Origin: Coriobacteriia bacterium
GTDB lineage: Bacteria; Actinomycetota; Coriobacteriia; Anaerosomatales; PALSA-660
DNA length: 37,262 nucleotides
NCBI GenBank assembly: GCA_025361885.1
Contig: JANYJF010000034.1
Span: 1-37,262, forward strand
Reading direction: 5' to 3'
Each line of letters starts with the position of its first letter. Within the stretch, counting starts at the first letter, position 1. Shown here piece after piece: positions 1-37,262 of this stretch. The position numbers were made by a program, and so were the translations under genes. The notes below the pieces were generated by a model, which was not told where the DNA came from, ran no database searches, and saw only the letters and a list, made by a program, of their open reading frames with translations.

Positions 1-1
1 A

Positions 2-478
2 GGGCACTCCGAGCGCAGGCAGTACTTCGGCGAGACCGACGAGACCGTCAACAAGAAGGTGCACGCTGTGTTCGGCGCCGGCATGACGCCGATCATGTGC
101 TGTGGCGAGAGCCTCGAGACGCACGAGGCGGGCGAGACGACCTCGTATGTGCGCAGGCAGGTCCAGGAGGGCCTCAAGGGGCTCGACGCGGAGCAGGCCG
201 CGAAGATCGTGGTCGCCTACGAGCCCATCTGGGCCATCGGAACAGGTCGCACCGCTATCCCGGAGAAAGCCAACGACGTCGCCCGAATGATCCGCGCCAC
301 CGTCGGGGCGCTGTACGGCCCTCCGGCCGCAATGTCGATGCGCGTGCTGTATGGCGGCTCGGTCAAACCCGAGAACGCCGCCATGTTCTTCAACGAACCG
401 GACATCGATGGCGCCCTCGTGGGCGGCGCGGCGCTGGTGGCGGAGTCCTTCTCCGGCATCGTGCACGCGGCGCTGTAG
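2..478 (+). CDS. tpiA: Triosephosphate isomerase, C-terminal part (5' cut by window edge)
   Basis: This is the C-terminal ~158 residues of triosephosphate isomerase, the glycolytic enzyme that interconverts dihydroxyacetone phosphate and glyceraldehyde 3-phosphate in the cytoplasm. The frame is open from base 2 and begins with the GHSERRQYFGE segment that follows the (missing) catalytic histidine region. The catalytic glutamate lies in AYEPIWAIGTG, and the phosphate-binding loops are seen in YGGSVKPENA and DGALVGGAAL. The stop is TAG at 476-478, and gpmI begins 11 bases later. tpiA next to gpmI and secG is a common bacterial glycolytic arrangement, so gap and pgk probably lie upstream outside the window. 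Identification is secure; the true start is not visible. Confidence 0.97.
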   Translation, partial: GHSERRQYFGETDETVNKKVHAVFGAGMTPIMCCGESLETHEAGETTSYVRRQVQEGLKGLDAEQAAKIVVAYEPIWAIGTGRTAIPEKANDVARMIRATVGALYGPPAAMSMRVLYGGSVKPENAAMFFNEPDIDGALVGGAALVAESFSGIVHAAL

Positions 479-489
479 GGCCGGCCACG

Positions 490-2010
490 ATGCTCCGCAC
501 GCCGATAGCGCTCATCATCATGGACGGCTACGGGCTCGCGCCCGCCGGACCGGGCAACGCCATCTCGCTTGCGCGCACGCCGAACCTTGACGCGCTGTTC
601 GTCGGCGAGCCATGGGCGCCGCTGGCGTGCTCCGGGCTGGCTGTCGGCCTGCCGGTCGGCCAGATGGGCAACTCGGAGGTCGGGCACCTCAACATCGGAG
701 CCGGCCGGGTGGTCCACCAGGAGCTGACCCGCATCGACTTGGCGATCTCGGACGGCTCGTTCTTCGACAACGAGGTGCTGGTCGGGGCCATCGACGCCGC
801 TGTGGCCGACGGCCGGGCGGTGCACCTCATGGGTCTCGTGTCCGACGGCGGCGTCCACAGTCACATATCGCACCTCTTCGCGCTGCTCGAACTCGCGATG
901 CGCCGCGGCGCCAGCGACGTGTTCGTCCATTGTTTCCTCGACGGCCGCGACGTCTCGCCATCGAGCGGGGAGGGCTTCGTGGCGCAGGTCGAGACGAAGA
1001 CCGCCGAGATCGGCGTCGGTGAGGTCGCGACGGTCATGGGACGTTACTGGGCCATGGACCGCGACAACCGGTGGGAGCGCGTCGAGCGCGCATGGCGGGC
1101 GCTCGTCTTGGGCGACGCCAAGGAGGTCGACGGCGGCTCCGAGGCCGTCGCGCGCAGCTATGCGGAGGGTGTCACCGACGAGTTCGTCGAGCCGCTGAAG
1201 GTGGCAGGCGTCGACGGGCGCATGAGCGACGGGGACGCCGTCATCTTCTTCAACTTCCGCCCCGACCGTGCGCGCGAGATCACTCGCGCGCTGGTCGACC
1301 CGGCGTTCGACCACTTCGCGCGTCCAGTCACCCCGGCGCTGCGGTTCGTGTGCCTCACCGGCTACGACCCCACGATCCCGGCGCCTGTGGCCTATCCGAA
1401 GGACCTCCCGTGCTGCACGCTGGCCGACGTCATCGCGGGTGCGGGGCTGCGCCAACTGCACATCGCCGAGACCGAGAAGTACGCGCATGTCACGTTCTTC
1501 CTCAACGGGGGGAGCGAGCCTCCAAAGCCGGGTGAGGAGCGCGTGCTCATCCCCAGCCCCAAGATCCCGACGTACGACCTGCAGCCGGAGATGAGCGAGC
1601 CGGGCGTCACCGAAGCTCTGGTCGCGGCCATCGCGGACCGGTGGGCGGACGTCTATATCGTCAACTACGCGAACTGTGACATGGTCGGGCACACGGGCTT
1701 CATCGGGGCGACGGTCCGCGCGGTCGAAGCCGTCGACGACGGCGTGGGCAGAGTCATCGCGGCGATCCTGGCGGCCGGTGGTCAGGCGATCGTGACCGCG
1801 GACCACGGCAACGCCGACCGCATGCTCGCCGAGGACGGCTCGCCCTACACGGCGCACACTACCGCCGACGTCCCCATGATCGTGGTGGGGGACGGTATAG
1901 CGGGCGTCCGCTGTGGCGGACGGCTTGCGGACGTCGCCCCCACCCTGCTCGATCTCATGGGAATGGCGCAGCCTCCGGAGTGGACGGGGACGTCTCTCTT
2001 GGAGCGGTAG
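490..2010 (+). CDS. gpmI: 2,3-bisphosphoglycerate-independent phosphoglycerate mutase
   Basis: This 506-residue enzyme of the alkaline phosphatase superfamily interconverts 3- and 2-phosphoglycerate in glycolysis using two Mn ions and a phosphoserine intermediate. The N-terminal metal site is seen in MDGYG (Asp12). The nucleophile is Ser62 in QMGNSEVGHLNIG, and late metal ligands are in TADHGNAD and AHTTADVPM. Length fits the family (~510). I chose ATG 490 although the frame stays open upstream to 97, because that upstream part overlaps tpiA and only from 490 does the protein match the family N-terminus (IALIIMDGYG). It probably belongs to the tpiA transcript, with an 11-base gap. Confidence 0.97.
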   Translation: MLRTPIALIIMDGYGLAPAGPGNAISLARTPNLDALFVGEPWAPLACSGLAVGLPVGQMGNSEVGHLNIGAGRVVHQELTRIDLAISDGSFFDNEVLVGAIDAAVADGRAVHLMGLVSDGGVHSHISHLFALLELAMRRGASDVFVHCFLDGRDVSPSSGEGFVAQVETKTAEIGVGEVATVMGRYWAMDRDNRWERVERAWRALVLGDAKEVDGGSEAVARSYAEGVTDEFVEPLKVAGVDGRMSDGDAVIFFNFRPDRAREITRALVDPAFDHFARPVTPALRFVCLTGYDPTIPAPVAYPKDLPCCTLADVIAGAGLRQLHIAETEKYAHVTFFLNGGSEPPKPGEERVLIPSPKIPTYDLQPEMSEPGVTEALVAAIADRWADVYIVNYANCDMVGHTGFIGATVRAVEAVDDGVGRVIAAILAAGGQAIVTADHGNADRMLAEDGSPYTAHTTADVPMIVVGDGIAGVRCGGRLADVAPTLLDLMGMAQPPEWTGTSLLER

Positions 2011-2044
2011 CCCGTCTGGAACGGCATACGCCGATGCGTGGTCC

Positions 2045-2073
2045 TTGAGCCGTTCCCCCGGTGTGCGTATACT
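2045..2073 (+). promoter_or_regulatory. Sigma-70-type promoter of secG
   Basis: A -35 TTGAGC (2045-2050) and a -10 TATACT (2068-2073) are separated by 17 bases. Transcription would start near 2080, about 70 bases before secG. This suggests secG has its own promoter even though it follows gpmI. Confidence 0.6.
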
Positions 2074-2148
2074 GACCGATGCTCATACTTCGAAGCCACA
2101 CGTCGGGCGCCGCGGGACCGCGACGCCTATGAACACTAGGAGATGCTC

Positions 2149-2469
2149 GTGATCGTCTTCGCAGCAACATCCGCAACACTCGCGACCACGACCGCGGGCG
2201 GTGCCGCGACCTCGTCGGTGGCCGCCGCCAATCCGCTGGTATATATCCTCATGGTGCTGCAGGTCGTCACCTCGGTCGGTCTGGTCGTCTTCGTGCTCCT
2301 GCACTCCGGCAAGGGCACGGGGCTGTCGTCGATGCTCGGAGGCGTCTCTTCCGCGGCGTCGGGCACCGCGGTCATCGAGAAGAACCTGGACCGCATAACC
2401 GTCGGACTTGCGATCGCGTGGGCTGTCAGCTCTTTGCTCCTGATGGTGGCGTGGCGCCCGCTCGGCTAG
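2149..2469 (+). CDS. secG: Preprotein translocase subunit SecG
   Basis: SecG is a small membrane subunit of the SecYEG protein-export channel. The ~106-residue product has two hydrophobic helices (roughly 29-52 and 80-100) flanking the conserved loop HSGKGTGLSSMLGG, the signature that identifies SecG. Start choice: AGGAG (2138-2142) is 6 bases before GTG 2149 but directly abuts ATG 2143, so GTG is preferred; ATG 2143 would add two residues. A perfect hairpin follows the stop. Its location after gpmI is a frequent arrangement in Gram-positive-type genomes. Confidence 0.92.
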   Translation: MIVFAATSATLATTTAGGAATSSVAAANPLVYILMVLQVVTSVGLVVFVLLHSGKGTGLSSMLGGVSSAASGTAVIEKNLDRITVGLAIAWAVSSLLLMVAWRPLG

Positions 2470-2499
2470 ATCCGGCTCACTCACATCCGTATCGAGCTC

Positions 2500-2527
2500 G
2501 ACGCCCGTCTCGATCGAGACGGGCGTC
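2500..2527 (+). terminator. Perfect 28-base palindrome, terminator of secG
   Basis: The 28 bases form an uninterrupted perfect inverted repeat: a 12-base arm GACGCCCGTCTC, a GATC tetraloop and the matching arm. It starts 31 bases after the secG stop. There is no T tract, as is common for hairpin terminators in GC-rich genomes. Confidence 0.7.
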
Positions 2528-2600
2528 GTCGGCTATCGGGAGCGGCTGTGGCGGCGCATGGAGCCGCTGCGTGCTTGCATTAACAATCCGGTAGCGTGAA

Positions 2601-2614
2601 ACTCTCCTGAGAGT
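2601..2614. promoter_or_regulatory. Dyad upstream of the peptide transporter operon, possible operator
   Basis: ACTCTCCTGAGAGT is a 14-base inverted repeat with 6-base arms and a 2-base centre. It lies 137 bases before the dppA start and just after a possible -35 (TTGCAT, 2575-2580). Position and symmetry fit a repressor site, but no regulator can be assigned. Confidence 0.25.
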
Positions 2615-2750
2615 CATGGATCGGCCACCACGCGCGCCGGGGAGCGGCGCCGGGCGGCGCATCCGCGCTCCAAGGAGGGATGTCGCAAACGACCCAGATG
2701 CTGCGTTGATCATTCGAATGTCCTGTGTCCCTAAGAGGGGAGGCACCATC

Positions 2751-4427
2751 TTGAGCAAGCGCACTCGCACCATTCTCGCTGCGGCGCTAGCGCTCTCGCT
2801 CGTCGCTCTTGCGTTCGGAGCTGCGGGTTGCACGCCCAAGCGCGGCGGTACCGCTTCCGCCAGCGACACGCCCGTCAAGGGCGGTACGCTCTCGTACTAT
2901 GTCAACGAGCCTGCGTACATCGATCCGTACAACACGCAGGAATCCGAAGGCACCAATGTCGAGCAGTCCTTGTTCGACAGCCTCACCGCCATCAACCCCC
3001 TGACCTCCAAGCTCGAGCCCGCCGCGGCCGAGTCGTGGAAGGCCAATAGCGATGGCACCGTGTGGACGTTCAAGTTGCGCAAGGGCGCGAAGTTCCACGA
3101 CGGCACCCCCGTCGGCGCCAAGGACTTCAAGTACGCCTGGGAGCGCATCGCGAACCCCGCCACCGACCCGAAGAACCCGTCGGTCATCAGCTACCACTTG
3201 TCCCCTGTCAAGGGCTTCCAGGAGATGGCTGACGGCAAGGCCACCGATCTCACCGGCGTCAAGGTCATCGACGACCTCACGCTCGAGGTCACGCTGACCG
3301 AGTCCTTCGCCGACTTCGAGTACGTCGTGGCCCACCCGGCCCTCGCGCCGGTGCCGAAGGCCGCGGTCGAGAAGGACCCGAAGGCGTTCGCCGAGGCTCC
3401 CGTCGGCAACGGTCCCTTCAAGATGTCGGGTACGTGGAAGCACGACCAGTACATCAAGGTCGTCCGCTTCGATGGCTACTACGGCACGAAGGCGAATCTC
3501 GACGGTATCGATTTCAAGATCTTCAAGGACGAGGACACCGCATTCCGCGAGTTCGAAGCCGGCAACATCGACTTCACCTCGATCCCCACCGGCAAGATCG
3601 GCGCGAGCAAGACCAAGTACGGCGTCTCCGCCGACGGCTACACCGTCAACCCCAAGACCCAGGTCCTTCTGGGTGCTGAGACTGCTGTCTACTACATGCT
3701 CATGAACAACACCGACCCGATCCTCAAGAACCCCAAGGTGCGCGCCGCCATCTCCATGGCCATCAACCGCCAGGCGCTGTGCGACACACTGTACGAAGGC
3801 ACCCGCAAGCCGGCCACGGGCATCGTCCCGCCGGGCATCGTCGGCTTCCAGCCGAACGCCTGGGCCGCCACCAAGTACGATCTCCAGGGCGCCAAGAAGA
3901 TGCTGGCCGACGCCGGCTATCCCGGTGGCGCGGGCATCCCCGAGTTCTCCCTGTCCTTCAACACCGGCCAGGGCCACGAGAAGGTCATGGAGCTCGTCGG
4001 CTCCGACCTCGCCAAGATCGGCATCAAGACCAAGCCCGACGGTGCCGAGTGGGCGCAGTACCTCAAGCAGCTCGACGCCGGCACGTATCAGATCGGCCGC
4101 CTCGGCTGGATCGCCGACTACCCGATCTTCGACAACTTCATCAACCCGATCTTCCAGTCGAAGTCGGGCGACAACAAGTCGAAGTTCGTCGACGCATCTG
4201 TCGACTCCGCCATCACGGACGCTCGAAAGATCACCGATGGTGCCAAGCGCATCGCGGCCTACCAGGACATGGAGAAGAAGATCGGCGAGCAGACCCCGGT
4301 CGCACCGCTGACCTTCTACGCTCACCGTCACGTAGGTTCCTCGCGCGTGCACAACCTGATCTACAGCCCGATGGGTCTGGGCGCGTTCGACAAGTGCTGG
4401 ATCGTCGCTCCGGCCGCCAAGAAGTAG
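2751..4427 (+). CDS. dppA: Peptide ABC transporter substrate-binding lipoprotein (DppA/OppA family)
   Basis: This 558-residue extracytoplasmic solute-binding protein (SBP_bac_5 family) captures oligopeptides for the importer encoded downstream. An N-terminal signal of ~22 hydrophobic residues ends in FGAAGC, a lipobox-like site, so the mature protein is probably lipid-anchored at Cys. Family hallmarks include KGGTLSYYVNEPAYIDPYN near the N-terminus, WTFKLRKGAKFHDGTPVGAKDF and the C-terminal region GWIADYPIFDNF. TTG 2751 is chosen because GAGGGGAGG lies 7 bases before it; an in-frame ATG at 2718 has no such site. The chosen symbol means the family; whether it takes di- or oligopeptides cannot be read from sequence. 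Confidence 0.9.
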   Translation: MSKRTRTILAAALALSLVALAFGAAGCTPKRGGTASASDTPVKGGTLSYYVNEPAYIDPYNTQESEGTNVEQSLFDSLTAINPLTSKLEPAAAESWKANSDGTVWTFKLRKGAKFHDGTPVGAKDFKYAWERIANPATDPKNPSVISYHLSPVKGFQEMADGKATDLTGVKVIDDLTLEVTLTESFADFEYVVAHPALAPVPKAAVEKDPKAFAEAPVGNGPFKMSGTWKHDQYIKVVRFDGYYGTKANLDGIDFKIFKDEDTAFREFEAGNIDFTSIPTGKIGASKTKYGVSADGYTVNPKTQVLLGAETAVYYMLMNNTDPILKNPKVRAAISMAINRQALCDTLYEGTRKPATGIVPPGIVGFQPNAWAATKYDLQGAKKMLADAGYPGGAGIPEFSLSFNTGQGHEKVMELVGSDLAKIGIKTKPDGAEWAQYLKQLDAGTYQIGRLGWIADYPIFDNFINPIFQSKSGDNKSKFVDASVDSAITDARKITDGAKRIAAYQDMEKKIGEQTPVAPLTFYAHRHVGSSRVHNLIYSPMGLGAFDKCWIVAPAAKK

Positions 4428-4459
4428 TCTTGCGGCAGGGAGCAACTAGCGAGTAACGT

Positions 4460-4489
4460 GGCGGGGCGCCCGAACCCGGGCGCCCCGCC
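4460..4489 (+). terminator. Strong intra-operon hairpin between dppA and dppB
   Basis: A 13-base stem (left arm GGCGGGGCGCCCG) closes an AACC loop at 4473-4476. It sits between the binding-protein and permease genes with no T tract. In ABC importer operons such hairpins commonly stabilise the 5' mRNA or terminate partially, giving more binding protein than permease. Confidence 0.65.
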
Positions 4490-4538
4490 TCACGCGTGTC
4501 CCACCCATCGGATCTCTCACGACAGGCCAAGGTCAGCC

Positions 4539-5516
4539 ATGCTCAAGTACATCGCACGCCGAGTCCTCCAGGTGATCCCTGTCTTCATCGGTGTGACTCT
4601 CGTGCTGTTCCTCCTGCAAGCGGTCATTCCCGGAGACCCGGTCAAGATGATCACGGGCGAGCGGGCCATGTCGCCGGCACTGCGGCTGCAGATCATGAAG
4701 GCCAACAACCTGGACAAGCCCATCCCCGTCCAGTACGTCATCTACGTCAACAAGCTTCTCCACGGCGATCTGGGCACGTCCTACCAGCGGGGTCGCGCCG
4801 TGAGGGACATGCTCGGCGAGAAGTACCCGTACACGGTCAAGCTCGCCTTCGCCGCCATCATCATCGAGATCATCGTTGGCATCGCCGCCGGCATCATCTC
4901 TGCAGTCAAGCGGTACTCGTTCCTCGACGTTCTCGTGACGCTCTCGACATCCGTTCTCGTTTCCGTACCAGTGTTCTGGCTCGGCATGCTGCTGCAGGTG
5001 TTCTTCGGCATCCTGCTCAAACAGTGGTCGGGCGGGCAGATCTACATGCCCATCTCGGGAGCAGGAGGGCTGAGTACGGATTTCCCCGACTGGGTCTACC
5101 TGGTCCTGCCCGCCATCACATTGGCGTCGGTCTCGACGGCGTACGCGGCGCGCATCATGCGCAGTCAGCTGCTCGAGATCATGGGCGCCGATTACATCCG
5201 CACAGCACGCGCGAAGGGCCTCACCAGCCAGGCCGTGATCTGGCGGCACGCACTCAAGAATGCGCTCATCCCCGTTGTGACATTCATCGGTCTCGATCTC
5301 GGGGCGATGCTGTCCGGCGCGATACTCACCGAGACCGTGTACAACTACCCGGGCATCGGCCTCGAGATCTACCTCGCGATCGGCCGGCGCGACTGGCCCG
5401 TCGTCATGGGCGGAGTCGTCCTGGTGGTGGTCGTGGTCATGGTCATCAACCTGATAGTCGATGTCAGCTACGCATTCCTCGACCCGCGCATCCGGTATGG
5501 CGGCGCCGCCGAGTAA
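4539..5516 (+). CDS. dppB: Peptide ABC transporter permease (DppB/OppB family)
   Basis: This 325-residue inner membrane permease forms one half of the peptide channel. About six membrane helices are visible, starting with RRVLQVIPVFIGVTLVLFLL. The binding-protein-dependent transport motif that docks the ATPase is present (MGADYIRTARAKGL followed by HALKNALIPVVT). The C-terminal VDVSYAFLDPRIRYG is typical of DppB. ATG 4539 follows AAGG with good spacing. It is separated from dppA by the hairpin at 4460-4489 and followed 36 bases later by dppC. Confidence 0.93.
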   Translation: MLKYIARRVLQVIPVFIGVTLVLFLLQAVIPGDPVKMITGERAMSPALRLQIMKANNLDKPIPVQYVIYVNKLLHGDLGTSYQRGRAVRDMLGEKYPYTVKLAFAAIIIEIIVGIAAGIISAVKRYSFLDVLVTLSTSVLVSVPVFWLGMLLQVFFGILLKQWSGGQIYMPISGAGGLSTDFPDWVYLVLPAITLASVSTAYAARIMRSQLLEIMGADYIRTARAKGLTSQAVIWRHALKNALIPVVTFIGLDLGAMLSGAILTETVYNYPGIGLEIYLAIGRRDWPVVMGGVVLVVVVVMVINLIVDVSYAFLDPRIRYGGAAE

Positions 5517-5552
5517 TCCCCGTCTCATCTCTCGCACGTACGCGGAGGCACG

Positions 5553-6536
5553 ATGTCAGATCACGATCACATTCCACATGAGGCGCGGGACCGCCAGGAG
5601 ACCCTGGACGCGATCCGCGAGACCGGGCAGCCGTTCCCGCCTTCCGAGGAGTTCGAGCTTCACGCTGGTGACAGCCGCACTCTGTGGGGCGACGCGCTGC
5701 GGCGCATGCTCAAGAACAAGCTCGCGGTGGCGGCTGTCGTGTGGCTGCTGTTGATGGTGATGCTGGCCGTCTCTGCGGACCTGTGGGTGCCGCAGACCTT
5801 CGGCAGTCCCACCAAGATCGACACCACGACCATCGTCAAGCAGCGCCTGATCCCGCCTTCGATGGGGCATCCCTTCGGCACGGACGACCTGGGCCGCGAC
5901 ATCTTCGCCCGCGTCATCTACGGGGCGCGCATCTCGCTCGCCGTTGGCATCCTGGCCACAGCCATCTCGATCGTCATCGGGCTGATCATGGGCGCCCTGT
6001 CCGGCTACTACGGTGGTCTGATCGACGCCGGGATAATGCGATTGGCGGACGTCTTCTTCGCCTTCCCCTACATACTGTTCGTCGTCGCACTGATCGCAGT
6101 GCTCGGCAAGGGCTTCATCAATGTGTTCATCGCCATCGGGATCCTGGGCTGGGCGTCCATCGCCCGTGTGTTCCGAAGTTCGATCCTGTCGGTGAAGGAG
6201 AACGACTACGTTGACGCCGCGCGAGCCTTGGGCGCCAGCGACCTCCGCATCATGGCGAGGCACATCATGCCCAACGCGGTCGCTCCGATCATCGTCTACT
6301 CCACCATGTCGATCGGCGGGGCGATCCTGACCGAGGCGGCCCTGAGCTTCCTCGGAATGGGCGTGCAGCCGCCGACGCCCGCGTGGGGGCTGATGCTCAA
6401 CGACGCGCAGAACTTCATGGAGACCGCTCCTTGGATGATGATCTGGCCAGGTCTGGCCATCCTGACGACCGTACTCGCGTTCGTGCTGCTCGGTGACGGG
6501 CTCCGCGATGCGCTCGACGTGAAGATGAAGGACTAG
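5553..6536 (+). CDS. dppC: Peptide ABC transporter permease (DppC/OppC family)
   Basis: This 327-residue second permease subunit pairs with DppB. A soluble N-terminal segment of ~50 residues precedes TRTLWGDALRRMLKNKLAVA-like OppC_N sequence and six membrane helices. The family signature HPFGTDDLGRDIFARVIYGARISL is split around residues ~107-130. The ATPase-docking motif is ENDYVDAARALGASDLRIMARHIMPN. GGAGG (5544-5548) lies 4 bases before ATG 5553. dppD begins 4 bases after the stop, so the two are translated in tight succession. Confidence 0.93.
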   Translation: MSDHDHIPHEARDRQETLDAIRETGQPFPPSEEFELHAGDSRTLWGDALRRMLKNKLAVAAVVWLLLMVMLAVSADLWVPQTFGSPTKIDTTTIVKQRLIPPSMGHPFGTDDLGRDIFARVIYGARISLAVGILATAISIVIGLIMGALSGYYGGLIDAGIMRLADVFFAFPYILFVVALIAVLGKGFINVFIAIGILGWASIARVFRSSILSVKENDYVDAARALGASDLRIMARHIMPNAVAPIIVYSTMSIGGAILTEAALSFLGMGVQPPTPAWGLMLNDAQNFMETAPWMMIWPGLAILTTVLAFVLLGDGLRDALDVKMKD

Positions 6537-6540
6537 CGCG

Positions 6541-7557
6541 ATGACGATGCTCCTTGAGGTAGACGATCTCCGCATGTACTTCCACACCCGCGACGGGATC
6601 GTGAAGGCCGTCGACGGGGTCAGCTTCACACTGGATCGCGGCCAGACGCTCGGCGTGGTGGGAGAGTCGGGCTCAGGCAAGTCGGTCACCGCCATGACCA
6701 TCATGCAGCTCATCCCGATGCCCCCGGGCAAGGTGGAGTCGGGCCGCGTGCTGTTCAAAGGCGCCGACATGCTCGAGATGAGCGAGGACCAGGTCCGGAA
6801 GCTGCGAGGCAACCGCATCGCGATGATCTTCCAAGACCCCATGACCTCACTCAACCCGGTCTACAGGATCGGACAGCAGATCGGGGAGTCGCTGCGGCTG
6901 CACAAGGGCATGGACCGCAAGGCCGCGGCCGCCCGTGCCGTGGAGCTGCTGACGCTCGTCGGCATCCCGCACTCGGACGAGCGGACGAAGGACTACCCGC
7001 ACCAGTTCTCCGGCGGCATGCGGCAGCGCGCCATGATCGCGATGGCGCTCGCGTGCGATCCCGACATCCTGATAGCTGACGAGCCGACCACCGCGCTCGA
7101 CGTCACCATCCAGGCGCAGATCATCGAGCTTATGACCGAGCTGCAGAAGCGCACGGGCTCGGCGATCATCATGATCACACATGATCTGGGCGTCGTCGCC
7201 GACATCGCCGACAAGGTGCTGGTCATGTACGCGGGCAAGCCGGTCGAGTATGGCGTGAAAGACGACGTCTACTACCGCCCGCTCCACCCGTACACGTGGG
7301 GCTTGCTGGACAGCCTTCCGCGCCACGACGTGAACGAGAAGACGGCGCTGTGCCCGATCCAGGGTCAGCCCCCCAGCCTCATCAACGTACCCTCCGGATG
7401 CGCGTTCCACCCCCGGTGTCCATACGCGACCTCGAAGTGCCGCAGCGAAGTGCCCGCGCTGCGTGACATCGGCGGCGAGCACTTCGCTGCGTGCCACTAC
7501 GCCGGGGACCCCGGCTTCGAGCGCGGAGTCATCGAGTGCGCGGGAGTGGGTGCGTGA
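6541..7557 (+). CDS. dppD: Peptide ABC transporter ATP-binding protein (DppD/OppD family)
   Basis: This 338-residue cytoplasmic ATPase powers peptide import. Walker A is GESGSGKS, the ABC signature [15 protein letters not shown], and Walker [12 protein letters not shown], followed by the H-loop ITHDLG. The C-terminal oligopeptide-transporter extension contains cysteines in [15 protein letters not shown], which in this family can bind an iron-sulfur cluster. ATG 6541 is used; ATG 6547 is an alternative. The stop overlaps the start of dppF by one base. Confidence 0.93.
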
Positions 7558-8606
7558 TGAGCGAACTTCTCAAGGTGGAGGGTCTGGTCAAGCACTTTCC
7601 GGTCGAGAAGGGCCTGCTCCTGGGCCGCTTCGCGGGCCACGTGTCGGCCGTCGAGAACGTGTCGTTCTCGGTGTCGAAGGGCGAGACACTCGGAGTCGTG
7701 GGCGAGTCCGGATGCGGTAAGTCGACGACCGGCCGCTGCATCATGCGGCTGACAGAGCCGACGGCCGGCTCCATCACCTTCGACGGAACGGATGTGCGCG
7801 CGTTGCGCGGCGCGGCGCTCAAGGCGTTCAGGCGCGACGTCCAGATCATCTTCCAGGACCCCTATGCGAGCCTGAACCCGCGCATGACCATCGGCGAGAT
7901 AATCATGGAGCCGTTGCAGATACACCGCATCGGCACAGCAGCGGTGCAGAAGACCAAGGCCCGCGACCTGCTGGACCTGGTCGGGCTCAATCCAGAGCAC
8001 ATCAACCGGTACCCGCACGAGTTCTCCGGCGGCCAGAGACAGCGCATCGGCGTCGCGCGTGCTCTTGCGCTCGAGCCGAAGCTCATCGTGTGTGACGAGC
8101 CGGTGTCGGCACTCGATGTCTCGATCCAGGCGCAGGTCATCAATCTGCTCGAGGACCTGCAGAAGCGCCTTGGGCTGACGTACCTGTTCATCGCGCACGA
8201 CCTGTCCGTCGTGCGGCACATCTCCGACCACGTGGCCGTCATGTACCTCGGCAAGATCGTCGAGATCTCAGACTGGGTCGCGCTCTACGACCAGCCGAAC
8301 CACCCGTACACGCAGTCGCTGCTCTCGGCGGTGCCGGTGCCCGATCCTGAGAAGATGCGGTGCCGCGAGCGCATCATCCTGCAGGGCGACGTTCCCTCGC
8401 CGATCAACCCGCCTACGGGCTGCCGGTTCCACACACGTTGTCCGATCGCGCAGTTCCCGATCTGCTCCGAGAGCGAGCCCGAACTGCGGGAGGTCGCACC
8501 GGGCCACCGGGCGGCGTGCCACTTCGCGAAGGCGCACCCGATCCCGGTCGAGGCGATGCGTCCGGCGGTCTGCTCACCCGACGAGACGGTCGGCATCCGG
8601 GCGTAG
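7557..8606 (+). CDS. dppF: Peptide ABC transporter ATP-binding protein (DppF/OppF family)
   Basis: This 349-residue second ATPase heterodimerises with DppD. It shows Walker A GESGCGKS, signature [15 protein letters not shown], Walker [13 protein letters not shown] and the C-terminal [16 protein letters not shown] extension. The frame is open upstream to 7491, but ATG 7557 overlaps the dppD stop in TGATG and gives the normal DppF N-terminus ([13 protein letters not shown]), so it is preferred. It closes the dppABCDF operon; tRNA-Leu follows 69 bases later with its own promoter. Confidence 0.93.
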
Positions 8607-8617
8607 CATCGCCGTGT

Positions 8618-8645
8618 TTGCACGCCGCTGGCGTGCTGGTATACT
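8618..8645 (+). promoter_or_regulatory. Sigma-70-type promoter of tRNA-Leu
   Basis: TTGCAC (8618-8623) and TATACT (8640-8645) are separated by 16 bases. The predicted start is about 25 bases before the tRNA. Confidence 0.65.
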
Positions 8646-8675
8646 TCCCCTCGCTGTCCCTCGGGGCGGCGGAGT

Positions 8676-8761
8676 GCGCGAGTGGTGGAATGGCAGACAC
8701 GCAAGCTTGAGGTGCTTGTGGGCGCAAGCCCGTGGGGGTTCAAATCCCCCCTCGCGCACCA
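8676..8761 (+). tRNA. tRNA-Leu (anticodon GAG)
   Basis: An 86-base class II tRNA. The acceptor stem is GCGCGAG with CTCGCGC, then discriminator A and an encoded CCA. The anticodon stem CAAGC/GCTTG holds the loop TTGAGGT (anticodon GAG, reading CUC/CUU). The long variable arm contains GGGC-GCAA-GCCC, and the T loop is GGTTCAAAT. Confidence 0.96.
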
Positions 8762-8775
8762 ACGAAACGAAGAGC

Positions 8776-8807
8776 GCGGGCCCCGTCCGGGAACGGACGG
8801 GGCCCGC
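8776..8807 (+). terminator. Terminator of tRNA-Leu
   Basis: A 13-base stem (left arm GCGGGCCCCGTCC) encloses the loop GGGAAC (8789-8794) and is followed by TTCG. It lies 15 bases after the tRNA. Confidence 0.8.
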
Positions 8808-8903
8808 TTCGCGCACCGGGGTGGTCCCTGCGTCCCGTGTCCGATGCGAGGTGTAGCATCACCGGCGAAGACATGGCGATTGCGGATGAGGTGGACTTGC
8901 GGG

Positions 8904-9830
8904 ATGCGGGTGTATAGGCGGGTGACGGTCAGGCTCGATGTCGGCGCCGGCGCCGTCCGGAGGATCGCCGCGGTCGCCTTCATCACTGTGCTGCTGCTCT
9001 CGACCGTGATCGGGTCCGCGCTCCCGGAGAGCGCATCGGCGTGGGCCAACGGCCCCGACCACGGCAACGGCTACGGGACCCACGACTGGATCCTCGACGA
9101 GGCCATGACGATCGCGCGGACCCGCGGCGGCGGCGCTTGGGTCGAGCGGGGGACGGCCTTGGCCGCCACCGACGACCCCGACACGCAACTCCATGACTTC
9201 GTGAACCACGTCTATCAGACGACGGGTCATGTGTACGGGTCGGCGCCCGGGCGGGTCCAGGCGCTGTTCGACCGCACCGTCGCGCAGCTGCGCGGTGGAG
9301 ACCGGGAAGGCGCCAGTGTGACGTTGGGACTGCTGGCGCACTACTACGGCGATATCTGCAACCCGCTGCACACCGACCAGGTCGCCGCCGAACAGCGGAT
9401 CCACTCCAAGTACGAGACCCGCGTGCAGCGAGACACTTCGCTGCCGGGGCAGAACGGCGCCTGGGTCGTGCCGACTCGGGAGACCCCGACCTCGGACGAG
9501 TCCGCGCGCGCCATAGTGGCAGCGGCGGGCGCCCACGTCTCGTACGCGGAGCTGGTGGCTGACTACAGCGCCAACGGCTACGACGCGAGGGTACGGGTCA
9601 TCACCGCCGAGTCCCTGTCGAGTGCGGCCAACGGTGTGGCCGCGATCATCGACGACATCGGGCGGCAGGCGGGGGTCCAGGTGGTCGAGGCGACCGAGGC
9701 CAGCGGATCGGTCGACGCTCCCGTCACAGGGATGAGCGGGCCGCGTGCCCCTGCCGTGTGGGGCTTGGCGCTGCTGCTGCTGGCGGTGCTCCTCGGGTTC
9801 GCGGTGCTCGTGCGATCCCGCAAGACCTGA
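8904..9830 (+). CDS. Secreted, C-terminally anchored zinc phospholipase C / S1-P1 nuclease-like protein
   Basis: A ~308-residue exported metal-dependent hydrolase of the zinc phospholipase C/S1-P1 nuclease fold. The signal peptide ends in ESASA, so cleavage would leave Trp as residue 1; in this superfamily the N-terminal Trp itself binds zinc. Other likely ligands are in GTHDWILDEA, QLHDFVNH and LAHYYGDICNPLHTDQ. A C-terminal helix (VWGLALLLLAVLLGFAVLV) followed by RSRKT suggests a membrane anchor with the catalytic domain outside. The upstream extension of this frame overlaps tRNA-Leu, so the start is downstream; ATG 8904 is preferred, with ATG 8886 or GTG 8922 possible. Substrate (phospholipid or nucleic acid) cannot be decided. 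Confidence 0.75.
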   Translation: MRVYRRVTVRLDVGAGAVRRIAAVAFITVLLLSTVIGSALPESASAWANGPDHGNGYGTHDWILDEAMTIARTRGGGAWVERGTALAATDDPDTQLHDFVNHVYQTTGHVYGSAPGRVQALFDRTVAQLRGGDREGASVTLGLLAHYYGDICNPLHTDQVAAEQRIHSKYETRVQRDTSLPGQNGAWVVPTRETPTSDESARAIVAAAGAHVSYAELVADYSANGYDARVRVITAESLSSAANGVAAIIDDIGRQAGVQVVEATEASGSVDAPVTGMSGPRAPAVWGLALLLLAVLLGFAVLVRSRKT

Positions 9831-9911
9831 GGTGCCGGAAGGCTGGGCTCGTTCTGCTACGCTTGGAGCCGCATCTGTCCTGAGACGCACTGGTCCATCG
9901 GAGGGTGGCAC

Positions 9912-11084
9912 GTGGTCGATCGCGCACAAGCGGCAGGACGCAGGGTCCTCGAAGTCATCAGGCCGGCCATCGGCGGGATGAAGGGGCAGATGCTGCAGGT
10001 CGCGCGGGGGCTGCGCGCGGCCGGCTGGACGGTCGAGGTCGCATGTCCGTCTCCGTCCGACGTCGCGGAGGCTGCGGTCGCTGACGGATTCGCCGTCGTG
10101 CCGATCGAGCTCGTGGGGCCGCTCCACGCGGTGAAGGACACCGCATGTGTCCTTGCGCTCTCCCGCATCATGCGCGGAGGCGGCTTCGACGCCGTCCACG
10201 CGCACGGGTTCAAGGCAGGGCTCGTCGCGCGGCTGGCGGCGCGGCGGGCGGGCGGCATTCCGGCGATCGTGACCGTTCACAACCACGTCCTGTACCGCGA
10301 TGTCTCGGCGTTCACGAAGTGGCGCTACATCACCGTCGAAAGATGGCTCGCCCGCGGCGGACGCACGGCGAGGCTTATCACCGTCTCGGACTCCCTACGA
10401 GATGAGCTGATCACCGAGTACGGCATCGACGCGGCGATGATCACCACGGTGCACAACGGGCTGGATCTGGCCCCCTTCCTCGCGGTGGGCGACCGCAAGG
10501 CTGCGCGCGACAGGTACGGACTGCCGCCGCGGGCACTGGTCTTCGGCCTTGCGGCCCGCTTCGCGCCACAGAAGGCGATGGACGTGCTCGTGGCTACGGC
10601 GCCCATCGTCCTGGGAGCCCATCCGGAGGCTCTTTACCTTCTGGCGGGCGACGGTCCGCTGCTCGAGGAGGCGAGGTCCGCCGCGAAGGCGACGGGCTTC
10701 GGGGACCGCATCTCGTTCCCTGGCTTCGAACGCGACGTCCCCGGGCTGCTCGCGGCTGTGGACGTCTACGTGTCTTCCGCGTTGTCGGAGGGATTGCCGC
10801 TCGCCACCATCGAGGCGATGGCCGCCGGGCTGCCCGTCGCATCCACGCGGGCGGGCGGGACACCGGAAGTGGTCGCTGACGGCCGGACGGGGCTGCTCGT
10901 CGAATCGGGGGATGCAGCAGACTTGGCCGCTGCCATGCTGCGACTGGCCGATGACGCCGACCTGCGCGCTCGCTTCGGTGCCGCGGGGCGCCGACGGGCC
11001 GTGGCCGAGTTCACCGAAGAGCGCATGATCGAGTGCACCGTGAAGATATTCGAGGAGGTCCTGTGCTCGTCTTCGAACGAGTAG
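9912..11084 (+). CDS. GT4-type glycosyltransferase
   Basis: A 390-residue GT-B fold glycosyltransferase of family 4, which transfers a sugar from an activated donor. The N-terminal acceptor domain begins VLEVIRPAIGGMKGQMLQVARGL. The donor domain contains FAPQKAMDVLVATAPIV, YLLAGDGPL and the EX7E motif (Glu293 and Glu301 in SEGLPLATIEAMAAGLPVAS). GTG 9912 follows GGAGGGTGG. The gene overlaps the next one by 22 bases, so it is probably translationally coupled to the radical SAM pair. Acceptor and sugar are unknown; a role in cell-surface glycans or in modifying the product of the downstream genes are both possible. Confidence 0.85.
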   Translation: MVDRAQAAGRRVLEVIRPAIGGMKGQMLQVARGLRAAGWTVEVACPSPSDVAEAAVADGFAVVPIELVGPLHAVKDTACVLALSRIMRGGGFDAVHAHGFKAGLVARLAARRAGGIPAIVTVHNHVLYRDVSAFTKWRYITVERWLARGGRTARLITVSDSLRDELITEYGIDAAMITTVHNGLDLAPFLAVGDRKAARDRYGLPPRALVFGLAARFAPQKAMDVLVATAPIVLGAHPEALYLLAGDGPLLEEARSAAKATGFGDRISFPGFERDVPGLLAAVDVYVSSALSEGLPLATIEAMAAGLPVASTRAGGTPEVVADGRTGLLVESGDAADLAAAMLRLADDADLRARFGAAGRRRAVAEFTEERMIECTVKIFEEVLCSSSNE

Positions 11085-11941
11085 CTATCGGCTCAGGTCA
11101 CGGCATCCGCTGCACGCGCTGCCATCCCGACAACGAGTCCCCGGTCTACCATCCCGCCGCCCAGGTGCTGGCTGCGGTGCAGGCCGTCGTCGACACGTGG
11201 CATGGCGGTCCCGGGCCCAACGTGACGCTGACGGGCCCGGAGCCCTTCGCGCACCCCGAACTGCCGGGGATGGTCGCGGGAGCGATAGATGCCGGCGTCC
11301 ACCGCTTGCGGCTGGAGGTCGACGGGGGCGCCTTCGCGCGGCCCGGCAACGCCGAGGGCGCGTTGGGGGCCGGTGTGAGGCACGTGCAAGTGACGCTTCT
11401 CGGCGGGACGGAGGGGGTGCACGACGCTTTGGCCGGCGGCCCCGGGGCGTTCGACGCGGCCACCACCGGGATGGCCGCTCTTGACGATGCCATCCGCACA
11501 GCAGGTGTCGCGGCCATCGTCACGGTGCTCGTGCCGGTGTGCCGACACAACGTGGCGGACCTGCCGGCGGCGGTCGGAGCGGCGGTACAGGCCGGGGCGG
11601 CCTCGGTGCTGCTCCGGCTCGAGGACGGCGGCATCGACCTCGAGGCGGCGGCCCCATGGATCACCGCCGCGTGCGACACCGGCGTCGTCAACGGCGTGTG
11701 GGTCGAGGTCGAAGGCGTGCCCTTCTGCGTGCTGCCGGCGTACGACCTGCACCTGGCGTCGACCGTGCGCGCGACCGGGGGCGCCAAGCCCGCGGCCGTG
11801 TGCCACGCGTGTCCTCTCGATCGGGTGTGTTCCGGCGGTCCCGAAGGTGCCTCCGCCGAGACCATGTCGGCCTTCGCGCCCCCTGCGGGCGCGGAGCGCC
11901 TTGCGCAAGCGGTGTCGCGTTCCAGGGGAGGTGCCCGATGA
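11063..11941 (+). CDS. Radical-SAM-like protein with degenerate cluster motif and SPASM-like C-terminus
   Basis: A ~292-residue protein that reads like a radical SAM enzyme but lacks one cluster cysteine. The usual CX3CX2C appears as HGIRCTRCH: Cys17 and Cys20 are kept, His13 occupies the first position. LTGPEPFAHPEL corresponds to the GGEP region, and the stretch from VTLLGGTEGVHDALAGG to PGAFDAATTGM resembles the middle of radical SAM/SPASM enzymes. The C-terminus has VCHACPLDRVCSGGP, like an auxiliary cluster site. GTG 11063 follows AGGAGG by 4 bases and lies inside the glycosyltransferase end. It overlaps the next gene by 4 bases (ATGA). Whether it holds a cluster, has lost catalysis, or acts as partner to the next enzyme is unknown. 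Confidence 0.6.
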   Translation: MLVFERVAIGSGHGIRCTRCHPDNESPVYHPAAQVLAAVQAVVDTWHGGPGPNVTLTGPEPFAHPELPGMVAGAIDAGVHRLRLEVDGGAFARPGNAEGALGAGVRHVQVTLLGGTEGVHDALAGGPGAFDAATTGMAALDDAIRTAGVAAIVTVLVPVCRHNVADLPAAVGAAVQAGAASVLLRLEDGGIDLEAAAPWITAACDTGVVNGVWVEVEGVPFCVLPAYDLHLASTVRATGGAKPAAVCHACPLDRVCSGGPEGASAETMSAFAPPAGAERLAQAVSRSRGGAR

Positions 11942-13212
11942 CCGACCGCACGCGCCCACTGCACGTCGCCCTCCTCGCCCTGAACTCTTCCGGCTACCAG
12001 TCGCTCGCGCTCGGCTATCTGCGCGCGTACGCACAGGCTGATGATCGGCTCAAAGGCAAGGCCGCATTCACCACTCTCGACCTCACGGTCGACTTGGACC
12101 CGTGGTGGGTGGCGTGGCGCGTCCTGGGCATGGAGCCGGACGTTCTGGGCATCTCCGTCACCTGCTGGAATGCGCGCGCGGTCTACGAGGTCTGCCGCAT
12201 AGTCGCGGAGGTCCGGCCCGAGACGGTCATCGTGCTCGGTGGGCCGGAGGTCGGACCGATCGCCGAAGACGTGCTTCGCGAGCGACCCGCTGTACACGCT
12301 GTTGTGCGAGGCGAAGGCGAGCGGACGTTCGCTGAACTGCTGCACGCCTTCGCCAGCGGAGGAAAAGCGTGGCGGGTCGATGGCGTGACCACCCGCAAGC
12401 TCGACGAGATCGTCTCGGCGCCCGACCGCGCACTCATCGAGAACCTCGACGTGGTCCCTTCGCCCTACCTCACCGGCGTGATGTCGCCCATCGAGGGCGG
12501 CGCCTACCTGGAGACGTACCGCGGCTGTCCGCATCGTTGCGGCTACTGCTTCGAGGGGAAGGGCTACGGACGCATCCGCTCGTTCTCGCATGAGCGTATC
12601 GCGGCCGAGATAGCCGCTGTGGCCGGCGCTCCGCAGATCCGTACGTTCAGCTTCATCGACCCGGTCTTCAACCTGACGGGCGAGCGGCTGACGTGGCTGG
12701 CGGACACGCTCGAGCCATACGCGGCCTCAGGCGTGCGCCTGCACACCATCGAGGTCGACATCGAGCGGATCGACGAGGCCGCGGCCCGCGAGCTCAAGCG
12801 CGCCGGCGTGGCCTCCGTCGAGACCGGCCCGCAGACGACCGGCGAGGCCGCCTTGTCCGCATGCCGCCGCACGTTCGACGCCGAGAGGTTCGCGGACGGC
12901 GTGGCCGCCTGTCGTCGCGCGGGGATCTCCGTGGAGTGCGACCTGATCGTCGGACTCCCGGGAGACGACGCACACTCCTTCCTGGCCGGGTTGCGCTTCG
13001 CGATCGGGCTCGATCCGGGGATCGTGCAGTCCTCGACCCTGCACGTGCTCCCCGGCACCGACCTGTGGATGCGCGCGCCGGAGCTGGGGCTGTCGTTCGA
13101 TCCCGAGCCGCCGCACGAGATCATCGCGACACCTGACGTCGGTTACCGCGACCTGCGCCGCGCCGAGGTACTGGCGGTTTCCGTCCAGGCCGCGTATCGG
13201 GCGAGGGTGTGA
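11938..13212 (+). CDS. Cobalamin-binding-domain radical SAM protein
   Basis: A 424-residue class B-type radical SAM enzyme. Residues ~1-130 form a Rossmann-like B12-binding domain (LALNSSGYQSLALGYLRAYA, GISVTCWNA, VIVLGGPEVGPIAE) without an obvious DXHXXG motif. The radical SAM core follows with an intact CX3CX2C (Cys197, Cys201, Cys204 in RGCPHRCGYCFEGKG) and later SAM-barrel elements (IEVDIERID, GVASVETGPQTTG, CDLIVGLPGDD). The family does methylations, ring contractions and other radical rearrangements. ATG 11938 has AGGGGAGGT upstream and overlaps the previous stop. Its substrate is not evident; neighbours suggest a pathway with glycosyl transfer and transamination. Confidence 0.85.
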   Translation: MTDRTRPLHVALLALNSSGYQSLALGYLRAYAQADDRLKGKAAFTTLDLTVDLDPWWVAWRVLGMEPDVLGISVTCWNARAVYEVCRIVAEVRPETVIVLGGPEVGPIAEDVLRERPAVHAVVRGEGERTFAELLHAFASGGKAWRVDGVTTRKLDEIVSAPDRALIENLDVVPSPYLTGVMSPIEGGAYLETYRGCPHRCGYCFEGKGYGRIRSFSHERIAAEIAAVAGAPQIRTFSFIDPVFNLTGERLTWLADTLEPYAASGVRLHTIEVDIERIDEAAARELKRAGVASVETGPQTTGEAALSACRRTFDAERFADGVAACRRAGISVECDLIVGLPGDDAHSFLAGLRFAIGLDPGIVQSSTLHVLPGTDLWMRAPELGLSFDPEPPHEIIATPDVGYRDLRRAEVLAVSVQAAYRARV

Positions 13213-13217
13213 CTCGC

Positions 13218-14378
13218 ATGCGGCTCGCACCATTCGCGATCGAGCGGTACTTCGCCAGATTCGAGTTCGACCTGCCGTACCTGCTGTCGAGCTCCGACTG
13301 CGAGGCGCTGACACTCTCGGAGACCCTCGCGATGGCGGACCCCGAGTGCCGGGCCATGTGGGACGCGCTCACGCTCGGCTATACGGAGAGTCCCGGCCTG
13401 AGCCTCCTTCGGGAGGAGATCGCAGGCATGTACGACACGGTCGCGGCCGAGCACGTCATCGAGGTCGTGCCCGAGGAGGGCATCTTTCTGGCGATGCATG
13501 CGATCCTCGGGCCCGGAGACCATGTCGTGACGGGCTTCCCCGCCTACCAGTCGCTCTACTCGGTGGCCGAAGCGGTGGGTTGCGAGGTGAGCCGATGGGA
13601 GCCTCACGAGGCCTCCGGCTGGCGTTTCCATGTGGCGGACCTGCGCCGCATGATCCGCCCGACGACCAGGCTCGTTGTCCTCAACTCTCCTCACAATCCC
13701 ACGGGCTTCCTGCCTTCCCGCGATGAGTTCGCCGAGATCGTGGACGTGGCGAGTGAGGTCGGGGCGTGGTTGTTCAGCGACGAGATGTACCGATATCTGG
13801 AGCGCGACCCGTCCCGGCGGCTGCCCGCCGCCGTCGACCTGTACGACCGGGCCGTGAGCCTGTCCGGTATGTCGAAGGCGTTCTCGATGCCCGGAGCGCG
13901 CGTGGGCTGGCTGGCCGTGCGCGACCCGACGCTCATGGCGCGCGTCGCGGAACTCAAGGACTACACGACGATCTGTGCCGCGGCGCCGTCGGAGGTGCTC
14001 GCGCTCATCGGCCTGCGCAACCGGGATGCGATCGCCGCCCGCAACCTGGCGATCATCGCCCGCAACCTTGCGGCGATCGAGGAGCTGGCGGCACGTCGCG
14101 CCGACATCCTGCGCTGGATCTCGCCTGTCGCCGGCAGCGTCGGCCTGTTGCGAGTCGACATCGAGGGAGGCGCCACCGCGATGTGCGAGCACCTCGCGGT
14201 CGAGGCGGGCGTCATGCTGCTGCCCTCGACCGTCTTCGACCATGGCGACTCGCACGTGAGACTCGGCTTCGGCCGATCGGCCTTCGCCGAGGGCCTCGCC
14301 GTCTTCTCGAGATGGCTCGACGACGCCTATCCGGTCGGGACCGACGACCGACCTTCCTCGAATGGAGCGATGAGATGA
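13218..14378 (+). CDS. PLP-dependent aminotransferase, class I/II fold (possibly capreomycidine-synthase-like)
   Basis: A ~386-residue fold-type I PLP enzyme. The PLP lysine is Lys220 in SGMSKAFSMPGARVGW; NSPHNPTG and the PLP aspartate region FSDEMYRYLE are present. The N-terminus (APFAIERYFARFEFDLPYLLS, then SSDCEAL) reminds me of the VioD/capreomycidine synthase branch rather than ordinary AspC enzymes, but this is recall and not an alignment. ATG 13218 is preferred because GCGAGGG lies 10 bases before it; GTG 13209 would overlap the previous stop. The gene overlaps the next aminotransferase by 4 bases. Its substrate is unknown. Confidence 0.8.
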   Translation: MRLAPFAIERYFARFEFDLPYLLSSSDCEALTLSETLAMADPECRAMWDALTLGYTESPGLSLLREEIAGMYDTVAAEHVIEVVPEEGIFLAMHAILGPGDHVVTGFPAYQSLYSVAEAVGCEVSRWEPHEASGWRFHVADLRRMIRPTTRLVVLNSPHNPTGFLPSRDEFAEIVDVASEVGAWLFSDEMYRYLERDPSRRLPAAVDLYDRAVSLSGMSKAFSMPGARVGWLAVRDPTLMARVAELKDYTTICAAAPSEVLALIGLRNRDAIAARNLAIIARNLAAIEELAARRADILRWISPVAGSVGLLRVDIEGGATAMCEHLAVEAGVMLLPSTVFDHGDSHVRLGFGRSAFAEGLAVFSRWLDDAYPVGTDDRPSSNGAMR

Positions 14379-15544
14379 CCGACCGAGTCTCCGACCGCGT
14401 GGGCCGCCTGCGCCCGTTCGTAGTCATGGACGTGCAGGCCCGCGCGAAGGCCCTCGAGGCCCAGGGCCGCGATATCGTGCACTTGGAGATCGGCGATCCC
14501 GACTTCAGCACGCCCGAGGTGATCAAGCGCGCTGCCGAGGCGTCGATGGACGCGGGGGAGACAGGCTACTCGATGTCGCTGGGCCGTCTCGACCTCCGCC
14601 AGGCAGTGTCGGACCACTACCGGGCCAAGTACGGCGTGAGCGTCGAGCCCTGCGACATCGTGGTCACCCAAGGAACGTCTCCGGCGATGCTGCTCCTGTT
14701 CGGATCGCTCCTCGATCCGGGAGACGAGGTCATCATCCCCGACCCGTGCTATCCGGCGTATCCCAACTACATCACGTTCCTGGGCGGGACACCCGTCCCC
14801 GTGCGCGTTCGCGCCGAGGAGGGCTTCCGTTTCCGCCCCGGAGAGGTCCGGGCCGCGGTCACGCCGCGCACGCGGGCCATCATGGTCAACTCGCCGGCCA
14901 ATCCGATGGGGACCGTGCTTGGCGAGAAGGACCTCGTGGAACTGGCGTCGATCGCCGAGGAGACCGGCATCTGGATCGCCTCCGACGAGATCTACCACGG
15001 ACTCAACTTCAGCGACGAGCGCGACCACTCGATCCTGGAGTACACATCACGCGCCTTCGTCCTGAACGGGTTCTCGAAGGTCTACGCCATGACGGGTTGG
15101 CGCCTGGGCTACTTGATCGCGCCGAAGGACTTCGTGCGGCCGGCGGAGATCATCCAGCAGAACTTCTTCCTATGCGCGAACCAGTTCGTGCAGGCGGCGG
15201 GCGTCGTAGCACTGACGCAGGCCGGCGAAGACGTGGAGACGATGCGCCGCAGGTACGATGAGCGTCGTCGGTACCTGATACCCGCTCTGCGCGAGCTCGG
15301 TCTGCGCATCGACGTGGAGCCGACCGGGGCGTTCTATGTGTTCGCCGACGCCCGTGCATGGGGGAGCGATTCGCTCGCGCTGTCGGGCCGACTGCTGGAG
15401 GAGGCGGGTGTGGCCTGTGCGCCCGGCATCGATTTCGGTCCCGGAGGCGAGGGCTTCCTGAGGTTCAGTTACGCGACGTCGCTCGAGAGGCTCCACGAGG
15501 GCGTTGAGCGGCTCAGGGCCTGGTCGGCGTCGCAGCAGGGCTGA
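14375..15544 (+). CDS. PLP-dependent aminotransferase, class I
   Basis: A 389-residue class I aminotransferase resembling aspartate/aromatic-type enzymes. Visible motifs are HLEIGDPDFSTP near the N-terminus, GYSMSLGRLDLRQAV, NSPANPMG, the PLP-contacting SDEIYHGL, and the Schiff-base lysine Lys235 in NGFSKVYAMTGWRLGY. ATG 14375 overlaps the previous stop (ATGA), with GGAG 7 bases upstream. It ends the five-gene coupled run that begins at 9912. Having two different aminotransferases back to back suggests sequential or distinct amino transfers in one pathway. Individual substrate cannot be deduced. Confidence 0.88.
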   Translation: MTDRVSDRVGRLRPFVVMDVQARAKALEAQGRDIVHLEIGDPDFSTPEVIKRAAEASMDAGETGYSMSLGRLDLRQAVSDHYRAKYGVSVEPCDIVVTQGTSPAMLLLFGSLLDPGDEVIIPDPCYPAYPNYITFLGGTPVPVRVRAEEGFRFRPGEVRAAVTPRTRAIMVNSPANPMGTVLGEKDLVELASIAEETGIWIASDEIYHGLNFSDERDHSILEYTSRAFVLNGFSKVYAMTGWRLGYLIAPKDFVRPAEIIQQNFFLCANQFVQAAGVVALTQAGEDVETMRRRYDERRRYLIPALRELGLRIDVEPTGAFYVFADARAWGSDSLALSGRLLEEAGVACAPGIDFGPGGEGFLRFSYATSLERLHEGVERLRAWSASQQG

Positions 15545-15648
15545 GAGGCCTTCACGTCGCTCCACAGCTCCGGTCGCGGCTCCGCTCCGCTCCCCGCCGA
15601 TGTCAGACCCCGGCGCTACGATGCACGGAGAGACATCAAGGAGGAACC

Positions 15649-16836
15649 ATGTCAGCAGTCTTCTCGCACTCGCGCATCTCGGCCTTCGAAACGTGTCCGA
15701 AGAAGTACGAGTGTGCCTATATCACGAGACCGCCCAAGGGGCCCACCACCGTCGAGGCCTTCATGGGGAGCCGCGCCCATGAAGCACTTGAGTGGCTGTA
15801 TCGCGAGGCCGGCGTCGGCCATGTCCCGGACGAGGCAGCGTTGGTCGCCATGTATCACGAACAGTGGGACTCCGAGTGGTCCGAGGACATCGTGGTCGTG
15901 CGGGCGGAACGCGCGCCGGAGGACTACCGCGCCGTCGGCGAGCGTTCGCTTCGGGACTACCACCGTCGCCACGCTCCGTTCGATCGGGGCCGCACGATCG
16001 GTCTGGAGATGCGCATCGAGCTGGCGTTGGACGACACCGGCGACCACATGCTCATGGGGTACCTGGACCGGCTGGTCAAGGTGGCCGACGGCGTGTGGGA
16101 GATCCATGACTACAAGACCGGCAACACCCTTGCGACGCAGCAGCAGGCGGATGCCGATCGCCAGCTCGCTCTCTACCAGATCGCCGTGCAGGAGGCGTAT
16201 CCCGACGCCCGGGACATCACGCTGGTGTGGCACTACCTCGCCTTCGACGCCGAGGTCTCATCCCGCCGCACGCCGGAGCAGCTCGAGGCCTTGCGAGCCG
16301 AGACTCTGGCCGCGGTCCTGAGGATCGAGAGTGCCGACGAGTTCCCGACCAAGGTCTGCCGCCTGTGCGACTGGTGCGAATACCGAGCGTCGTGCCCGGC
16401 GTGGGTGCAGGTTGACGCCGTCACCGCCGTCCCGCGCGATGCCAGGGCGAACGAGCCGCTGGCCGACCTCGTCGACCAGTACATCGCAGCCAGCGAAGCC
16501 GCATCGGAAGCCGCCCGGGAGCGCGACCGTCTTCGCGACGCCATCGTTGCGCGGTCCCGTGAGGACGGGCTGGACCAGGTCGCCGGCACCGACCATGTGG
16601 TGAAGGTGTTCAGGTACGACAGCCTCAAGCTGCCTGACGACAGGGATCCGCGCCGGGGAGCGCTGGAGTCGGTGCTGCGGGCGGCAGGCGAGTGGGAGCG
16701 CTTCGCACAACTGAACGGGTTCGCGCTGTCCAAGGCTCTCGAAGCGCGGAACCTGCCGACGGAGCTTGCGTCCGAGGTACTGCGCTATGTCACAATCAGC
16801 CCGGCTGCGAAGCTGTATCCCCGACGACGCACATGA
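15649..16836 (+). CDS. PD-(D/E)XK nuclease family protein (RecB/AddB-type with Fe-S cluster site)
   Basis: A 395-residue RecB-family nuclease. It begins FSHSRISAFETCPKKYEC, the typical opening of RecB/AddB-like nucleases. The active site appears as Asp140 (GYLDRL), Asp154 and Lys156 (IHDYKTG), then QLALYQIAV. Four cysteines suited to a 4Fe-4S cluster are an N-terminal one (Cys16 or Cys22) and Cys237, Cys240, Cys243 and/or Cys249 in VCRLCDWCEYRASC. The C-terminal ~130 residues include a charged helical stretch (ASEAASEAARERDRLRD). AAGGAGGAACC precedes ATG 15649. No helicase partner or cas genes are nearby, so it is probably a stand-alone DNA repair or processing nuclease. Confidence 0.85.
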   Translation: MSAVFSHSRISAFETCPKKYECAYITRPPKGPTTVEAFMGSRAHEALEWLYREAGVGHVPDEAALVAMYHEQWDSEWSEDIVVVRAERAPEDYRAVGERSLRDYHRRHAPFDRGRTIGLEMRIELALDDTGDHMLMGYLDRLVKVADGVWEIHDYKTGNTLATQQQADADRQLALYQIAVQEAYPDARDITLVWHYLAFDAEVSSRRTPEQLEALRAETLAAVLRIESADEFPTKVCRLCDWCEYRASCPAWVQVDAVTAVPRDARANEPLADLVDQYIAASEAASEAARERDRLRDAIVARSREDGLDQVAGTDHVVKVFRYDSLKLPDDRDPRRGALESVLRAAGEWERFAQLNGFALSKALEARNLPTELASEVLRYVTISPAAKLYPRRRT

Positions 16837-16849
16837 CAGGGAGTCTCGA

Positions 16850-17290
16850 ATGCCGCTGCACGAGGGTACCGGAGTCGTTCGCGACTACGACGATGGGGAT
16901 GTCATCTTCCACGAAGGTGAGGTCGGAGAGCACCTGTTCGTCGTCATGCGGGGCGGTATCTGCATCCGCAAGGGCGCGGGTCCGGTCATCGCGGTGCTGG
17001 CGGAATTCGGGCCGGGCGAGATGTTCGGAGAGCAGGCGCTTATCGACCGGCGCGTGCATTCCGCGACAGCGACCGCGGTCGGCGAGACCACTCTGGCTGT
17101 CTATGACAGGGACACCTTCCTGGCCTCCCTGCGAGAGGATCCGGAATTCGCGCTGCGCGTGATCGGCTCGCTGGCTTCGCGCCTTCGCACCACGTCCGAG
17201 CGTCTCCAGCAGATAGCGACCCAGCATGTGCTGGATCGAGCTGAGATGGCGCTCGTGCAAAAGGCGGTCTTGGAGAGCGAGATCGACTGA
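16850..17290 (+). CDS. Stand-alone cyclic nucleotide-binding-fold protein
   Basis: A 146-residue protein made almost entirely of a cNMP-binding beta-roll like the Crp/Fnr effector domain. Visible are YDDGDVIFHEGEVGEHLFVVMRGGI in the first strands and the cassette FGPGEMFGEQALIDRRVHSATATA, where a Glu and an Arg-Arg lie at the phosphate-binding positions. After the roll there is one helix (EFALRVIGSLASRLRTTSER) and no DNA-binding helix-turn-helix, so it is unlikely to be a transcription factor by itself. AGGGAG precedes ATG 16850, 13 bases after the nuclease stop, suggesting cotranscription. It may be a small-molecule-responsive partner protein. Confidence 0.8.
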   Translation: MPLHEGTGVVRDYDDGDVIFHEGEVGEHLFVVMRGGICIRKGAGPVIAVLAEFGPGEMFGEQALIDRRVHSATATAVGETTLAVYDRDTFLASLREDPEFALRVIGSLASRLRTTSERLQQIATQHVLDRAEMALVQKAVLESEID

Positions 17291-17433
17291 GCGGTTTCGC
17301 GGGTCGCCGGGACCGACGCCCCACCCGCACCTCGCACCGCCTGCACCCCCGCCTGTCGTCCGACCCTAATGGTACGGGCTTCGCTGTGCCGATGGGGGTC
17401 AATGGGACTTCCGTAGGCAAGCCAGCATGAGGG

Positions 17434-18162
17434 GTGCCTCGCAGCGTGAGCCAGACTTGGAGCAAGGCCGATCTTCACATCCACTCGGACATGAGCGACG
17501 GACTCGCGTCGATACCGCAGATCATGGAACACGTCGCGAACAAGACCGACTTGTCGGTCATCGCTATCACCGACCACAACACCATCGACGGCGCGCTGTT
17601 CGCCAAGTCGCTCGATGAGCTGTATCCGGGCATCGAGGTCATCGTGGGCGAAGAGGTCACGTCGAAGTCGGGCCACATCCTCGGCCTTTTCCTTACAGAG
17701 ACGGTCCCGGCCGGTCTCTCGGCTGTGGAGACCATCGCCCGGATCAATGCTCAGGGCGGGATCGCGATCATCGCTCATCCGTTCGCCAACCGAGCGTTCG
17801 GGCCGTTCGGCCTCAAGAGCCTCGGCCGTCGCATCAACGAGGTGGCGTTCCAGGCCATGGAGGTCTATAACTCGTCGCCGTACCTCATCTACGCCAATCG
17901 GCTCGCGGCCAAGGCGTTCGCGGCAGGACAGGGGATAGCGGCAACGGGGGGAAGCGACGCTCACGTGCTGTACGCCATCGGCAAGGGCTACACGCTCTTC
18001 CGCGGGACCACCGCCGAGGACCTCCGGCACAGCATCGACGAGCTCGAGACGCGCGCATGCGCCGATCGTCAGGGCATGTCCGTGGCGTGGCGCTACATGG
18101 TGCGCTATCCGCAGATCCGCCGGCAGCAGTCGCGCAACCGGGCGGTCTGTCGCGCGGGTTAG
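17434..18162 (+). CDS. PHP-domain phosphoesterase
   Basis: A ~242-residue metal-dependent phosphoesterase of the PHP family. All metal-binding motifs are present: ADLHIHSDMSDG (HXH), AITDHNT, EEVTSKSGHILGL, IIAHPF and GGSDAH. This resembles the YciV/RNase AM and stand-alone PHP proteins that act on nucleotides or RNA 5' ends. The start is uncertain: AGGGG (17429-17433) abuts GTG 17434 and lies 12 bases before GTG 17446, which would give a product starting with SQTWSKADLH. A gap of 144 bases separates it from the cNMP-domain gene. The natural substrate is unknown. Confidence 0.83.
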   Translation: MPRSVSQTWSKADLHIHSDMSDGLASIPQIMEHVANKTDLSVIAITDHNTIDGALFAKSLDELYPGIEVIVGEEVTSKSGHILGLFLTETVPAGLSAVETIARINAQGGIAIIAHPFANRAFGPFGLKSLGRRINEVAFQAMEVYNSSPYLIYANRLAAKAFAAGQGIAATGGSDAHVLYAIGKGYTLFRGTTAEDLRHSIDELETRACADRQGMSVAWRYMVRYPQIRRQQSRNRAVCRAG

Positions 18163-18186
18163 TCCCGAAACCGGCCGCGACGGTCG

Positions 18187-19425
18187 TCAGGACTCGGAAA
18201 GTTCCCTTATCGCGGATCGAGCGCCGTCAGCGAGCGCCGTTATCACGGTTGGACGGTCTCCCCAAGCCGGCAGGACCTCGAGCTTGACGTGGGTGCCGAG
18301 GAGCGACTCCTCCGCTGCGCCTCGAAGGTCGATCAAGGTGCCGAGAGTCTCCACTGGCATCGCCGCGGGGACGACCAACACTCGTCGGGCACCGAACGCC
18401 ACCAGATGCCGGACGGCCTCGGGCACGCCCTGTTCCTGCCAGTCCAGCCAGCCCAATCGCACCATCCCGGACCCGAAGCCTCCGTCGAGAAGAAGCGCGC
18501 GCACTCTCTGGGCGAAGTAGGTCTCCTGCTCGCTGCCCGCCGGATGAGTTCGGTCCCATTGCCACGGCTGGCCGTGTCCCACGAGCACGACGCCCGTGGA
18601 CGAGCGATCGGCTTCCGGCACCGATGCGAGCACCGCCTCAGCCACGGCCCGCGCGATGTCGGAGGAGCCCCAAAGCGGTGCCGCGTACGCCACGCGCATG
18701 CCATCGGCGCCGAGCCCCAGTGTGTCGACGGAGCGCTTGGCCCGATCGAGGTACAGCGAGTCGGCGATCCCCAGCGGCACCACGGCGACGTGGTGATATC
18801 CATCGGCAGCCGCCGCGGCAACGGCGTCGTCGAGCCGCTCCGGGGGGTCGAGCCATGCGACCCGGACATCGGACTGCGTGGTCTCGGCCTCAAGGACCCT
18901 GGACAGCTTGTCCGCGATCGACCGTGCACCCGCTCGTGCGGGAGAGCCGCCCACAGATGCGTATCGGGACTTCTCCGACAGGTACATGAGCGTTCGAGTC
19001 GCTTCCGGCGGCAGGGGTACCCCGGTCTCTTCCAGATCCAGGAATCCGGCCGTCAAGACCGACGGGTCGTAGCGCTCCGGCTCTCCCCCTGCCAGCACGA
19101 TCACCGCGATACGGCCATTGTCCGCGCCCATCCCTCGGCTGGCGGCGGCCGACCGGGGTGCCGTCCACACCGGCAGCAGGGCCGCGGCCAAAGCGAACCC
19201 GCCGAGTGCGACAGCCACCGCGATGAACCCCGCCACGATCATGGTATCGGCCCGCGCGTTCGTGCGGGCCATGGCGCCGAGCGAGATCACCGTCAGGACG
19301 AGGGACGCGATCGCGACCGCGAGCGCGGCGATGTCTCGGCCGCGCGGCAGCACCAAGGCCCCGCACGCCCCCGCCCCGGCGAGTACGCTGCCGGCCAGCA
19401 GGCTCACCCATATCCACGCCGACAT
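18187..19425 (-). CDS. Membrane-anchored CbiX/ferrochelatase-fold protein
   Basis: A 412-residue protein with three N-terminal hydrophobic segments (roughly residues 3-27, 33-55, 62-88), then a long domain resembling two chelatase-type Rossmann repeats. The first half has HHVAVVPLGIADSLYLDRAK; the second has VVLVGHGQPWQWDR, where His matches the metal-inserting histidine of CbiX/SirB/HemH, then GARRVLVVPAAMPVETLGTL. Chelatases insert Fe, Co or Ni into tetrapyrroles, but fusion to membrane helices is unusual and no tetrapyrrole gene is near, so activity is unproven. A strong ribosome site (GGGAGGAGG, 19428-19436 on the opposite strand) supports ATG at 19425. It is convergent with the PHP gene and divergent from trxA. 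Confidence 0.6.
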   Translation of the reverse strand: MSAWIWVSLLAGSVLAGAGACGALVLPRGRDIAALAVAIASLVLTVISLGAMARTNARADTMIVAGFIAVAVALGGFALAAALLPVWTAPRSAAASRGMGADNGRIAVIVLAGGEPERYDPSVLTAGFLDLEETGVPLPPEATRTLMYLSEKSRYASVGGSPARAGARSIADKLSRVLEAETTQSDVRVAWLDPPERLDDAVAAAAADGYHHVAVVPLGIADSLYLDRAKRSVDTLGLGADGMRVAYAAPLWGSSDIARAVAEAVLASVPEADRSSTGVVLVGHGQPWQWDRTHPAGSEQETYFAQRVRALLLDGGFGSGMVRLGWLDWQEQGVPEAVRHLVAFGARRVLVVPAAMPVETLGTLIDLRGAAEESLLGTHVKLEVLPAWGDRPTVITALADGARSAIRELSES

Positions 19426-19526
19426 CGCACCTCCTCCCGCAAAGCCGCCCGTTCGTCACACAAGAATCCACTATAGCCGTCGCGGGGTATATCCGATTGA
19501 AGACGCAGGGCGTGGAACTGCGAGTT

Positions 19527-19555
19527 TGAGTGAAGATACCCCATGGGGTATACTG
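19527..19555 (+). promoter_or_regulatory. trxA promoter containing a CsoR/CstR-type operator
   Basis: The -35 TTGAGT (19527-19532) and -10 TATACT (19550-19555) are separated by 17 bases. A perfect 16-base palindrome ATACCCCATGGGGTAT (19537-19552) fills the spacer and enters the -10. A repressor bound here would block RNA polymerase. Related sites occur at 20836-20852 and 26813-26828. Confidence 0.75.
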
Positions 19556-19585
19556 TTCACATCTATCCTGCCCGAGGAGGTAGTT

Positions 19586-19909
19586 ATGAGTGAAAACGTC
19601 AGAGAGGTCAGTGCTGCGGAGTTCGATGCAGTCGTGCTCAAGTCGACCACGCCCGTGATCGTGGATTTCTGGGCCCCGTGGTGCGGTCCGTGTCGAATGG
19701 TCGGTCCTGAGATCGAGAAGCTGGCCGCACGCGTGGGTGACAAGGCGGTCTTTGTCAAAGTGAATGTCGATGAGGCTGGCGAGATCGCTGCGCGTTATGG
19801 TGTGATGAGCATTCCGACCATCGCGAAGTTCGTGTCGGGCGACATGGTGGCTCACGTCGTGGGAGCACGCGGTGCGGACGCGTTCGCGCAAGAGTTCGGC
19901 CTGGCCTAG
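19586..19909 (+). CDS. trxA: Thioredoxin
   Basis: A 107-residue thioredoxin, a cytoplasmic dithiol reductant. The active site is WAPWCGPC (Cys33, Cys36), the buried Asp is Asp27 in IVDFWA, and the cis-proline loop is MSIPT. GAGGAGG lies before ATG 19586. Its promoter overlaps a CsoR/CstR-like operator, so expression probably rises when that repressor is released. It is followed 32 bases later by a DUF302 gene, likely cotranscribed. Because a CcdA-type membrane protein has the same type of operator, this thioredoxin could supply electrons to it; that link is inference. Confidence 0.95.
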   Translation: MSENVREVSAAEFDAVVLKSTTPVIVDFWAPWCGPCRMVGPEIEKLAARVGDKAVFVKVNVDEAGEIAARYGVMSIPTIAKFVSGDMVAHVVGARGADAFAQEFGLA

Positions 19910-19941
19910 GTGTCGCGAAACAACACAAGGAGCAGTGGTCG

Positions 19942-20472
19942 GTGGTCTCGTCGGCGATGATGCCCGCGGGCGTGCCGGGCGCAAAGGGAGTCGGGTTGTC
20001 GATGGCTGAAGCCGGTGGGGCCATCACGCCGGGCGAAGGCGCCCCGGTCGAGTACGACTACCGCCGCGAGACGTCGATCACGTTCGGCGAGGCTGCGCTT
20101 GCCGTGGAGCGCTCCATCGCGCTCCACGGCTTCGCGGTGCGCGCGATCCATGACATCCAAGCGACCCTCGCCGCCAAGGGCTTCCAGATCAAGCCCATCC
20201 GCATCTATGAGGTGGAGGGCTCGCCGGCGGCGTTCGCGTCGGTGGGCGTGCCTGGGATCTGGCCTTCGGGCGACAGCCGTTTCGCGACGCTCATGCCGTG
20301 CCGCATCAACGTGTTCGTCGAGGGAGATGCTGTGGCGGTCACCGCGCTGCGCCCGACCCTGCTTTGTCAGGTGTATCCGGATGCCGGGCTCGACGCCCTG
20401 GCCGAGGCGGTCGAGGCATGCGTCATCGAGATAGTCGACGACGCCGTCGATGACCTGTCGCGCTTGCCCTAG
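19942..20472 (+). CDS. DUF302 domain protein
   Basis: A 176-residue protein. The first ~35 residues are low-complexity; from about residue 38 it matches the DUF302 pattern (FGEAALAVERSIALHGFAVRA, IHDIQATLAAKGF, IRIYEV, LMPCRINVFVEGDAVAVTALRPTLL). DUF302 proteins have no firm biochemical function and often sit among sulfur and redox genes, which fits this locus. GTG 19942 has AAGGAG 9 bases upstream; ATG 20002 is an alternative that skips the low-complexity part. The stop is shared with the convergent repressor gene through the tetranucleotide CTAG (20469-20472). Confidence 0.75.
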   Translation: MVSSAMMPAGVPGAKGVGLSMAEAGGAITPGEGAPVEYDYRRETSITFGEAALAVERSIALHGFAVRAIHDIQATLAAKGFQIKPIRIYEVEGSPAAFASVGVPGIWPSGDSRFATLMPCRINVFVEGDAVAVTALRPTLLCQVYPDAGLDALAEAVEACVIEIVDDAVDDLSRLP

Positions 20473-20777
20473 CGGACGCAGTTCACGTACTTGAGGAAGA
20501 CCGCCAGAGCGTCGTCGATCGTCTCATCGTGCGTCCGTGCGCTGCCGTCGGACATGCAGGTCTTCATCGACTGCGCGATGATGTGGAGTCCGACCTGATC
20601 GAACGCCGACTTCGCGGCCATCATCTGGGTGAGGACCGCGTCGCAGTCCTTGCCGGTCTCGACCATGGTCTGCAGCCCCCGGACCTGGCCCTCCAGCCGC
20701 TTCAGACGGTTGACGATCCGCCTGCGCTCGTCCTCGGTGGTGCCAACGGGTTGCAGGGCTCCGCTGAGATCGGTCAT
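20469..20777 (-). CDS. CsoR/RcnR/CstR-family repressor, CstR-like cysteine pattern
   Basis: A 102-residue all-helical DUF156 repressor (RRRIVNRLKRLEGQVRGLQTMVE). Copper CsoR proteins bind metal with Cys-X24-His-X3-Cys. Here the positions are Cys45, Ser70 and Cys74: both cysteines are kept 29 residues apart while the histidine is Ser. That two-cysteine pattern is the one known from the persulfide sensor CstR. The N-terminal His/Cys set of nickel/cobalt RcnR is not obvious. An extra Cys100 is near the C-terminus. The start (ATG at 20777) follows AAGGAG by 8 bases; longer forms of the frame would run through the operator. It likely represses itself, trxA-DUF302 and the HMA-ccdA pair. Confidence 0.85.
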   Translation of the reverse strand: MTDLSGALQPVGTTEDERRRIVNRLKRLEGQVRGLQTMVETGKDCDAVLTQMMAAKSAFDQVGLHIIAQSMKTCMSDGSARTHDETIDDALAVFLKYVNCVR

Positions 20778-20835
20778 CCTTGACGCTCCTTGTTCGATGG
20801 CACGGGTGTCGTAGAATGGTCGGGTGCTGGAACGC

Positions 20836-20852
20836 ATACCCCTAGGGGGTAT
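20836..20852. promoter_or_regulatory. CsoR/CstR-type operator between the repressor gene and the EamA gene
   Basis: ATACCCCTAGGGGGTAT is a near-perfect palindrome with arms ATACCCC and GGGGTAT. It lies 59 bases before the repressor start (minus strand) and 47 bases before the EamA start (plus strand). It probably mediates autorepression and could also control the exporter; a possible plus-strand -10 (TATTCT, 20850-20855) overlaps it. Confidence 0.7.
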
Positions 20853-20898
20853 TCTAGCATAGTCCCGCGGGTGCCTGTCACTTCGAAAGCGTCCGCCG

Positions 20899-21864
20899 AT
20901 GCCTACGACTGGAGCGCCCTTGCCCGTTCCCGATGCCGGCGCACACACCACACGTGGCTACCTCCTTGCCGCGTTGGCCGCCGCCTGCTGGGCGACCGGC
21001 GGGCTCATGGCCAAATGGCTGTTCCTCGGCACCGGTTACCACGTCCGGCCGACCGAGCTCTCGGGAGCCCGTGCCGTCATCGCGTTCGTGATGGTGCTCG
21101 TCTACCTCGTCTCGTTCAAGCGGGGAGACCTGCGCATCGCTCCTCGTCGTGATCTGCCGTTCCTCGCCGCGTTCGGGGTCTTCGGACTGGCGATGGTCCA
21201 TCTCACGTACTTCATGGCGATCGAGCGCACGAACGTTCCGACGGCGATCCTGCTGGAATACCTCGCGCCGATCCTCGTGCTCATCGTATCCGTGCTCTTC
21301 TTGGGAGAGCGGTTCACATGGGCGTTGCCGGCCGGCGTCTCCCTGTCCGTGGCGGGGTGCGCGCTCGTGGTCGGCGCGATCGGAGGCGGCGGGCTGAAGG
21401 TCTCGCCGTCAGGCATCGCCTGGGGTCTGGCGTCAGCGGTCTTCTTCGCCGGCTATACCGTCATGGGAAAGTACGCGTCCCGACGATTCAGCCCCTGGAC
21501 ACTGCTGTTCTACGGACTGGGAGCCGCCGCGGTCTTCTGGCTCCTGGCTCTCGGAGGGCCGGCGTCGATGCTCCGCCTCCTGTCCGACCCGACTCGGCTC
21601 GCGATCGTCACGACTATGTCGTTCGTCAGCACCGTCGTGCCGTTCTCGGCATTCCTGCACGCGCTCAAGTACATCGACGCCACGAAAGCCAGCATCACAG
21701 CCACGCTCGAGCCGGTGCTCGCGGGCGTCGCCACGCTGTTCATCCCTGCGATGTACCAATCCCTGTCCCTGCTGCAGTTGCTCGGCGCGGCACTGGTCCT
21801 TGGAGCGGTCGTGGTGGTGCAGGGGCCGGGGCTCGTGCGGCAGGACGTTCCGCCGTCTGTCTAG
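20899..21864 (+). CDS. EamA/DMT-family membrane transporter
   Basis: A 321-residue integral membrane protein of the drug/metabolite transporter superfamily with two tandem EamA repeats and about ten helices. The first repeat starts GYLLAALAAACWATGGLMAKWL and includes ERTNVPTAILLEYLAPILVLI; the second starts GIAWGLASAVFFAGYTVMGKYA and ends with ATKASITATLEPVLAGVATLF, typical of the family. Members export amino acids and other metabolites or drugs; the substrate cannot be read from sequence. ATG 20899 has only a weak ribosome site. It is divergent from the CstR-like gene with the operator between them, so co-regulation is possible. Confidence 0.88.
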   Translation: MPTTGAPLPVPDAGAHTTRGYLLAALAAACWATGGLMAKWLFLGTGYHVRPTELSGARAVIAFVMVLVYLVSFKRGDLRIAPRRDLPFLAAFGVFGLAMVHLTYFMAIERTNVPTAILLEYLAPILVLIVSVLFLGERFTWALPAGVSLSVAGCALVVGAIGGGGLKVSPSGIAWGLASAVFFAGYTVMGKYASRRFSPWTLLFYGLGAAAVFWLLALGGPASMLRLLSDPTRLAIVTTMSFVSTVVPFSAFLHALKYIDATKASITATLEPVLAGVATLFIPAMYQSLSLLQLLGAALVLGAVVVVQGPGLVRQDVPPSV

Positions 21865-21916
21865 GCCTTCGCGACGACGTTTCGACATCGCAACGGCTAG
21901 ATAGGGCATAATTGCG

Positions 21917-21933
21917 CTGGTACCGAATTTGCT
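21917..21933 (+). promoter_or_regulatory. Sigma-54-type (-24/-12) promoter upstream of rpoN
   Basis: CTGGTACCGAATTTGCT has GG (21919-21920) and GC (21931-21932) separated by exactly 10 bases. Against the consensus TGGCAC-N5-TTGCW it has one mismatch (T for C at 21921). Transcription would start near 21943, 40 bases before rpoN. This points to autoregulation of sigma-54. Confidence 0.6.
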
Positions 21934-21982
21934 TTCTCCGTGCGATCCGAGCACGGGGCCGACGCTCGAAGAAGGCGTGACC

Positions 21983-23377
21983 ATGGAACTCGGACAGCGC
22001 CCGGAACTGCGGCAGAAGTTCACGCTGTCCCCGCAGGTCTACCAAGGACTCAGCATCCTCGCGATGCCTGTCGCCGAGCTGCAGGTGCTCGTCGAGACCG
22101 AGCTGTTGGAGAACCCGGTCCTGGAGGTCGAGGAGTTCGAGGACGAGCCCGCCGAGCCCGAGGACGAGCGGGCCGATGTTGCGGACGACGAGCGCGCGTG
22201 GGACGAATGGCTCGACCAGTATGCCGAGCTCGACAACCTCGACCCCATCATCCCTCGCGACCCGAACGCGGAGGACATCAACACCGAGGAATTCGTCGGC
22301 GGGTATCTGAGTTTCGACGAGTACCTCCTCGAGCAGCTCGGCATGCTCGACTTGGATGACGCGACCCGACGCGCCGCGCAGGCGATCGTCGGGTCTTTGG
22401 ACGGCGACGGGTTCCTCGTGACCCCGCTCGACGAGGTGGCGGCGATCGCCGGCGTCTCACCCACTGTGGCGGACCGCGCTCTGGCCGTGGTGCAGCAGCT
22501 CGACCCGCCCGGCGTCGGAGCACGCGACCTCGCGGAGGCTCTGCGCATCCAGCGTGACTACCTGGGCATCGACGAGCCCCTTCTCGAAGACATCATCTGC
22601 GACCATCTCGACGACATCGCAGCCAACCACTTCCGGAAGGTGGCCCGGAAGCTACAGGTCGACGAGGCCGAGATCCGGCGCCTCGTCGAGATCCTGCGGC
22701 AGCTCAACCCCCGTCCTGCCGGCGCCTTCTCGCCCGGGCCGTCTCCCGGGTACGTGGTGCCCGATGTGACGATCCGGCGATTCGGCGACGACTGGGTCAT
22801 CACACCCAACAGCGAAGCCGTGCCGACCTTGCGCGTCAGCTCGCGCTACCGCACGATGCTGCGCGGCGGCTCGGGCGCCGATGCCGAGACCGTGCGCTAT
22901 CTCAAGGACAAGATCCGCTCGGCGGAGACGTTCATAAAGAACGTGGATCGCCGCAAGGACACCGTGAGTCGCATCACGAAGATCATCCTCGAGGTCCAGA
23001 ACGAGTTCTTCGAAGACGGCAAAGGATCCCTGCGCCCCTTGAGGCTCGAGGACGTGGCCGTCGAGATCGGCGTGCACCTCTCGACAGTGAGCCGGGGCGT
23101 CACGGGCAAGTACATGGCCACACCCTATGGGATGTTCGAGCTCAAGCACTTCTTCTCGGGTGGATACCGGACTTCGACGGGCATGGACGTCGCCGCCACC
23201 ACAGTCAAGGAGACGCTTCGCGGCATGCTGACCAGCGAGGACCCGCTCCATCCGCTGTCGGACCAGAAGCTCGCTGAGATGCTTTCGCACAAGGGTATCC
23301 CGGTGGCGCGCCGTACTGTGGCGAAGTACCGCGAGGAGATGGGCATCGAGCCATCCTGGGCGAGGAAGCGCCGCTGA
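21983..23377 (+). CDS. rpoN: RNA polymerase sigma-54 factor
   Basis: A 464-residue sigma-54 that directs polymerase to -24/-12 promoters and needs an ATP-dependent activator. Region I is the Gln/Leu-rich N-terminus (LRQKFTLSPQVYQGLSILAMPVAELQVLVE), quoted here as LSPQVYQGLSIL onward; an acidic region II follows (about 45-110). The core-binding and HTH regions include DPPGVGARDL, HLSTVSRGV and KYMATPYGMFELKHFFSGG split over residues ~375-400. The RpoN box ARRTVAKYRE is at 442-451. ATG 21983 follows GAAGG. The stop overlaps the histidine kinase start, so sigma factor, sensor and activator form one operon. A complete rpoN is unusual for Actinobacteria. Confidence 0.96.
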   Translation: MELGQRPELRQKFTLSPQVYQGLSILAMPVAELQVLVETELLENPVLEVEEFEDEPAEPEDERADVADDERAWDEWLDQYAELDNLDPIIPRDPNAEDINTEEFVGGYLSFDEYLLEQLGMLDLDDATRRAAQAIVGSLDGDGFLVTPLDEVAAIAGVSPTVADRALAVVQQLDPPGVGARDLAEALRIQRDYLGIDEPLLEDIICDHLDDIAANHFRKVARKLQVDEAEIRRLVEILRQLNPRPAGAFSPGPSPGYVVPDVTIRRFGDDWVITPNSEAVPTLRVSSRYRTMLRGGSGADAETVRYLKDKIRSAETFIKNVDRRKDTVSRITKIILEVQNEFFEDGKGSLRPLRLEDVAVEIGVHLSTVSRGVTGKYMATPYGMFELKHFFSGGYRTSTGMDVAATTVKETLRGMLTSEDPLHPLSDQKLAEMLSHKGIPVARRTVAKYREEMGIEPSWARKRR

Positions 23378-24903
23378 TGTCCGCTCGCCGCGAACGGGAT
23401 GTGACCGCGACGAGATCGGGGCCGATCGCGCCGGGTACTGCTCACCGCGGACGGGCTCGTGACGTCACGATCGTCGTCGGCCTGCTCGCTGTCATCGCGC
23501 TTCTGCATCTGATGGTGCCGTCCACGACCCCACAACAGCTGGCGCTCCACGACTTCTTCCGGCGTCTGTACTACCTACCGATCCTGTACGGCGCATACCG
23601 TTTCGGGAAGGTCGGCGGCCTCGTGTCCGCCGCAGCCGCGGTCGCGCTGTACGCCCCACATGCGCACCTGGATCTCGGCTCCCTGTTCGGGGCGCATGTC
23701 GACGACCTGCTCGAGATGCTCACCTTCATTGGGGTCGGCTGGCTCTTCGGCCATCTTCGGGACATCGAGGAGCGTCAGACGCGCGACCTTCTGATCGTGC
23801 GCGCCAAGCTCGAGGACGCGTATCGGATCCTTGAGGAGCGTGCGGTGCAGCTCATCGCGATCCAGGACTACACGCAGGCGATCCTGCGCTCGGTGACGTC
23901 CGGCGTCGTGACCGTCGGTCCCGACGGGTCCATCGCGACCGTGAACCCGGCCGCCGAGCGCATCCTCGGCATGAGCGAGGATGACATGGTTCCCGGGTCG
24001 ATCCTCAGGATGTTCAAAGCGGACGGCGGGCTGTCGAGTGACGTGGCGAAAGTGCTCGAGGGGCGTGTGCCACGCACCGTGCGAGACGTCACACTGGTGA
24101 CCGCGAGCAACCGGATCGTGCACGCGCAGGCGTCAGTGTCTCGGATGCGGGACATCGGCGGGCGCAAGCTCGGCGCCGTCGTGACGATCGAAGACGTCTC
24201 AGAGATCAAGGCGCTGACCGAACAGCTCATCCGAGCCGACCGGCTGGCGGCGATGGGAGAGTTGACCGCGGGCGTCGCACATGAGGTCCGCAACCCTCTC
24301 GGCATCATCAGGGCGTCCGTCCAGCTGATGGAGGACACGCAAGCCGATCCTGATCGCGCGCGGGAGGCCGCGACGGTCATCAAGCAGGAGATCGACAGGC
24401 TCGACAAAGTGATCAAGGCGCTCCTCGATTTCGGAAGACCGTCGACGCCGACCATGATGCGGGTGGACGTCGCCGACGTCCTGTCCGAGGTCGTCCTGTT
24501 CACGAGGAAGTTCGCGAGCCGTAGCGACGTCGAGATCGAGGAGCACTACGACCCGGACGTGCCGCTGGTCATGGCCGACCCCGACCAGCTCAAGCAGGTC
24601 TTCGTCAACCTCATCTCCAACGCCGTCCAGGCCATGGAGGGGGAGGGCGGATCCCTCACGGTCTCCACAGGGTCGGACGACGGGTTCGTGTTCGTGCGGT
24701 TCGTCGATACGGGTCCGGGCATCCCCCCGGATACGCTGGGCAAGGTGTTCGACCCGTTCTACTCGACGCGTGACGCCGGGACGGGGCTCGGACTGACTAT
24801 CGTCCACCGCATCGTGGACGAGCACGACGGGCACATAGAGGTAGCGAGCGATCTGGGCCAAGGAACCGCTTTCACGGTCTCCTTGCCCGCGCTCGCGTTG
24901 TGA
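23377..24903 (+). CDS. PAS-containing sensor histidine kinase (NtrB/AtoS/ZraS-like)
   Basis: A 508-residue membrane sensor kinase. Residues ~28-130 hold about four hydrophobic helices (TIVVGLLAVIALLHLMV, LVSAAAAVALYAP, MLTFIGVGWLFGHL). A coiled segment follows, then a PAS domain at about 165-280 (ILRSVTSGVVTVGPDGSIAT). HisKA has the phospho-acceptor His302 in TAGVAHEVRNPLG. The ATPase domain has the N box NLISNAVQAM, G1 DTGPGIPP, and GTGLGLTIVHRIV. ATG 23377 overlaps the rpoN stop by one base. It should phosphorylate the sigma-54 activator encoded next. The short periplasm-poor sensor region suggests sensing within the membrane or by the PAS domain. Confidence 0.92.
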   Translation: MSARRERDVTATRSGPIAPGTAHRGRARDVTIVVGLLAVIALLHLMVPSTTPQQLALHDFFRRLYYLPILYGAYRFGKVGGLVSAAAAVALYAPHAHLDLGSLFGAHVDDLLEMLTFIGVGWLFGHLRDIEERQTRDLLIVRAKLEDAYRILEERAVQLIAIQDYTQAILRSVTSGVVTVGPDGSIATVNPAAERILGMSEDDMVPGSILRMFKADGGLSSDVAKVLEGRVPRTVRDVTLVTASNRIVHAQASVSRMRDIGGRKLGAVVTIEDVSEIKALTEQLIRADRLAAMGELTAGVAHEVRNPLGIIRASVQLMEDTQADPDRAREAATVIKQEIDRLDKVIKALLDFGRPSTPTMMRVDVADVLSEVVLFTRKFASRSDVEIEEHYDPDVPLVMADPDQLKQVFVNLISNAVQAMEGEGGSLTVSTGSDDGFVFVRFVDTGPGIPPDTLGKVFDPFYSTRDAGTGLGLTIVHRIVDEHDGHIEVASDLGQGTAFTVSLPALAL

Positions 24904-24935
24904 ATGGCGAGTCAAACAAGGAGGCTGAGCGGACC

Positions 24936-26285
<1,350 letters not shown>

Positions 26286-26289
26286 GACC

Positions 26290-26308
26290 TGCGGGGTCGG
26301 ACTCCGCA
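26290..26308. promoter_or_regulatory. Imperfect dyad before the sigma-54 promoter
   Basis: TGCGGGGTCGGACTCCGCA reads nearly the same on both strands (outer arms TGCGG/CCGCA, inner GTC/GAC). It lies 5 bases after the activator stop and 12 bases before the -24 element. It may bind the Fis-type HTH of the activator or be a short terminator; it is closer to the promoter than usual enhancer sites. Confidence 0.25.
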
Positions 26309-26320
26309 CTCCCGGTGGCG

Positions 26321-26337
26321 TTGGCATATGCCTTGCA
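26321..26337 (+). promoter_or_regulatory. Sigma-54 (-24/-12) promoter of the zinc-ribbon gene
   Basis: TTGGCATATGCCTTGCA carries the GG-N10-GC core, with TGGCA and TTGCA both matching consensus and the correct five-base spacer. The predicted start is near 26347, about 40 bases before the next gene. It directly follows the rpoN-kinase-activator operon. Confidence 0.75.
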
Positions 26338-26387
26338 CGTTGCGGTGCGTCGAGCGCAGCGACAGCCACACGTCGGGAGCAGCGAGA

Positions 26388-26762
26388 ATGCACAGCAGGT
26401 ACACACGATGGCTCGTGCTCGCCATACTCGGCGGGTTCGGAGCTGTCGGCGCCGTGATCGCCGTGGTCGCGCTGGCCAGCTCCATCGGTCCGATCGCCGG
26501 GAGTCCGGGCTCGGTGCCGATCGGCTGGATCGTCCCGCTGGGGTCGCTGTTCGTGATCGTCGGGGTCACGTGGCTCCTGCTCTCGCAGGCCCCCGTCGAC
26601 GGGGGCGAGAACGCCGCTCCCTACGGCTCCATCGCCTGCCCGAGTTGCGGACGTCAGGTCATGGTCGATTGGCGCCTGTGTCCGTACTGCGGCGCGATGA
26701 TGCCCGAGGCGTCGCCTGCGATCCCGACCGCCTCCGATAAGGCGAGAGTCGTCAACGGCTGA
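26388..26762 (+). CDS. Zinc-ribbon membrane protein, function unknown
   Basis: A 124-residue protein with two membrane helices (WLVLAILGGFGAVGAVIAVVALA split near residues 8-32, and IVPLGSLFVIVGVTWLLL). A C-terminal zinc ribbon follows: CPSCGRQ ... CPYCGAM, two CXXC knuckles 15 residues apart. I do not recognise a specific family. ATG 26388 has GGGAG 8 bases upstream; the frame opens at 26328 but that would place the sigma-54 start site inside the gene. It is the only gene directly behind the good -24/-12 promoter at 26321, so it is the most likely local target of the adjacent two-component system. Confidence 0.7.
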   Translation: MHSRYTRWLVLAILGGFGAVGAVIAVVALASSIGPIAGSPGSVPIGWIVPLGSLFVIVGVTWLLLSQAPVDGGENAAPYGSIACPSCGRQVMVDWRLCPYCGAMMPEASPAIPTASDKARVVNG

Positions 26763-26780
26763 TCCGCTGTTTCCGGGGGG

Positions 26781-26828
26781 TTGCCGGAAGACACCTGCAG
26801 CGGGTAGGATGCATACCCGTCAGGGTAT
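26781..26828 (+). promoter_or_regulatory. Promoter and CsoR/CstR-type operator of the HMA-ccdA pair
   Basis: A plausible -35 TTGCCG (26781-26786) and -10 TAGGAT (26805-26810) are 18 bases apart. Directly after them lies ATACCCGTCAGGGTAT (26813-26828), with arms ATACCC and GGGTAT, overlapping the expected start point. It has the same outer arms as the operators at 19537 and 20836 with a less symmetric centre. Confidence 0.6.
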
Positions 26829-26888
26829 CTCATCACAGACTGCTTCCGGCGCCTCAGCGACCGGAGCCTCATCAAGAAGGAGCCTGCC

Positions 26889-27113
26889 ATGGCCGAGACC
26901 GCACAGGTGTCCATAGCCACCACCGGGATGCACTGCCGCTCGTGCACCATGCTCATCGAGATGAACGTCGGCGAACTCGATGGCGTCGCCTCCGTCCAGG
27001 CGGATGCCGCGACGGGGACCACATCGGTCTCCTATGACCCCGAGGTGATCGACGTCGACACGATCGTCGGCGCCATCCGTGCCTCCGGGTATGGCGCGGA
27101 CGTCACCGCGTAG
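26889..27113 (+). CDS. Heavy-metal-associated (HMA) domain protein
   Basis: A 74-residue single HMA domain of the ferredoxin-like fold. The metal or thiol motif is TTGMHCRSC (Cys16, Cys19), followed by VGELDGVASVQADAATG and VIDVDTIVGAIRASGYGADV, as in CopZ-type chaperones. AAGGAG precedes ATG 26889. It is followed 40 bases later by ccdA. In copper systems such proteins carry Cu(I); here the local repressor lacks the copper histidine, so a thiol-transfer or other metal role should be kept open. Expression is probably controlled by the operator at 26813-26828. Confidence 0.88.
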   Translation: MAETAQVSIATTGMHCRSCTMLIEMNVGELDGVASVQADAATGTTSVSYDPEVIDVDTIVGAIRASGYGADVTA

Positions 27114-27153
27114 CCCGTCGACGTCGCGTGTGTTCGTGCGAGGGGAGATGTGA

Positions 27154-27885
27154 ATGACCAGTGTGTCCGTCGGGCTGGCTGGTGCGTTCGGCGCCGGCCT
27201 CTTGTCTTTCCTGTCGCCGTGCGTGCTGCCGTTGATCCCGGCGTACGTGTCGTTCATGACGGGCCTGAGCGTCAGCGACCTGTCCGACGGACGCCGTCGC
27301 ACCTCTCAGGTCCTCGTCCCCGCACTCCTGTTCGTCCTCGGGTTCTCACTCGTGTTCGTGGCGTTGGGCGCCTCGGCGTCCATGCTGGGGACTCTTCTTC
27401 GAACGTACCGAGACCCATTGGGCCGTGTGGCCGGCGTGGTGATCTTCGGCTTCGGTGTCATGCTCCTCGGCGTTGTGAAGGTTCCGTGGCTGTATCGTGA
27501 GGCGCGGATGGACTTGGCTGGTGCGCGCAAGTACGGCCCTGCGGCGGCACTGGTTATGGGGATGGCCTTCGCATTCGGCTGGACGCCATGTGTCGGTCCG
27601 ATCTTGGGGTCTATCCTGCTGCTCGCCGGCTCAGGAGGAGGCGCAGCCCGGGGCGCGCTCCTGCTCGCTGCGTATTCGGCGGGCCTGGGTGTACCGTTCC
27701 TGGTGGTGGCACTCGCGCTCGGGAAGCTCGGCGGGGCTTTGAGTTGGCTCAAGCGGCACTCGATTGCGATCGACCGGGTCGCGGGGATCGTGATGATGGT
27801 CCTGGGAGCTCTCGTGTTCTTTGGAAAGCTCGGCCTTATCTCGGCGTGGTTCATCCAGACGTTCCCGGCGCTTCGCCTCGGCTAG
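27154..27885 (+). CDS. ccdA: CcdA/DsbD-like thiol-disulfide transmembrane protein
   Basis: A 243-residue membrane protein with six helices that carries electrons from cytoplasmic thioredoxin to extracytoplasmic thiol proteins. The two redox cysteines are in the classical contexts FLSPCVLPLIPAYVSF (Cys23) and GWTPCVGPILG (Cys146). AGGGGAGATG precedes ATG 27154. It follows the HMA gene and both are probably transcribed from the operator-bearing promoter at 26781. No cytochrome c maturation gene (ccs/res) is adjacent, so the partner may be another extracytoplasmic thiol protein or the HMA protein. Confidence 0.92.
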   Translation: MTSVSVGLAGAFGAGLLSFLSPCVLPLIPAYVSFMTGLSVSDLSDGRRRTSQVLVPALLFVLGFSLVFVALGASASMLGTLLRTYRDPLGRVAGVVIFGFGVMLLGVVKVPWLYREARMDLAGARKYGPAAALVMGMAFAFGWTPCVGPILGSILLLAGSGGGAARGALLLAAYSAGLGVPFLVVALALGKLGGALSWLKRHSIAIDRVAGIVMMVLGALVFFGKLGLISAWFIQTFPALRLG

Positions 27886-28009
27886 TCGTGGCTCGTGGAT
27901 GACCCCGCGGTGCCGCGTGGGAACCATCGGGTTGTGGTCTTTGGCGCCACCCAGCCCTAGGATGGGAGTCGATACGACGTCCGAGGTCGGCACGGGCAGG
28001 GGAACCTGA

Positions 28010-31000
28010 GTGGATAAGAGCGAGCCTCCTCGTCGCACCAGCCTCGCCACGCGCATGCTGTGGCTCGCCTTCGTCATCATCGGGCTCGCTGTGTTCGCGA
28101 TCGGCGCCCTCAGCGTCTACGGGGTGTTCTCTCTCACGCGCACCGAGGACGTACAGCGGATGACCGGCTACCGGCGGCTGCTCCTCGATGACCTCACCTC
28201 CCGCCTCACCATCGCGGACCGGGTGACGGACGCGGCAGCAGCGGCCGAGGCCTCCAGGTCCGGCGACCCCGCTGGAATGTCCGCAGTCCTGGAGCGCACC
28301 CAGCTCGTCAACGCCGAGCACTTCGACTTGTTCCTTCTTGCCCGGCCCACAGGAGAAGTCGCCTTCGGCTATCCGTCGGGGGATGGACCGGCCACGGTCG
28401 CCGGGCGAAAGTACTTCCCGTTGGATCTGAAGCTCGGGGAGACCCGGTTCGAGTGGGAGCCGCCCGGAGCCGGGCAGACCGCCGGCCGGCTGTGGGTCGC
28501 CAGCCGCGTCCCCGGTACCGAGGGACTGACCGTACTCGGCAGGTTGCGCTCTACGTTCGTTCGGTTGCGGGTCAGCGACAACGAGTCGACGGGAACCGTG
28601 ACGTACTCGTTCATAGTCGATCGCACAAGCAGGACCGTCCCTGTGGGAGGACCGACTCCGCCACCGCACGCCGGGGGCCTCGTGTTCGAGCCGGATCGGT
28701 CAGGAGCGTCCAGCGGCCGCGCCTTCCTGTCCGACCCATCGCTCGGAACGATGAACGGGTTCTACGCGGACCTGTCGGGCGTTCCCGACCTGGGCTGGCG
28801 CCTCGTGATCGCGGAGCCGACGAGCCAGGGGTGGCGGCGAGCGCGGGACGCACTCCTTCCCGCGGCTTTCGCGGCGGTGGCTGCGGTCCTCATAGCGCTC
28901 ATGGCCGTCTACGTGTTCAGCCTGAGGCTCATCGCGCCCCTCCGCTCCTTCGAGCGGCGTGCCCGGGACGTGGCGGCAGGCGGCCATGTCCGGCCACTGG
29001 CTGTGGATCGCAACGACGAGGTCGGGCAGCTGGCCGATGCGTTCAACGAGCTCGGCGTGCGAGTGAACTCACTTCAGGAGACCGCGCGCCTTCTCGCGAC
29101 GGCGGCAGACCCTGATGACGTCCTCGACGCGATCCTTTCGGCGACGAGTCACATCCTGCACACCGGCACGGCTGCCGTGCTGCTCGCCGACGGTGAGGGA
29201 AACCGTCTCAAACTGGCCCGGGGTCGCGGACTTCGCGAACCCGATTCTCGGTACTCCGTGTCTATCGACTCGCCCGGCCCGCTGACGAGCGCGTTCATCC
29301 AGCGGCGGCTGCTGCTCGTCACGGGTGCCGAGCCGGGCGGAGCGGCCGTTCTTCGCGATCTGTTCGGGGAGGACGAGGAGCACTCGGGCGTCGTGGCCCC
29401 GCTCGTGGCGGGGGAGGTCGCGCTCGGCGTGATCGTCGTGGTCGGGCCGCGTCGCGGCTTCTCGGAGGCCCAAGTGGACACACTCTCGGCCTTCTCGGCC
29501 CAGGCAGCGGTCGCGGTCAACACCGCCCGCCTGTTCGAGCACGAGCACACGTCGCGTCGCGAGGCGGAGACGCTCCGCGAGGCGGCTGAGCTCATCGCGA
29601 GTCGGGCGGACCTGGGCGTGTCCCTCGACCAGGTGGCCGCGCTGTCGGCGAAGCTTCTCGGCATGGACGACTGCGCGCCGGTCGTGCGAGGTCGTGGCGA
29701 ACTCGGTCTTGCACCGGCCGCGAATGCCGAGGAGGAGCGAAGATGGCTCGCGGCGCTGGCGAGACTGCGGCCGGAACTGCCGTCGGAGCCTCCGTCATTC
29801 GAGCCTCTGGTGGTACCGAATACCTCCTCCGACAAGGAGATCGCCGCACTCGCGCCTCCTGGGAGCGAGTCATTGATCATGATCCCGCTCGTGCAGGGCA
29901 TGAGCACTCGCGGAGCTTTGGTGCTCTCCTCGAAGCAGCCGTCACTGCATCCGTCGAGCCGGCATATCGCGCTTGCCGGGACGATCGGCCGCGAGGTGTC
30001 GCTGGCGCTCGACAACGCCTTCCTCCTCCAGCAGGCGCGAACACGGGCGGTGAACCTTGAGACGATATTCCGGATCAGCCAAGCTGTCTCGTCCTCGCTC
30101 CAGACCAACGTTGTGCTCAACCGCGTGCTCGACGTTGTGCAAAAGGTCTTCTCGGCCGACGCCGTCGCGCTCATGGACTTCGACCCGGTTCGCCGCACTA
30201 TCACCACGTCCATGGCGCGGGGGATCGCCACGCGTGACCTGCTGCATCTCAGCGTGACACCCGGCGAGGACATCGCGGGCCGGGTGTTCGCGTCCGGTAC
30301 GCCGACCGTGTATCCCGACCTGGCCGATGGCGATTCCGAGCTCGCACGGATCGCGCTGGCTCAGGGCCTCCACTCGATGCTCGTCGTACCGCTGCGAGCG
30401 CGAGAACGATCGATCGGGCTGCTCGTCGTGTACAGCATGGCCCTCGACGCATTCAACTCCGAGGATCGGGAGTTGCTCAACTGGTTCGGGTCGCAGGCCG
30501 CTCTGGCCATCGACACCGCGAGCCTGTACGGCAAGGAGCACTACGTGGCGAGCGTGCTGCAGAAGTCGATCCTGCCGGACGTGCTTCCCCGGATCCCAGG
30601 CCTGCGCACGGCCAGCTTCTATCTGCCGGCCGGCGCAGAGGCGGAGATCGGCGGGGACTACTACGATGTGTTCCGGGCCCCCGACGGGCGAGTCGTCCTC
30701 GCGATCGGCGACGTGTGCGGCAAGGGCGTCCAGGCCGCGACGAAGACCTCGGCCATCAAGCACTCGCTCAGGGGCATGGTCGCCTGTGGAGCGGGGCCCG
30801 CGCGGGCGCTCACCGAGCTCAACCGGCTGGTGGCGGAGAGTCGCGATCCTTCCGACATCGTCACCACGTGGGTGGGCTTCTTGGACCTAGCGAGCGGTAG
30901 CCTCACGTGGGCAGACGGCGGGCATCCTCCTGCATTGCTCAGACGCGGTGGGACGCGCACGGTCGAACGCCTCGAGGTGACGGGGCCTCTGTTGGGGGCC

Positions 31001-31282
31001 ATCCCGTCCGCCGTGTACTCGGAGGAGACGGTGACACTGGCCCGGGGCGACATCATCCTGCTGTATACGGACGGCGTCACAGAGGCGCGGCGGGGCCCCC
31101 AGTTCTTCGGGGAGGGCAGGCTGCGACGAGCCTTGCGCAGGACAGCCACCGCCCAAGACGCTGTGGACGGTCTGCTCGATGCTCTGGCCGGTTTCTGCGG
31201 CGGTGCGCTGCGCGACGACGCGGCGGTGCTTGCCGCTGAGATCGTGGATGTGCCCTCGAGTGATCCGGGCGAGTTCAGATGA
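28010..31282 (+). CDS. Membrane-bound SpoIIE/RsbU-type PP2C serine phosphatase with HAMP and multiple GAF domains
   Basis: A 1090-residue sensor phosphatase. A first membrane helix (~16-43) and a second (~280-305) enclose an extracytoplasmic sensory region of ~235 residues. A HAMP linker (LRLIAPLRSFERRARDVAAGG) follows, then what look like three GAF domains at about 360-510, 522-680 and 682-840. The C-terminal PP2C domain (~845-1085) has IGGDYYDVF, AIGDVCGKGVQAA, WADGGHPPAL, LLYTDGVTEARRG and LRDDAAVL, the metal-binding motifs of SpoIIE phosphatases, which dephosphorylate anti-sigma-factor antagonists. GTG 28010 follows AGGGGAA. The STAS-HATPase protein encoded 151 bases downstream is the obvious substrate. 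Confidence 0.92.
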   Translation: MDKSEPPRRTSLATRMLWLAFVIIGLAVFAIGALSVYGVFSLTRTEDVQRMTGYRRLLLDDLTSRLTIADRVTDAAAAAEASRSGDPAGMSAVLERTQLVNAEHFDLFLLARPTGEVAFGYPSGDGPATVAGRKYFPLDLKLGETRFEWEPPGAGQTAGRLWVASRVPGTEGLTVLGRLRSTFVRLRVSDNESTGTVTYSFIVDRTSRTVPVGGPTPPPHAGGLVFEPDRSGASSGRAFLSDPSLGTMNGFYADLSGVPDLGWRLVIAEPTSQGWRRARDALLPAAFAAVAAVLIALMAVYVFSLRLIAPLRSFERRARDVAAGGHVRPLAVDRNDEVGQLADAFNELGVRVNSLQETARLLATAADPDDVLDAILSATSHILHTGTAAVLLADGEGNRLKLARGRGLREPDSRYSVSIDSPGPLTSAFIQRRLLLVTGAEPGGAAVLRDLFGEDEEHSGVVAPLVAGEVALGVIVVVGPRRGFSEAQVDTLSAFSAQAAVAVNTARLFEHEHTSRREAETLREAAELIASRADLGVSLDQVAALSAKLLGMDDCAPVVRGRGELGLAPAANAEEERRWLAALARLRPELPSEPPSFEPLVVPNTSSDKEIAALAPPGSESLIMIPLVQGMSTRGALVLSSKQPSLHPSSRHIALAGTIGREVSLALDNAFLLQQARTRAVNLETIFRISQAVSSSLQTNVVLNRVLDVVQKVFSADAVALMDFDPVRRTITTSMARGIATRDLLHLSVTPGEDIAGRVFASGTPTVYPDLADGDSELARIALAQGLHSMLVVPLRARERSIGLLVVYSMALDAFNSEDRELLNWFGSQAALAIDTASLYGKEHYVASVLQKSILPDVLPRIPGLRTASFYLPAGAEAEIGGDYYDVFRAPDGRVVLAIGDVCGKGVQAATKTSAIKHSLRGMVACGAGPARALTELNRLVAESRDPSDIVTTWVGFLDLASGSLTWADGGHPPALLRRGGTRTVERLEVTGPLLGAIPSAVYSEETVTLARGDIILLYTDGVTEARRGPQFFGEGRLRRALRRTATAQDAVDGLLDALAGFCGGALRDDAAVLAAEIVDVPSSDPGEFR

Positions 31283-31433
31283 TCTCGTCGCACAGGCCGC
31301 GTGCGCATGTGGCCGGACGTTACCAGGTGCTTGAGCGGGGTAGACTCTCCCCAACGTCGCAACGGCCTCTCCGCCTGCGGACCACGACGATGCACCGCGC
31401 GAACGACCCACGAACCCGGGAGCAGCTGAGCTC

Positions 31434-32225
31434 ATGGCGGTCCAGATCGAGAGGGAGGGCGGCTCGCCCGCTTGCGTGGTGCGCATCGAGGGCGACATCG
31501 ACCTCCGTGTCGTCCCGGAGATGCAGGACTCGATCGACGGTGTCGTGACCTCCGGGTGCGTCAACGTCGTTCTCGACCTCTCCCGTGTCGTCTACGCGGA
31601 CAGTTCAGCGCTCGGACTGCTGGTCTGGCTCGATCATCGCCTCACTCCGCTCGGCGGCAAGTTGGTCCTCGCGGGGGCCGACCACAACGTGAGCCGTGTG
31701 CTCGAGCTTTCCGGGCTCGTTGGGGTTGCGCCTTCGATCAGTGCGACCTCGACCGTTAGGCAGGCGCTCCAGGGGCTGGAGATGGCTCCTGAGCCGCCGG
31801 AACCACTGTGGACCGAGGAGCTGCGTGTTGCGGCGAGCGTCGAGGTTCTCGCGCGGACGCGCACCCGGGTGATAGACCTCCTGGCGCCGCTGCATGTGCC
31901 GGAGGCGGTCGCCTACGACATCAAGGTCGCGGTGGGCGAAGCGCTTGCCAATGCGGTCAGGCACGGATCGCCGCGAGGCGAAGCGGATGAGGTGCGCGTC
32001 GAGGTTGCGGCCTACTCCGACCGCGTCGTGGTCAGGGTCCGCGATTCCGGTGGAGGCTTCGATGGCGACTCGTCCTGCGCGGATGACGTGTACGCCTCCG
32101 GAGGACGCGGCGTGATGTTCATGCGGGCGCTCATGGACCGCGTGGAATTCTCCCCATGCGACGGGTCCGGCACAGCGGTGACACTCACCAAGCGGATCCC
32201 GACGCCCGACGGCACGGCGGCATGA
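31434..32225 (+). CDS. Fused STAS (anti-sigma antagonist) and HATPase (anti-sigma kinase) protein
   Basis: A 263-residue fusion of two partner-switching modules normally on separate chains. Residues 1-~110 form a STAS domain like RsbV/SpoIIAA, with the phosphorylatable serine Ser57 in YADSSALGLLVWL. Residues ~130-255 form a HATPase_c domain like RsbW/SpoIIAB: N box DIKVAVGEALANAVRHGS, G1 RVRDSGGGF, G2 GGRGVMFMRALMD. The kinase half could phosphorylate the STAS half in cis or in trans, and the upstream SpoIIE phosphatase would reverse it. ATG 31434 follows GGGAG at a somewhat long distance. No sigma factor gene is adjacent, so the final output is unknown. Confidence 0.9.
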   Translation: MAVQIEREGGSPACVVRIEGDIDLRVVPEMQDSIDGVVTSGCVNVVLDLSRVVYADSSALGLLVWLDHRLTPLGGKLVLAGADHNVSRVLELSGLVGVAPSISATSTVRQALQGLEMAPEPPEPLWTEELRVAASVEVLARTRTRVIDLLAPLHVPEAVAYDIKVAVGEALANAVRHGSPRGEADEVRVEVAAYSDRVVVRVRDSGGGFDGDSSCADDVYASGGRGVMFMRALMDRVEFSPCDGSGTAVTLTKRIPTPDGTAA

Positions 32226-32351
32226 TGGCAGGCTCGCACGACGCGCGGCAGCTCCCCGATGAGCGCTCGGGTATGTATCCGGACAGGAGCATGCGGTAGG
32301 ATTGGGGAGCAGTCTCGGGCCATCGGCTTTCAAGCGTTGTGAGGTTTGAAC

Positions 32352-32918
32352 ATGGATGTCATGACCGCTATCGATCAGCGCCATTCCTGCAGGTCGTTCG
32401 ACGGCGAGCCCGTGCCCCGCGAGATCATCGACCACCTGCTGCACGCCGCTTCTCAGGCGCCTTCCTCCATGAACGCGCAGCCTTGGCGGTTCCACGTCGC
32501 GACGGGCAAGACTCGTGAAGCCCTCAGCGAGGCGATGGCGATGACGACTGTGCATCTGCAGGAGTACATGGACATATTCACATCCGAAGAGCTGCAATCG
32601 TACGAGCGCTTCTACTCGGACCTCGGACAAGCGCCCGTCATCCTTTCTGTGACCGTGCCTTGTGTGCACGACGATATCGAGCGCATCAACGGGTACGTGT
32701 CGGCCGGTTGCGCTGTCGAGAACGTCCTGCTGGCGTCCGGGGAGTACGGCCTGGGGTGCTGCAGCATCACGGCTCCGGTGTGGGTGCGCGACAAGCTCTC
32801 GGAGATCCTCGAGCTCGGGGACGATTGGGAGATCGTGTCGCTCGTGCTGGTGGGCTACGCCGCGGAGAAGCCCTTGGCACCGGCGCATTCGCAGAACATC
32901 GCCGTCTTCCACGACTGA
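32352..32918 (+). CDS. Nitroreductase family protein
   Basis: A 188-residue FMN-dependent oxidoreductase of the nitroreductase fold. The FMN-binding N-terminus is seen in IDQRHSCRSFDGEPVP and LLHAASQAPSSMNAQPWRF. The second conserved part is YVSAGCAVENVLLASGEYGLGCCSI, followed by LVLVGYAAEKP. Family members reduce nitro compounds, quinones or enones, or serve in flavin and iodide chemistry; the substrate here is open. ATG 32352 with GAGG 7 bases upstream is preferred over TTG 32346. The stop overlaps the start of the HAD gene, so they are coupled. Confidence 0.9.
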   Translation: MDVMTAIDQRHSCRSFDGEPVPREIIDHLLHAASQAPSSMNAQPWRFHVATGKTREALSEAMAMTTVHLQEYMDIFTSEELQSYERFYSDLGQAPVILSVTVPCVHDDIERINGYVSAGCAVENVLLASGEYGLGCCSITAPVWVRDKLSEILELGDDWEIVSLVLVGYAAEKPLAPAHSQNIAVFHD

Positions 32919-33637
32919 TGTCCCGGGGCGGACCTCAGGCCGTATTCTTCGACGTCGGCAACACGCTCGTCTATCCGTACCCCTCCGTGTCCCATGTCTG
33001 CGAGGAGATCCTCCGCGACGCCGGGTACACACGCGACCTCGACGCCATCGAATCCCTGATGCCGCTCGTGGACCAGTACTACGAGGACCGGTATCGCGAC
33101 GATGATGCCTTCTGGACCTCGGAGGAGGAGACGTCGGGTGTTTGGGTCGGGATGTACTCTTTGCTGTGCCGCCGCCTCGGCATCGAGGACCGTGCCGAGG
33201 AACTCGCGATGGCGGTCTACGACGCTTTCGGTTCCGCGGGGCGGTGGCGCGCATGGGATGACGTCCGCCCCGCCTTCGAGCGCCTGCGTGACCGAGGCGT
33301 GCCCGTCGGTGTGATCTCCAATTGGGACCGTCGGCTCCCGGGCCTGCTCGACGGGCTGGGATTCGCCGACGTCGTACAGGTGGTCATCTCCTCGGCTGAG
33401 GTGGGGCTTCGCAAGCCCGACCCGCGCATCTTCGAGCTCGCGTGCGCGAGGCTCGGCGTGGATGCGGCGCGCTCCGTGCACGTGGGCGACCACGTGTACG
33501 CGGATGTGCTCGGCGCTCGCGCCGCGGGGCTCGCCCCGGTGCTGATAGACCGTCCCGGACTCACCCCGACCCAGACCGGGGTGCCTATGATCCGTACGCT
33601 CGACGACCTGGACCGCGTTCTGGACGAAAGGGGCTGA
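32918..33637 (+). CDS. HAD-superfamily hydrolase
   Basis: A 239-residue haloacid dehalogenase-like hydrolase. Motif I is FFDVGNTLV (nucleophile Asp12; the usual second Asp is Gly14, as in a known HAD subgroup, which may alter phosphatase activity). Motif II is VISNWD, motif III the Lys of LRKPDPRIF, and motif IV GDHVYADVLGA. A helical cap occupies about residues 20-95. ATG 32918 overlaps the nitroreductase stop by one base. The substrate cannot be predicted; small-molecule phosphate or halide release are both possible. Confidence 0.88.
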   Translation: MSRGGPQAVFFDVGNTLVYPYPSVSHVCEEILRDAGYTRDLDAIESLMPLVDQYYEDRYRDDDAFWTSEEETSGVWVGMYSLLCRRLGIEDRAEELAMAVYDAFGSAGRWRAWDDVRPAFERLRDRGVPVGVISNWDRRLPGLLDGLGFADVVQVVISSAEVGLRKPDPRIFELACARLGVDAARSVHVGDHVYADVLGARAAGLAPVLIDRPGLTPTQTGVPMIRTLDDLDRVLDERG

Positions 33638-33643
33638 TGAAGA

Positions 33644-35605
33644 GTGAACAAGGCCCTGCGGTTCGCGCCACTCGTGGTAGGCGCGATAGCCGGTCTCGCA
33701 GCGGCGTATGCCGCGTATTCGCTCGCGACCTACTCGTGGAACCAGATCGTCGACTATCGGAGCCCCTACGTCACATCGTCGATGCCGGCATCGCGGCCGG
33801 GAGTCGCGCAGACCGACCGCCTCGTGTTCGTGATCGTGGACGGGCTGACCGACGCCCAGTCCCGCAAGATGCGTGCCCTGCAGACACTTCGCGAGCACGG
33901 GACGGACCTCGTGGTGACGACACACCAGCCATCGCTGTCGTTCCCCGACTGGACCACCCTGCTGACCGGCGCGCCGCAGCAGATCAGCGGGGTGCTGACC
34001 AACTGGTTCGACGAACGCGTGCCTGTCGAGACGCTCATGGACACGGCTGCCAGCGTGAGGAAGCGCGTGCTGGTGGCGGGACCGAGTTCGCTGACCGTCC
34101 TGTACAAGGGCGACTGGCGAGGCGGCACCATCGTGAAGGACTGGCAGCCCGACCTCGGCGTGTCCGGCCAATACCTGTCGGGCTCCATCGTGCGCGATGT
34201 CATCGCGAAGGCGAAGGAGACCACGCCGTCGCCCCAGCTGATCGTCGTGCATCTTCCCGATATCGATGAAGCGGGGCACGCGTATGGCGGCGCGTCGAAG
34301 GAGTACGCGGCCACCGCCGACAAGGTGGATCTGGATCTCGGCGCGCTGGTCAACGCGCTGCAGGACGACCACACCACGTTCGTCGTGGCGTCCGACCATG
34401 GGCACATCGCGACGGGCGGACACGGAGGCGGAGAAGACGAGGTCATCAGAGTGCCCGTCGTCATCGCCGGCCCCGGCGCCACGGTCGGACGAGTCTCGGG
34501 TGGGCAGGAGGATGTCGCACCGACAGCGGCCGCGCTGTTGGGGATCCCGGTCCCGCGGCAGTCGATAGGACGGATCGTCCCGAGCGTGCTCACGACGCCG
34601 AGCCCGCAGGCGCTCGCACCGGCGCACGAGGAGCGTGAGGCGATGGTGCGTCGTTATCGCGAGGTCGTGCTCGCGGGAAGTAGTGGGCGGCCGGTCAAGC
34701 TCATCGCGGAGCACGGCGTGCCCGACGACCGCCTCGACTCGCTGATGGCGAGCGACACCGCCGCGCGGATCGCGAGAGAGCGCACCCAGCGGCAGCCGAT
34801 CGCGCTCGCGGTCGCAGCGGCCGCGCTGGGGGTCCTGATCGTGATCGGCATCCTGTCATGGCGCGCACTGGTCGCCTCGCTGGCCGGGGCGCTGGGCTAC
34901 TACCTTCTGTACAACCTGCTCTTCTTCTGGGTCCATCGGGCCACTTGGTCATTATCGGCGTTCAACTCCGAGAGCCAGTTGCAGATGTTCTTCAACGTCC
35001 GCATGGGCGAGGCGGCGATCGCGGTGCTGTTGGCGGCGGCGATCGCGGCGGACGTCTACCTGGCGTTGCGTCGCCATCCCCGGCGCCCGACCGGGGAGTT
35101 CCTCGCGGGATGGCTCTCACTCGGTGTCGCGACCGTGCTCGTGGTCCTGTCGACGTTGGCGATCCAGGTCGCTTGGTACCTGTGGCAGTGGGGCGCCACG
35201 GTCACCTGGGTCATCCCCGACCTGAGGTGGGCCTTCAAGTACGACCTCGACCTCATCCAAGCCACGGCGGTCGGTGCCGCTGTGCTCCTCGCACCACTGA
35301 TGACCTATCTGGTCGGGCGGTATCATCCGCTGAATACCGGCAGGCCGCACGCGGGCGATGTCGAGTGCGCTTCGCGAGAGTCGGGTCCTGGGGACACGCC
35401 GATGGACCACCCTGTCGACGCGGTTCCTCACCCCCGCGGAATCGCATCGGGAGCGTCTCGAGAGAGCGGGCCTGTCGCGGCGAAGCCCAGGCCCGCAGCC
35501 GATGCGGGCTCGCGGCACGACGGTCCGGAGCGCGAGCCCGAGCAACTCCGCCTGCCCGGCGACATGGCCCCCGTGGAGCAGCCCAATCCGTACGAGAAGG
35601 CGTGA
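33644..35605 (+). CDS. Membrane-anchored alkaline-phosphatase-superfamily protein
   Basis: A 653-residue protein with one N-terminal helix, an extracytoplasmic phosphodiesterase/sulfatase-like domain and a C-terminal block of about five helices (residues ~385-560). Metal-site elements are Asp66 (FVIVDGLTD), likely nucleophile Ser99 (PSLSFPDWTTLLTG), DIDEAGHAYGG and SDHGHIATGGHGG. The architecture of catalytic domain plus membrane block recalls the phosphoethanolamine transferases of GPI synthesis, but it may be a phosphatase or phosphodiesterase. The ~95-residue tail is polar and repeats ASRESGP twice. GTG 33644 lies 6 bases after the HAD stop. A remnant of ubiA follows immediately. Confidence 0.8.
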   Translation: MNKALRFAPLVVGAIAGLAAAYAAYSLATYSWNQIVDYRSPYVTSSMPASRPGVAQTDRLVFVIVDGLTDAQSRKMRALQTLREHGTDLVVTTHQPSLSFPDWTTLLTGAPQQISGVLTNWFDERVPVETLMDTAASVRKRVLVAGPSSLTVLYKGDWRGGTIVKDWQPDLGVSGQYLSGSIVRDVIAKAKETTPSPQLIVVHLPDIDEAGHAYGGASKEYAATADKVDLDLGALVNALQDDHTTFVVASDHGHIATGGHGGGEDEVIRVPVVIAGPGATVGRVSGGQEDVAPTAAALLGIPVPRQSIGRIVPSVLTTPSPQALAPAHEEREAMVRRYREVVLAGSSGRPVKLIAEHGVPDDRLDSLMASDTAARIARERTQRQPIALAVAAAALGVLIVIGILSWRALVASLAGALGYYLLYNLLFFWVHRATWSLSAFNSESQLQMFFNVRMGEAAIAVLLAAAIAADVYLALRRHPRRPTGEFLAGWLSLGVATVLVVLSTLAIQVAWYLWQWGATVTWVIPDLRWAFKYDLDLIQATAVGAAVLLAPLMTYLVGRYHPLNTGRPHAGDVECASRESGPGDTPMDHPVDAVPHPRGIASGASRESGPVAAKPRPAADAGSRHDGPEREPEQLRLPGDMAPVEQPNPYEKA

Positions 35606-35786
35606 AGAAGAGAACCGACGTGGCGATAGCCGGGCGTTGCGTTCGCGGGCATACTCCTGTGGTACGAGAACGCGATCGTGAGCGCCGATGACCTGTCGCG
35701 TGTCGACGCGGCGTTCTTCATGGTCAACGGGTTCGTTTGCAGTGGTCATCTTGGCGGGCGCGCTGCTGGACCGCCTCATCGGATAG
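35606..35786 (+). pseudogene. Remnant of a UbiA-family prenyltransferase (C-terminal ~55 residues, two frameshifts)
   Basis: Reading across three frames gives VAIAG, then VAFAGILLWYENAIVSADD plus LSRVDAAFFMVNG, then SFAVVILAGALLDRLIG and a TAG stop (35784-35786). This matches the C-terminal end of UbiA/MqnP-type polyprenyltransferases, where YEH.LV...DLSRVNAAFFT.NG is characteristic. The frame changes by one base near 35634-35640 and again near 35732-35735, and an in-frame TAG at 35627 blocks the middle frame upstream. The rest of the gene is absent: the phosphatase gene ends at 35605. ubiX follows directly, so an ancestral ubiA-ubiX pair seems to have been broken. An assembly error could explain the shifts but not the missing N-terminus. 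Confidence 0.65.
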
Positions 35787-35796
35787 GAGTCGTTCC

Positions 35797-36396
35797 GTGG
35801 CCAGTTACGTCGTCGCGATAACAGGGGCATCCGGTTCCGTCTACGGTCTGCGGCTGGTCGAGCAGTTGCTCGGAGCCGGTCATGAGGTCGCATTGATAGC
35901 AACCGCCATGGGCCGCGAGGTGATGGCGTACGAGACGGGGTTCACCCTGCCCGAGGGCTCGGGAGCCGCGACCGCCGTGCTCGGCATGTTGGAGTTGCCC
36001 CCGACGATGCCGCTGCGCTCGATCGCCCCGGACGCGATGTTCGACGAGATCGTTTCGGGCTCGGCCCGGACGGACGCGATGGTGGTCATGCCGGCGTCGA
36101 TGGGTTTCTGCGCTTCGGTAGCGGCCGGGCTCGCCGCCGATCTGCCGGAGCGTGCCGCGGACGTGATGCTCAAGGAGCGCCGGCTGCTGGTGATGGTACC
36201 CCGGGAGACACCACTGTCCCTAGTGCACCTCAGGAATCTGACCACGCTGGCCGAGGCTGGCGCGGCCATCGTGCCAGCCATGCCCGCGTTCTACCATCGC
36301 CCGAAGACGCTCGACGACGCCGTCAACTTCGTGGTGGGCAAGGTGCTCGACGTGCTGGGGATCGAGCACCGGTTGTTCGAGCGGTGGGGGAGTTAG
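35797..36396 (+). CDS. ubiX: Flavin prenyltransferase UbiX
   Basis: A 199-residue enzyme that joins a dimethylallyl group to FMN to make prenylated FMN, the cofactor of UbiD-type decarboxylases. The flavin-binding start YVVAITGASGSVYGLRLVEQLL and the later VMPASMGFCASVAAGLAADLPERAADV and LLVMVPRETPLSLVHLRNLTTL are diagnostic (each only partly quoted elsewhere). Catalytic residues near AMPAFYHRPKTLDD are present. GTG 35797 has AGGAG 7 bases upstream; a longer frame start at 35737 would run through the ubiA remnant. In futalosine or ubiquinone-type pathways UbiX works with UbiA and UbiD; neither intact partner is in this window. Confidence 0.95.
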   Translation: MASYVVAITGASGSVYGLRLVEQLLGAGHEVALIATAMGREVMAYETGFTLPEGSGAATAVLGMLELPPTMPLRSIAPDAMFDEIVSGSARTDAMVVMPASMGFCASVAAGLAADLPERAADVMLKERRLLVMVPRETPLSLVHLRNLTTLAEAGAAIVPAMPAFYHRPKTLDDAVNFVVGKVLDVLGIEHRLFERWGS

Positions 36397-36410
36397 TCGC
36401 GCTCGGGCGA

Positions 36411-36429
36411 CGAGGGCTTGACGCCCTCG
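36411..36429 (+). terminator. Hairpin after ubiX, likely terminator
   Basis: CGAGGGC-TTGAC-GCCCTCG forms a 7-base stem, and flanking GCTCG/CGAGC bases can extend it. It lies 15 bases after the ubiX stop and lacks a T tract. Confidence 0.45.
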
Positions 36430-36533
36430 AGCGAGCGGGAGCACAATCGTGGCATCGCGGGGAACACCCGTTCCCCTCGGGTCATCGCAGATGCAGCAGT
36501 CGTAGCACACGTCGTAGAACAAGGAGCACCCAT

Positions 36534-36686
36534 ATGACCCTCAAGCAGGCGCGAAAGCGCTACCCCTTGGTGCCCGATGAGATCCTTCGCTGGGCTGTCG
36601 AGAACATCTCCGACCCGCGCGACGTCGAGCGTGGCCTGTTCCGCCTCGAGCAGGCGAAGCAGCTGCAGATCAAGTACTGCGCCTAG
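36534..36686 (+). CDS. Small protein of unknown function (50 residues)
   Basis: A short gene with a clean ribosome site (AAGGAG, 36521-36526, 7 bases before ATG 36534). The product is charged and helical: MTLKQARKRYPLVPDEIL, then RWAVENISDPRDVERGLFRLEQAKQLQIKYCA (shown in pieces), with a single Cys next to last. No family is recognised. It is bracketed by a hairpin after ubiX and a bidirectional terminator, so it is probably its own transcription unit. The ribosome site and the amphipathic, non-random composition argue that it is real. Confidence 0.65.
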   Translation: MTLKQARKRYPLVPDEILRWAVENISDPRDVERGLFRLEQAKQLQIKYCA

Positions 36687-36754
36687 TCTCTCGATCCGCA
36701 CTTTGCCGTCAGTGTCCGCGCGCGGCTGCCGAGCGCCCGCGTGCGCACTCAAAG

Positions 36755-36790
36755 AAGAGGGCCTGCCGGTGTGCCCGGTCAGGCCCTCTT
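36755..36790. terminator. Bidirectional terminator between the small gene and tRNA-Cys
   Basis: An 11-base stem AAGAGGGCCTG/CAGGCCCTCTT encloses a 14-base loop that can pair internally (CCGG/CCGG). On the minus strand it is followed by CTTT, so it should end tRNA-Cys transcription; on the plus strand it ends the small gene. Confidence 0.75.
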
Positions 36791-36799
36791 GTGCATGCA

Positions 36800-36873
36800 T
36801 GGAGGCGACGCCCGGATTCGAACCGGGGATAAAGGCTTTGCAGGCCTCTGCCTTGCCACTTGGCGACGTCGCC
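36800..36873 (-). tRNA. tRNA-Cys (anticodon GCA)
   Basis: A 74-base tRNA. On the minus strand the acceptor is GGCGACG with CGTCGCC, discriminator T and encoded CCA. The anticodon loop is CTGCAAA (GCA), and the T arm has GGTTCGAATCC. It lies 92 bases downstream of tRNA-Gly on the same strand and is probably cotranscribed. Confidence 0.96.
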
Positions 36874-36965
36874 ACCTGTGTCGCCCGCTGAAGGGGCTCT
36901 TTCAATGACGAAGGCCGGATCCGGTGATTCGCGCCTTCCGGTCCCAGCCCTCGGCGGGTTGAATA

Positions 36966-37041
36966 TGGAGCGGACGACCGGATTCGAACCGGCGACCCCA
37001 ACCTTGGCAAGGTTGTGCTCTACCAACTGAGCCACGTCCGC
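36966..37041 (-). tRNA. tRNA-Gly (anticodon GCC)
   Basis: A 76-base tRNA on the minus strand. Acceptor GCGGACG pairs with CGTCCGC, then discriminator T and encoded CCA. The anticodon loop is TTGCCAA (GCC); the D arm TGGCTCAGTTGGTAGAGCA is canonical. Confidence 0.97.
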
Positions 37042-37061
37042 ACGCGCAAAGCGCAAGGGGT

Positions 37062-37090
37062 AGGATAGCGAACGCCTCACGGCGACGCAA
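37062..37090 (-). promoter_or_regulatory. Promoter of the tRNA-Gly/tRNA-Cys unit
   Basis: On the minus strand TTGCGT (37085-37090) and TATCCT (37062-37067) are separated by 17 bases, placing the start about 15 bases before tRNA-Gly. Confidence 0.55.
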
Positions 37091-37127
37091 GGACGATCTC
37101 GCGCGGGAGCATTCCTCGAAGAGGGGA

Positions 37128-37156
37128 CTGGTGTGCGCACGGAGGCCTGTTACAAT
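37128..37156 (+). promoter_or_regulatory. Promoter of tRNA-Val
   Basis: A good -10 TACAAT (37151-37156) with a weak -35 CTGGTG (37128-37133) 17 bases upstream. The start would be about 25 bases before the tRNA. Confidence 0.5.
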
Positions 37157-37187
37157 ATGTCCCGCCGCGCTTCGGTGCGGCAAGTAC

Positions 37188-37262
37188 GGGCGATTAGCTC
37201 AGGGGGAGAGCACTTCCTTGACGCGGAAGGGGTCGTAGGTTCAAATCCTACATCGCCCACCA
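37188..37262 (+). tRNA. tRNA-Val (anticodon GAC)
   Basis: A 75-base tRNA. Acceptor GGGCGAT pairs with ATCGCCC, followed by discriminator A and an encoded CCA that is the last three bases of the window. The anticodon stem CTTCC/GGAAG holds the loop TTGACGC (GAC); the T arm is GTAGGTTCAAATCCTAC. Confidence 0.96.

Follow-up and report, generated by a model that had tools for sequence, protein, structure and literature searches.

The locus described here raises the question of which of five tightly packed genes form a functional unit and what the products of this unit do. The genes lie in the genome of a Coriobacteriia bacterium (assembly GCA_025361885.1; 1.65 Mb in 70 contigs), on the stretch of 37,262 nucleotides of contig JANYJF010000034.1 that was analysed as a whole and is called the window. 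A preliminary description of this DNA had suggested that all five genes, encoding a GT4-type glycosyltransferase, two radical SAM proteins and two aminotransferases, act in one pathway leading to a modified amino sugar, an unusual amino acid or a small natural product. The relevant features are listed below in window positions; the degenerate radical SAM protein is referred to as the companion, the cobalamin-type enzyme as the B12 enzyme and the two aminotransferases as AT1 and AT2.

9912..11084, + strand: GT4-type glycosyltransferase (Pfam Glycos_transf_1 / Glyco_transf_4)
11063..11941, + strand: companion, 292 aa, radical-SAM-derived; first Cys of CX3CX2C absent, CxxC, CxH and SPASM-like tail present
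11111..11122, + strand: CxxC of the companion (Cys17, Cys20), the surviving cluster cysteines
11540..11548, + strand: CxH of the companion (Cys160, His162), after predicted strand 152-159
11726..11830, + strand: SPASM-like tail cysteines of the companion (C222, C247, C250, C256), from alignments
11938..13212, + strand: B12-dependent radical SAM enzyme, 424 aa, TokK/CysS/KedN5-like
12166..12168, + strand: Trp77 of the B12 enzyme, invariant, aligned with TokK Trp76
12526..12549, + strand: CX3CX2C of the B12 enzyme (C197, C201, C204), invariant
13209..14378, + strand: AT1, PLP enzyme of the PRK07324 / GntC / VioD-like group, a genome-specific insertion between the B12 gene and AT2
14375..15544, + strand: AT2, class I aminotransferase (Asp/aromatic type), found order-wide with or without the pair

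The co-oriented arrangement between 9912 and 15544 was confirmed from coordinates read off the sequence, with overlaps of 22, 4, 4 and 4 bases between neighbouring genes. Since all junctions overlap, co-expression of the five genes is likely in the source genome. The 22-base overlap with the glycosyltransferase gene follows from the GTG start of the companion at 11063, the junctions between companion and B12 gene and between AT1 and AT2 are both ATGA, and the junction between the B12 gene and AT1 is GTGA if AT1 starts with GTG. An alternative ATG start of AT1 at 13218 would instead leave a gap of 5 bases after the B12 gene. Of the junctions of 22, 4, about 0 and 4 bases given earlier, the values 22, 4 and 4 are therefore correct, and the third becomes 4 with the GTG start. 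Functions are assigned from sequence throughout, and domain searches likewise agreed with the earlier assignment of all five products. The GT4 domains were found with E-values of 1e-31 to 1e-33 (Pfam), both aminotransferases matched Aminotran_1_2 (201.6 bits for AT2), and the third gene carries B12-binding and Radical_SAM domains (PF02310, 49.3 bits against a cut-off of 32.1); the Radical_SAM match of the companion, at 27.1 bits, stays under the Pfam cut-off of 29.5. Upstream of the five genes an Opp-type dipeptide transporter and a tRNA-Leu are encoded. Genes for a PD-(D/E)XK nuclease-like protein and a PHP hydrolase follow downstream, then thioredoxin, DUF302-like and EamA genes; a downstream ferrochelatase/CbiX-like gene lies on the opposite strand. 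No cobalamin riboswitch was detected, the Rfam matches in the window being tRNAs only.

Gene order in related genomes was then compared with that of the source genome. Genes 1-3 and 5 recur in relatives, and the order GT4-companion-B12-AT2 is kept within the source family, which is more than a chance arrangement and, together with the overlapping junctions, speaks for a common pathway. AT1, however, sits between the B12 gene and AT2 in the source genome only: none of the other genomes sampled in the order has it, and the closest matches in the class share 30-37% identity with it. The glycosyltransferase gene is found directly upstream of the companion in five family relatives (55-64% identical) and was not found beside the pair in the examined loci outside the source family. 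AT2 is more widespread, and the B12 gene is directly followed by it in 30 of the 34 order loci long enough to judge. It nevertheless has a site of its own, between Opp transporter or sensor genes and PHP/ferrochelatase-like genes, and in the examined loci the genes for transporter, companion, B12 enzyme, AT2, PHP protein and ferrochelatase-like protein follow one another, with a sensor gene between transporter and companion in some of them. AT2 keeps its syntenic site in the genomes G030 and G096, in which no pair was detected, and also in G103 and G138, whose pair lies on a different contig. Conversely, the pair occurs without AT2 as second copies in G129 and G075 as well as in other orders of the class and in other classes, where AT1 and the glycosyltransferase are missing too. 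No pathway neighbour accompanies the pair everywhere among the examined loci. Thus, the five genes are not conserved together as a dedicated cluster, and both kinds of finding that the preliminary description had named as refuting its reading were obtained in part. Because AT1, GT4 and AT2 are each separable from the pair, the five-gene pathway is rejected as a conserved unit and, as a conserved function, largely refuted; that all five build one product is improbable. AT2, GT4 and AT1 are lineage-dependent neighbours outside the core that are probably co-transcribed with it here.

The conserved unit of the run is the pair of companion and B12 radical SAM enzyme. Among 300 genomes of the class, a companion was detected in 64, comprising 59 of the 69 sampled genomes of the source order and five from other orders; in at least three of the ten negative genomes of the order a contig ends at or before the expected companion position. 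All 48 non-redundant pairs consist of adjacent genes on the same strand, the gap from domain to domain ranging from -17 to +41 bases in 47 of them and measuring 209 bases in the remaining one. In a sample of 397 genomes of Actinomycetota, the one phylum sampled in depth, the B12 family stands clearly apart: nine genomes score about 440 bits or higher and the next best match 187 bits, and the companion is present in all nine. The trees of both proteins have their major clades in common, the copies of G129, G075 and G103 group together, and the f17 and f20 genomes are nested beside f5 in both trees. This fits joint inheritance or transfer of the two genes. The mirror-tree correlation between companion and B12 enzyme was 0.67 and fell to 0.40 after correction with AT2 as species-tree proxy, a modest value that supports the pairing but not strongly. 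As to mobile elements, no relative was found in viral contigs, and one distant 30% match of the B12 enzyme lies on a Treponema plasmid; viral and plasmid carriage were rejected. The preliminary description had matched the arrangement to no familiar pathway, and no described counterpart of it was found here either. Nor did the open-access literature, which was the literature covered, yield a matching description of a degenerate or pseudo radical SAM partner of a B12 enzyme.

The chemistry of the pair is best approached from the B12 enzyme. Its cluster motif, CPHRCGYC, is intact, and C197, C201 and C204 are invariant in 16 sequences. Trp77 is invariant as well and aligns with Trp76 of TokK (numbering counted from the printed alignment), a residue that sits below the cobalt (PMC13331322). 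CysS and TokK are the closest solved structures by profile and also the first matches of the fold model, with TM values of 0.76-0.80, and the best NCBIfam model is KedN5. Because of these profile, fold and family matches and the alignment of Trp77, methylcobalamin-dependent C-methyl transfer is the likeliest reaction. It is not assured, because the enzyme, with 424 aa as compared to 645-681 aa for TokK and CysS, has no counterpart of their C-terminal region and reaches 167 of 700 bits with the KedN5 subfamily model NF033712, far under the cut-off. For the same reasons the enzyme is not placed in the KedN5 subfamily. The reaction may instead resemble that of BchE or AprD4.

The companion has lost the first cysteine of CX3CX2C (motif region GSGHGIRCTRC) and carries a SPASM-like set of C-terminal cysteines; the preliminary description had called it SPASM-like and noticed that a cluster cysteine was lost. 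Its fold model, of moderate quality (mean pLDDT 69.9, six sequences), matched the radical SAM folds of BlsE, DesII, SkfB and MoaA in Foldseek. Eleven positions are invariant in 24 diverse companions, among them C17, C20, C160 and H162. The ligands were surveyed in 52 companions, 48 from Coriobacteriia and four from another class, of which 36 genomes were sampled. In all 47 Coriobacteriia companions with a complete N-terminus the first cysteine is absent and CxxC is kept; over the whole census CxxC is present in 51 of 52 sequences, the remaining one being truncated. CxH at positions 160/162 is found in 48 of 48 Coriobacteriia companions and in none of the four relatives from the other class, which have the full CX3CX2C instead (one of them has the Cys, with Glu replacing His). 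On the tree, three cysteines gave way to CxxC plus CxH in a single event rather than repeatedly. The perfect correlation between the two features therefore counts once, and its weight comes from the later conservation. The companion model has C160 immediately behind predicted strand 152-159 and CxxC in the loop that follows strand one, which would place both at one barrel end.

A different course was taken in a third class. There, the companion of a single genome (G301) has lost the whole CX3CX2C loop and has no CxH, and the SPASM-like tail is kept; its gene overlaps a B12 gene with intact motif that is cut by the contig end. Among the 48 pairs the tail, with four cysteines in the source companion, is present in 13 and missing in 35, which fits a single loss on the companion tree. 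A selenocysteine encoded by the in-frame TGA of the companion gene was considered separately and rejected, since this TGA serves as the regular stop codon and the stretch beyond it overlaps the beginning of the B12 gene, read in a different frame.

The loss of the cluster cysteine in Coriobacteriia, and of the tail in most genomes, could indicate that the companion is in decay, a relic next to a functional B12 enzyme, all the more so as the companion evolves about twice as fast (median end branch 0.5 versus 0.22 for the B12 enzyme). However, four close pairs gave dN/dS values of 0.15-0.25 (companion) and 0.09-0.15 (B12 gene). Both genes are thus under purifying selection, arguing against decay of the companion, whose reading frames are intact and whose invariant positions and constant adjacency point in the same direction. 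Decay is therefore disfavoured and appears very improbable.

The main rival is a companion that is still an active radical SAM enzyme, in which C17, C20 and C160 (or H162) would hold a [4Fe-4S] cluster with an open iron for SAM, and the pair would carry out two sequential radical steps. The position of C160 at the barrel end of the cluster loop would suit this proposal. It is also favoured by the four relatives that keep the canonical CX3CX2C beside the same partner, so that both members of the ancestral pair were probably active enzymes. Against it, no radical SAM enzyme is known to us with such a ligand set, the G301 companion lost the entire loop and keeps the pair, and the short companions have also lost the tail for auxiliary clusters. 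On balance we regard continued radical activity of the Coriobacteriia companion as unlikely.

Furthermore, the resemblance of the companion tail to SPASM maturases, and the presence of SkfB, SuiB and other sactipeptide enzymes among the nearest folds, raise the possibility that the pair modifies a peptide or protein in a RiPP-like maturation, with the companion recognizing the substrate. No precursor gene, that is, no conserved small open reading frame, was found upstream of 36 pairs, and the small-ORF matches that recur there resemble neighbouring genes read antisense or in an alternative frame, and frames derived from tRNAs. A remote precursor or a protein substrate is possible; RiPP-like maturation as such seems to us rather improbable.

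Our best explanation, held with middling confidence, is a two-protein B12 radical SAM (methyl)transferase, the second radical SAM subunit of which is now non-catalytic and probably serves as a metal-binding partner. According to this explanation the ancestral pair probably consisted of two radical SAM enzymes, the companion having descended from a SPASM-type enzyme. In the Coriobacteriia the three-cysteine SAM cluster motif was then lost, and C17, C20, C160 and H162 most likely hold a putative Fe-S cluster or a zinc site; in the G301 lineage the motif disappeared altogether. The B12 enzyme would bind cobalamin in the manner of TokK and CysS, with Trp77 under the cobalt, and would probably act as the methylcobalamin-dependent C-methyltransferase. 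The companion is most likely its obligatory non-catalytic partner, which we consider the most economical role, and could form a physical complex with it, contributing to substrate positioning, complex stability or electron delivery. Only tentatively do we extend this to an undescribed two-component B12 radical SAM enzyme of anaerobic Actinomycetota whose partner was disarmed at least twice independently, in one lineage through replacement of the SAM-binding cluster by a four-residue CxxC/CxH metal site serving the B12 enzyme as electron relay or structural element.

If this is true, the series of lineages with intact, re-liganded and loop-deleted partners, always beside the same B12 enzyme, would constitute a natural experiment on the conversion of a radical enzyme into a partner without catalysis of its own. 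The pair would also point to a widely conserved modification in a little-studied order of anaerobic bacteria.

When compared with known systems, AT2 is by sequence an ordinary class I aspartate/aromatic aminotransferase, under every equivalog cut-off. AT1 has PRK07324 and the GntC/VioD-like PLP cyclases as its best family matches; it differs from the latter in lacking a guanitoxin or viomycin context and in scoring under all cut-offs (234 of 415 and 217 of 391 bits with the equivalogs). The companion is similar to the SPASM/twitch enzymes BlsE, DesII, SkfB, AhbD and PqqE in its barrel fold and through weak family matches, and in the source family also in its SPASM-like cysteine tail. It differs from them by the missing first cluster cysteine, by the CxH and, in most relatives, by the missing tail. 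A curated SPASM-like family of haloarchaea named pseudo-SAM (TIGR04347) is matched weakly by the companion, with 30.9 bits far below the cut-off of 525 bits. The radical SAM diol dehydratase AprD4, which is of similar size, gives a fold match that covers most of the B12 enzyme (TM 0.66-0.72), but its E-value is much weaker than those of TokK and CysS, and its partner AprD3 is a reductase and not a radical SAM relative. With TokK, CysS and KedN5 the B12 enzyme shares the architecture of B12-binding and radical SAM domains, the CX3CX2C motif and the Trp at the position of Trp76. It is, however, about 220-260 residues shorter, without the C-terminal region, and has no recognisable antibiotic cluster around it. 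B12 radical SAM enzymes are known mostly as single proteins; the enzyme described here also differs from TokK, CysS and KedN5 by its obligate neighbour.

In both protein trees, the pairs of the radical-SAM-derived companion gene and the B12 radical SAM gene from groups of other orders, f17 and f20 (L048-L050), branch inside the order's f5 pairs, a placement that points to a possible joint transfer of the two genes. As a counterpoint to this reading, f17 retains the Opp and EamA neighbours too. The following features flank the five-gene cluster in the window:

2616-8606, Opp-type dipeptide ABC transporter, five genes
8676-8761, tRNA-Leu, 3' of the Opp-type transporter genes
18187-19425, minus strand, ferrochelatase/CbiX-like protein, 412 aa, with weak Pfam scores

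The Opp-type transporter is syntenic 5' of the pair throughout the order and also in f17. The gene immediately preceding the cluster (8904-9830) weakly matches zinc-dependent phospholipase C, under the cut-off. Immediately 3' of the class I aminotransferase gene, AT2, a PD-(D/E)XK (RecB/Cas4-like) nuclease gene is located (15649-16836), a position kept in the window's family and in the sampled genome G144. The site of the ferrochelatase/CbiX-like gene, on the opposite strand, is conserved in 30 loci, and thioredoxin, DUF302-like and EamA genes follow it.

Further along (21929-26285), a sigma-54 factor gene, a PAS histidine kinase gene and the gene of a sigma-54 response regulator stand in direct succession, with every junction overlapping or near-touching. 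A HAMP/GAF/SpoIIE phosphatase-type sensor of 1090 aa is encoded at 28010-31282; it differs from the distinct MASE3/PAS/GAF/SpoIIE sensor that precedes the pair, mostly divergently, in 16 loci.

Pairs whose companion carries the SPASM-like cysteine tail occur without AT2 in the genomes G103 and G075 (L060:12147-14750, L061:10271-12524); inspection by eye places NifX-like genes and paired genes for MinD/Mrp-like ATPases in their vicinity. In G301, a genome of a third class (L184:978-3144), the companion start is overlapped by a family-2-like glycosyltransferase gene, whereas the window's family has a GT4 enzyme at the companion. The presence of a glycosyltransferase beside the companion in both may be a coincidence or may reflect a glycan link.
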